The notes under the pieces were generated by a model. That model saw nothing but the letters and a program-made list of their open reading frames with translations. It had not been told where the DNA came from and did not search any database. From NCBI GenBank assembly GCA_902500755.1, contig CABVRV010000011.1, positions 8,659 through 51,063 of the forward strand: a stretch of 42,405 nucleotides of DNA. Direction: 5' to 3'. This document shows, piece by piece, positions 1-42,405 of this stretch. The stretch comes from an uncultured Nitrospira sp. (GTDB lineage Bacteria > Nitrospirota > Nitrospiria > Nitrospirales > Nitrospiraceae). How positions within the stretch are numbered: the stretch's first letter is position 1; each line of letters begins with the position of its first letter. The position numbers and the translations under genes were made by a program.

Positions 1-255
1 ATACGATCAGGTCAGGATTTCTCAAGCCCATAGATCAGACTTCTGGCCTAGGATATCGCTTCTCGGCGGATTACTCAGTAGCAGGACACGTGCTCGTTGC
101 GGATTTGCAGGAAACCCACGTGACGACGTCAGGCCAGTGCCGTGCCTGACCTTAAATTACGAGACCTCCAAGTAAATTTGAAAGATACGTGTTAGGCATG
201 ACAATGCAGTTGTAGTAGCGGCTTGACCTGAAGCCCGCGGCGGATGTGGTATTCA
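1..255. other. Left-edge stretch without a supported gene
   Basis: No reading frame here looks like a protein. The only structure I see is a short hairpin-capable inverted repeat at 128-150 (7-bp arms, 9-base loop) without a T-run, so it is not a convincing terminator. Confidence 0.4.
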
Positions 256-676
256 CTACTCGGAATCAGGGGCGGTGGCATAGGTGCTGCTAAACGGTTG
301 ATCGGCGCGCGAGTTTCCCCTATCTTGACCATCTCGTAGCAACCGAGACTTATCCTCGGCCCTCAGGAACACCGTGGCGGCCATCTGCTCCTTGGGAAAT
401 GCGCTAGACTGACGAACGCGCCGCTCGAACTCGTCAAAAGAGAATCCCTGGAAGACCGGAACGCCTAATAGAGGCGAAGACGATCGACACGTTGCTGACC
501 CCTTTCCACGACAGCACCGCAATATCCTGGCTGTCGCTGAGAGATTGGAGCAGCAGGAGGACGCCAAGCGATACCGCGATAATGCTAGGCCAGATCATCG
601 AAAGCACACCGAGAACGAGGAGGAATGCTATCGCCGCCCATGTATGCTGGACGAAACGGCTCTTAACCGCGGCCAT
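256..676 (-). pseudogene. Broken small membrane-protein gene (frameshift)
   Basis: An ATG at 676 follows an AAGGA ribosome-binding site and starts a protein with two closely spaced hydrophobic stretches (cores LLVLGVLSMIW and IIAVSLGVLLLL). This frame stops at 434. The overlapping frame, ending at 256, continues with protein-like charged sequence (for example FSFDEFERRVRQ). Switching frame near 450-475 would give one protein of about 140 residues: N-terminal membrane hairpin, polar C-terminal tail. The simplest reading is a one-base indel, either a true mutation or a sequencing error. I do not recognise the family. The neighbourhood is gene-poor, which fits decay. Confidence 0.35.
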
Positions 677-999
677 AAGATCCTTCTTCGCGCACTCTCC
701 ATCTGCACACCTACGCGTTATTGAATGGGTCAGACCGTAACACATCATGAGGCACCGCACACAACTAGGAATCCTACTAGACAGCGTCTCTTCAAGACTG
801 CGGGTTAAGAACGCACGGACTATGCCTCAAAGAATCCGCCTGAGAGCTGAGTGAATTACGCGGAATCGCCTTGCCTGTCTCTGAGTAGTGGCCACGGAAC
901 GCGCCTCTCTTTTGATTCAGTGCATCCGAATGGATTGCACAGACGCGTGCGAGGGGTATGAGTGCGTGAATGGCGCAACACAATTCACCGCGATAAATT

Positions 1000-2100
1000 T
1001 TATGATGAGGTTGACTGGTTTGTAGTCGGTTTGGATTGGAAATCTTGTATCATATTCCACACACGGAAAACATCAAGAGTCAGAGTCGCACCGTACGTCG
1101 GTCCATAGTCTCGCTCCGCGATGTTCCCCATGCTATCGTTCCACGTTTCAAACCGCACCGGTCCAAAAGACCCCGCAATGGCCCAAGCAAAATGTTCCTG
1201 GCTCTGCCCCGTCGTATTCACGAAAATCCCGGAATCCCACATGAGGGCAAACTCAATTTCCCACGTAGGAATCGTTTCGCCCGTCTCAGTCGTCACATAC
1301 TGACCAAAGGCGATCGACGGCTGCACTAGACCGGCGGTGCTTCTCACGGAATGTAGTACGGCTCCGTTGTCCTGATAACTGATCCGCCCTAGGACGGAAG
1401 CTCGCGCGCTCACATCTCCCCAGCTTCCAGAATAGAGTGTTGGCGTAATCGGCATCCGCCTGATACCGGCTCGCAGAAACCCTTGCTGATAAATCGTGCC
1501 GACGGAAAACCCGGCACCCGCAAAGATGACTTTGGGGCGAAACAAAGGGAACCATCGTGTGATAGACCCATCGATCATGGCGTCAGTCTCTTTGCGGGGA
1601 TTCACGGTCGGAACTGATGGAAGCTGGCGAAGTTGATGAACGAATTTATTCTGAAGAAAATTAGTAATTTCGTCCCCGGTAGGGCCGACACCAGCTGTCA
1701 GATTGGTGCTCCAGCCTTGTAGGAATCCACCCCAATGTTGGGTCCAGCTCATCGTGATCAAGTTAAAGCCGAGCGTATTTCCCACCGTAGAATCATACTT
1801 GTTCCCCAAACCATCCGTCGGTGTGAACCGATTGAGGGTCAACCCCCCGGTAAATGTGGAATACTGATCGGGAAATGCCATGGCACCCCAATGAACGGAT
1901 GGAGCAGGAGATTCACTCCACGCGAGAGAAGGCGAAAATCCTACCAGCCCCGCCGACAGGCAAATGCTTAAGAAGTGGATCAACCACCTTGTCACCCACC
2001 GAGACCTTCTTGTCTGACGACTAGTTCCTACCACACGGGCATGCGCTTCCTTCGTATCTCTGAACCGTTGCCCAGCTGAAATCGGCATGATCCTGACCAT
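1000..2100 (-). CDS. Putative outer-membrane beta-barrel protein
   Basis: This 366-residue protein has a long basic N-terminal region followed by a hydrophobic segment (about residues 40-60, ending SLAWSES) that looks like a signal peptide. The remainder is rich in Gly, Thr, Ser and aromatic residues in alternating patterns, as in outer-membrane beta-barrels. The stretch GVGPTGDEITNFLQ faintly recalls the LpxR/DUF2219 lipid A deacylase family, but I cannot identify that family's catalytic residues, so the resemblance is only a suggestion. The gene is divergent from pycA and stands alone. The start at 2100 has a weak AAAGG about 10 bases upstream; an in-frame ATG at 2088 is an alternative. Confidence 0.6.
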   Translation of the reverse strand: MVRIMPISAGQRFRDTKEAHARVVGTSRQTRRSRWVTRWLIHFLSICLSAGLVGFSPSLAWSESPAPSVHWGAMAFPDQYSTFTGGLTLNRFTPTDGLGNKYDSTVGNTLGFNLITMSWTQHWGGFLQGWSTNLTAGVGPTGDEITNFLQNKFVHQLRQLPSVPTVNPRKETDAMIDGSITRWFPLFRPKVIFAGAGFSVGTIYQQGFLRAGIRRMPITPTLYSGSWGDVSARASVLGRISYQDNGAVLHSVRSTAGLVQPSIAFGQYVTTETGETIPTWEIEFALMWDSGIFVNTTGQSQEHFAWAIAGSFGPVRFETWNDSMGNIAERDYGPTYGATLTLDVFRVWNMIQDFQSKPTTNQSTSS

Positions 2101-2342
2101 CGGGAAAGACCTTTCTTGATGAAGACATGAGCAGGAGAGAACATCGGAAACACTCTACATACCACAGAATGAAGTGACGCCCAAATCGTCGAGCAAGCCA
2201 GAATAACTCTCCGATTCCACATCCAAGCGTCCCTACTCCGTAGCGCTTCTCCCTCGACAGACCTCCGGATCCTATGCTAGCTTACCCTCTCGTTTTTCTA
2301 AGGTCACTCCCTAATTCACGCGAAAACTCGCAGGCCCAGAAT

Positions 2343-3761
2343 ATGTTCAAGAAGATCTTAGTGGCTAATCGCGGTGAAATTGCCATGCGGATCATCCGCG
2401 CCTGCCGCGAGTTGAATATCGCCACCGCCGCGATCTATTCCGAAGCGGATTCAACCGGGATCTACGTGAAAAAGGCGGACGAATCCTACATGGTCGGGCC
2501 CGGACCGGTGAAGGGATTTCTTGATAGCAAGCAGATCGTGGACCTCGCCAAACGAATCGGTGCTGATGCCATCCATCCAGGATACGGGTTTCTCTCTGAA
2601 AATGCGGAGTTCGCCGAGCTCTGTCAGGCCTCAGACATCACCTTCATCGGCCCTTCAACCCATGCCATTACCCTCATGGGGAGCAAGGTGAAGGCGCGCA
2701 AGCTCGCCGAGTCGGCCGGCGTTCAGGTTGTGCCCGGAACCGATGGGGCCATTACCACCGTCAAAGAAGCCCTGGCCTTCGCCAACAAAACGGGCTACCC
2801 CGTCATGATCAAGGCAAGCGCCGGAGGCGGCGGTCGTGGTCTTCGAGTAGTCCGGTCTGATGAGGAACTGCGCCAGAACATGGAGGTTGCGGCGCGGGAG
2901 GCTCAGGCCTCGTTCGGCGACGGCAGCGTCTTCATCGAAAGATATATCGAGCGGCCGCATCACATTGAGTTCCAAATTCTGGGAGATCGTCACGGCAATA
3001 TCATTCATCTGGGAGAACGAGACTGTTCAATCCAGCGACGACACCAGAAGCTGATTGAGATCGCTCCGTCGTTGGTGCTCACGCAGGAGCTCCGGGAAGA
3101 GATGGGCAACGCCGCAACCGCCATCGCCCGAGCGGTGAAGTACGACAACGCGGGAACCGTGGAGTTTCTCCTCGATCAGGAAGGCAAGTTCTACTTTATC
3201 GAAATGAATCCGCGTCTCCAAGTCGAGCACACGGTGACGGAGCAGATTACCGCCATCGATATCGTGCGGAATCAAATCAAGATTGCAGCAGGCCTGCCGC
3301 TCAGCATCCAGCAAAAAGACGTCATCCTGCAAGGCCATGCAATCCAGTGCCGGATCAATGCGGAAGACCCGAAAAACAATTTCTTGCCCTGCACGGGCAC
3401 CGTCACGGCGTACCTCTCTCCCGGTGGAATCGGCGTCCGCATCGACGGAGCGGTGTACAAGGATTACACCGTGCCGCCCTATTATGACGCCCTCCTGGCC
3501 AAGTTGACGGTCCGGGGACGCACTTGGGAAGAAACCGTCAGTCGGATGAGACGCTCCCTTGAAGAATACGTGCTCCGAGGAGTGAAAACGACGATTCCAT
3601 TCATGGAGGCGATCATGCAGGAGCCGGATTTTATCGCCGGACGCTTCGACACGTCGTATCTGGACACCCACCCTGAATTGTATTCGTACCATGAGTTTGA
3701 GCAGCCGGAGGATCTTGTTCTCGCGCTGTCTGCCGCGATCGCTGCGTACGAAGGACTCTAG
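2343..3761 (+). CDS. pycA: Biotin carboxylase subunit of pyruvate carboxylase (A subunit)
   Basis: ATP-dependent carboxylation of biotin, the first half-reaction of a two-subunit carboxylase. The protein starts MFKKILVANRGEIAMRI, the typical start of the family, so I prefer the ATG at 2343 over the upstream in-frame ATG at 2274, which would add 23 non-conserved residues. It shows the N-terminal motif HPGYGFLSENAEFA, the ATP-grasp glycine loop KASAGGGGRGLRVV, the active-site segment EMNPRLQVEHTVTEQ and the C-terminal biotin carboxylase domain. At 472 residues it has family length. The transcarboxylase/biotin-carrier subunit follows 46 bases downstream, so they form one operon. Sequence alone does not separate pyruvate carboxylase from 2-oxoglutarate carboxylase (CfiB) or acetyl-CoA carboxylase AccC; the partner excludes the last. 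Confidence 0.9.
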   Translation: MFKKILVANRGEIAMRIIRACRELNIATAAIYSEADSTGIYVKKADESYMVGPGPVKGFLDSKQIVDLAKRIGADAIHPGYGFLSENAEFAELCQASDITFIGPSTHAITLMGSKVKARKLAESAGVQVVPGTDGAITTVKEALAFANKTGYPVMIKASAGGGGRGLRVVRSDEELRQNMEVAAREAQASFGDGSVFIERYIERPHHIEFQILGDRHGNIIHLGERDCSIQRRHQKLIEIAPSLVLTQELREEMGNAATAIARAVKYDNAGTVEFLLDQEGKFYFIEMNPRLQVEHTVTEQITAIDIVRNQIKIAAGLPLSIQQKDVILQGHAIQCRINAEDPKNNFLPCTGTVTAYLSPGGIGVRIDGAVYKDYTVPPYYDALLAKLTVRGRTWEETVSRMRRSLEEYVLRGVKTTIPFMEAIMQEPDFIAGRFDTSYLDTHPELYSYHEFEQPEDLVLALSAAIAAYEGL

Positions 3762-3807
3762 TAATCCAGACAACGCCGCCGAGACCTAACACCATACACG
3801 AGACGTC

Positions 3808-5763
3808 ATGGCAAAAAGACGACCACCAGCAAGAAAACCGGCGAAAAAGACCGCATCGTATGTTCCGACGGTCAAGCCGTCAAAACACATCACATCGCGC
3901 TCCAGTGAGCTCACGATCCAGCCGGCAGTCGGCAAGCCGGTCCTGATTACCGATGTCGCGCTGCGAGACGGACATCAATCCCTGCTGGCTACCCGCATGC
4001 GCACCGAGGATATGCTGCCGATCGCGCAGAAGCTCGATGCGGTCGGCTATTGGTCGCTGGAAGTATGGGGCGGAGCGACCTTCGATACCTGTCTGCGCTT
4101 CTTGAAGGAAGATCCTTGGGAACGGCTCCGGGCGTTACGAGCCGCGATGCCCAACACCAAACTCCAGATGTTATTGCGGGGACAAAATCTTGTCGGGTAT
4201 CGGCATTACGCCGACGATGTGGTGGAACGCTTCATCGAACGTTCGGCTACGAACGGTATCGATGTCTTCCGCATCTTCGACGCACTAAACGACGTGCGAA
4301 ACCTCGATCGGGCCGTGAGCGAAGTCAAGGCCTGCGGCAAACACGCGGAAGCGGCCATCTCCTATACCGTCAGTCCGGTGCATAGTATCGACCGTTTCGT
4401 GGATCTCGCCAGGAAGTTGGAAGATCTGGGGGCGGATACCATTTGCATCAAAGATATGGCCGGTCTCTTGGCTCCGCTCGATGCGTATCACCTGGTGCGT
4501 CGACTGAAAGCGGCGGTCAAAGTTCCCCTCCATCTTCACTCCCACTACACCTCGGGAATGGCCTCCATGTCGTCGTTGATGGCGATTCTTGGAGGGCTCG
4601 ACATGCTGGATACCTCGATTTCGCCGCTGGCTGGGGGAACATCCCACCCGGCGACCGAAACGTTGGTCGCCGCACTCCAGAACACGCCCTATGACACGGG
4701 ACTGGAACTCGCATCCTTCCAGCCGATCACCGAACACTTTCGGACTGTTCGTCGCAAGTACCGTCAGTTCGAAAGCGATTTTACCGGCGTCGATGCCGAA
4801 ATCCTCATGTCGCAGATTCCCGGGGGTATGTTATCGAACCTGGCGGCTCAATTAGCCGAACAGAACGCCCTGGACCGGATGAAAGAGGTCCTGGACGAAG
4901 TGCCGCGTGTACGAAAAGAGATGGGGTATCCTCCGCTCGTCACCCCCACCAGCCAGATCGTCGGAACCCAAGCCACCCTCAACGTGTTGACCGGAGAACG
5001 GTACAAAGTCATCACGACTGAAACGAAGAACTATTTCTTGGGACTCTATGGCCGTGCGCCGGGGCAAGTCGACCTTGATGTGATGGCACGCGCGACCGGC
5101 GACGAAACCCCGATCAAGACCAGACCCGCCGATCGCCTGGAGCCTGAATTGGACGACGCCAAAAAGGAACTGCCCGAGTCGGCTCAACGCATCGAGGACC
5201 AACTATCGTTCGTGCTCTTCCCCGCCATCGCGCGTGACTTTTTTGAGGCTCGTGAAAAAGGCGAGTTGACTCCGGAACCACTCGAATTCGGCTCGGCAAA
5301 AGGACCCACGACCGCTCATGAACTGCACCTGGCTCCCGTTGAATTTAATGTGACGGTGCATGGCGAGACGTATCATGTGAAGGTCTCGGGCTCCGGTCGA
5401 AAGATCGACGGCCGTAAACCCTACTATATCCGGGTCAACGATAAGCTGGAGGAAGTCTCGCTCGAACCGATCCAGGAAGTATTGGCCGGTGTCCCCGAAT
5501 CCCAGGAGATCGATTCCGGAGGAAAACCCAAACGACCCAAACCTTCAAAACCGGGTGACGTCGCCCCGCCCATGCCAGGCCGCGTCGTGAAGATCCTCGC
5601 TGCAATCGGTGATCAGGTACAAGCCGGCGATCCCCTGTTGATCATCGAAGCGATGAAGATGGAAAGCCAGGTCCCAGCACCCATCGATGGGAAAGTCGCG
5701 ACGATCCTGGCGAGCGAGGGAGACAATGTGAAGACGGATGAAACGGTCATCCAGCTTGAGTAG
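3808..5763 (+). CDS. pycB: Pyruvate carboxylase B subunit (carboxyltransferase plus biotin carrier)
   Basis: Transfers carboxyl from biotin to a 2-oxo acid. Order: a basic, disordered N-terminal tail (about 45 residues), an HMGL-like TIM barrel with metal motif TDVALRDGHQS, the active-site lysine region CIKDMAG and metal histidines in LHLHSHYTSG, a conserved carboxylase domain to about residue 480, a Lys/Pro-rich linker, and a C-terminal biotinyl domain with EAMKME, whose Lys617 is the expected biotinylation site. At 651 residues it matches the PycB / oxaloacetate decarboxylase alpha / CfiA group. No Na+-pump beta or gamma subunit is adjacent, and a biotin carboxylase is, so ATP-driven carboxylation is favoured over decarboxylation. 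In an organism with reductive TCA carbon fixation it would supply oxaloacetate from pyruvate (inference). Confidence 0.88.
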   Translation: MAKRRPPARKPAKKTASYVPTVKPSKHITSRSSELTIQPAVGKPVLITDVALRDGHQSLLATRMRTEDMLPIAQKLDAVGYWSLEVWGGATFDTCLRFLKEDPWERLRALRAAMPNTKLQMLLRGQNLVGYRHYADDVVERFIERSATNGIDVFRIFDALNDVRNLDRAVSEVKACGKHAEAAISYTVSPVHSIDRFVDLARKLEDLGADTICIKDMAGLLAPLDAYHLVRRLKAAVKVPLHLHSHYTSGMASMSSLMAILGGLDMLDTSISPLAGGTSHPATETLVAALQNTPYDTGLELASFQPITEHFRTVRRKYRQFESDFTGVDAEILMSQIPGGMLSNLAAQLAEQNALDRMKEVLDEVPRVRKEMGYPPLVTPTSQIVGTQATLNVLTGERYKVITTETKNYFLGLYGRAPGQVDLDVMARATGDETPIKTRPADRLEPELDDAKKELPESAQRIEDQLSFVLFPAIARDFFEAREKGELTPEPLEFGSAKGPTTAHELHLAPVEFNVTVHGETYHVKVSGSGRKIDGRKPYYIRVNDKLEEVSLEPIQEVLAGVPESQEIDSGGKPKRPKPSKPGDVAPPMPGRVVKILAAIGDQVQAGDPLLIIEAMKMESQVPAPIDGKVATILASEGDNVKTDETVIQLE

Positions 5764-6727
5764 TTCCAGAGCCGAGCATCTTGCTTCCCCCTGCCGACCA
5801 TTGCCCCTTGTGCTGCTCGCCCTCTGCCTCTTATCATCCCTGATGACCGCTTGTGCCGCGCCCTCGCAGATTCCTCCTTATTTTGACGCGTTCCATCGCC
5901 TCCCGATCAAGACGGCGGTGGTCCATGAACAGCGTATCGCATACCTCGATGTCGGCTCCGGCCCACCCGTTATCCTGATCCACGGCTTTGGCGGATCCAT
6001 GTGGCAATGGGAACATCAGCAGTACGCCTTATCGAAACAGTTCCGGGTGCTGACACCGGACTTACCAGGTTCTGGGATTTCCGACAAGCCAGACATCGAC
6101 TACCGTACGGACCAGATGTTGGACTTCTGTATCGGATTCATGAATGCTCTTCAGATTGACAAGGCAACGCTTGTTGGAAATTCCATGGGCGCGGGATTGG
6201 CCATTGGCATGGCAATCGCCCATCCCACGCGCGTCGACAAACTGGTGCTCATCAGCGGGTTACCCTCTCAGGTCGTGACCAAGCTCAATAGTCGGTCATT
6301 CAGGCAAGCCCTGGAAACGCGAGCTCCGGTCTGGCTGATTTCGTTGGGGAATTGGTTGTTCGGTGGAATGGCGACTGAATCCGTGCTCAGGGAAATCGTG
6401 TACGACCATACCCTACTCACACCGGTCGTCATCGACCGGTCAAACCGCAATCGTCGACACCCCGGCATCATCAAGCCCATCATGGCCGTGCGAAATGCCC
6501 TCTCCTCCTGGGAAACCGATTTTGCCCCACACCTCGGCACCATCGCACACCCCACCATGATCATCTGGGGTGAATACGACCGAGTGTTCCCCATGCCTGT
6601 GGGTGAAGAACTCCACCATAGGATCCGCGGATCACAGTTTGTCAAGATCTCCAATGCCGGTCATATGCCGCAATGGGAACGTCCGGAGCTGGTGAACCGA
6701 TTGCTGATCGCGTATATTCAATCATAA
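5738..6727 (+). CDS. Alpha/beta hydrolase, probable lipoprotein
   Basis: A 329-residue alpha/beta-hydrolase-fold enzyme. The oxyanion-hole motif HGFGG, the nucleophile elbow GNSMG (Ser149), the acid in GEYDRVF (Asp281) and His309 in NAGHMPQW give a complete catalytic triad. The N-terminus is a signal peptide ending in the lipobox-like LMTAC (Cys39), so the mature enzyme is probably lipid-anchored in the periplasm or outer membrane. The ATG lies inside the end of pycB (26-base overlap), suggesting translational coupling; a later in-frame TTG at 5801 would shorten the long N-terminal region and still keep the signal peptide. Esterase, lipase and haloalkane-dehalogenase-like activities are all possible; the substrate is unknown. 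Confidence 0.82.
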   Translation: MKRSSSLSSSRAEHLASPCRPLPLVLLALCLLSSLMTACAAPSQIPPYFDAFHRLPIKTAVVHEQRIAYLDVGSGPPVILIHGFGGSMWQWEHQQYALSKQFRVLTPDLPGSGISDKPDIDYRTDQMLDFCIGFMNALQIDKATLVGNSMGAGLAIGMAIAHPTRVDKLVLISGLPSQVVTKLNSRSFRQALETRAPVWLISLGNWLFGGMATESVLREIVYDHTLLTPVVIDRSNRNRRHPGIIKPIMAVRNALSSWETDFAPHLGTIAHPTMIIWGEYDRVFPMPVGEELHHRIRGSQFVKISNAGHMPQWERPELVNRLLIAYIQS

Positions 6728-6789
6728 CTTCGAGCGGCACTGTCATAAGCGATGACCAATCACTCATCATCTTCAGAAAGGAGCATACG

Positions 6790-7455
6790 ATGCGGACACG
6801 ATATTATGGATTTATCGGCACAGTCCTGTGCCTTTCGCTTGGCCTCGTGGGATGCCAGACGACGGCAGGATCATCTGGACAGGCCTTCTCCTACAAAAAC
6901 ATGCCGGTGGCGGACGGAAGCGCGGCCGCTGGAGAAGGGAACAAGGTCTTGTTCAAAGGCAGTCCACTAGCGTTGAGCGGCAATGGGGTGAAGGTTGGGG
7001 ATAGCCTACGGGACGTCAAGGTTACACAGAACGACTTGACGCTCGTCAATATCGTGGAAACGCAAGGCGCGGGAAAAGTACGCATCATCAATATTGTTCC
7101 CTCCCTTGATACGCCGGTCTGTGAGCAACAGACACATCTTCTCAGCGAGAAAAATAAAGGCCTTGATAAAATGGTCGAACTCATCACAGTCAGCGTCGAT
7201 ACCCCATTTGCGCAGAAGCGTTTTGCCCAGGAAGCTAAGATTGCCAATGTGACATTCTTGTCCGATTATCGCGGCGGCGACTTCGGAAAAACCCATGGCC
7301 TCTTTCTGGAAGGTCCGCACATTTTGACCAGAGCTGTGATGGTCGTTGATAAAATGAACACCATCCGCCATCTTCAAATTACACCTGAACTCACCCAACT
7401 GCCGGATATGGAAGAGGCTTTTCAGATCGCCCGCCGTTTGGTGACGGAGAGCTAA
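6790..7455 (+). CDS. tpx: Thiol peroxidase (Tpx family), lipoprotein, lacking the resolving cysteine
   Basis: Tpx-type peroxiredoxins reduce hydroperoxides. I chose the ATG at 6790 because AAAGGAG lies just upstream. The 221-residue precursor begins with a signal peptide ending LVGC (lipobox, Cys22), then a Ser/Gly/Ala-rich spacer and the Tpx fold. The peroxidatic motif is PSLDTPVC (Thr108, Cys111). In E. coli Tpx the resolving cysteine lies in RFCGAEG; here the matching segment reads PFAQKRFAQEA, so alanine replaces it. The only other cysteines are in the signal peptide and lipobox. It is thus a predicted one-cysteine, membrane-anchored Tpx that needs an external thiol. sthA follows 87 bases downstream. 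Confidence 0.88.
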   Translation: MRTRYYGFIGTVLCLSLGLVGCQTTAGSSGQAFSYKNMPVADGSAAAGEGNKVLFKGSPLALSGNGVKVGDSLRDVKVTQNDLTLVNIVETQGAGKVRIINIVPSLDTPVCEQQTHLLSEKNKGLDKMVELITVSVDTPFAQKRFAQEAKIANVTFLSDYRGGDFGKTHGLFLEGPHILTRAVMVVDKMNTIRHLQITPELTQLPDMEEAFQIARRLVTES

Positions 7456-7542
7456 ACTGACTCGACCTTGGAGCCGAGGTGACGGGAACCCCCATGATCG
7501 TATGCCGGGCACACTCGTCACCTCAGCATACCTGAAGCGCTG

Positions 7543-8946
7543 ATGGCTCGTTACGATCTACTCGTCATCGGTACAGGACCGGCCGGACAAAAAGCCGCCG
7601 TTCAGGCGGCAAAGCTCGGTAAGAAGGTCGGCATTATCGAGCGTAAGATGGTCCTCGGTGGCGTCTGCATCAACACCGGCACCATTCCCAGCAAATCCCT
7701 CCGCGAAGCCGTGCTCTACCTCTCCGGATTCCGCCACCGCAACATCTATGGCGGCGCCTATCGACTGAAAAAGACGATCACCATCGAAGACCTGGCCTTC
7801 CGTGCCAACCACGTCATCAAACACGAGATCCAGATCGTCCAAGATCAAATGGCGCGCAATCGAATCGACATGTTTTTCGGGACTGCCGGTTTTCTCGATC
7901 CCCATCGTCTCCGCATTCACACAACCCGGGGCGCGCTCGAACTCACGGCCGACTTCATTGTGATCGCCGTCGGCACGGAGCCGGCTCGACCGGCTCACAT
8001 TCCTTTCGACAACCACACCATCATCGATACCGACGGACTGCTGACGCTTAAACGGATTCCCAAGTCCCTTGTCATCGTCGGAGGCGGCGTCATCGGGACT
8101 GAATATGCGTCCATGCTCGCCGCCTTGGGAACTCCCGTCACTCTCATCGACAAACGACCACGGTTACTGGAGTTCGTCGATGCAGAGATTATCGATGCGC
8201 TGCAGCGACAAATGAAGGAGTTAGGCGTCACGCTGCATCATGATGAAGAAGTCCTTGCGATCAAGCGGAATTGGGACAATTCCATCCACGTCTCCTTGCG
8301 AAACAACCGGCCGCTTCGAACATCGACACTCATGTATGCGATCGGACGTGTCGGGGCCACCCGCACGCTCAATCTCGACGCGATCGGACTGCAGCCGGAT
8401 ACTCGAGGGCGGTTGACCGTGAATGAACACCTCCAAACCGCAATCCCCCACATCTATGCGGCCGGTGATGTCATCGGATTTCCGGCGTTGGCTTCAACCT
8501 CGATGCAGCAGGGACGCCATGCAGCCAGCCATGCCTTCGGTCATTTCGATCGTACCGATACCTCGCTGTTGCCATATGGAATCTATGCGATTCCAGAAAT
8601 TTCCATGGTGGGACGAAATGAGGAGGAACTGAAACACGCGGACATTCCCTATGCCATCGGCATCGCCCGATACAAGGAGATCGCCCGGGGGCAACTGATC
8701 GGCGACGAAACCGGCATGCTCAAACTTCTGTTTCATCGAGACACCAAACATCTCCTGGGAGTTCATGCGATCGGCGAAGGCGCGACGGAGTTGATCCACA
8801 TCGGCCAAGCAGTCATGGCCTTTCATGGAAAGATCGACTATTTCATCGATACAGTCTTCAACTATCCAACCTTGGCCGAATGTTACAAAGTTGCGGCGCT
8901 GGACGGCATGAATCGGTTACCGAGACCCTGGATTCCGTACCTATAA
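7543..8946 (+). CDS. sthA: Soluble pyridine nucleotide transhydrogenase (Si-specific)
   Basis: FAD-dependent transfer of reducing equivalents between NADPH and NAD+. The 467-residue protein has an N-terminal FAD-binding GTGPAG motif, the segment GGVCINTGTIPSK, a central NAD(P) Rossmann motif GGGVIGTEYA, the second FAD motif YAAGDVIG and the C-terminal segment FNYPTLAECYKVAALDG. In lipoamide and glutathione reductases the redox pair is C-x4-C; here Cys42 is kept but the second position is Thr47, as in SthA (CTHWGTIPSK in E. coli). The C-terminal segment also matches SthA (FNYPTMAE). This rules out an ordinary disulfide reductase. It lies on the same strand just after tpx. Confidence 0.88.
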   Translation: MARYDLLVIGTGPAGQKAAVQAAKLGKKVGIIERKMVLGGVCINTGTIPSKSLREAVLYLSGFRHRNIYGGAYRLKKTITIEDLAFRANHVIKHEIQIVQDQMARNRIDMFFGTAGFLDPHRLRIHTTRGALELTADFIVIAVGTEPARPAHIPFDNHTIIDTDGLLTLKRIPKSLVIVGGGVIGTEYASMLAALGTPVTLIDKRPRLLEFVDAEIIDALQRQMKELGVTLHHDEEVLAIKRNWDNSIHVSLRNNRPLRTSTLMYAIGRVGATRTLNLDAIGLQPDTRGRLTVNEHLQTAIPHIYAAGDVIGFPALASTSMQQGRHAASHAFGHFDRTDTSLLPYGIYAIPEISMVGRNEEELKHADIPYAIGIARYKEIARGQLIGDETGMLKLLFHRDTKHLLGVHAIGEGATELIHIGQAVMAFHGKIDYFIDTVFNYPTLAECYKVAALDGMNRLPRPWIPYL

Positions 8947-8955
8947 GTACTTATA
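8942..8955. repeat. 14-bp perfect palindrome at the sthA stop
   Basis: TATAAGTACTTATA is a perfect palindrome that contains the sthA stop codon. It could be a weak hairpin or a protein-binding site ahead of tenA. No T-run follows, so it is not a standard terminator, and I know no regulator for it. Confidence 0.35.
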
Positions 8956-9071
8956 AGGTTATGACAGATCTTGCACGCTGTTCCCTTGGAAGCAATGCAC
9001 AGAGGGCGATTGCTGAACCTCAAAACCTGTGACCGCACACAAAAGACACTTCGACCTTTAGGAGGGACCTC

Positions 9072-9740
9072 ATGTCGTTTTCAAACCATCTGCGAAAACT
9101 CACTGTTTCAATCTGGGACGCTCAGTTAAGCCATCCCTTCGTTGCTGCGCTTGGCGACGGAACGCTGCCTGAACAGAAATTCCAGTACTACATTCTGCAA
9201 GACGCACGATTCCTGGGAGATCTCTCTCGTGTCTTTGCCGCCGGTGCTCTCAGAGCTCCGGACTCCGACAGTGCGCTTCGTTTCGCCAAACTCGCCGAGG
9301 AAACCATTACGGTTGAGCGCAGTCTGCATGAGAACTATGGCAAGCGCTGGAACCTGACATCGAAGCAGATGGGCTCGGTACCCATGGCACCGACCAATTA
9401 TGCCTATACAAGACACATGCTGACGGTCGCCGCTTCGGGAACAGCCGCAGAGGTGACAGTGGTGGCCCTGCCCTGCGCTTGGGTCTACTGCGTCGTCGGA
9501 CGGCACCTGTTACGAAAGGGCCAGCCCGCCAAACATCACCCTTACCGTGACTGGCTGATGCTCTACGCCTCGCCGGAATTTGCCGAGGTGCAAGTGTGGA
9601 TGCGGAAAAAGGTCGATCAATGGGCCAAAACCGCCGGGAAAGAAGAACTGCGCCGGATGGAAGAATCGTTCATCATCAGCTCACGGTACGAGTGGATGTT
9701 CTGGGAAATGGCGTGGAACGAAGAACAGTGGCCGGTGTAG
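9072..9740 (+). CDS. tenA: TenA-family thiaminase II / aminopyrimidine salvage protein
   Basis: TenA hydrolyses aminopyrimidine products of thiamin breakdown for salvage into thiamin. The all-helical 222-residue protein has the conserved QDARFLGDLSRV segment (active-site Asp), NYAYTRHM, the catalytic cysteine motif ALPCAWVY and the C-terminal YEWMFWEMAW with the family glutamate. The start is fixed by a strong AGGAGGG at about 9060. I found no thi-box (TPP riboswitch) in the 125 bases upstream and no thiamin gene next to it. The fold is shared with PqqC, but the LPCxWxY cysteine favours TenA. The exact substrate is not proven by sequence. Confidence 0.85.
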   Translation: MSFSNHLRKLTVSIWDAQLSHPFVAALGDGTLPEQKFQYYILQDARFLGDLSRVFAAGALRAPDSDSALRFAKLAEETITVERSLHENYGKRWNLTSKQMGSVPMAPTNYAYTRHMLTVAASGTAAEVTVVALPCAWVYCVVGRHLLRKGQPAKHHPYRDWLMLYASPEFAEVQVWMRKKVDQWAKTAGKEELRRMEESFIISSRYEWMFWEMAWNEEQWPV

Positions 9741-10314
9741 CTCAACAGGTTCCTCAACGGTGGCTATCTATCGCCACACTTCATATCTCTTCCATCTCGG
9801 GCCCAGGACGTCCTAAGAGATGTAGACGATCAACAGCACCAACTCAAATGGCAGCAACGTTGCGATGATATGCCTCATAAAGCTCCTTGGCTTCTCATGA
9901 AGGACCACCACGCGAGCCGTCGCAATTGAACTACCCGACATTCCCGCACCGGGCTGATACTCTACACGCTTCTATCGGATGTGCAATCCGGCAAGATGGC
10001 TTCAGATAAATGGCCTTATGCCATGAGGACCATTCGGACCTGGTTTTGAGTCATGATTGAGTCAGTGCACGTAGCGCGTGTGGGCAGGTACTTGTTAAAA
10101 GCATCTCGTCGAGAGTGCGAAGAAAGGAGGCCTGGCCATTCGTCAGAGAGTGGTCATGGATACCCACTCCTAACAGGCTGCGAGAAATCCATCCCTTCAT
10201 TGTTCGAGGGCCTCAGGACGAACGGAGCAGTCATTGAATAGACTGGTGTTTCCCGTTCGTGCTGATCCTGTCGAAGCACATAAATCGAGCTTTTCCGCAG
10301 TCTGCTAGTGCGTA
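9741..10314. other. Gene-free stretch between tenA and tex
   Basis: This 574-base stretch lies between the convergent genes tenA and tex. It holds the inverted repeat described separately near 10200-10278. The one small frame inside it (10053-10241) has no ribosome-binding site or protein-like composition that I would defend. No clear terminator for either gene was found. Confidence 0.5.
10200..10278. repeat. Imperfect inverted repeat with 26-base arms
   Basis: Arm 10200-10225 and arm 10253-10278 are inverted copies matching at 19 of 26 positions; both end in the core CCGTTCGT / ACGAACGG and carry TTCGA. The 27-base spacer is not symmetric. It resembles the small intergenic palindromes built around TTCGA...TCAGGACGAACGG that are scattered in many environmental genomes (recalled, not searched). 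I saw no second copy in this window. Confidence 0.5.
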
Positions 10315-12717
10315 CTATGACTTTTGCCTGGCCTTCGCCAACGCTAGCGCCATAGCTCCGATCGGATGGGGCGCTCGTGCCGCAGCTTGACCGGACGGCG
10401 AGGGTCGACGACTGCGTAAGTCACGAGTTGCCTGGCTCCCAGGCTGCGCCTGACCAGATGGATGGCTCGCGGCATCTTCAAGTCGCATCGTCAGCGCAAT
10501 GCGCTGACGCTTCAGATCGACGTCGATCACCTTCACCTTGACGACTTGACTCGGCTTGACCACCTCGTGAGGATCTTTGACAAACCTATTGGCCAATGCG
10601 GATACGTGCACAAGTCCATCCTGGTGCACCCCGATATCGACGAACGCGCCGAACGCCGCCACATTCGTCACCACCCCCTCCAGCACCATGCCGGGCTGTA
10701 AATCATTCAGAGTCTCGACCCCCTCGCGGAAGGTCGCCGTCTTGAATTCAGGACGCGGGTCGCGCCCTGGTTTTTCCAACTCGACGAAAATATCCTGCAC
10801 CGTCGGCAGTCCGAATTTCTCATCGATAAAGTCACTGGGTGACAATCCTTTTAGAACAGCCGGTTGACGCATCACCTCGACAATCCCTATTCCCAACCGA
10901 GCCAGAATACGTTCAACGACCGGATACGCCTCCGGGTGAACGGCAGATCGATCCAAGGGATTATCACCATCAGGAATTCGTAGAAAACCGGCCGCCAGCT
11001 CGAACGTCTTCTCGCCGAGACGAGGGACCTTACGGATCGTCGTCCGATTTGGGAACGGACCGTTCGCATCCCGATAGTCCACGATATTCTTGGCCAGCGC
11101 CTTGTTAAGACCAGACACCCGTTCCAATAGGGGCGCCGACGCCGTATTGACGTTGACACCGACGGCATTTACGCAATCTTCCAGCGTTGCATCGAGCGAC
11201 CGCGCCAAAGCCCGCTGATCCACGTCATGCTGATATTGGCCGACTCCGATTGCCTTCGGCTCAATCTTAACCAGCTCGGCCAGCGGATCCTGCAGGCGGC
11301 GAGCGATCGACACGGCGCCCCGCACACTGACATCCAACTCGGGGAACTCAGCCGCAGCAAACGCCGACGCTGAATAGACCGATGCTCCTGCTTCACTCAC
11401 CACGATTTTTGCCACCGGCCGTTCAGGCTTCTGAGCTGCGACCAACTTAATCACCTCACTCGCCAGCTTGTCTGTCTCTCGGCTCGCCGTCCCGTTGCCG
11501 ATGGAGACCAACTGCACGCCATGCTGAATAATAAGATGCGCAAGCATTGTCGACGACCCCTGCCAGTCGTTGTGAGGTTGATGGGGATAAATTGTCGCCG
11601 TTTCCAATAATTTCCCCGTCGCATCCACCACCGCCACCTTGCAACCGGTCCGAATGCCAGGATCCAAACCGAGGATGGCCTTCGGCCCAGCCGGCGCCGC
11701 CAACAACAGCTCATGCAGGTTACGGGCAAAGATCTTAATTGCCTCGGCCTCAGCTGCTTGACGCAACTGTACCAACAATTCAGTGCTCACTTGCAGATGC
11801 AACTTCACGCGCCAGGCCCAATCGCATACGCCGACCAGCCATGTGTCGGCAGGTCGACCGCGGCCCTCAATATGCGCATGAGCTGCAACCATCGACACGC
11901 AGGGGTGAGGGACGACCGCATCAAGCACTTTCCCCAAGCCCAACTCCAGCTTTAACACCCCAAGGGCCCGACCACGAAGCAGCGCAAGTGCCCGATGCGA
12001 TGGAATGGTCTTGATCGGCTCGGCATACGCATAGTAATCACGAAACTTCTCCGCCTCGGCCGTTTCCTTGTCTTTCATCACGATCGAGGTTAACACCCCT
12101 TCATCCCACAGCCGCGTTCGCAATAGAGCCAACAAATCGGCGGTTTCAGCAAATCGCTCCGTGAGAATATCCCGCGCTCCTTCCAATGCCGTTTTCACAT
12201 CTGGCACAGTGATCGCCTCCACGCCTTCGGCGGCAGGTACCACACGAATGTACTTGAGCGCTTCTTGTTCGGGATTGAGCTTTGGATCGGCCAAGAGGCT
12301 ATCGGCTAACGGCTCCAACCCTGCCTCGCGCGCAACCATGGCACGAGTGCGGCGTTTGGGCTTAAACGGGAGATACAAGTCTTCTATGGCTTGCTTCGTC
12401 GTCGCCGCCTCGATATTCGTGCGCAATGCATCCGTAAGCTTCCCTTGTTCTTCGATCGAGGCCAGAATTGTTGCTCGTCGCGCTTCGAGTTCACGCAGGT
12501 AGAGCAGCCGGTCTTCCAGCGCTCGCAACTGTGTATCGTCCAGATTGCCGGTCGCCTCTTTCCGATAGCGCGCAATAAACGGAACCGTCGCGCCTTCATC
12601 GAGCAGCGAGATCGCCGCTGAAACTTGATGAACTCCGACGCCCAGCTCCTTGGCAATAATGAGCGGAATCTTGCGGTTCTCTGTTTCTGATGAAGTCTGA
12701 GTCGTTGCAGCCGTCAT
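10315..12717 (-). CDS. tex: Transcription accessory protein Tex (S1 RNA-binding)
   Basis: Tex is a cytoplasmic nucleic-acid-binding protein linked to transcription and stress tolerance. The 800-residue protein shows the family order: helical N-terminal region with [16 protein letters not shown], a YqgF/RNase H-like core ([19 protein letters not shown]), helix-hairpin-helix segments ([17 protein letters not shown]), and a C-terminal S1 domain ([19 protein letters not shown], about residues 640-715). A Ser/Pro/Arg-rich tail follows. Length and composition are normal. It lies 130 bases downstream of the NlpC-like gene on the same strand; the ribosome-binding site is weak. Confidence 0.95.
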
Positions 12718-12847
12718 ATAGCCTGATAACCGACCTTTCTGAACGCGTGAGCGATGCGCGCGCTCGGACCATGTGGTGAGAATACTGTCCGCTGATGGAT
12801 GGAGTGACGAGTATTCAGGAAACTAGGGCAAACAATTAGTCAAAACC

Positions 12848-13558
12848 TCAACGAGTCAGAGTGCCAAACGCCGCAAATAATTGCCCCGACAGATAGCGGG
12901 TTCCCTGAACATCACCCAGATGTTTGCGACGCAGGAAGTGGTTCAGCACTCGCCCATCGGGAGCCTTGTGGATGTCCGGATGCTGAAGGTTCATTCGATA
13001 GCGCTCGATTCCCCTTGAAAGCGAGCTGACGAACAGCACGGTTCCATCGGGCTCCACTTTCTCCACGACACCGACGTGTGTCAGCGGATCATTGGGCAAG
13101 CCGTCCCCGTTGAAATCCCAGGTATTATGGAAAAAGACCAGGTCTCCCGGATGGACAGTCGGTCCGTAGTGAATCCGTCCATGCTCGACGACATGCGTGT
13201 AGATACGTCCGACGCCATTCCCTCCGTCCAGTTCCCCCAGTCCACCGTACAAGTCCACACGCTGTGACGCGTACACGCCTCGGACAAAACCGGAACAGTC
13301 AGGGTTGTAACGCCGCCCATCAACTTCAACCTGGGACTTGCCGACGAATCTCACGGCCGTCTTCGCCAAAGCCTTCTGTTTCTGGATTCCCTTGGCCATG
13401 GCGCAGCACAGTGCTCCACGAGCACCCATGGTGGGAATCACGAGAGGTTCATCGGATGCCGACTGACGTCCGGTCGTTGCACAGCCAGAGAGCACAGCTG
13501 AGGCCAACAAGGTCACACAACTGATCGTAAAGGAATACCTACGGTTATGTGCACTCAT
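12848..13558 (-). CDS. NlpC/P60-like cysteine peptidase lipoprotein
   Basis: Probable cell-wall amidase or endopeptidase anchored to a membrane. The ATG at 13558 gives a 236-residue protein with a signal peptide and lipobox LSGC (Cys26). The catalytic cysteine motif is NPDCSGFVRGVY (Cys88) and the histidine is in DPLTHVGVV (His161), with VHPGDLVFFH between them, as in NlpC/P60 and CHAP peptidases. Just before the histidine, DFNGDGLPND (148-157) looks like an EF-hand calcium loop, an unusual insertion. Specificity is unknown. fumC lies 53 bases upstream on the same strand, so co-transcription is possible. Confidence 0.8.
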   Translation of the reverse strand: MSAHNRRYSFTISCVTLLASAVLSGCATTGRQSASDEPLVIPTMGARGALCCAMAKGIQKQKALAKTAVRFVGKSQVEVDGRRYNPDCSGFVRGVYASQRVDLYGGLGELDGGNGVGRIYTHVVEHGRIHYGPTVHPGDLVFFHNTWDFNGDGLPNDPLTHVGVVEKVEPDGTVLFVSSLSRGIERYRMNLQHPDIHKAPDGRVLNHFLRRKHLGDVQGTRYLSGQLFAAFGTLTR

Positions 13559-13611
13559 AATGCTTGAGTATACAGGCCCGCTGCTGCAAGGCAAGACCTA
13601 CTGCCGCTCGG

Positions 13612-15048
13612 TCATCCCCCCGCACTCCCGACTGGTCCGCCCGGCTCAGTCATGCGCCAAGGATCAAGGAGTTGAGTAAGGCGCTTATCAGGCAGCACTT
13701 TCTGCTCTTTTGCCACCTGCCTGACGGTCTTTCCAGACTTGTAGGCCTCCTTGGCCAACTTGGCCGCCGCTTCGTAGCCGATCTCAGGCGCCAGCGCCGT
13801 ACACATCGCCAAGCTTTCCTCGATCAAACTCTTACACCGTTCCTCGTTTGCCTTGATCCCCTCGATACACTTTGCCGCAAAATTGGTGGAGGCCGAAGTC
13901 AGAAGCTCAATAGACTGGAGCAGGTTATAGGCCATGACCGGCATCATGACGATGAGCTCAAAATTGGCTGCCTGGCCACCGACTGTCACCGTGACATCGT
14001 TTCCAATCACCTGGGCACAGACCATCGTAACGGATTCGGCAATCACAGGATTCACCTTCCCCGGCATGATCGAAGAGCCAGGCTGCGTTTCCGGCAAATT
14101 GATTTCGCCAAGCCCGCACCGCGGCCCGGAGCCGAGCCAGCGAATATCATTTGCAATCTTCATCAGACTGACGGCCAGAGTCCGAAGATGGCCGCTCGCT
14201 TCAACCAGTGAGTCCTGGGCCGATTGTGCCTCAAAATGGTTCTTGGCCTCTTTGAACGAACAACCGGTCTCTTTCGAAATGATGGCCATCACTTTGGCCG
14301 AAAACTTTGGATGGCAATTCAACCCTGTGCCGACAGCCGTTCCGCCCAAAGCGACTTCACTCAGTGCCGCCTGCGCCCGCTTGACACGCTGAATACCGAG
14401 CTCGATCTGACGGGCATAGCCACCGAATTCCTGGCCGAGTCGAACCGGCGTGGCATCTTGCAAATGCGTCCGCCCGATTTTCACGATCTGATCAAATTCC
14501 TTCGCCTTCCCCTTAAGTGCCTTGTGCAACCGGGTCAACGCCGGCACGAGCTGATGCTCCATCAATTCAGACGCGGCGATGTGAATGGCCGTGGGAATCG
14601 CATCATTGCTCGATTGGCCGAGATTCACATGGTCGTTCGGATGAACGAGCTTACTCCCCCGTGCGCCGCCAAGCAGCTCAGTCGCGCGATTGGAAATAAC
14701 CTCATTCGTATTCATATTGGTCGACGTGCCGGAACCGGTCTGAAAAATGTCCACGGGAAACTCGGCATCCAGTTTTCCCTCCACCACCTCCGTTGCCGCC
14801 AGCTTGATGGCTTCTGCCGGCTTCTTGTCCAATAAACCCAGGGAGTGATTCACGGCAGCTGCCGCTCGCTTGATCATACCCATGGCTCGAATCACCGACC
14901 GTGGCATTCGCAGCGGACTGATCGGAAAGTTCTCAATGGCGCGGGCTGTTTGCACGCCGTAATAGGCCTCGGCGGGAACCGCCAGCTCACCCATCGTGTC
15001 TCGCTCAATTCGAGTCGACCCTGACGACTGACCTTGATTCGTTTTCAT
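13612..15048 (-). CDS. fumC: Fumarate hydratase class II
   Basis: Interconverts fumarate and L-malate in the oxidative or reductive TCA cycle. The protein contains SGTSTNMNTNEV, the substrate-loop region VHPNDHVNLGQSSND, IGRTHLQDATPV with the catalytic His, and the superfamily signature GSSIMPGKVNP. I chose the ATG at 15048 (478 residues, beginning MKTNQGQ) because GGAG lies 8 bases upstream; an in-frame TTG at 15078 has its AGGAG directly against it. The C-terminus carries a short Gly/Pro-rich tail beyond the usual end. The iron-free class II enzyme is oxygen-tolerant, which suits an aerobic lifestyle (inference). Confidence 0.93.
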   Translation of the reverse strand: MKTNQGQSSGSTRIERDTMGELAVPAEAYYGVQTARAIENFPISPLRMPRSVIRAMGMIKRAAAAVNHSLGLLDKKPAEAIKLAATEVVEGKLDAEFPVDIFQTGSGTSTNMNTNEVISNRATELLGGARGSKLVHPNDHVNLGQSSNDAIPTAIHIAASELMEHQLVPALTRLHKALKGKAKEFDQIVKIGRTHLQDATPVRLGQEFGGYARQIELGIQRVKRAQAALSEVALGGTAVGTGLNCHPKFSAKVMAIISKETGCSFKEAKNHFEAQSAQDSLVEASGHLRTLAVSLMKIANDIRWLGSGPRCGLGEINLPETQPGSSIMPGKVNPVIAESVTMVCAQVIGNDVTVTVGGQAANFELIVMMPVMAYNLLQSIELLTSASTNFAAKCIEGIKANEERCKSLIEESLAMCTALAPEIGYEAAAKLAKEAYKSGKTVRQVAKEQKVLPDKRLTQLLDPWRMTEPGGPVGSAGG

Positions 15049-15093
15049 GCGTGGGGCTCCATGGGTAAGAGGTTCCAACTCCTTGCGGGGGTC

Positions 15094-15123
15094 ATGATAA
15101 ACTCAGCCTATTGATTTTCACAA
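15094..15123 (-). promoter_or_regulatory. Candidate sigma-70 promoter of fumC
   Basis: Read on the minus strand: TTGTGA (15123-15118), an 18-base spacer, then TATCAT (15099-15094). The -10 matches consensus at five of six bases. It lies about 45 bases before the fumC ATG and downstream of the preceding gene's terminator, so fumC needs a start site here. Confidence 0.4.
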
Positions 15124-15205
15124 GAGTTGTCCGCAGGTGTTGCGATACGACCTTAACCAAGAAGCCTTGGAACTGCTGATGCAGGAACGAAGCGTAGAAA
15201 ATAAA

Positions 15206-15231
15206 AAGGCCCGCCTGGGGAGGCGGGCCTT
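15206..15231 (-). terminator. Rho-independent terminator of the 15313-15576 gene
   Basis: A perfect 11-bp GC-rich stem (arms AAGGCCCGCCT) with a four-base loop, followed on the minus strand by a T-rich run (TTTTTATTTT, counting the stem end). It sits 80 bases after the stop of the small membrane-protein gene. Its stem is the same as that of the hsp20 terminator. Confidence 0.85.
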
Positions 15232-15312
15232 CCGGACTACCGGTGCCCAAGCGATCCATTGTAATATCTCGTTGCTGCTTGAGGGACGGGGCAACTGCTC
15301 CTTTGCAGCTGA

Positions 15313-15576
15313 TCAAATTCGAGTCGCTTCTTTCCCGACAGCTTGTACGGGATTTGCCTCTGATTGTAACACCTGCGCCCCTTCGCCTCCGGCCATCTTG
15401 AACAAATGTATGATGTCTATCCCCATACCGACCAAAGCAAGGCACCACCCCCCGACAATCATCCACCAAACCAATGAAAATAAGTCTGCCGGCTGGTCGA
15501 AGTTGAACACGGCAACGACTCCCCCGAGAACGAGCATAATCCCGACCGTCATCAGCGAATAGCTGAGAGTCTTCAT
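15313..15576 (-). CDS. Small two-TM membrane protein of unknown function
   Basis: An 87-residue protein with two hydrophobic helices (SLMTVGIMLVLGGVVAVF, and one with core WWMIVGGWCLALVG) and a charged, cytoplasmic-looking C-terminal tail of about 25 residues. I chose the ATG at 15576, preceded by GAGGTG, over the ATG at 15594, which lacks a ribosome-binding site. I do not recognise a family. It is followed by its own terminator, so it is probably a single-gene unit. Confidence 0.65.
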   Translation of the reverse strand: MKTLSYSLMTVGIMLVLGGVVAVFNFDQPADLFSLVWWMIVGGWCLALVGMGIDIIHLFKMAGGEGAQVLQSEANPVQAVGKEATRI

Positions 15577-15594
15577 CGTCACCTCATCAAACAT

Positions 15595-16040
15595 GTTCAG
15601 TGCTTAAACAAGTTCGACCATTAGGCAGAGTGCTCCCCTCCTTCCTCATCTGCCTATGACAGCTATGGACACCTCCATCTGTATGTGGCCCCAGCGGGGA
15701 CAGTGATTAAAATTATGGAGACTCTACTTGTTTTCCTCGAATACGCAATCCGTCAAGATGCCCCTGTTCAGTAGATCCGATTGGTCCTTCCTGCACGATG
15801 AACCGAACGACCCGAGGAACACTCGCGGGAAGCCGCGCATGAGGTGGGGAGATATCAGTCCTCACCATATTCCCCCGCCTAAGAGACCACCCATTGAAAG
15901 GACGGAATGCACAGATTACAATCCAACGACTTGTTCGTTCAGTCTGGCCAACGCACACCACGATCAGTGGGACGATGGGGCACAGCATGCGGAGAGCAAC
16001 TCATCCCTGCACAAATAGCTTCTCTTCAGAGAAACGCAAC
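15595..16040. other. Intergenic stretch between divergent genes
   Basis: About 450 bases between the divergent genes at 15576 and 16041, so it should hold promoters for both, but I could not single out a convincing -35/-10 pair. The frames inside (for example 15713-15988, minus) have no ribosome-binding site and look random. Confidence 0.4.
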
Positions 16041-16499
16041 ATGATTCGGTCTCTTCTCATCGTTTGCGGAGTGCTCATGGCATCCTCCGCCCATGCGGCA
16101 AGCCCTCTGGCGGCTCAAGTCTGTAGCCTGCTGACAGTCCCTACCTTATCGACCCTCCAGTCAAGCAAGGGGACCGGAGAAGGCTGCGCATGGCAATGGC
16201 CGGATGCTCAGGCGCTGTCGGTCTATGTCCACATCGAGCAGCAAGACGAAACGGTGGAGGCGATGAAACAGGTCATGGAAGCGAATTTGCAGAATCCGGT
16301 CTTCAAGAAAACTTCCTTCCCCGTCTGCACGGAAGGCGACATGGTGGTCGGTGATTTCAAGAACGGGCGTGGCGCCGGTGGAGTGGGATACACAAAATGC
16401 TCTGGGTTTGTGTTGACGTTCGGCTTCCAAGGAACGGAGGCCCAAAAGCACTTACCCAACGTCGCAAAAAAACTCACCAGCACGACCTTTGGTCGCTGA
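16041..16499 (+). CDS. Small secreted protein with four cysteines
   Basis: A 152-residue exported protein. The ATG at 16041 starts a clean signal peptide (MIRSLLIVCGVLMASSAHAA) with likely cleavage after AHA, whereas the longer frame from 15894 has a random-looking N-terminus. The mature part carries four cysteines (AAQVCSL, EGCAWQW, FPVCTEG, TKCSGF), which could form two disulfides in the periplasm. The spacing and aromatic pattern suggest a small alpha/beta domain. I do not recognise the family, and it has no functional neighbour. Confidence 0.7.
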   Translation: MIRSLLIVCGVLMASSAHAASPLAAQVCSLLTVPTLSTLQSSKGTGEGCAWQWPDAQALSVYVHIEQQDETVEAMKQVMEANLQNPVFKKTSFPVCTEGDMVVGDFKNGRGAGGVGYTKCSGFVLTFGFQGTEAQKHLPNVAKKLTSTTFGR

Positions 16500-16579
16500 A
16501 GGTCATCCATTTAAGGTCACCGTGAACTGTGCGCAGTCGGCTATGTGGCGATGGACCTGAAACCCGGGGCAGCTCACCG

Positions 16580-16608
16580 TATGTACATATGGTACATCGT
16601 ATGGTACA
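16580..16608. promoter_or_regulatory. Repeat cluster upstream of vapBC, candidate autoregulatory operator
   Basis: The palindrome TATGTACATA (16580-16589) is followed by two direct copies of ATGGTACA (16589-16596 and 16601-16608). All three share a TACA core, spaced about one helical turn apart. It lies about 45 bases before the vapB start. VapB-type ribbon-helix-helix antitoxins normally bind such repeats to repress their own operon, so this is the likely operator (inference). Confidence 0.5.
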
Positions 16609-16653
16609 CAGAGTGCTGTAGCAAACAGACTCTAGCCAAAAATGGAAGGCATC

Positions 16654-16857
16654 ATGGCGAGACAGCTTAAGAAACTCACGGTAGAAGTTCCGGCCGACCT
16701 CTTGGCACGTGCGACCATGGCAAGCGGCGAAGGGGTCACTCCGACAGTGCGAAGAGGACTTGAATTGGTCGCTGCCGGAAGCGCCTATGGTCACCTGCGG
16801 CGATTTCGCGGCAAGGTTAAGTTTGGGATCAAGCTTTCGGAGCTACGGCTGGACTAA
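16654..16857 (+). CDS. vapB: VapB-family antitoxin
   Basis: A 67-residue protein starting MARQLKKLTVEVPADLLARA: a basic beta strand followed by helices, the ribbon-helix-helix DNA-binding pattern of antitoxins. The C-terminal part (FRGKVKFGIKLSELRLD) would wrap the toxin. The ATG at 16654 is chosen because GGAAGG lies 4 bases upstream; the ATG at 16642 overlaps that site. The stop overlaps the toxin ATG by one base (TAATG), the usual coupled arrangement. It should neutralise the PIN toxin downstream and repress the operon. Confidence 0.8.
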   Translation: MARQLKKLTVEVPADLLARATMASGEGVTPTVRRGLELVAAGSAYGHLRRFRGKVKFGIKLSELRLD

Positions 16858-17330
16858 TGCTGTGCCTCGATACGAGTTCCCTTATCGCCTACCCGCAGGG
16901 CGAAGAAGGGGCCGATGTCAATATCATCGACCAGGCTCTCATTGATCAAGTTGGAGTTCTTTCGCTGGTCACCGTGGCGGAACTTCTCAGCGACCCCGAT
17001 CTCTCGCCCGCCTTGAGACGGACGATTCTTGAACTTCCCACTCTCTCGATGGCCGAAGGCTTTTGGGAACGTGCCGGACTACTCCGAGCAAAAATGCTCA
17101 GAACCGGTCGTCGAACCAATTTGGCCGATACCCTCATCGCTCAAAGCTGCCTCGATCATCATGCGACACTTGTCACACGCGCGATCGTGACTTCAAGATT
17201 TTCGTCTCTGCAGCCGGACTCCGCGTCGCCTTACCGTATTCGTAATTCAAATCTGATCAGGCCCGCTCGTCACTTAAATATACTGAGCCAGCGATCAGCG
17301 GCCGTATGGGCTGCGATATCACTTCGATGA
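16857..17330 (+). CDS. vapC: VapC-type PIN-domain toxin, frameshifted near its C-terminus
   Basis: PIN-domain ribonuclease partner of VapB. The frame as read (157 residues) has the first catalytic Asp (MLCLDTSSLIAY), the Glu in TVAELLSD and the Asp in NLADTLIAQ. After HHATLVTR, where families continue with D-x-D-F, it reads into unrelated sequence. In the -1 frame the expected end appears: DRDFKIFVSAAGLRVALPYS and stop at 17245. Removing two bases from CGCGCG at 17178-17183 restores one frame of 128 residues, the normal VapC length. The fourth acidic residue lies in the displaced part, so the product as read is probably inactive. Sequencing error is the main alternative. Confidence 0.75.
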   Translation: MLCLDTSSLIAYPQGEEGADVNIIDQALIDQVGVLSLVTVAELLSDPDLSPALRRTILELPTLSMAEGFWERAGLLRAKMLRTGRRTNLADTLIAQSCLDHHATLVTRAIVTSRFSSLQPDSASPYRIRNSNLIRPARHLNILSQRSAAVWAAISLR

Positions 17331-17376
17331 CGAGGCCTGAGAAGTGGTGATACATGAATACAGTGCCAAGAAAGAG

Positions 17377-17403
17377 AAAGGCCCGCCTGGGAGGCGGGCC
17401 TTT
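17377..17403 (-). terminator. Rho-independent terminator of hsp20
   Basis: A perfect 12-bp stem (arms AAAGGCCCGCCT) with a three-base loop. It lies 26 bases after the hsp20 stop; on the minus strand a T-rich tract follows (TTTCTCTTTCTT). On the plus strand TTTGTTCT follows, so it may also stop transcription coming from vapBC. Confidence 0.85.
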
Positions 17404-17428
17404 GTTCTCAGGAACCTTTCAGAGCAGC

Positions 17429-17878
17429 TTACGCCACCTTCACTTCGATAGCCTTCGGTTTCGCCTTCTCCGACTTCGGCAGATGGAGATTGAGGACTCC
17501 ATCCTTGAACTCGGCCTTCACCTTGTCGTCGTCAATCACATCGGGCAAGGAAAAGGTCCGTACGAAACTGCCATAGGATCGCTCGATCCGATGGTACTTC
17601 TTCCCCTTCTCTTCTTTCTCGTGCTTGCGCTCTCCCTGAATCGTGAGGACCCCATCTTCCAATGTGACTTTCACATCCTCTTTCTTCACATCAGGGATTT
17701 CGGCTTTGATCTGATACTCCCCTTCCGTTTCACTGATATCGACGGAAGGCGTCCAATCCGCGACAATCATGGTTTCCTTGCCGTTGGACGATCGCGTCGC
17801 CGGACGCGCAAACATGCGATTCAACCGATCTGAGACTTCTTCCAACTCTCGAAACGGATCCCATCGTACCAGTGCCAT
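17429..17878 (-). CDS. Small heat-shock protein, Hsp20/alpha-crystallin family
   Basis: ATP-independent chaperone that holds unfolding proteins. The 149-residue protein has the usual start (MALVRWDPFRELEEVSDRLN), an alpha-crystallin domain at about residues 42-140 (WTPSVDISETEGEYQIKAEI), the diagnostic AEFKDGVLNLHLPK (A-x-x-x-n-G-v-L) and a short Lys-rich tail. The start is fixed by a strong AAGGAGG 6 bases upstream. It is a single-gene unit with its own terminator. The leader may form a stem over the ribosome-binding site (listed separately). Confidence 0.95.
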   Translation of the reverse strand: MALVRWDPFRELEEVSDRLNRMFARPATRSSNGKETMIVADWTPSVDISETEGEYQIKAEIPDVKKEDVKVTLEDGVLTIQGERKHEKEEKGKKYHRIERSYGSFVRTFSLPDVIDDDKVKAEFKDGVLNLHLPKSEKAKPKAIEVKVA

Positions 17879-17921
17879 GGTAACCTCCTTCTGGGTTTGC
17901 CTATTGAACTGTCAGGTTATC
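17879..17921 (-). promoter_or_regulatory. hsp20 leader stem covering the ribosome-binding site (possible RNA thermometer)
   Basis: In the hsp20 leader GATAACCT (17921-17914, minus strand) can pair with AGGTTACC (17886-17879), which joins the AAGGAGG site to the ATG: six pairs, one mismatch, one closing pair, 27-base loop. Such weak pairing over the start region is typical of heat-opened leaders of small heat-shock genes, but the stem is short. Confidence 0.3.
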
Positions 17922-17957
17922 ACTATTGGCGCTGCGTCGACTCAACTGCCTGATTGG

Positions 17958-17985
17958 TAGATAAATCGACCCTGAGGGAAGTCAA
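17958..17985 (-). promoter_or_regulatory. Weak candidate promoter of hsp20
   Basis: On the minus strand TTGACT (17985-17980) and TATCTA (17963-17958) are separated by 16 bases, about 80 bases before the hsp20 ATG. The -35 is good and the -10 poor; a heat-shock sigma factor could recognise a different site here. Confidence 0.25.
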
Positions 17986-18017
17986 GGGCCTGGTGGAGGT
18001 CCTGGTAAATACAGGTG

Positions 18018-19151
18018 TTAGCGTTGGTCGATGGGCACGTAGGGTCGATTATGCTCGCCGGAGTAGATTTGGTCGGGACGGAACAACTTATTTTCCCGTA
18101 ACTGCTCCAGCCAATGGGCGAGCCAGCCCGAGACTCTGGACATCGCAAAGAGCGGGGTAAAGAGGTCTACGCCGATGCCCATTTTGTCGTAGATGATGCC
18201 CGAGTAAAAATCCACGTTCGGATAGATGCCTTTGCTGTTCAAGGATTCTCCGGCCACAGCCTCCACTTCTAATGCCACTTCATACAGCGGCGAACTTCCT
18301 GATTCGGCAAACAGCCGGCGACAGAGTTGCTGGAGCACCGTCGCGCGAGGATCTTTTATTTTGTAGACACGGTGACCGAATCCCATCAGTTTTTTCTTGC
18401 TCTCCATGGCGCGCGTCACATACGACTTCGCCTTCTCGGCGGTGCCGATCTCTCTGAGCATAATCACGACTTCCTCGTTCGCCCCTCCGTGTAACGGACC
18501 TTTCAAGGCGCCGATGGAAGACGCGACGACGGTATAGGGGTCCGCCAGTGTCGACGCCGTCACCAATCCGGTAAAGGTAGACGCGTTCATCGTATGCTCG
18601 GCATGAAGAATGAGGCAGTCGTCGAAAATATCGGCCCACAATGAGGGAGCCACGGACTCTGTCAGCATATACAAAAAGTTTTCGCTGAAGCCGAGATCAT
18701 CGCGCGGAGGAATGGGATCGTCACCGTGCCGCAGTCTCGCCCAGGCAGCCACGATCGTCGGTAATTTGGCAACGAGCCGCACCGCGCTCCAATAGTTATT
18801 CTCCACGTCCTTGACGTTGCGGCCTGGGTAGAACATGCCGAGCGCCGCTACTGCCGCCTGCAGCGCGTCCATCGGATGACCTTGTTCAGGCAAACATTTC
18901 AGTAAATCGACGATGCGGAACTTGATGCGTCGATGATGGGTGACGTCCTTGTTCCATTGTTGGAACTCGGTTGCCGACGGGAGGTGCCCAAAGAGAAGAA
19001 GATACGCTGTTTCCAGGTACGAGGATTCGGCGCACAGCGTCTCGACTCGAATCCCGCGATACTCAAGAATCCCACGCTGGCCGTCCACATCGCTGATCGA
19101 TGACGTAGCGGCTGGAACGCCGGCTAACCCCGGCATGAAGTCATGCGGCAT
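18018..19151 (-). CDS. gltA: Citrate synthase
   Basis: Condenses oxaloacetate with acetyl-CoA. The 377-residue protein shows the catalytic triad regions: His in LHAEHTMNAS, His in MGFGHRVYK and Asp in PNVDFYSG, plus the CoA-site segment GPLHGGANEEV. The length and N-terminus (starting directly with GLAGVPAATSSISDVDG) match the shorter bacterial type rather than the NADH-regulated E. coli type, which has an extra N-terminal domain. A carbon-fixing organism with a reductive TCA cycle would use it for the oxidative direction, or possibly for reversible cleavage (inference). It is alone on its strand, divergent from the 19285 gene. Confidence 0.95.
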   Translation of the reverse strand: MPHDFMPGLAGVPAATSSISDVDGQRGILEYRGIRVETLCAESSYLETAYLLLFGHLPSATEFQQWNKDVTHHRRIKFRIVDLLKCLPEQGHPMDALQAAVAALGMFYPGRNVKDVENNYWSAVRLVAKLPTIVAAWARLRHGDDPIPPRDDLGFSENFLYMLTESVAPSLWADIFDDCLILHAEHTMNASTFTGLVTASTLADPYTVVASSIGALKGPLHGGANEEVVIMLREIGTAEKAKSYVTRAMESKKKLMGFGHRVYKIKDPRATVLQQLCRRLFAESGSSPLYEVALEVEAVAGESLNSKGIYPNVDFYSGIIYDKMGIGVDLFTPLFAMSRVSGWLAHWLEQLRENKLFRPDQIYSGEHNRPYVPIDQR

Positions 19152-19284
19152 AACCCACCATGAATTAGAGATGAGGTCCTACGTTGATACGTTCGGTTAC
19201 CCTATCATAGCTCCGTGTCATTCTTGCAATGGAATATCGTGGTTGGCATACTGGCCACAGCCAACGTGCGAGAGCCATCAGGGA

Positions 19285-19701
19285 ATGTCGAATGAGGCAC
19301 GAGAGACGTGGATGCCACGAACAGCCGTCATCGTCTGCCTGCTCATTCTGGTGATGGAATTCCTCGGGCCGTCTTTTGTCATGGCCGACGATGCGGTTGT
19401 GGCCTTCGCGGTGGTCAGCGAGGATCCCAAAGATACGGCACGAGTGTCCGCCAGAATCGCCATCGACGGTGTGGTTTCAGAGATGAAACTGCTGGCATCG
19501 GAACAGATTCTCTCCAACCTGATTTGGAAGAAACTGGAGATCTGCCACGCGCTCAAGTTGGAAGGGCACAAGTCTCCAGACGGATTCCACGTCCTGTCGG
19601 TTCGTGCCATTGATGCGGCCATGTTGCCGATGGTGTTGCAGGGATTTGCGGGAGATTGCCTGCTACGAAAGGCTTTGGAGATCGCTCCCTTTGTCGATTG
19701 A
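19285..19701 (+). CDS. Small exported protein of unknown function
   Basis: Two starts are possible: ATG at 19285 (138 residues) or ATG at 19312 (129 residues, MPRTAVIVCLLILVMEFLGP). Either gives a signal peptide ending near FVMADD. The mature part (about 105 residues) is mixed alpha/beta, with two cysteines (LEICHAL, AGDCLLR) that could form a disulfide. I recognise no family. It is divergent from gltA and convergent with the zinc-ribbon gene, so it seems to be a single-gene unit. Confidence 0.6.
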   Translation: MSNEARETWMPRTAVIVCLLILVMEFLGPSFVMADDAVVAFAVVSEDPKDTARVSARIAIDGVVSEMKLLASEQILSNLIWKKLEICHALKLEGHKSPDGFHVLSVRAIDAAMLPMVLQGFAGDCLLRKALEIAPFVD

Positions 19702-19719
19702 GAATGGGGGCCTTGTCGA

Positions 19720-20088
19720 TCAGATCATGCAGTCTGGGCAACGATCGGGCTCCTGGTCTGAATTGCTTTCCTCCATCGTCAACGGGAACAATATCTCGCA
19801 GGATCGGCAAGGCCGAATTTCGAAATAGGGAACACCATGTTCATCAATGTCCGTAGGAAGCAGAAGCTCGCGCGGATCATACCCTACGAGCCCTCCGTCA
19901 TTGAACTTCACGACAGCAAGGCGGTCGTTAAAGGCTTCGAAGATAGCTTCCTGCTCCCTACGCGCAAGAACATGGCCGAGCACAAAAACCGGCTGCCCCT
20001 TACGTTTGATACGAAGATCCTTCAGGGTCCGCTCCGAGGCGGTGGTGCAGGCAAACTGACCGGCTGAGCTGGTTCCGACCCACGGCAT
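19720..20088 (-). CDS. Small protein with C-terminal zinc-ribbon cysteines
   Basis: A 122-residue soluble protein. The ATG at 20088 is preceded by AGGG at proper spacing; a TTG two codons upstream is an alternative. The central part (RIKRKGQPVFVLGHVLARRE, then a strand-rich GGLVGYDPRELLLP) looks like a small beta domain. The C-terminus carries two CxxC pairs (RPCRSCE and RCPDC) separated by about 20 residues, a likely zinc ribbon. A nucleic-acid or protein contact role is plausible, but no family is recognised. It ends 19 bases from the convergent gene at 19701. Confidence 0.65.
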   Translation of the reverse strand: MPWVGTSSAGQFACTTASERTLKDLRIKRKGQPVFVLGHVLARREQEAIFEAFNDRLAVVKFNDGGLVGYDPRELLLPTDIDEHGVPYFEIRPCRSCEILFPLTMEESNSDQEPDRCPDCMI

Positions 20089-20180
20089 GGACAACCCTAT
20101 GGCACGACAGTTACTGTTCGAGATCTAAGCATAGACTGAAAAAAATCGTCAAGGCGCGTTTTTCTCACCAAGGAGTTACT

Positions 20181-20531
20181 ATGGCGGATATCACGATCTA
20201 TCACAAACCAACCTGTACGACATGTCGGCAAGCAGTCCAGCTGCTCAAAGAGAGCGGCCAATCCTTTACGGCAATCAACTACTACGAACGCTCATTTACC
20301 AAGGCACAGTTAAAAGCTCTTCTGAAGAAGGCCGACTTGTCCCCTAGAGACGTCCTCCGAACCAAAGAAGAAATCTACCAGGAGCTGGGTTTGGGGAAAA
20401 AACAACTCTCCGACGACCAACTCCTCGATATGATGGTCCAACACCCGGACCTGATTCAACGACCGATCGTCGAAAGGGGCGACCAGGCGATGCTTGCGAG
20501 GCCTGCCGATTCAATCAAGAAACTCCTGTAG
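20181..20531 (+). CDS. ArsC/Spx-family thioredoxin-fold protein
   Basis: A 116-residue thioredoxin-like protein of the ArsC/Spx/YffB superfamily: ITIYHKPTCTTCRQAVQLL with Cys12-x-x-Cys15, the helical insertion typical of the family (LKALLKKADLSPRDVLRTKE), and the late RPIVERGDQAML segment matching the RPIV motif. True glutaredoxin-dependent arsenate reductases have one active Cys in this loop; the CxxC pair is more like Spx or uncharacterised reductases, and no ars gene is adjacent. I therefore call it ArsC-like, with arsenate reduction unproven. AAGGAG lies 6 bases before the ATG. Confidence 0.82.
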   Translation: MADITIYHKPTCTTCRQAVQLLKESGQSFTAINYYERSFTKAQLKALLKKADLSPRDVLRTKEEIYQELGLGKKQLSDDQLLDMMVQHPDLIQRPIVERGDQAMLARPADSIKKLL

Positions 20532-20556
20532 ATTCTGAATCGCGGGCTGCATGGCT

Positions 20557-21768
20557 TTAGGGGGCTGGTGTTTCGTCCGAAGGTGACCACCGGACGGCCC
20601 GGATGTTCGGATCGACCGTCACGGCCAGCTTTCCGTCCAGCGCGTTGAGCAGGACATCTCCAACCAGTATGCGACGCCATCCTCGCAGAAGTGGAAGCTC
20701 CAGAGCAGCGCGATCGGTCTTGGCATCGACCAATGCCTGCAAGTCCGCCGTGGTCGCCAGCAGAGTCGGCGCAATCTCTGCTTTGAGTGCGCAGGCCTTC
20801 ACGATCGCCTGTAGGAGTTCGACCAGCCCGGTGGACTCCGGTTCCGGTTTGCGTTCTTTCGAGAGCACGGGCCAGGCGGAGGGAGGAAGCGCCAGGGCCG
20901 CTTGGATTGTGCTTAGCAACACCTCTCCGTTGCGATCCGCCTCTGAGCTATGAAGGCCTCTTACGTTGCGCAACTCGTCCATCTGTCGTGGGGGATGCCG
21001 CGCTAACTGGAGCAGGACTTCATCCCGGACGACCCGACTGCGAGGCACATTTCGACGTTTCGCTTCCCCTTCCCGCCAGGCCGCGAGTTCACGAAGGATC
21101 GCGGCCAACTTCGGCTTGAGCTGATCCCATCCTCGGATGCGCTGATAGCGTTCTTGCGGCTCGCGCCGAGTCTCGGCGACAACGCCCTCAAGGCGAGCGA
21201 ACTCTTCGTGCGCCCATGGCAACCGTCCAAGCTTCGACAACCGGCTGTGCAAATGATCATGAATCGCCAACAGAAAGGTCACATCCTCCAACGCGTAGGC
21301 CAGTTGCTCATGAGACAGCGGGCGGGCACTCCAATTCGTAAAGGTATGCGCCTTGTCCAACTTCTTCCCATGCACTCGCTGAACGAGATTGGCATAGGCG
21401 ACCTGCGAGCCAAACCCCACCATCGCCGCGGCGATCTGGGTATCAAAAAAAGGTTTGGGGATCTGGCCGGCATGGACCGCAAACAGATCGAGATCTTGCC
21501 GGCCCGCGTGCACCACTTTTTCGACTCCCGGATCACAGACGATCTCCCAGAACGCATCCAGCGCTCCATTCGACTGGACGACAGGAAAATCGATGATGGC
21601 TGCCGTGCGTTCCGTCGCGACTTGAATGAGCTCGAGCTTCGGCACGAAGCTGTCTTCACCCACGAATTCCGTATCCAATGCCAAACGCGGGCTATCTTTC
21701 AGTTGTTCGCACAACTCGCTCAACCCGGTCGCGCTCGTAATGTAGTGATGCGGAGTCGGTATTGTCAC
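20557..21768 (-). CDS. rnd: Ribonuclease D
   Basis: 3'-5' exoribonuclease for tRNA and structured RNA ends. The 403-residue protein has the DEDDy exonuclease motifs: LALDTEFVGED, VHAGRQDLDLF and YALEDVTFLL (Tyr plus final Asp). A helical HRDC domain (about residues 215-295, containing VVRDEVLLQLARHPP and MDELRNVRGL) and a second HRDC-like helical region follow. It lies 7 bases after the J-domain gene, so the two are co-transcribed. A malic-enzyme gene precedes both on the same strand. Confidence 0.93.
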   Translation of the reverse strand: MTIPTPHHYITSATGLSELCEQLKDSPRLALDTEFVGEDSFVPKLELIQVATERTAAIIDFPVVQSNGALDAFWEIVCDPGVEKVVHAGRQDLDLFAVHAGQIPKPFFDTQIAAAMVGFGSQVAYANLVQRVHGKKLDKAHTFTNWSARPLSHEQLAYALEDVTFLLAIHDHLHSRLSKLGRLPWAHEEFARLEGVVAETRREPQERYQRIRGWDQLKPKLAAILRELAAWREGEAKRRNVPRSRVVRDEVLLQLARHPPRQMDELRNVRGLHSSEADRNGEVLLSTIQAALALPPSAWPVLSKERKPEPESTGLVELLQAIVKACALKAEIAPTLLATTADLQALVDAKTDRAALELPLLRGWRRILVGDVLLNALDGKLAVTVDPNIRAVRWSPSDETPAP

Positions 21769-21775
21769 AGGCCTG

Positions 21776-22405
21776 TCACTCAGAAGGGGAATAGGGTCGA
21801 TCCGGAGGCCGCATCGGTTCCGTGTTGCTGAGACTCAGATATTCTTTGAGAAATTGATACGCTTCAAGCATCCGGCGGAGCTCAGGCTCGGAACTCCGGT
21901 CGCCGTGGTTCGAGTCAGGATGGAGTTGCTTGGCTTTGGTGCGGAAGGCCGCAGTGACATCAGCGAGGGAACTACCGAACTCCACGCCCATGATGGCGTA
22001 GGCGTCCATCGCATTATTCACGGTTGTCGGATTTTCCGATAAACCGCCGCTCCCACTGGCGGCTTTCAGCATGTCCGCAAGACTGATTCGTTTACGCCGG
22101 CGTCGCGGGCGTTCGCGAATTTCGCTGTCGAACTCGTCCCAACGGTCTTCCACGAATTCCAGCCGGGACTCGAGTCGCATGGCGCCGCTCAGGTCGCGGA
22201 TCACTTCCAGTTCTTCTTCGATTTCGATCAGCGACTTAATGATTTCCTCCAGCCCATGTTCCACCTGAAAAAACCCATCTACCCGGTCTTCCATCATCGT
22301 CTCGACGGCACATTCCAAACTCTCTTCGGTTTTCGATCGCAGGGAACCAATGCGCGTTTGCATCCCGCTTCGAAACTTGAGAAATTTTGCCGTTGAAAAT
22401 GGCAT
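21776..22405 (-). CDS. J-domain protein with C-terminal J domain
   Basis: A 209-residue DnaJ-like co-chaperone candidate. The J domain is at the C-terminus (about residues 130-195): DAYAIMGVEFGSSLADVTAA, then the HPD motif in KQLHPDSNHG, required to stimulate DnaK ATPase. The N-terminal half is acidic and helical, probably coiled coil (EIIKSLIEIEEELEVIRDLS), with a basic RPRRRRKR patch between the halves. There is no Gly/Phe-rich or zinc-finger region. The ATG at 22405 is preceded by GAGGGG. The gene is coupled to rnd (7-base gap). The client is unknown. Confidence 0.82.
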   Translation of the reverse strand: MPFSTAKFLKFRSGMQTRIGSLRSKTEESLECAVETMMEDRVDGFFQVEHGLEEIIKSLIEIEEELEVIRDLSGAMRLESRLEFVEDRWDEFDSEIRERPRRRRKRISLADMLKAASGSGGLSENPTTVNNAMDAYAIMGVEFGSSLADVTAAFRTKAKQLHPDSNHGDRSSEPELRRMLEAYQFLKEYLSLSNTEPMRPPDRPYSPSE

Positions 22406-22508
22406 CGGTCCCCTCTGATTTCTGAGTGGCCGCATTCTACCACAGCCCCAGCCGCGGTCTGAAGGCTACAAAAACAGATCCACGGTAGAGAGGTCACCGG
22501 CGGAGGAG

Positions 22509-23951
22509 CTACTCGATTTCGGTTGGATCGTCTGGTTTGGCCCGTCTTCTGGCGACTCCGGTCGCACGGGCTGCTGCAGCGACGGCTCGCGCAACACGAG
22601 GAACGACTTCTTTATCGAAGACACTGGGGATAATATAATCTTCGCTTAACGTGTTTTCGGGAATGACGTTGGCGATGGCTTGGGCTGCGGCCAACTTCAT
22701 GGTTTCGTTGATCTCGCTGCTTTGCACGTCGAGCGCGCCGCGAAATATTCCGGGAAATGCCAATGCATTGTTAATCTGGTTGGGATAATCGGACCGCCCC
22801 GTCGCAAAAATTGCGGCATGAGAGACCCCAAGCTCCGGCGGAACTTCCGGATCCGGATTGGCCAGCGCGAACACGACCGGATTGGGCGCCATGAGATCGA
22901 GATCATCGGCGGTGAGCACATTCCCCACCGAGAGGCCGATGAAGACATCGGCCCCTTTTAACGCCTCGCGCAACGTCCCTCTTGGGCGATCTCGGGTCAA
23001 ACAGGCACGAAGATCGGTTCGGCAGGCGCGGAGTTGCTCGGCTTCTCCGTAGAGAATGATGCCCTCTTTGTCACAGCCCAGCAGATGAGTCGCCCCGGCA
23101 GCCAGCAAGATGCGGCAACAGGCCGTGCCTGCGGCACCCAGACCATTGACGAGGATGCGAACTTGGTCCAGTTGCTTTCCTGTGACCTTGAGGGCATTGG
23201 TCAACGCAGCGAGCAGGACCACGGCCGTGCCGTGCTGATCATCATGCATGACGGGAATATCAAGTGCTTGTTTTATTTTCTGCTCGATCTCGAAGCAGCG
23301 CGGCGCGCTGATGTCTTCCAAGTTGATTCCGCCGAACCCTGGTGCGATCCCTTGAACGATCCGCACGATCTCATCCGGATCCTGGCTATTCACACAGATG
23401 GGCCAGGCATCGATCCCGGCGAGTTCTTTGAAGAGCATCACCTTGCCCTCCAAGACCGGAAGCGCCGCTTCCGGTCCAAGGTTCCCCAACCCCAACACCG
23501 CAGATCCATCAGACACAACGGCAACGCTGTTGCTCTTGCTCGTAAAGGTATAGACCTTGGACTTGTCTTGGGCGATCGCTCGCGACACACGACCGACGCC
23601 CGGGGTATAGACCATCGACAGGACGTTTCTGGTGCTGATTGGAAACTTGCTGCCGACTCGTATCTTTCCTCCGAGATGAAGGAGAAAAATGCGATCAGAC
23701 GCGGAAAGCACGGTGACATCGGGTAACTCGCCGAGACGAGCCACGACCTTTTCCCCATGTTCCTCGCTCTGCACGTCGAAGGTGATATCGCGAACCATGC
23801 GGGTTTTTGTTGCGGAGACAAGATCGACGGCCCCGAGATTCGCCTGCTCCTCCGCAAGGAGTGCCGCTACCTTGGCAAAGATGCCAGGCGTGTTCGACAG
23901 TTCCAGACGGACCGTCAACCGATAGTTCGAATAGGGGCCGATCTCGCTCAT
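22509..23951 (-). CDS. NAD(P)-dependent malic enzyme with N-terminal ACT domain
   Basis: Oxidative decarboxylation of malate to pyruvate. The 480-residue protein starts with an ACT domain (about residues 8-85, YRLTVRLELSNTPGIFAKVA), a small-molecule sensor, followed by a bacterial malic enzyme: the catalytic Tyr in SMVYTPGVG, Lys in VLEGKVMLFKEL, metal Asp in MHDDQHGTAVV, and a Rossmann fold (LVNGLGAAGTACC). Cofactor preference cannot be read with confidence. The ACT domain suggests allosteric control by an amino acid (inference). It may lead an operon with the J-domain gene and rnd, about 100 bases downstream. Confidence 0.92.
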   Translation of the reverse strand: MSEIGPYSNYRLTVRLELSNTPGIFAKVAALLAEEQANLGAVDLVSATKTRMVRDITFDVQSEEHGEKVVARLGELPDVTVLSASDRIFLLHLGGKIRVGSKFPISTRNVLSMVYTPGVGRVSRAIAQDKSKVYTFTSKSNSVAVVSDGSAVLGLGNLGPEAALPVLEGKVMLFKELAGIDAWPICVNSQDPDEIVRIVQGIAPGFGGINLEDISAPRCFEIEQKIKQALDIPVMHDDQHGTAVVLLAALTNALKVTGKQLDQVRILVNGLGAAGTACCRILLAAGATHLLGCDKEGIILYGEAEQLRACRTDLRACLTRDRPRGTLREALKGADVFIGLSVGNVLTADDLDLMAPNPVVFALANPDPEVPPELGVSHAAIFATGRSDYPNQINNALAFPGIFRGALDVQSSEINETMKLAAAQAIANVIPENTLSEDYIIPSVFDKEVVPRVARAVAAAARATGVARRRAKPDDPTEIE

Positions 23952-24084
23952 AGACGTTGCTCATCGGTAGCCTATCATAAACACGACGACCGGCAAGAAA
24001 TTACGTAGCCTCATACGTGCATGGGCGCCTTTTGCGTTCTGCTATACGTTGACGCTGTTCTCACCGCGATGCTAGGGTGAACGA

Positions 24085-27000
24085 ATGTCATCATCTTCTG
24101 AAAAACAAAATCCTAATCGGCTCATCCACGAAACGAGTCCGTATCTACTCCAACATGCCTACAACCCGGTGGACTGGTACCCCTGGGGGCCGGAAGCGCT
24201 GCAGTTGGCCAAAGACAAGAATCGCCCCATCTTGCTCTCCATCGGCTACTCCGCCTGCCACTGGTGCCATGTCATGGAACGGGAATCCTTTGAGAACGAG
24301 ACGATCGCCGAGCTCATGAACCGCTGGTTTATCTGCATTAAAGTCGATCGTGAGGAACGCCCCGATCTGGACGAAATCTACATGGCCGCGACGGTCACCA
24401 TGAATCATGGACAGGGAGGCTGGCCAATGACGGTGTTTTTGACACCGGATCAAGAGCCTTTTTTCGCCGGGACCTATTTCCCACCGGAAGATCGATGGGG
24501 ACGTCCAGGCTTCGGCTCGGTTCTCAAGAAGATCGCCGACTATTGGGAAACCCGCCCATCGGAAATTCACACCCAAGCCAAGGAACTCACCCGTCAACTA
24601 CAAGGAACGCGCCAGATCCCCTCCCCCATTTCGATCAGTGAATCGCTGCTCCACGAAGCCGTCGGCCAATTTCAGGAAGAGTTCGACGAGGCCCATGGCG
24701 GATTTGGAACGGCCCCGAAGTTTCCTCCGGCCATGGGATTGTCGTTCTTGCTCCGAAGTCACCGACGCTCAGGCGATCCCAGGACGCTCGCGATGGTCAC
24801 CAAGACCCTCGATATGATGGCGGCCGGAGGAATTTATGACCACATCGGCGGTGGATTTGCGCGCTATTCGACCGACGCACGATGGCTGGTTCCTCACTTC
24901 GAAAAAATGCTCTATGACAATGCGCTCCTCGCTCGCATCTATGTCGAGGCCTATCAAGTTACCAAGAAGCCGCTCTATCGACAGGTTGCCACCGAAATAC
25001 TCGACTATATCAGACGGGAAATGACCGGACCGGAGGGTGGAATTTATTCCTCCACCGACGCCGATTCCGAAGGGATCGAAGGAAAGTTCTTCGTCTGGAC
25101 ACCTGATGAAGTCGGGAATGTTCTCAAGAACGATGAAGATGCCCGACGTTTCTGTGCCTTGTACGACATCACGGCATCGGGCAATTGGGAACATACAAGC
25201 ATCCCCAATCGCTTACGACCCATCGAAGAGGTAGCGAGGCAACTCAACCTCACACCGGACGAGTTGATGGAGACCGCCTCCCGTGTACGACCTCTCCTCT
25301 ATGAAGCCCGACGTCAGCGCATCCCTCCGGGGCTGGATGACAAAGTGATCACCTCATGGAACGGCATGATGCTGTCGGCCATGGCTGAGGCGGCTCGAGT
25401 CTTCGGAGAAGCCCGCTATCTTGACAATGCCAGACGAACCGCCGACTTCTTGCTGCGAAGTCATGCCAAGCCCGATGGCCGGTTACTTCGCACTTCACGA
25501 GCCGCACGCGCACATCTCGATGCCTATCTGGAAGACTACGCCTACCTGGCCGAAGGACTGATCGACCTCTATGAAGCCGGCGGCGGCGAATCGTACCTCC
25601 AGGCCGCAGCACGACTCGCGGAGTTCTTGATCACGGACTTTATGGATCAGGAGCAAGGCGGCTTCTTCACCACGGCGAAGCACCATGAATCACTCATTCT
25701 TCGACACCGGGAGGGTACCGACGGAGCGATTCCCAGCGCGAACGCCGTCGCCGCCTCAGCCCTTGCCAGGTTGTCGTTCCATTTTGATCGCGACGAATGG
25801 CGCTACACTGCAATTTCTGCCGTCCGTGCCTATGGGCGGCCCATGACTCGCTATCCCCGGGCCTTTGCCAAGAGTCTGACCGTACTGGACTTTCTCACGG
25901 AGGGACCGGTGGAACTGGCCATTGTAGCGAGCGAGTCGCTCGATGAACTCCGCGCCATTCGCGAAGCGGTGGCACAATGCTACCTTCCCAACCGCGTCGT
26001 GGCAACAGGATTGCCAGGACATCCCTCTTCTCTTCCCCTCCTGAAAGACCGATCAGCTATTTCCGGCAAAGCAACACTGTACGTGTGTCGGAATTATAGC
26101 TGTCGCCAGCCGATCACCGACCCTCGCGTAGTCGAAGACGCATTGGTGAAAGAGTTGGCGACCATGCCGGGCAGCCAAGACGACCCAAAATTATTGCAGG
26201 GTGCCACCCTTTCAGGGCATGCCACAAGCCGAGGCACTGCCGCCTATGCGTCCCGCATGATGGCGCGAGAGGGAGAATCCAGTCTCGTGCACGCCTTTAC
26301 GACACTGGGCACAACCGGTCTGACCACCACACGCATCGGGTTCGGCACCTACCGTGTCGATATGCACAACGCTGAATATCGCGAGGCTCTGAGAAAAGCC
26401 TTGCGGACATCGTGTAATCTGATCGACACCTCGACGAATTACATGGACGGCGACAGCGAACGGTTGGTGGGATCCGTGCTGGCTGAGCTTGCGGCATTAG
26501 GCGAGATCCGACGCGATGAACTCATCGTGGTCTCGAAAATCGGGTATGTGCAGGGAGAGAATCTAAAGCTTGCCGAGTCCAGAGAAAAAAGTGGCCGCCC
26601 CTACCCTGAGGTCGTCAAATACGGGGATGGGATCTGGCACTGCATCCACCCCGAGTTCTTGGCGGATCAGCTGATGTTGTCACTCGATCGGCTTGGTGTG
26701 GCCACACTGGATGTCTGCTTGCTGCACAATCCGGAATACTACTTCTCAGAGGCGACGCATCGTGGCGAAACAGACTTGGAGACACTTCGCGCAGACTTTT
26801 ATACCCGACTCGAACGAGCCTTTGTCTACCTTGAATCTCAAGTGTCGGAGGGGCGACTACAGTATTACGGTGTCTCCTCAAACACCGTCGCGTCTCCCAG
26901 TGACGATCCGGAAGCAACCTCCCTCGAGCGCATGATCCAGGCGGCAAAGACTGCAGCCCAACTAGTTGGGTCGGCCAACCATCATTTTCAGGTGCTTCAG

Positions 27001-27765
27001 TGCCCGATGAATCTCCTCGAATCCGGCCCTGCGCTGACCGCCAATACCGGCCTCTCTCATGCTCACACCGTCCTTGAACATGCTCAGCAGAACCGGATTG
27101 CGATGTTGGTGAATCGACCGTTAAATGCCATGCTCGGACAGAACAGAATGCTACGCCTTGCGGATCTGCCGCTCGAAGATAATCCCATCGATTTCAATAC
27201 ACATCTCGGGGGGCTGGGTGCGCTTGAACAGGAATACCGAAGCTCCATCGCGCCACATGTCCAAGGTACTGGGACTGAAGCAGCGCCCACGGACTTCTTC
27301 AATTGGTCGATCGAACTGCAACGGCTACGTCCCCAGATTCAGGGACTGGAACATTGGGAACAGATCGAACATCGCATGATCGCTCCCCGAATCAACCAAG
27401 TATTCCAGCTGCTTGACCGTCAACTTGCAGGAGATACGGCTGAACAGTGGGGAAACTGGCGTCAACGCTATGTTCCCGAGCTCCTGACCCTGCTGCGAGG
27501 CCTGCGGCATGAAGCGACCGTCCGAAGTCGAACCCGAACCGACCAAGTTACGCAAGCAATCGACCCGTTCCTGCCGGCATCGCGTCGAGCCTCCTCACTC
27601 TCTCAAAAGGCGCTATGGGTCCTTGCCAGCACGCCAGGGGTCACCTGCGTTTTGAACGGCATGCGCACGACTCGCTATGTTGAGGATACCCTCTCCGTGT
27701 TGAAGTGGGAACCGCTCAAAGAGGCCCGGCCTATCTATGAAGCCGCAGCAAAACTGCCTCGGTGA
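24085..27765 (+). CDS. YyaL-type thioredoxin/glycosidase-fold protein fused to an aldo/keto reductase
   Basis: A single 1226-residue frame with two unrelated enzymes. Residues 1-690 are a YyaL/SSP411 (DUF255) protein: [20 protein letters not shown], a thioredoxin-like domain with Cys58-x-x-Cys61 in [10 protein letters not shown], a six-hairpin helical domain ([20 protein letters not shown]) and the family's late segment [15 protein letters not shown]. After a linker of about 40 residues, an aldo/keto reductase begins near 733 ([11 protein letters not shown]) with its full tetrad: Asp and Tyr in [11 protein letters not shown], Lys in VVSKIGY, His in CLLHNPEYY. This part is about 490 residues, longer than the usual 300. 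An AGGGTGA site precedes the ATG. There is no signal peptide, so it should be cytoplasmic. The substrate is unknown. Confidence 0.9.
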
Positions 27766-27930
27766 CGTACTCCCCCTTATTTCATTCTAGAAGATCTCTT
27801 AGGAGGTCTGCTGCCTTCTTAGGTTAAAGACCTCGATCACCGTTTCCAGCACACAGAGGGTAGCCCTGACCTTCTCCGTGCTGCTCCGGCGCATGCGCCT
27901 ATCACAACGCAACATTTAACACATGACTTC

Positions 27931-27959
27931 TTGACAGCCCCTCGCTCATTCACTAAGGT
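27931..27959 (+). promoter_or_regulatory. Candidate sigma-70 promoter of the ppx/tmk-like operon
   Basis: A perfect -35 TTGACA (27931-27936), a 17-base spacer and a -10 TAAGGT (27954-27959; first, second and last consensus bases kept). Transcription would start about 24 bases before the GTG at 27990. Confidence 0.5.
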
Positions 27960-27989
27960 TCATCCGTTCTTACCTTGCAGGATATTTCT

Positions 27990-29543
27990 GTGTCAAAACT
28001 TGCCGTTATCGATATCGGAACAAATTCCATCCATATGGTACTGGCAGAAATTCTGCCGGATGCCAGCTTCAAGATTCTTGATCGGTTCAAGGACATGACC
28101 CGGTTGGGTAACGGCGCGTTTGCGAGCAAACGACTCGCCGATGAGGTCATGGCTCGAGCCCTTGAAGTCCTGAAGACGTTAGTGACGCTGGCCCGCAACA
28201 AAGGTTTTGATCGTGTGATCGCCGTTGCCACCAGCGCGGTGCGCGAAGCCGAAAACGGCGGTGATTTTGTCTCCATGATCATGGAAGAAACCGGCCTGAG
28301 AGTGCGCGTGATCAGCGGGACGGAAGAAGCTCGGCTGATCTTCCTAGGGGTCAAAAACAGCATTGCACTCACGGATGAGCCCACATTGGTCGTGGACATC
28401 GGCGGCGGTTCGGTGGAATTGATCGTAGGCCATCGCGAAGGGATGATTCATGGAACAAGCCTCAAGCTCGGCGCGATCCGATTAGCTGAACAATACCTTC
28501 CTAAGACTCCGCCGTCAGAGCACATGATGCAGGCGCTTAAACAGGCCGTGCTCTCTCCCTTGCGCGAGGCAGTCGCATCGTTCAAGACGAGGAAGTTTCG
28601 CTCACTCGTCGCCACCTCCGGGATGGCTGCCAACATCGCTGAAGTGATCCATTTGCGCCACACGGGACGACCGCTGCCACAGCATAATCTTGCGACGGTG
28701 TCGCTCAAAGATATCCGTGTCCTTGAAGCAGAGCTGGCTCAAGCCTCAGTGAAAGCTCGCTTGTCCATTCCTGGCCTGGATCCCAAACGTGTCGATACCC
28801 TTCTCCCGGCCACCGTTCTACTCCGCTGCCTCTTGGAGCTTTCCGGCCTCAATGAACTGACATTATGCGACAAGGCTATTCGCGAGGGTGTGATCTACGA
28901 CTTCATTGTACGGCATCGTGAGGGCCTGAAGGCTGAAAACGAGATTCCCGACATTCGTCGCCGCAACGTGATCGGCCTCGCGCGTCGCTGTCACGCGCCT
29001 GAATCGCATTCGCTGCATGTCGCTGAGCTCGCGCTGAGCCTGTTTGATCAAACGCAGCGGGTGCATCGCTTAGGGCCGCAAGAACGGACCTGGCTGGAGT
29101 ACGCCTCGATCTTGCACGATGTGGGATATCATATCAATCCGCGACAACATCACAAGCACGCCTATTACCTCATCACACACAGCGATGTAGCCGGGTTGGC
29201 CGCAGAAGAAATCGACGTGGTTGCCACCGTCGCCCGCTACCACCGGCGTGCGCTGCCGGCCCTCAAACACGAAGAATTTGACCGGCTCACACCTCGGATT
29301 CAACGGGTGGTTAAGATTCTTGCATCCTTGTTACGGATCGCCGACGGACTCGATCGCACTCATTTCTCCCTTGTCCGGGCCGTGCACGTCAAATTCGGAA
29401 AACAGATCATGATCGAGGTACATCTCGCGGGTGATGCGGAGATGGAGTTGTGGGCGGCGAAGAGTCGGGCTGATCTGTTCGAACAGGTATTCCACCGACG
29501 GATCCAGTTCTCAAAAGTGTTGTTGGAAACCCGCAAATCATGA
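27990..29543 (+). CDS. Ppx/GppA family exopolyphosphatase / pppGpp phosphatase
   Basis: Hydrolyses polyphosphate or the guanosine pentaphosphate alarmone. The protein has the actin-like phosphate motifs (AVIDIGTNSIHMVL, and VVDIGGGSVELIVG), the Glu-bearing VISGTEEARLIFLG, and a C-terminal HD-type helical domain (ILHDVGYHINPRQHHKHAY). I start it at the GTG at 27990 because AGGA lies 7 bases upstream; a TTG at 27975 would add five residues and overlap that site. Its stop overlaps the next gene's ATG (ATGA), so they are translationally coupled. Sequence does not separate Ppx from GppA activity. Confidence 0.88.
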   Translation: MSKLAVIDIGTNSIHMVLAEILPDASFKILDRFKDMTRLGNGAFASKRLADEVMARALEVLKTLVTLARNKGFDRVIAVATSAVREAENGGDFVSMIMEETGLRVRVISGTEEARLIFLGVKNSIALTDEPTLVVDIGGGSVELIVGHREGMIHGTSLKLGAIRLAEQYLPKTPPSEHMMQALKQAVLSPLREAVASFKTRKFRSLVATSGMAANIAEVIHLRHTGRPLPQHNLATVSLKDIRVLEAELAQASVKARLSIPGLDPKRVDTLLPATVLLRCLLELSGLNELTLCDKAIREGVIYDFIVRHREGLKAENEIPDIRRRNVIGLARRCHAPESHSLHVAELALSLFDQTQRVHRLGPQERTWLEYASILHDVGYHINPRQHHKHAYYLITHSDVAGLAAEEIDVVATVARYHRRALPALKHEEFDRLTPRIQRVVKILASLLRIADGLDRTHFSLVRAVHVKFGKQIMIEVHLAGDAEMELWAAKSRADLFEQVFHRRIQFSKVLLETRKS

Positions 29544-30289
29544 GTGAGCCCCACTCCACCACGACGGCGCCTCACCCTTATCCAGGCAAGCTGATCATCG
29601 TCGAAGGCATCGATGGATCAGGAAAGAGCACTCAACTACAACTCTTGCACAAGTGGCTCGAGTCAAAAGGCTATAAGGTCTTCTTTACTGAGTGGAATTC
29701 CTCGGAATTGGTGAAGGAGACCACGAAGCGAGGGAAGAAATCAAAGAGCCTTACCCCGACCACATTCAGCTTGCTGCACGCCACGGACTTTGCCAGCCGA
29801 CTCTATCATCACATTCTCCCTCCTCTGAAGGCCGGGATGATTGTCTTGGCTGATCGTTATATGTACACGGCGTTCGCACGCGATGTCGTCCGCGGCGTGT
29901 CGGCTGAGTGGGTCCGCAAACTCTATGCCTTTGCCATCACACCCGATATGGCGTTCTATTTCAAAGTTCCGATTGAGGTCGCCATCTCCCGACTCCTGCG
30001 AGGGACGCGCGGTCAATTCAAGTACTATGAAGCCGGTATGGATATGAATCTAAGCCCTGACCTGACCCAGAGTTTTCAGATCTTTCAATCGCGAATTCTC
30101 ACGGAATACGACAAGATCGTGGACGAATTCGGTCTCTTGACGATGGATGCGACCCAAGACATCGAGACGCAACAGGAGCTCATGCGGACGCTGGTGTCCG
30201 ACACTCTGCGCGGCTACAAACCAAAACGAGGCATCTATGGTCGACGCACGCTTTTTTGGCGACGGTTTGACGTACATACATCCGAGTGA
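29540..30289 (+). CDS. Thymidylate-kinase-like P-loop kinase, copy 1
   Basis: A 249-residue kinase of the thymidylate kinase fold: intact P-loop EGIDGSGKST (Lys29), the DRY motif in VLADRYMYTAFARD, and a helical LID region without the classic Tmk arginine pattern. It differs enough from housekeeping Tmk that dTMP should not be assumed. PPK2 polyphosphate kinases share this general fold, which matters next to a Ppx/GppA gene (inference). It overlaps the upstream gene by 4 bases and the next gene by 53 bases. Copy 2 is clearly its paralogue (both have LADRYxYTAFARD). Confidence 0.82.
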   Translation: MSEPHSTTTAPHPYPGKLIIVEGIDGSGKSTQLQLLHKWLESKGYKVFFTEWNSSELVKETTKRGKKSKSLTPTTFSLLHATDFASRLYHHILPPLKAGMIVLADRYMYTAFARDVVRGVSAEWVRKLYAFAITPDMAFYFKVPIEVAISRLLRGTRGQFKYYEAGMDMNLSPDLTQSFQIFQSRILTEYDKIVDEFGLLTMDATQDIETQQELMRTLVSDTLRGYKPKRGIYGRRTLFWRRFDVHTSE

Positions 30290-30959
30290 GCTCAAAGGAA
30301 AACTGATCGCCATTGAAGGGACCGACGGAGTCGGCCGCTCGACTCACATCGAGCTGTTGCAAGAATGGTTGGAGGTGCAAGGGTATGGGGTGATCACGAC
30401 CGGATGGACTCGATCCAATCTGATGTCTAAAACTATCGAAATGGCAAAAGCCGGCAATATCGTCGACCGATGGTCTCTCAGCCTGCTCTATGCAACGGAT
30501 TTTGCCGACCGCCTGGAACACCAGGTCATTCCTGCTCTCCGATCGGGGTTTGTCGTCTTGGCAGATCGGTACATCTACACGGCGTTCGCGCGAGATTTCG
30601 TGCGCAGCGCCGATCGCGCATGGATTCGTGATGTATTCGGGTTTGCGCCGATTCCAGACCTTGTCTGCTACTTACGGATTGATGTCGAGACCCTTGCGCT
30701 TCGTGTCATCGAAACCACTGGCATGAATTATTGGGAATCCGGCATGGACCTTCGGTTGGGATCCGATCTGTATGACAGTTTTAAGAAATACCAATCCCTC
30801 TTAATAGAGGAATTCGACAAAATGGCCATTGAATTTCGCTTCAATGTTGTCGACGCGAGAAAATCGCCCGAAGAGATCCAGGATGAGCTCAAAGGCTATA
30901 TCCTCCCCGTCTTGCAGAACCACAAGCCCGGTATCAGCGCTGGAGGGGGCGGGGCCTAG
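30237..30959 (+). CDS. Thymidylate-kinase-like protein, copy 2, with P-loop Lys replaced by Arg
   Basis: A 240-residue paralogue of copy 1. The ATG at 30237 is preceded by GAGG and lies inside the end of copy 1 (53-base overlap, other frame). The P-loop reads EGTDGVGRST: Arg34 (codon CGC) sits where the catalytic Lys is expected, a change that strongly weakens most P-loop kinases. The DRY segment VLADRYIYTAFARD and the fold pattern are kept, so it is not simply decaying. Since Tmk enzymes are dimers, an active/inactive heterodimer with copy 1 is possible. It ends tail-to-tail with sixA, the two stops sharing CTAG. It has a Gly-rich C-terminal tail. Confidence 0.8.
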   Translation: MVDARFFGDGLTYIHPSELKGKLIAIEGTDGVGRSTHIELLQEWLEVQGYGVITTGWTRSNLMSKTIEMAKAGNIVDRWSLSLLYATDFADRLEHQVIPALRSGFVVLADRYIYTAFARDFVRSADRAWIRDVFGFAPIPDLVCYLRIDVETLALRVIETTGMNYWESGMDLRLGSDLYDSFKKYQSLLIEEFDKMAIEFRFNVVDARKSPEEIQDELKGYILPVLQNHKPGISAGGGGA

Positions 30960-31489
30960 GATTGTTCGCGTTGTCGTCTTATCCCTGCCCGCTTGCCCAG
31001 CACCCGCAGCTGCATTGGTGGTAACCACCAGCGCAACCTGCACTGCCCCGCCCTGCCCTTCCCTTCCACTTCTAGACAAGCGGCCCCGGCTTTCTTGATC
31101 GGGAAATTCAGAAGCACTTTCCCGCACAGAAAGAGGCTCACCACTTCGCCGAGAAAGGGCTCATGGCCCACGCAGAGCACCACAGCGTCCGAAGGCAGCG
31201 TCCGGAGAATATTCACAAGCTGTTCAGGCTTTGCTCCAACCGCTAACTCTTCACGTGTCTCCACCTTCAAACCAGGACAAACCACCGTGCGAAGCAGCCT
31301 GGCAGTATCATAGGCCCGTACGAATGGGCTCGTGAATAGATGGGTCGGCTTACAGCCCAGCGCGGCAAGCCCCGCAGCGGCTTGTCGCACCCGCTTCTTT
31401 CCCCGCTCTGTAAGAGGGCGATTTTCATCCGTTCCTTCCCATTCGTCTCGCTCGACGGCAATGCCGTGGCGAATCAGAATACATTCCAT
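30956..31489 (-). CDS. sixA: Phosphohistidine phosphatase SixA
   Basis: Histidine-phosphatase-superfamily enzyme that removes phosphate from phosphohistidine in signalling proteins. The 177-residue protein starts MECILIRHGIAVE (RHG with catalytic His8), has PLTERGKKRVRQAA, FTSPFVRAYDTA with the second Arg, and the second His in VLCVGHEPFLG. Size fits SixA rather than a phosphoglycerate mutase. A GGAGGG site lies upstream of the ATG. The C-terminus is extended and basic (about 25 residues). It is convergent with the kinase operon, overlapping by 4 bases. Its substrate here is unknown. Confidence 0.85.
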   Translation of the reverse strand: MECILIRHGIAVERDEWEGTDENRPLTERGKKRVRQAAAGLAALGCKPTHLFTSPFVRAYDTARLLRTVVCPGLKVETREELAVGAKPEQLVNILRTLPSDAVVLCVGHEPFLGEVVSLFLCGKVLLNFPIKKAGAACLEVEGKGRAGQCRLRWWLPPMQLRVLGKRAGIRRQREQS

Positions 31490-31799
31490 AACATTCCCTC
31501 CACGCAGTGAGATCTAAACTTACCGGGAGACCAGTCTGTCGTTAACAAAGATTTTACCGAGTGATGACCATGTCGAAACCGAGATTGAGTACGCTGACGT
31601 CAGCCTCTACCAGAGAGATCGCCCAGATTATGGTTTTTTCTTTTGATGTTGTTGAGCGACGTCTAATATGCCCTAGCAACCGTGTGAATGACTTCGTCTT
31701 GGCACAACGACGCCATAGACAATTCGGTTATCGACACCCAATCTTAGAGAAGAAAGCTGGCATAACACAAGACAACCACTATCATCATGGAGATATGTC
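31490..31799. other. Intergenic region between divergent sixA and the winged-helix gene
   Basis: About 310 bases that must contain promoters for both genes. A possible plus-strand pair is TTTGAT (31642-31647) and TAATAT (31664-31669), 16 bases apart, ahead of the winged-helix gene; support is weak. The 80-codon frame at 31561-31803 is not protein-like. Confidence 0.35.
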
Positions 31800-32003
31800 A
31801 TGACTCAACAGGCGAAAGCTAAATTGCTGGCGATTGTTCATAAACACCGACACATTGCGCTGGAAGAACTTGTCAACAGCCTCCCCGAATTAACCTGGAA
31901 CCAAGTGTTTTCCATGGTGGATGAACTGAGCCGAAGACGATTGATCTCGTTGCGCCGACGAGGATTCGATTACGAGCTGCGGGCATGTTCGGCATCGGCC
32001 TAA
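31800..32003 (+). CDS. Small winged-helix-like protein
   Basis: A 67-residue protein predicted to be one winged helix-turn-helix: helix 1 (AKAKLLAIVHKHRHI), helix 2 (LEELVNSLPE), recognition-like helix (WNQVFSMVDELSRRRL) and a wing (ISLRRRGFDYELRA). GGAG lies 7 bases before the ATG. It could be a small DNA-binding regulator, but there is no effector domain and no target site was identified. It sits between sixA and the exopolysaccharide operon and could act on either (speculation). Confidence 0.7.
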   Translation: MTQQAKAKLLAIVHKHRHIALEELVNSLPELTWNQVFSMVDELSRRRLISLRRRGFDYELRACSASA

Positions 32004-32131
32004 CGACGCACGCTCCCGCAGAGGTACTATTGGGGAATCCGGCCTGAGAAGGGAAGAGAACGCCCAGCCAGTATGTGACGTCGCTCGCCGGCTAGTCGGT
32101 AGGCTCAGCAGCCTCTTTGAGCTGGGCGACT

Positions 32132-32566
32132 CTATGAGCTACGATTTTTTCCTGGTACCGTTGGCCGTCGAGCGCTGAGCCGTTCTATACGTTCCGCCAC
32201 ATCTCGATACTCAGAATCCTCCCGCCTGATCCAGCGGTAGGCCTCAAGTGTTTCTGCTACCCGTCCCAATGATTCCAGTGTGCGACCTAGAACGTAGAGA
32301 ATCTGGACGGTTTCTTTCGAGGAGACCGGAATGGCCTTGAGGGCTCGTTGAAATGCAGGAACAGCCTCCTCATAACGACCGGACAATTTGTAGCAAAGTC
32401 CGATCTGGGCATGCGCCTTCACGGCCAATGACCTATCGACGGTAGCCAGTTCCAACTGCTCAATGGCAGCTTTGTACAAACCGGCCTTCTTCAGCGCAAT
32501 TCCACGCTCATAACGTTCAGCAGGCTGCACCGTCTGATCAGATGCGTGCGTGACAGGGTCTGGCAT
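32132..32566 (-). CDS. Stand-alone TPR protein, last gene of the exopolysaccharide operon
   Basis: A 144-residue protein with about three tetratricopeptide repeats (YERGIALKKAGLYKAAIEQL, AHAQIGLCYKLSGRYEEAV, LYVLGRTLESLGRVAETLEA). It has no signal peptide, so it is cytoplasmic. It resembles the C-terminal TPR part of the upstream ATPase along its full length (for example YERGIALK/YERGMMLK and LYVLGRTLESLGR/LYFLGRSLESIGK), so it is a duplicate or split copy. It lies 140 bases after that gene on the same strand. Probably a scaffold for the same partner. Confidence 0.78.
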   Translation of the reverse strand: MPDPVTHASDQTVQPAERYERGIALKKAGLYKAAIEQLELATVDRSLAVKAHAQIGLCYKLSGRYEEAVPAFQRALKAIPVSSKETVQILYVLGRTLESLGRVAETLEAYRWIRREDSEYRDVAERIERLSARRPTVPGKNRSS

Positions 32567-32706
32567 GATTGTCTTGAATGATCCTCCCAGCTCTCACAAA
32601 CACCGATCTATCAGAACGAACATGCAGAACGAACATGAGTGTGTTGAAGGGAAAAGAGAATCAGCAGCAAGACGGAGATGTGAATTACCAGAACAGTCCC
32701 GAACAT

Positions 32707-34113
32707 CTACTTCTGGCTACCAATTAGGAACCGCTGAAAATTATCAACCACGCCGCTGAACCACGAATGCTTTCCTGCCGTGGATTGTTTGGTTTTGCGC
32801 GGCTGCCTTGGAGCCCCCTTCAACTCCTCCAATCGAGCCGTGACATCTCTGAAGGATGGGGCCGAATGATCGATGCGGTGATAGATTTCCACTGCTTGAC
32901 TCGTTTTCCCGATAGACTCGAGGCTGCGCCCCAAGAAATAGAGGACATCCGTCATATCTCGGGGAAGTGCCGCCGTATCGTCCAATGCCGTATGAAATGC
33001 CTGTATCGCAGCATGCGGCTCCCGCATTTTTACATGGCAGAATCCGACTTGTGCGTAGGCTTTGAGCCACAGCGCCTTATCCTTGGCTGCTGAATGGAAC
33101 ATGTCGATTGCCTCTTTTAGCCGCCCATCATCTTTAAGCATCATCCCCCGCTCATAGTCTTCTTCCGGGGAGCTGACCGGACTGGTCTCAGGAAATTCAT
33201 CGGCAGCTATGGTCGGGGCAGGAGCCGGAACGGAATCCTTGAGTTCGGTCGGATCTTCCGGCGCAGCCGCCAGGTCTCCCAACTCTTCCTTCCCGGCCAG
33301 GGGGAGAATCCCTCCGTTGAGCCGATCAAGCGCTGCTTGAGCCACCAACTTCGAGGTAACGATGGGCGCTTGCTCCGCGTATCCATAGGTCAACGTGATA
33401 TCGGACACCTGATTGATCAATCGTGGGTTCCCTCGGCTCAATCGATGTATCAATGCGCAAGCCTTGTCGGTGAAGAGCCTCCGGTGCCTGCCCGCAACTT
33501 GTATTCGATGACGAATAAAGTTGGCGGTATCCGCTTCTGACAGCGGTTTCAGATGATAGTCGACGACGATCCGTTGCGCGAATTGAGTCATGTCGACTCG
33601 TTGGAGCAAGGTATACAGATCCGGTTGACCAGAGAGGATGATCTGCAGCTTTAACGTTTTGCCGTCGTTCATGTTGGACAATAACCGCAATTCTTCGAGG
33701 AGTTCGGCCCCCAGACTTTGGGCTTCATCCACGATGAGAATGACGCGTCGAAAGCGCTTCGCCTCTTGCGTCAGAAACTCCGAAAACATGTGGTAGGCTT
33801 CGATCGGATCAAGACGCTTGGTGCTCAGCCCAAGAGCCAATAGGATCCACGGCAAGAGCTGCTCGATATCATAACGCGCATTTGTCACAAGCCCAATCTT
33901 ATGCTTGCTGCCGTGCTCAGCGATAAGTTTCTGGAGCAGGGAGGTTTTCCCCATCCCAGGATCTCCGGTAAGCACCATGAAAGGAGCCTGACTCACAATG
34001 CCGTACTCCAAGAGGCTGTACGCGGCCTGATGCTCGGACCCCGAATACAGAAAACTGCTGTCCGGCAAGAGCGCAAACGGCTTGGCCTTCAGGTGATAAA
34101 AGGATTCGTACAT
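32707..34113 (-). CDS. ExeA-like AAA ATPase of XrtA/PEP-CTERM type with C-terminal TPR extension
   Basis: ATPase typical of exosortase-linked exopolysaccharide loci. Residues 1-270 have the start MYESFYHLKAKPFALLPD, Walker A GDPGMGKTS, Walker B VILIVDEAQSL, sensor segment LQIILSGQPDL and the ExeA-type LSRGNPRLINQVSD. A Pro/Glu-rich linker (about 280-340) leads to a C-terminal TPR module (340-445) not found in the usual family length of about 270-370 residues. The total is 468. There is no membrane segment. The adjacent 144-residue gene repeats the TPR module. Its exact job in assembly is not established; regulation of export or of the kinase is possible. Confidence 0.85.
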   Translation of the reverse strand: MYESFYHLKAKPFALLPDSSFLYSGSEHQAAYSLLEYGIVSQAPFMVLTGDPGMGKTSLLQKLIAEHGSKHKIGLVTNARYDIEQLLPWILLALGLSTKRLDPIEAYHMFSEFLTQEAKRFRRVILIVDEAQSLGAELLEELRLLSNMNDGKTLKLQIILSGQPDLYTLLQRVDMTQFAQRIVVDYHLKPLSEADTANFIRHRIQVAGRHRRLFTDKACALIHRLSRGNPRLINQVSDITLTYGYAEQAPIVTSKLVAQAALDRLNGGILPLAGKEELGDLAAAPEDPTELKDSVPAPAPTIAADEFPETSPVSSPEEDYERGMMLKDDGRLKEAIDMFHSAAKDKALWLKAYAQVGFCHVKMREPHAAIQAFHTALDDTAALPRDMTDVLYFLGRSLESIGKTSQAVEIYHRIDHSAPSFRDVTARLEELKGAPRQPRKTKQSTAGKHSWFSGVVDNFQRFLIGSQK

Positions 34114-34147
34114 GGGTGTGTCTTTCGCCCCTCGATAGATTCCCCGA

Positions 34148-34975
34148 TCAAGACAGCATGGCTTTCATGTCGGCGAGGCCCAATGATGATCGGCCGGCTT
34201 TATTCAATACTGTTCCTAAGACAGGACGCGAGTCTCGCACCAACCCCAAAGCCCGCTGGAGTTCCTCGCCGGTGGTTTTGCCTTCTTCGACGACCATGAG
34301 GAGCGCATCCGTGTATGGAGCGAAGGCCAAGACATCAGCCGTATGAAGCAAAGGAGGAAGATCGAAGATGACGAAGCGCGAGGGGTATCGATGCTTCAGC
34401 TCCTCAACAAGGGCGACCATTTTCGGCGACGTCAGAATTTCGGTGGAATTTGAAATCGCTCTCCCCCCGGGCAGCAAGACAAATCGCCCGATGCCTGGAT
34501 GGAGGAGGAGGTCTTCAACAGGTTGATCGTCCAACAAATAGTCCGCGAGGCCCAGACAGTCCTGCACGCCGAACACCTTGTGCACACTGGGGTCTTGAAG
34601 GTCCGAGTCGACGAGGAGCACGGTCTGCGTCGTCTCCATCGCAAGACTCACGGCTAAATTGATCGCGGTTAACGTCTTCCCTTCGCCGTATCCCGGACTT
34701 GTGACTCCCACGACGTTCCAGCCGTTTTCTCGCAGTCGATGTGTCACTTGCGTTCGTAGGATCTTGTACGCATCGACGAACGGCCCTTTGTTGTGAGCGG
34801 CCATGACGCGATGTCCCTGCAGAACAGAACGTGGAACGGTCAGTGACCTGGTTCGCGTATAGGTGATGGGGGGCGGTACGGCCTGCTCCCCGGCAGACCG
34901 CTTTGGCGTCGCCTCCGCGGCAGATGTGCTTTTCAATTCTCGATAGAGATCAAGCGCTGTTCGAATCCGATCCAT
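34148..34975 (-). CDS. CpsD/CapB-like tyrosine-kinase-family ATPase of the exopolysaccharide locus
   Basis: Cytoplasmic partner of the chain-length regulator. The 275-residue protein (ATG at 34975, 14 bases after the upstream stop) begins MDRIRTALDLYRELKST. It has the YKILRTQVTHRL segment, a Walker A variant SPGYGEGKTLTAINLA, Walker A' VLLVDSDLQDPSVH and Walker B FVIFDLPPLL. Bacterial tyrosine kinases usually end in a Tyr cluster; here the end is RSSLGLADMKAMLS with no tyrosine, so autophosphorylation there is not expected. It fits the exosortase-locus kinase-like family. The order with the Wzz-like gene is conserved in such operons (established knowledge). Confidence 0.85.
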   Translation of the reverse strand: MDRIRTALDLYRELKSTSAAEATPKRSAGEQAVPPPITYTRTRSLTVPRSVLQGHRVMAAHNKGPFVDAYKILRTQVTHRLRENGWNVVGVTSPGYGEGKTLTAINLAVSLAMETTQTVLLVDSDLQDPSVHKVFGVQDCLGLADYLLDDQPVEDLLLHPGIGRFVLLPGGRAISNSTEILTSPKMVALVEELKHRYPSRFVIFDLPPLLHTADVLAFAPYTDALLMVVEEGKTTGEELQRALGLVRDSRPVLGTVLNKAGRSSLGLADMKAMLS

Positions 34976-34989
34976 GATGTTCCCGTTCC

Positions 34990-36762
34990 TTATTCCATAC
35001 CGACCCGTCTCAAGGCGGCAAACCACAACACGTCCAGAGGAATGACGTACACATGCAAGAGGGCCAGGGCAGTCCCGAGGACTCCCACCCCTGCCGTTTG
35101 AGCGAGGCGTCGCTTGATTCTCACCCGTGACACATCTTCCTCATTCGGCATAAAAGGAATCACCGCCAGCGGAAAATGTTGAGTCAACGTGAGAAGCTGC
35201 TCTGGAGACCGGATCGAATGATCCAGCGATTCCGCCACCGCTCCGGAGCCGATTCCGCCACCGACGGCTAGAATGACACCAAGCAGAACGATAGCCATGC
35301 GGTTAGGCTTGAAGGGTTTTTCGGGGAGACTCGGCGGATCGATCAAAGAAAACCGCTCACCTTTTCGCTGCACCTCCAAACCTTCCGCTACTTTCGCTTC
35401 CAGCAACCTGGAACGGATCTCTTGATACTTTTGTGCCGTGGTGTCACGGTCACGTATGAGCACCAAGTATTCCGGCTCGATCCCCGGAGATCGTTCCAGA
35501 CGGGTCGCGTATTCTCCCAAACGCCGCTTCACCTCGATACGCGTCTTACGAAGTGCGTCCAATGAGGACAGAGCAGAATTCAATTGCGCCTGAAGATTAA
35601 TATAGGCTGGGTTTTCCGGTCGTTGATTCACGGCCCTGTTCGGCCTCGCGTTGAGCCTCAACACTTCCTGCTCGAGAGCTGTAACTTTTCGCTGCGCCTG
35701 AAAGATGTCAGGGTGCGCGCTTCCAAGTCGTTCTAAATCCGCCGACAGCGCGACACGGGCATCGATAAGCCGCTTCGATGCCTCTTCCGCGTCAGGGAGT
35801 TGGCCGGTCTCCTTCTCCAAGGCATCGATCTCCTGTTTCATCTTGAGGATATCCGGATGATCGGCTGAAAGATTAGCCGCAGCTGCCGCATATTCGGCGC
35901 GAAGAGCCCGTAACCGCTCGATGGAATCCAAAATCCGCTCTCCCGTAACGGATAAGATCGGCGTATTCGGTTTAATCGTGGCTAATTCTCCCTCAAGATA
36001 GGTCCTTCGTTCGTCCAGACCACGAATCTGCTGATCGATATCCATCAACTCACGTTCCGCTTGGTTCATCAGCTGTTGATTCAGCGGTGTCAACTCCGGA
36101 AGCGCTCCATTGGCCCGCCTCTTGAACTTCGCGACCTTTTCGTCGATGTCGTTGATATGCCGCTCCAGGTTTTCCGCCTCTTGCTGAAGAAACGTTGTGG
36201 CCTCCTGCGCTTGTCGCTCGCGGCTCTTGAGATTTTCCCCTAGAAACAGGCTCGTCAGCTCATTCGCCACCTTTTGCGCCAATTCTGGAGACCGGTTTTG
36301 ATACGCAACCGTAAAGGCGATAGTCGCCTTGGTGGCATGCTGCGTGCGCTTGTCCACAACATCCGCGCTGATGACTTCGACTTCAATATCCTTGATGAAT
36401 TGTTTGACGATCTCTTCGGCGGGACTGTTCTTCCGTTGATCGTGATAGAGACCGAATTGGTCGACCACTTTCCAGAGCGTGGTGCGGCTCATGACCTGTT
36501 GTTTGATTGTCTCAATCCTCTGATCGGCATAGCTTGTGATGGTCGACCGAACGAGATCAGATGGGATTTCCTGTTCCTCGATCAATATCGTGGCCGTTGA
36601 TTTAAAGGTCGGTGGCCAGAGGAACGCCAGAGTTAACGAGACCGCGAGAAGCCCTGCGCTCGTGAAGACGATGAGCGTGCGACGTCGTCGAAACGCGACG
36701 ACGTACTCAGCAAAACTTTTGCTCTGTTCGGATGCCCGTATCGAAGTCTGTGTCTGTGCCAT
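34990..36762 (-). CDS. Wzz/PCP-type polysaccharide chain-length determinant
   Basis: Inner-membrane co-polymerase that controls polymer length. The 590-residue protein has an N-terminal TM (core LIVFTSAGLLAVSLTLAFLW), a long periplasmic region with coiled coils (RQAQEATTFLQQEAENLERH and later segments), the PCP proline-rich stretch SLPEKPFKPNRM just before a second TM (IVLLGVILAVGGGIGSGAV), and a third hydrophobic segment at the end (VGVLGTALALLHVYVIPLDV). It lacks a fused kinase domain; the kinase-like partner is the next gene. The start is 4 bases after the upstream stop. Family length and order match XrtA-type loci. Confidence 0.9.
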   Translation of the reverse strand: MAQTQTSIRASEQSKSFAEYVVAFRRRRTLIVFTSAGLLAVSLTLAFLWPPTFKSTATILIEEQEIPSDLVRSTITSYADQRIETIKQQVMSRTTLWKVVDQFGLYHDQRKNSPAEEIVKQFIKDIEVEVISADVVDKRTQHATKATIAFTVAYQNRSPELAQKVANELTSLFLGENLKSRERQAQEATTFLQQEAENLERHINDIDEKVAKFKRRANGALPELTPLNQQLMNQAERELMDIDQQIRGLDERRTYLEGELATIKPNTPILSVTGERILDSIERLRALRAEYAAAAANLSADHPDILKMKQEIDALEKETGQLPDAEEASKRLIDARVALSADLERLGSAHPDIFQAQRKVTALEQEVLRLNARPNRAVNQRPENPAYINLQAQLNSALSSLDALRKTRIEVKRRLGEYATRLERSPGIEPEYLVLIRDRDTTAQKYQEIRSRLLEAKVAEGLEVQRKGERFSLIDPPSLPEKPFKPNRMAIVLLGVILAVGGGIGSGAVAESLDHSIRSPEQLLTLTQHFPLAVIPFMPNEEDVSRVRIKRRLAQTAGVGVLGTALALLHVYVIPLDVLWFAALRRVGME

Positions 36763-36766
36763 AGTT

Positions 36767-38005
36767 TTAGTGGAAGAACGTCCGTTTAGGTGGATAATAG
36801 GTCACCATGAATGTCGTGGCATGGGAGCTCGCCGAATCAGCTTGCGTATCAATGTCGCGCCATCGGTACATGTATGACACCTCGGCTTGACACCACTCGA
36901 GAAACTTCCAGGACAGTTTCGGCGCGACGCTGACATAGCTGCTGTCGGGAAAAACTCCGCCGATCGCCACTCGTGTCTTTCCTGACGTCAGCACTCCCAC
37001 CACATTGACTGAGAAGGCGAGAGTTTCTGAAAGGTCGTATGATCCTGACGCTTCCGCTCGATTGGTCTGGATGAGCAATCCAAACCCACTGGGAACCAAA
37101 TCCCGGGCGAACGCTACCTGGAACGCGGCGCGCTCAAAATTCTTTCTCAGACTCGCCCCTGCCAACCATACCGTATCGTGAGTTGTAAGGTTTCCGCCTA
37201 ACAGCTGCGAGCTGGACCGCAGGAATCGTGGGCCACCGTGGACCGTCCCCGTTAATGATTCACTAAAGGCATGCGTCAGGCTGAGATCGACCCCCGGAAA
37301 GCTGGCTCGAAATGGCGATGGAGAGTCAGTCGTATGAAAATCGGTGTAGCTTCCGGTTATGCGCACTTGGTCTCGCTCAGTCATGTGATACAGAAATCCA
37401 CCCGAACCGCCCAGCAGTCGGTAGTCGACCAACCGTCCGCTTTCATATGTCGTATCTGAAAACTGCATGCCTGATTGAAACGACAACTTTTCAGTGAGGC
37501 TTCTTGTCCATGTCGGGTTAAACGTCCACTGGTTGCGCTGCGCAAACTGCAGGACGACCCCGGTCGCTTGCAACTCACTGATCAGCGTATTGTCTCGACT
37601 GAGACCGCCGGTGAAACCTATGAGATCCTTCTCAGTCCTATACCGGATCGATACAGGCACAAATGCGTTTGTAAAGTGCCGCTCTTCTCCACCGAAGTAC
37701 CCGACAAAATCCGCCGCGACCCGGCTGCTCACATCCAGACGTTCGGTGTTGCCGGATACCTCCATCGCCGGTGTGACCCAGTATCCATAGGTGTCATCAT
37801 GAGGGAAGGGAGTCAGCAGCAAGTTACTGTTATAGACACCCTTGGTCCCCAAGGATGGCGCCAGCGACCACTCAGCTGCCTTGATACCAGGCACCCCTTC
37901 CGACGCGAGGAGCACCAAGACGAACACAACCTTGGCGATACGCGCCCTGCTCCAGACTCGACTCCACCACGTACAACTCGGTTGCATTCGGACGGCAATC
38001 GTCAC
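36767..38005 (-). CDS. Outer-membrane beta-barrel protein of the exopolysaccharide locus
   Basis: A 412-residue protein. A basic N-terminus and hydrophobic segment (VVFVLVLLASEGVPGIKAAE) form a signal peptide. The rest shows alternating aromatic/polar strands (YRTEKDLIGFTGGLSRDNT, SVAPKLSWKFLEWCQAEVSY) and ends near an aromatic pair, as in outer-membrane porins; XrtA loci commonly encode such a barrel. The start codon is GTG at 38005, overlapping the export gene's stop (GTGA); an ATG at 37987 is possible. It may form or assist the polymer exit channel (inference). Confidence 0.78.
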   Translation of the reverse strand: MTIAVRMQPSCTWWSRVWSRARIAKVVFVLVLLASEGVPGIKAAEWSLAPSLGTKGVYNSNLLLTPFPHDDTYGYWVTPAMEVSGNTERLDVSSRVAADFVGYFGGEERHFTNAFVPVSIRYRTEKDLIGFTGGLSRDNTLISELQATGVVLQFAQRNQWTFNPTWTRSLTEKLSFQSGMQFSDTTYESGRLVDYRLLGGSGGFLYHMTERDQVRITGSYTDFHTTDSPSPFRASFPGVDLSLTHAFSESLTGTVHGGPRFLRSSSQLLGGNLTTHDTVWLAGASLRKNFERAAFQVAFARDLVPSGFGLLIQTNRAEASGSYDLSETLAFSVNVVGVLTSGKTRVAIGGVFPDSSYVSVAPKLSWKFLEWCQAEVSYMYRWRDIDTQADSASSHATTFMVTYYPPKRTFFH

Positions 38006-38601
38006 GGCACCATCACGACATCACCGCGCTGGAGGACGATATTTTGCTCCAGCTCCCTGCCTTTTCGGATATCCCCGTAACGGAAGGGAATAGCATGCTG
38101 CTCCCTTCCCACTCGCCGCATCACCTTAATATCGTTTTCTGCGGCAAATGGAGTCAGCCCTCCGGCAAGACTCAGCGCTTGGAGCACATCGGTGTAATGC
38201 CCGATCAAATATTCTCCGGGTTTGTTGACTCGGCCAACGACATACACCTTGTAGCTGACCACCTTCGTCACTGCCACGGATACGTTTGCATTCGGGATAT
38301 ACTTCGTCAGGCGATGAACGAGATCGGTACGGATTTGATCGACCGTTCTGTCTTCAGCCTGGACGTCGCCGATGAGGGGAAAGGAGAACATCCCGTCTGG
38401 GCGGACCACGACCTCCCGCGTCAACTGTTCGTCTTTCCAGACGGAGATCAGCATGACATCCTCGGCTCCCAAGCGATACTCTGGATCGACCTGCGAAGCC
38501 ATGGCGGATGTCGTGATCTCACCTCCAAGGACGGACAAACAACCGACCGTTCCTAAGAGAAGCACTACTCGATTGATCAGCACACGAACGGAATACAACA
38601 T
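38002..38601 (-). CDS. Polysaccharide export protein (Wza-like, poly-export/SLBB)
   Basis: Periplasmic/outer-membrane export component. The 199-residue protein has a signal peptide ending near AMAS, then the poly-export domain (YRLGAEDVMLISVWKDEQL, VVRPDGMFSFPLIGDVQAE, PNANVSVAVTKV) and an SLBB domain (YVVGRVNKPGEYLIG). It is much shorter than E. coli Wza (379), lacking the extra SLBB copy and the C-terminal membrane helix, as usual for exosortase loci. AGGAGA precedes the ATG. The 4-base overlap with the barrel gene suggests the two work together. Confidence 0.9.
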   Translation of the reverse strand: MLYSVRVLINRVVLLLGTVGCLSVLGGEITTSAMASQVDPEYRLGAEDVMLISVWKDEQLTREVVVRPDGMFSFPLIGDVQAEDRTVDQIRTDLVHRLTKYIPNANVSVAVTKVVSYKVYVVGRVNKPGEYLIGHYTDVLQALSLAGGLTPFAAENDIKVMRRVGREQHAIPFRYGDIRKGRELEQNIVLQRGDVVMVP

Positions 38602-38610
38602 GGCCTCTCC

Positions 38611-40995
38611 TTATCCTCTGAGCTGTGCTAAAGCCTGTTCAGCCTCTCGTCGTCCATCAAAAGCATCTGTTCCCTTGAGCGCCTTCGAAAGAAACGTCCG
38701 CGCCTCGGCACGTTTTCCTGACTGCAAAAACGCTATGCCAAGATGGTAATTCAGAACGGCGATTTCCGGGGATTTGGCCACTGCGTACTTCATCAAACGA
38801 ATCGCCTCTTCCTGCTGTCCCATTTTAAATCGCACCCAGCCGAGCGTATCGATGAAGAGAGGATGCGGAGCGTCTTTTTCAAAATCTCGGCTGAGGGCAA
38901 AGGCTTTTTGCAGGCTCGATGGATCACCCTTCCGATCCACCAGCAACACGGCGAGGTTATTCGCAGCCAGCACATTGCGCGGATTGAGACGCAACACCGT
39001 GTCATAGGCAGCCATGGCCGAATCGATGTGCCCCTGCTCCGAGCGAGCCGAGGCCAGCAGCATGTACAATTCTTCACTGTCCGGATTGGCTTTGAGCCCG
39101 TCTTCTACGATCTGCGCGGCCATTTCCGGTTTCTTCTCGGACAGTAATAACGTCGTCCAATTCAACCACGGTGTCATCCACTTGGGGTTCAACCTCACCG
39201 CTTCGCGATATTCATGAAAAGCCGTTTCACGCTCGCCCGTCAGTGACAACACCTCGCCGAGTAATCCATGCGCGAATGGATGGTCGGAGCGAGCGGCAAG
39301 GAGAGCGCCCAACCTCGTTTTCGCGCGAGCCGTCTGACCGTCGGCAACTTCCAGCCTCAGAAGAGACAGTAAGGGTTCCGGCTCGTTTGGAGCCAGCGTT
39401 GTCGCGCGCTCATACGCGTGTCTCGCCTCAGTCAAGCGACGCTGCGCTTCAAAAAAACGTCCTTCGGCCACTACCGCAACATAGTTCTCAGCCGACAGCC
39501 GACGAAACCGTGCCAACGTTAGCTCAGCCCCTTGCCAGTTCTTCGTTGCCAAATCGAGTGTCATCAACATGTCAAGCGCGGCGACGTCATCGGGACGCTG
39601 TTTCAGGAGATCGTCGAGTCGCGCGCGCGCTTGCTGATGGCGACCACTCCTGCTCTCCAACACCGCGAGCGATCGTTTCGCTTCGACTTGGTCGGGATAC
39701 AGCGCAACCGCTCGCTCAAAACTTTCCTTCGCAAGATTGGTCTCTCCGGTGAGCTGATAGGCTTGCCCGAGTAAGTACTGTACCGTCGCCAATTCCGGTT
39801 GATCGTGCAGAACCGTACGAAATGCCTGAACTGCGTCCTTCCCATTCCGCCTTGCCAACGCCATACGGCCTAAGAGGATCAGTCCATCGGAAGATCGAGG
39901 GTTCTCATTCAACACCTCTTGCACCTGTCGCTCCGCGTCGCCGTGCCGTCCTGCGAGAAGATCCATCTCTGCCAGCTTCACTTTGGCTTCCAACCCAACC
40001 GGTTTGGTTTTGAACTCCTGTACCAACGCGACATACCGATCTCTGGCTTTGTCGCCTTGCCCGCTTTTCCGGTACAGCGCGGCAAGTCCGAATTGGATTT
40101 GGCTTGAGTACGGCAATTGAGCGGCGGCATCGAGAAGCACCCGTTCCGCTGCAGGCATATCCTTCCGACTCACAAAAAAGTCGGCCAACGCAAGATGACG
40201 CTGTTCGCTGTCCGGCTCAAATGCAACCGCCTCGCGCAAGACCGCTTCGGCCTTATCGTAAGCATGACGACTCATATAAAATCTGACCAACCGTATTCGA
40301 TGGTCCATGGATTGAGGTTCAGCCTCGATCATCCGACGAATGATGCCTTCCGCGCCGGACCAATCCTTCGCTTTCGTCAGAACGGTATTCAAATTATTGA
40401 GAAGATCCAAATCTCTTGGATGATCGGCTAGGGAGCGTGTCAATGTGCGTTCCGCTTCACGGTGCCGTTCTTGCTGGCTATACAACGTCGCTAGGAGGAT
40501 GGCGACGTCCGGCTCTGTCGGAAACTCGCTTGCCAGTGCCTCTGCCTTGGGAATCACCGTCGGGACGGCCTCTCTGGTTACGGCCTGCGCGGCAATCTTC
40601 AGGGCGTGAGCCTGAGGATGGCGGGGCTCCTTCTTCAGCACCGTATCCGCCGCCTCGATCACCTGTTCCGTCAACCGAGCCTCAAGGTAGTACTTACCGA
40701 GCGTAATCAAGGCAGCCGTGTGATCAGGGACCAACCGGACAGCTTCTTGGTAGAGCTGAACCGCATTGCGCCAGTTCTTTTCCTTTTCTTCAACCTGAGC
40801 GAACAGATAGTAGGCCTCTCCCTCTTTCGGGTCGATTTTCAGGACGTTCCGGAGCGCCACCCTCGCTTTTGGATAATTCGCCGCGTCCATGTACTCGTGC
40901 GCCCGCGCAAAGTACTTGGCCTTCTTTTCCTCAGGGCCGCCGCAAGCCGTCACTGTCATCACGGCCAGAAGCAGAATGCCGATTCCATTACTCAT
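38611..40995 (-). CDS. prsT: PEP-CTERM/XrtA system TPR-repeat lipoprotein PrsT
   Basis: A 794-residue lipoprotein made almost wholly of tetratricopeptide repeats, matching the length and layout of PrsT in exosortase-linked exopolysaccharide loci. The signal peptide ends in VTACGG (lipid-bearing Cys18). TPR units run from about residue 28 (ARAHEYMDAANYPKARVALR) to the end (LGIAFLQSGKRAEARTFLSK), roughly twenty repeats. It should lie in the periplasm on a membrane and scaffold export or polymerisation proteins (inference). The export gene starts 9 bases downstream; the glycosylphosphotransferase gene ends 73 bases upstream. Confidence 0.9.
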   Translation of the reverse strand: MSNGIGILLLAVMTVTACGGPEEKKAKYFARAHEYMDAANYPKARVALRNVLKIDPKEGEAYYLFAQVEEKEKNWRNAVQLYQEAVRLVPDHTAALITLGKYYLEARLTEQVIEAADTVLKKEPRHPQAHALKIAAQAVTREAVPTVIPKAEALASEFPTEPDVAILLATLYSQQERHREAERTLTRSLADHPRDLDLLNNLNTVLTKAKDWSGAEGIIRRMIEAEPQSMDHRIRLVRFYMSRHAYDKAEAVLREAVAFEPDSEQRHLALADFFVSRKDMPAAERVLLDAAAQLPYSSQIQFGLAALYRKSGQGDKARDRYVALVQEFKTKPVGLEAKVKLAEMDLLAGRHGDAERQVQEVLNENPRSSDGLILLGRMALARRNGKDAVQAFRTVLHDQPELATVQYLLGQAYQLTGETNLAKESFERAVALYPDQVEAKRSLAVLESRSGRHQQARARLDDLLKQRPDDVAALDMLMTLDLATKNWQGAELTLARFRRLSAENYVAVVAEGRFFEAQRRLTEARHAYERATTLAPNEPEPLLSLLRLEVADGQTARAKTRLGALLAARSDHPFAHGLLGEVLSLTGERETAFHEYREAVRLNPKWMTPWLNWTTLLLSEKKPEMAAQIVEDGLKANPDSEELYMLLASARSEQGHIDSAMAAYDTVLRLNPRNVLAANNLAVLLVDRKGDPSSLQKAFALSRDFEKDAPHPLFIDTLGWVRFKMGQQEEAIRLMKYAVAKSPEIAVLNYHLGIAFLQSGKRAEARTFLSKALKGTDAFDGRREAEQALAQLRG

Positions 40996-41068
40996 GCTGA
41001 AAGTTCACCCCTGTACGTTGTGCGTGAATACTGCGTCATGGACTTAGGTTATTACGTAACTGGATTCG

Positions 41069-42405
41069 CTACAACAAAATCCGAATTCCGAGTCCGAAGA
41101 GGATCCAGAGCGACACGAGTCCCAACTGTCTGACGCGGCTGGAAAATGCGTGGAGCAGCAATTCGAAGGAGAAGAACAAGACCATCAATTTGGCCATAAA
41201 GACGCCCAAGTGCGAGATGTCTGCGCTGACCTCCGGCAAAAGCGGGAAGGTAACGGCCAAAAATACCATTAAATAATCGAGCGGCGTCGTTTGAAACCGA
41301 TTCTCCTCATTGAAGCGGAGACTCAACAGCACCATGACGGCGACGACCACAAAAAACGCGTTATGCGCCATCGTGACGGCGGACACCGACGACGCTCTCG
41401 ATCCTTCACAGACATACAGCAAAAAAGTCGTTCCCACATACAGTCCGCCCCGCACGAAGTACGGCGCGACGTTGGATGAAAAGGAGAGGCCGAGCAGCAC
41501 AATCCCAAACAACGCGATCGAGAGATACCCCACGTCGTTTGGCACGGTCGATGGAAGAAACACCAAGGCGATGAGAAACAACGGGACAGCCACGGCTAAA
41601 AATCGAATCGGCATATCCGTGAGCCATGGGCCGCTCACGAACCGCGTGACGGTGCGATTCGACAGAAAGACCCCCTCACGCGATGCGGGACCAGGAAGAA
41701 GCCCTCGTCCAGCGGCGATAAAGAGCACCAAGACCGTGACCGCGAGTGCAAGGTAGAGCGGTAGGATCAATGTATCCGTTTCCCATCGCAGCACGTACGC
41801 GACGCCTAACATACTTGCCTGAATGAGATAGATCACGCTCACGGCTTCGTAATGAGTCAATCCGACTCGCAGGAGTTTATGATGGACATGAGCGCGATCG
41901 CCGACGAATGGAGACCGCCCCTCAGCCAACCGTTGACCCGTCACGCCGAGCGTGTCCAGAAACGGCAACCCCAAGAGGAAGAGAGCAAGACTCGGACTGA
42001 ACGGACCGCGCGACGAATCCGTCAGCAGAATGGCCAGCACGCCCATCATGAATCCTAAAAGCTGGCTCCCGCCGTCTCCCATAAAAATTCGGGCGGGGTA
42101 CGTGTTGTATCGCAAAAACCCCAAGAGCGCCCCAAGGAAAGGAACCGTGAGCATCAGGACAGTGGAGTCACTGGAAAGATAGGCCAAATAGGCAATTCCG
42201 CTGAGCGTCAGAAATGACAGTCCACCGGCCAGACCGTCTAGCCCATCCGTGAGGTTCACTGCGTTTGACACCCCAATGAGAAACACAATGCTGAGGAGCA
42301 TCCCGGCCCACGCAGGCACTTCCGTGTCAGACAGGAATGGAAGGCTGGTGAACGAAATGCCTCCGCCCAGGACAACGGCGAGAGCGCCAAGCAACTGCCC
42401 GAGTA
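41069..42405 (-). CDS. WecA/MraY-family undecaprenyl-phosphate sugar-1-phosphate transferase (5' end cut)
   Basis: Starts the polysaccharide by moving a sugar-1-phosphate onto undecaprenyl phosphate in the inner membrane. The frame is open to the window edge, so the first helices (about 100 residues in the family) lie outside. Visible motifs: the Asp-rich SNAVNLTDGLDGLAGG, the metal-binding ARIFMGDGGS, LGLPFLDTL and the HxHH motif in RAHVHHKLL. After this conserved core come about 250 further residues with six or more hydrophobic segments, well beyond WecA length (about 360), as an extra membrane domain. It probably leads the exopolysaccharide operon. Confidence 0.88.
   Translation of the reverse strand, partial: LGQLLGALAVVLGGGISFTSLPFLSDTEVPAWAGMLLSIVFLIGVSNAVNLTDGLDGLAGGLSFLTLSGIAYLAYLSSDSTVLMLTVPFLGALLGFLRYNTYPARIFMGDGGSQLLGFMMGVLAILLTDSSRGPFSPSLALFLLGLPFLDTLGVTGQRLAEGRSPFVGDRAHVHHKLLRVGLTHYEAVSVIYLIQASMLGVAYVLRWETDTLILPLYLALAVTVLVLFIAAGRGLLPGPASREGVFLSNRTVTRFVSGPWLTDMPIRFLAVAVPLFLIALVFLPSTVPNDVGYLSIALFGIVLLGLSFSSNVAPYFVRGGLYVGTTFLLYVCEGSRASSVSAVTMAHNAFFVVVAVMVLLSLRFNEENRFQTTPLDYLMVFLAVTFPLLPEVSADISHLGVFMAKLMVLFFSFELLLHAFSSRVRQLGLVSLWILFGLGIRILL

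Follow-up and report, generated by a model that had tools for sequence, protein, structure and literature searches.

Paired thymidylate kinase-like genes in Nitrospira and its relatives: a candidate two-subunit polyphosphate kinase

Introduction

What is the function of two overlapping genes for thymidylate kinase-like (Tmk-like) proteins that lie beside a Ppx/GppA phosphatase gene, when the second has Arg in place of the P-loop Lys? The locus was found in a window of 42,405 nucleotides from an uncultured Nitrospira sp. (contig CABVRV010000011.1), where ppx/gppA, tmkA, tmkB and a sixA-like gene form a compact cluster (Table 1). The gene order, coordinates, P-loop motifs and 53-base overlap given in the original prediction were reproduced exactly. 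We asked how widely the pair occurs, how its members differ, and what company it keeps.

Table 1. Features of the kinase pair cluster in the Nitrospira window
Feature	Coordinates	Strand	Remarks
ppx/gppA, Ppx/GppA family phosphatase with C-terminal domain III (HD)	27990..29543	+	GTG start
tmkA, Tmk-fold kinase with intact active site, GIDGSGKST	29540..30289	+	Lys29 codon 29624-29626; DRY 105-107
tmkB, Tmk-fold partner, GTDGVGRST, P-loop Lys replaced by Arg34	30237..30959	+	Arg34 codon 30336-30338
tmkA/tmkB overlap, 53 bases	30237..30289	+	Encodes the TmkB N-terminus MVDARFFGDGLTYIHPS, including the B-specific aromatic-aromatic-Gly motif
SixA-like histidine phosphatase, convergent to tmkB	30956..31489	-	PF00300 (His_Phos_1), 38.3 bits, above cut-off

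Results

The locus and its genome

Overlaps of 4 bases join ppx to tmkA and the 3' ends of tmkB and sixA. A longer ppx/gppA reading frame, starting with TTG at 27975, is possible. The Ppx/GppA protein matches PF02541 (204.2 bits) and PF21447 (93.9 bits), both above cut-off, and its top NCBIfam match is TIGR03706 exopolyphosphatase, at 264.7 bits under a cut-off of 307. The SixA-like protein scores 68.8 bits against TIGR00249 SixA, slightly under the cut-off of 74.5. TmkA and TmkB are 39% identical, and LADRYxYTAFARD is present in both. They match the thymidylate kinase domain, PF02223, with 81.4 and 66.0 bits (cut-off 27), and with the TIGR00041 dTMP kinase equivalog (cut-off 83.25 bits) TmkA lies above at 91.8 and TmkB below at 72.3. 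At E <= 1, the Pfam scan gave no match of either protein to PF03976 (PPK2) or to the PPK1 domains (PP_kinase). PADLOC matches of TmkA (PDC-M51B, 28.9 bits; VakA, 19.6) are weak and, read as generic P-loop kinase similarity, were set aside as a hint of defence.

The canonical tmk of this genome is on a separate contig, C151. PPK1 (G000:C28) and PPK2 (G000:C20) are also encoded elsewhere, so a third polyphosphate kinase is not needed by this genome. Its CHAD genes lie elsewhere too; in many relatives, CHAD genes are adjacent to the pair.

Occurrence of the pair

The pair extends well beyond this genome and is not decaying. Three phylum samples, independent of a scan of relatives, were searched with TmkB as the query; the centre genome of each sample is counted in it and was already known to carry the pair. 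Among the matches listed, carriers numbered 44 of 198 genomes (Nitrospirota), 11 of 151 and 24 of 121, and both copies were found in 44/44, 11/11 and 24/24 of them; a very divergent A can escape such a search, as in genome G476. For the 24-carrier sample, P-loops were read in ten loci and in three single-match genomes that were resolved by closer reading, and the rest were assigned to A or B by similarity. The relatives scan, which took the best 80 of at least 497 confirmed relatives ranked on similarity to A, is biased towards the close relatives of A. Genome G477 has, besides its pair, a further A-like copy on its own (L194, GICSSGKST). tmkA-tmkB is an ancient unit of many bacteria and archaea, and its two members almost always occur together.

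One intact and one broken copy

A copy was called intact if it keeps both the P-loop Lys and the DR of the DRY motif. By this definition, one copy is intact and the other broken at 135 of 144 loci and, after removal of near-duplicates, at 104 of 110; no locus has both copies intact. The counts take in loci L030-L033, of which L032 and L033 are not duplicates, and the extra copy L194. The commonest lesion is Lys to Arg, and in other lineages the DRY arginine is lost: the 106 broken copies in the non-redundant set comprise 96 with Arg and DR, 5 with Lys and EQ, 3 with Lys and DG, and 2 with Arg and DG. Arg occupies the same P-loop position in every Nitrospiraceae copy B whose P-loop was read, and in 50/50 aligned B rows. 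Copy B of locus L029 has an odd P-loop start in frame, and the alignment puts Arg at the site. In Sulfolobales-like genomes, 4/6 copies B keep the P-loop Lys and 6/6 are without the DRY arginine, and in fusions of B with a Ppx domain the P-loop is degraded. The copies B of loci L031-L033, with Lys kept, fall by score on the A side. The pair looks like an ancient partnership of an active and an inactive kinase in which the inactive member was disabled by at least three different routes. Such conservation of the Arg exceeds what a merely dead site would call for, so some role or residual activity of B is possible.

An N-terminal aromatic-aromatic-Gly motif was seen in 101/135 broken and 1/133 intact copies, near-duplicates included; the pattern was widened after the misses of a strict F-aromatic-G (49/135) had been seen, and the count is descriptive only.

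Selection and phylogeny

In 25 Nitrospiraceae, median dN/dS is 0.067 for A and 0.066 for B, showing similar purifying selection on both, and the tmkB frame is open in nearly all loci. The A and B distance matrices of 44 loci are correlated with r = 0.849, a value reached in 0/2000 permutations. With the lesion columns left out, B forms one clade with support 98/86 in a tree whose bootstrap had not settled. In the same tree, the A group is separated from canonical Tmk with weak support, 46/81, and therefore we claim a clade for B alone. The pair is split with full support from six canonical archaeal Tmk rows. The Sulfolobales-like copies fall within the A and B groups, subject to the same support values (98/86 for the B clade, only 46/81 for the A group).

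The original prediction that the second copy is selected, not decaying, is borne out by the Arg conserved across Nitrospiraceae and by a median dN/dS of about 0.066. Either of two findings would have told against the original reading as a whole, an Arg confined to the source genome or a genome lacking any other dTMP kinase; the Arg is conserved at the same position in other Nitrospiraceae copies B, and the canonical tmk on C151 is present. The pairing is likewise kept across genomes, in all 79 carriers found, and the suggested active/inactive partnership comes out stronger than proposed, since lineages with the P-loop Lys in copy B have lost the DRY arginine.

Acceptor site and nearest structures

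We take four alignment columns, F, R, Y and Q, to be the thymine site of canonical Tmk, with roles from the human and bacterial enzymes. In 20 canonical rows (19 archaeal and one from the Nitrospira genome), these residues occur 19, 20, 20 and 20 times. The A rows (n = 50) have H 48, F 49, R 50 and D 50 in the same columns, and the B rows (n = 50) have Y 50, F 48, R 50 and D 16. As read from the alignments rather than from coordinates, the thymine-site residues are replaced in A and B, and new invariant Arg and Lys residues appear. A LID-region Arg is found in 50/50 A rows and 4/50 B rows, its role being unsure as most canonical rows are gapped at the column. We had considered Arg157 of A as a catalytic LID Arg, and this was dropped because the column is gapped in 19/20 canonical rows.

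The nearest solved structure by sequence is ST1543, with 186.8 bits to A and 156.6 to B; the next Tmk structure scores 58.9 and 41.3 bits. ST1543 is also nearest by fold. No PPK2 structure is among the 50 fold matches listed, which has no bearing either way.

The polyphosphate neighbourhood

Within 7.5 kb of the pair, Ppx is found at 57/84 loci, SixA at 39/84 and CHAD at 35/84 (38/59, 22/59 and 29/59 of non-redundant loci). At least one of the three is present at 66/84 loci (43/59 non-redundant), and none at 18/84 (16/59). In 20 control regions around canonical tmk, each of the three was found 0/20 times, although the profiles were trained on pair loci and may favour these over the controls. 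Each control, 10.5 to 15.7 kb long, surrounds the Tmk match that ranked third, and weaker, in one of 20 genomes with the pair; this match was taken as canonical. Six candidates of the CHAD profile were compared with Pfam; five pass, and the Sulfolobales-like one reaches 22.1 against 25.6.

B is fused to Ppx domain III at loci L191 and L192; locus L193 has PPK1, CYTH-CHAD, Ppx, B, A and a histidine phosphatase all together; and Sulfolobales-like genomes have sixA-ppx-A-B followed by a CHAD-like gene. A PPK1 match is absent in 33/44 Nitrospirota pair genomes, several of them incomplete, and PPK1 or PPK2 is present in 37/44. In a test over 47 Nitrospiraceae, the pair showed a negative but non-significant link with PPK1 (p = 0.076), and its links with PPK2 (p = 0.39) and CHAD (p = 0.052) did not reach significance either. 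Over 198 genomes, positive links of the pair with PPK2 and CHAD are confounded by descent. Of the proposed polyphosphate- or nucleotide-signalling module, the polyphosphate part is supported by the neighbourhood, and nothing specific to nucleotide signalling was found.

Discussion

From the sequence evidence, we suggest that tmkA-tmkB probably encodes a two-subunit polyphosphate kinase of the Tmk fold, with a catalytic A and a non-catalytic B, and is not a kinase for dTMP. A, in which the P-loop Lys and DRY are intact, would be the catalytic subunit, transferring the γ-phosphate of ATP to polyphosphate or, at low energy, from polyphosphate back onto ADP. B would be its obligate, catalytically silent partner in a physical heteromer; the Arg P-loop of B has probably kept its grip on a phosphate group, of a nucleotide or of polyphosphate, and probably stabilises or regulates A. 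Ppx would remove polyphosphate, CHAD proteins would bind it, and the SixA-like phosphatase would act in the same pathway.

Could A phosphorylate a different acceptor? Its substrate might be some other phosphate-rich compound or a nucleotide, whether an NMP or NDP phosphorylated with ATP or polyphosphate or a nucleotide related to alarmones; A would then sit in the operon as a consumer or sensor of polyphosphate, with B as a silent partner. The fold is that of the NMP kinases, Ppx/GppA enzymes also act on pppGpp, and most Nitrospirota pair genomes already have PPK1 or PPK2 (the 37/44 given above). However, the residues of the nucleobase site have been lost, with new invariant Arg and Lys gained, and Sulfolobales-like genomes share the operon; the polyphosphate-making enzyme reported from S. 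acidocaldarius would be neither PPK1 nor PPK2 if that organism, as in our search, has no match to either. On balance we consider this unlikely.

It is quite improbable that A and B are both active, with Arg substituting for Lys, as separate homodimers with different substrates. As this would require, B in the window retains the rest of its P-loop, and 96 of the 106 non-redundant broken copies retain DR; in other lineages, however, the Lys stays and the DRY arginine is lost, or, in the fusions to a Ppx domain, the P-loop is degraded. The LID-region Arg, common to all A rows and rare in B, also argues against two active enzymes, as far as a residue of unsure role in a column mostly gapped in canonical rows can, and so does the finding of both copies together in all 79 carriers.

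Even less probable is an ordinary duplicated dTMP kinase in an incidental neighbourhood. A does score above the NCBIfam dTMP kinase cut-off (91.8 vs 83.25), and ST1543 was deposited as a dTMP kinase. Against this stand the separate tmk on C151, the full-support split from the six canonical archaeal Tmk rows, the loss of the thymine-site residues, and a neighbourhood present at 66/84 pair loci and 0/20 controls. That tmkB is a decaying pseudogene, as its changed catalytic residue might suggest, is scarcely credible given a frame open in nearly all loci, a dN/dS of 0.066, a phylogeny that mirrors that of A, and Arg in all 50 aligned B rows.

We return to the two-subunit polyphosphate kinase. A broader form of this proposal, which we advance tentatively and think rather doubtful, is that the pair represents a third class of polyphosphate kinase in bacteria and archaea, an obligate heteromer of catalytic and pseudokinase subunits of Tmk ancestry that arose by an old duplication common to both domains. 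The Arg P-loop of B would have been kept as a phosphate-binding site, gripping the polyphosphate chain, or sensing ADP, as A lengthens or shortens the chain. If true, lineages that lack PPK1 would have in this class a means of making polyphosphate, and many 'dTMP kinase' annotations would be explained. More generally, many bacterial and archaeal 'thymidylate kinase' genes probably serve polyphosphate and not DNA precursors; this would help explain polyphosphate metabolism without PPK1 and would extend a probably archaeal enzyme family to bacteria.

Comparison with known systems

A 'family 3 polyphosphate kinase' of S. acidocaldarius has reportedly been published by Hofmann et al. (bioRxiv 2024; JBC 302:111283, 2026). 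Sulfolobales-like genomes share sixA-ppx-A-B with the CHAD-like gene and the same two kinase groups, and the same operon in Sulfolobales is very likely that of the family-3 enzyme, which would be A, or A together with B; the description of the module as uncharacterised in the original prediction is therefore probably wrong. The ppx of S. acidocaldarius is Saci_2018. According to one paper, the enzyme that makes polyphosphate in this organism has been reported (PMC11677633). If neither PPK1 nor PPK2 matches the S. acidocaldarius genome, as was the result of our control genome search, the reported enzyme belongs to neither family. A literature search, with preprints and most subscription papers outside its coverage, turned up no description of a Tmk pair with one active and one inactive member.

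The Nitrospira pair differs from that of Sulfolobales in being bacterial and in coexisting with PPK1 and PPK2. Its B has the Lys to Arg change, whereas most Sulfolobales-like copies B keep the Lys and all have lost the DRY arginine. S. tokodaii ST1543 (PDB 2plr, 4nzy, 4rzx, 5h70) has a P-loop and pocket of the A type, and the ST1543-like gene in Sulfolobales-like genomes is one of a pair. It was deposited and published as a dTMP kinase; the four entry titles name ADP, not dTMP, as the ligand. PPK2 is distinct, as PF03976 has no match in A or B and the Nitrospira genome has its own PPK2. Canonical Tmk shares the fold, the P-loop and the DR[YF] motif with the pair, but differs in the thymine-site residues, the YxE[AS]GMD stretch, the intact/broken pairing and the polyphosphate neighbourhood.

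Results

The original prediction described four genes here, a ppx/gppA gene, two genes for Tmk-fold kinases (tmkA, whose product A has the P-loop Lys, and tmkB, whose product B has Arg-34 in its place) and a gene for a SixA-like histidine phosphatase, and all four lie where it had placed them. The first three run head to tail with overlaps of 4 bases (ppx/tmkA) and 53 bases (tmkA/tmkB), which suggests a single operon with coupled translation. A separate canonical-looking tmk, the ordinary thymidylate kinase gene, was found on contig C151 of the source genome, adjoining genes read as holB and metG from their translations rather than by family search.

Features of the window and of loci from the source genome and relatives
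Feature	Sequence	Position	Strand	Remark
Malic enzyme	window	22509-23951		ACT domain at N-terminus
1226-residue protein	window	24085-27765		DUF255 thioredoxin-like (DsbH) domain joined to aldo/keto reductase domain
ppx/gppA	window	27990-29543	+	
tmkA	window	29540-30289	+	P-loop GIDGSGKST
tmkB	window	30237-30959	+	P-loop GTDGVGRST
SixA-like histidine phosphatase gene	window	30956-31489	-	
Likely exopolysaccharide genes	window	32707-38005		AAA+TPR ATPase, ParA/CbiA-type ATPase, Wzz-domain protein
Large TPR protein	window	38611-40995		after likely exopolysaccharide genes
PPK1 match	G000:C28 (L177), source genome	6431-6952		away from pair
CHAD match	G000:C28 (L177), source genome	160-825		one of two in genome; away from pair
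B-Ppx/GppA domain III fusion	L191	7534-8940		
B-Ppx/GppA domain III fusion	L192	6091-7482		PF01966 HD also matched
Polyphosphate island	L193 (G476)	1332-9936		about 9 kb
Lone third A-like copy	L194 (G477)	5914-6672		besides normal pair; unusual P-loop GICSSGKST

Conservation of the Arg beyond the source genome was borne out in Nitrospirota and in wider relatives. Among the matches listed, the pair occurs in 44 of 198 genomes of the Nitrospirota sample, the window's own included, with both copies in all 44 by hand count. The P-loop of B in Nitrospiraceae is GxDGVGR[ST]T wherever it was printed, locus L029 excepted, and a locus from another family of the class (L030) has GADGSGRST. In the wider set, which joins the best 80 of at least 497 relatives to the Nitrospirota loci, the P-loop column holds Arg in 103/103 rows filed as B and Lys in 112/114 rows filed as A, the others being a gap and a misfiled B with Arg; the Lys-keeping B copies of L031-L033 are counted within the A rows of this tally. 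The best 80 include Acidobacteria, Chloroflexi, Planctomycetes, Verrucomicrobia, Melainabacteria, Thaumarchaeota, Methanoliparum, and others. Matches listed for the Thermoproteota sample (phylum of genome G198) give the pair in 11 of 151 genomes, with both copies in 11/11, and those for the Chloroflexota sample (phylum of G204) give 24 carriers in 121, of which 21 have at least two matches and 3 have one; the partner copy is present next door in each of these three, namely G426, G458, and G476. For the A-only locus L061, B is on a different contig of the same genome. A and B are hardly ever separable in the genomes sampled. In genome G108 (L175, L176), the two copies lie apart on the same contig, A and ppx near 63 kb and B and sixA near 25 kb on the opposite strand, and the B frame has odd sequence ahead of VGRST.

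A copy was called intact if it retains both the Lys of the P-loop and the DR of DRY, with no further criterion. One intact and one broken copy were found at 135 of 144 loci (104/110 without near-duplicates), and none of the 144 has two intact copies. Of the lesions in the nonredundant set, 96 combine Arg with DR, 5 combine Lys with EQ, 3 combine Lys with DG, and 2 combine Arg with DG. The B copies of f18, a Nitrospirota family (L031-L033, L169-L173), keep the P-loop Lys but have EQY for DRY, and tmkB precedes tmkA there. At the six Sulfolobales-like loci L160-L165, B has DGY, with Lys in four and Arg in two. The exceptions among the 110 are L029, a B copy that lies apart from its A (L175) on the same contig; L045, where A is followed by the contig end; L061 and L196, which together make up the pair of a single genome; L077, a B match without the P-loop stretch; and the lone A-like copy of L194. 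In the full set only, the A of L051 is divided between two frames, on a contig of low coverage. The Sulfolobales-like L139/L164 (G295) shows stop codons within both matches, yet near-full open frames, so the matches may overrun the ends. In the otherwise canonical-looking archaeal Tmk of L142 and L143, the P-loop Lys is replaced by Ile or Asn (GAGITT, GAGNTT), which may be real or a sequencing error.

On a tree of 94 rows, built with the lesion columns left out, the B copies form one clade (support 98/86), and the loss of DR and the Lys/Arg state need two changes each. The median dN/dS is 0.067 for A (70/300 pairs with pS < 0.6) and 0.066 for B (48/300 pairs), the other pairs being near saturation at synonymous sites; purifying selection is similar for the two copies. 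The A and B distances are mirrored over 44 loci (r = 0.849, to which common species history adds). An N-terminal aromatic-aromatic-Gly motif is present in 101/135 broken and 1/133 intact copies, near-duplicates counted in; in the window, it is encoded inside the 53-base overlap.

Within 7.5 kb of A, at loci of at least 10 kb (n = 84), Ppx is found in 57, SixA in 39, CHAD in 35, and at least one of the three in 66; without loci more than 90% alike, the counts are 38, 22, 29, and 43 of 59. Each of the three is absent (0/20) around the third Tmk match, taken as canonical, of 20 pair-carrying genomes. PPK1 is close to A in 1/84 loci, and PPK2 in 0/84. The order in Sulfolobales-like loci is sixA-ppx-A-B, followed by a CHAD-like gene, one copy of which scored 22.1, where the Pfam cut-off is 25.6. 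A figure legend on biomining archaea puts SixA, PPX, dTMP kinase, and CHAD in a single conserved context (PMC10892726). In two Chloroflexota-sample genomes (G426, G458), B is fused to Ppx/GppA domain III (PF21447), with degraded P-loops (GPEGAGRRE, GPDIGPRPR); this fusion is a direct link of B to a polyphosphate enzyme domain. The G476 island encodes PPK1, CYTH-CHAD, Ppx, B (GVDRSGRS), A (GLDASGKS), and a histidine phosphatase; its A, too divergent for the initial match list, was recovered beside B.

Discussion

The old pair of one intact and one broken Tmk-fold copy, tied to polyphosphate, is real, and stronger than first appeared. The Arg is kept in most lineages together with most of the P-loop, where a dead site should drift, so B probably binds a phosphate group. 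We take B to be a predicted structural and regulatory partner.

The pair is predicted to act most likely as a polyphosphate kinase of two subunits, akin to the archaeal family-3 enzyme. Against this, the source genome also has PPK1 and PPK2, 18 of the 84 pair loci have no Ppx, SixA, or CHAD nearby, and ST1543 of Sulfolobus tokodaii, the closest relative with a solved structure, is named a dTMP kinase in the databank. PPK1 and PPK2 are both absent from the matches in only 7 of the 44 Nitrospirota pair genomes, most of these seven being incomplete. Over the 198 genomes, the pair co-occurs with PPK2 (36/44) and CHAD (27/44), much of which is explained by shared descent; within 47 Nitrospiraceae, no association of the pair reaches 0.05.

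According to PMC11677633, the enzyme that makes polyphosphate in S. acidocaldarius was reported in 2024. The control genome of this archaeon gave no PPK1 match and no PPK2 match. We infer that the enzyme is the Tmk-like pair. If it is something else, the novelty of the Tmk-fold pair rises; as it stands, the family is probably already represented by the archaeal family-3 enzyme.
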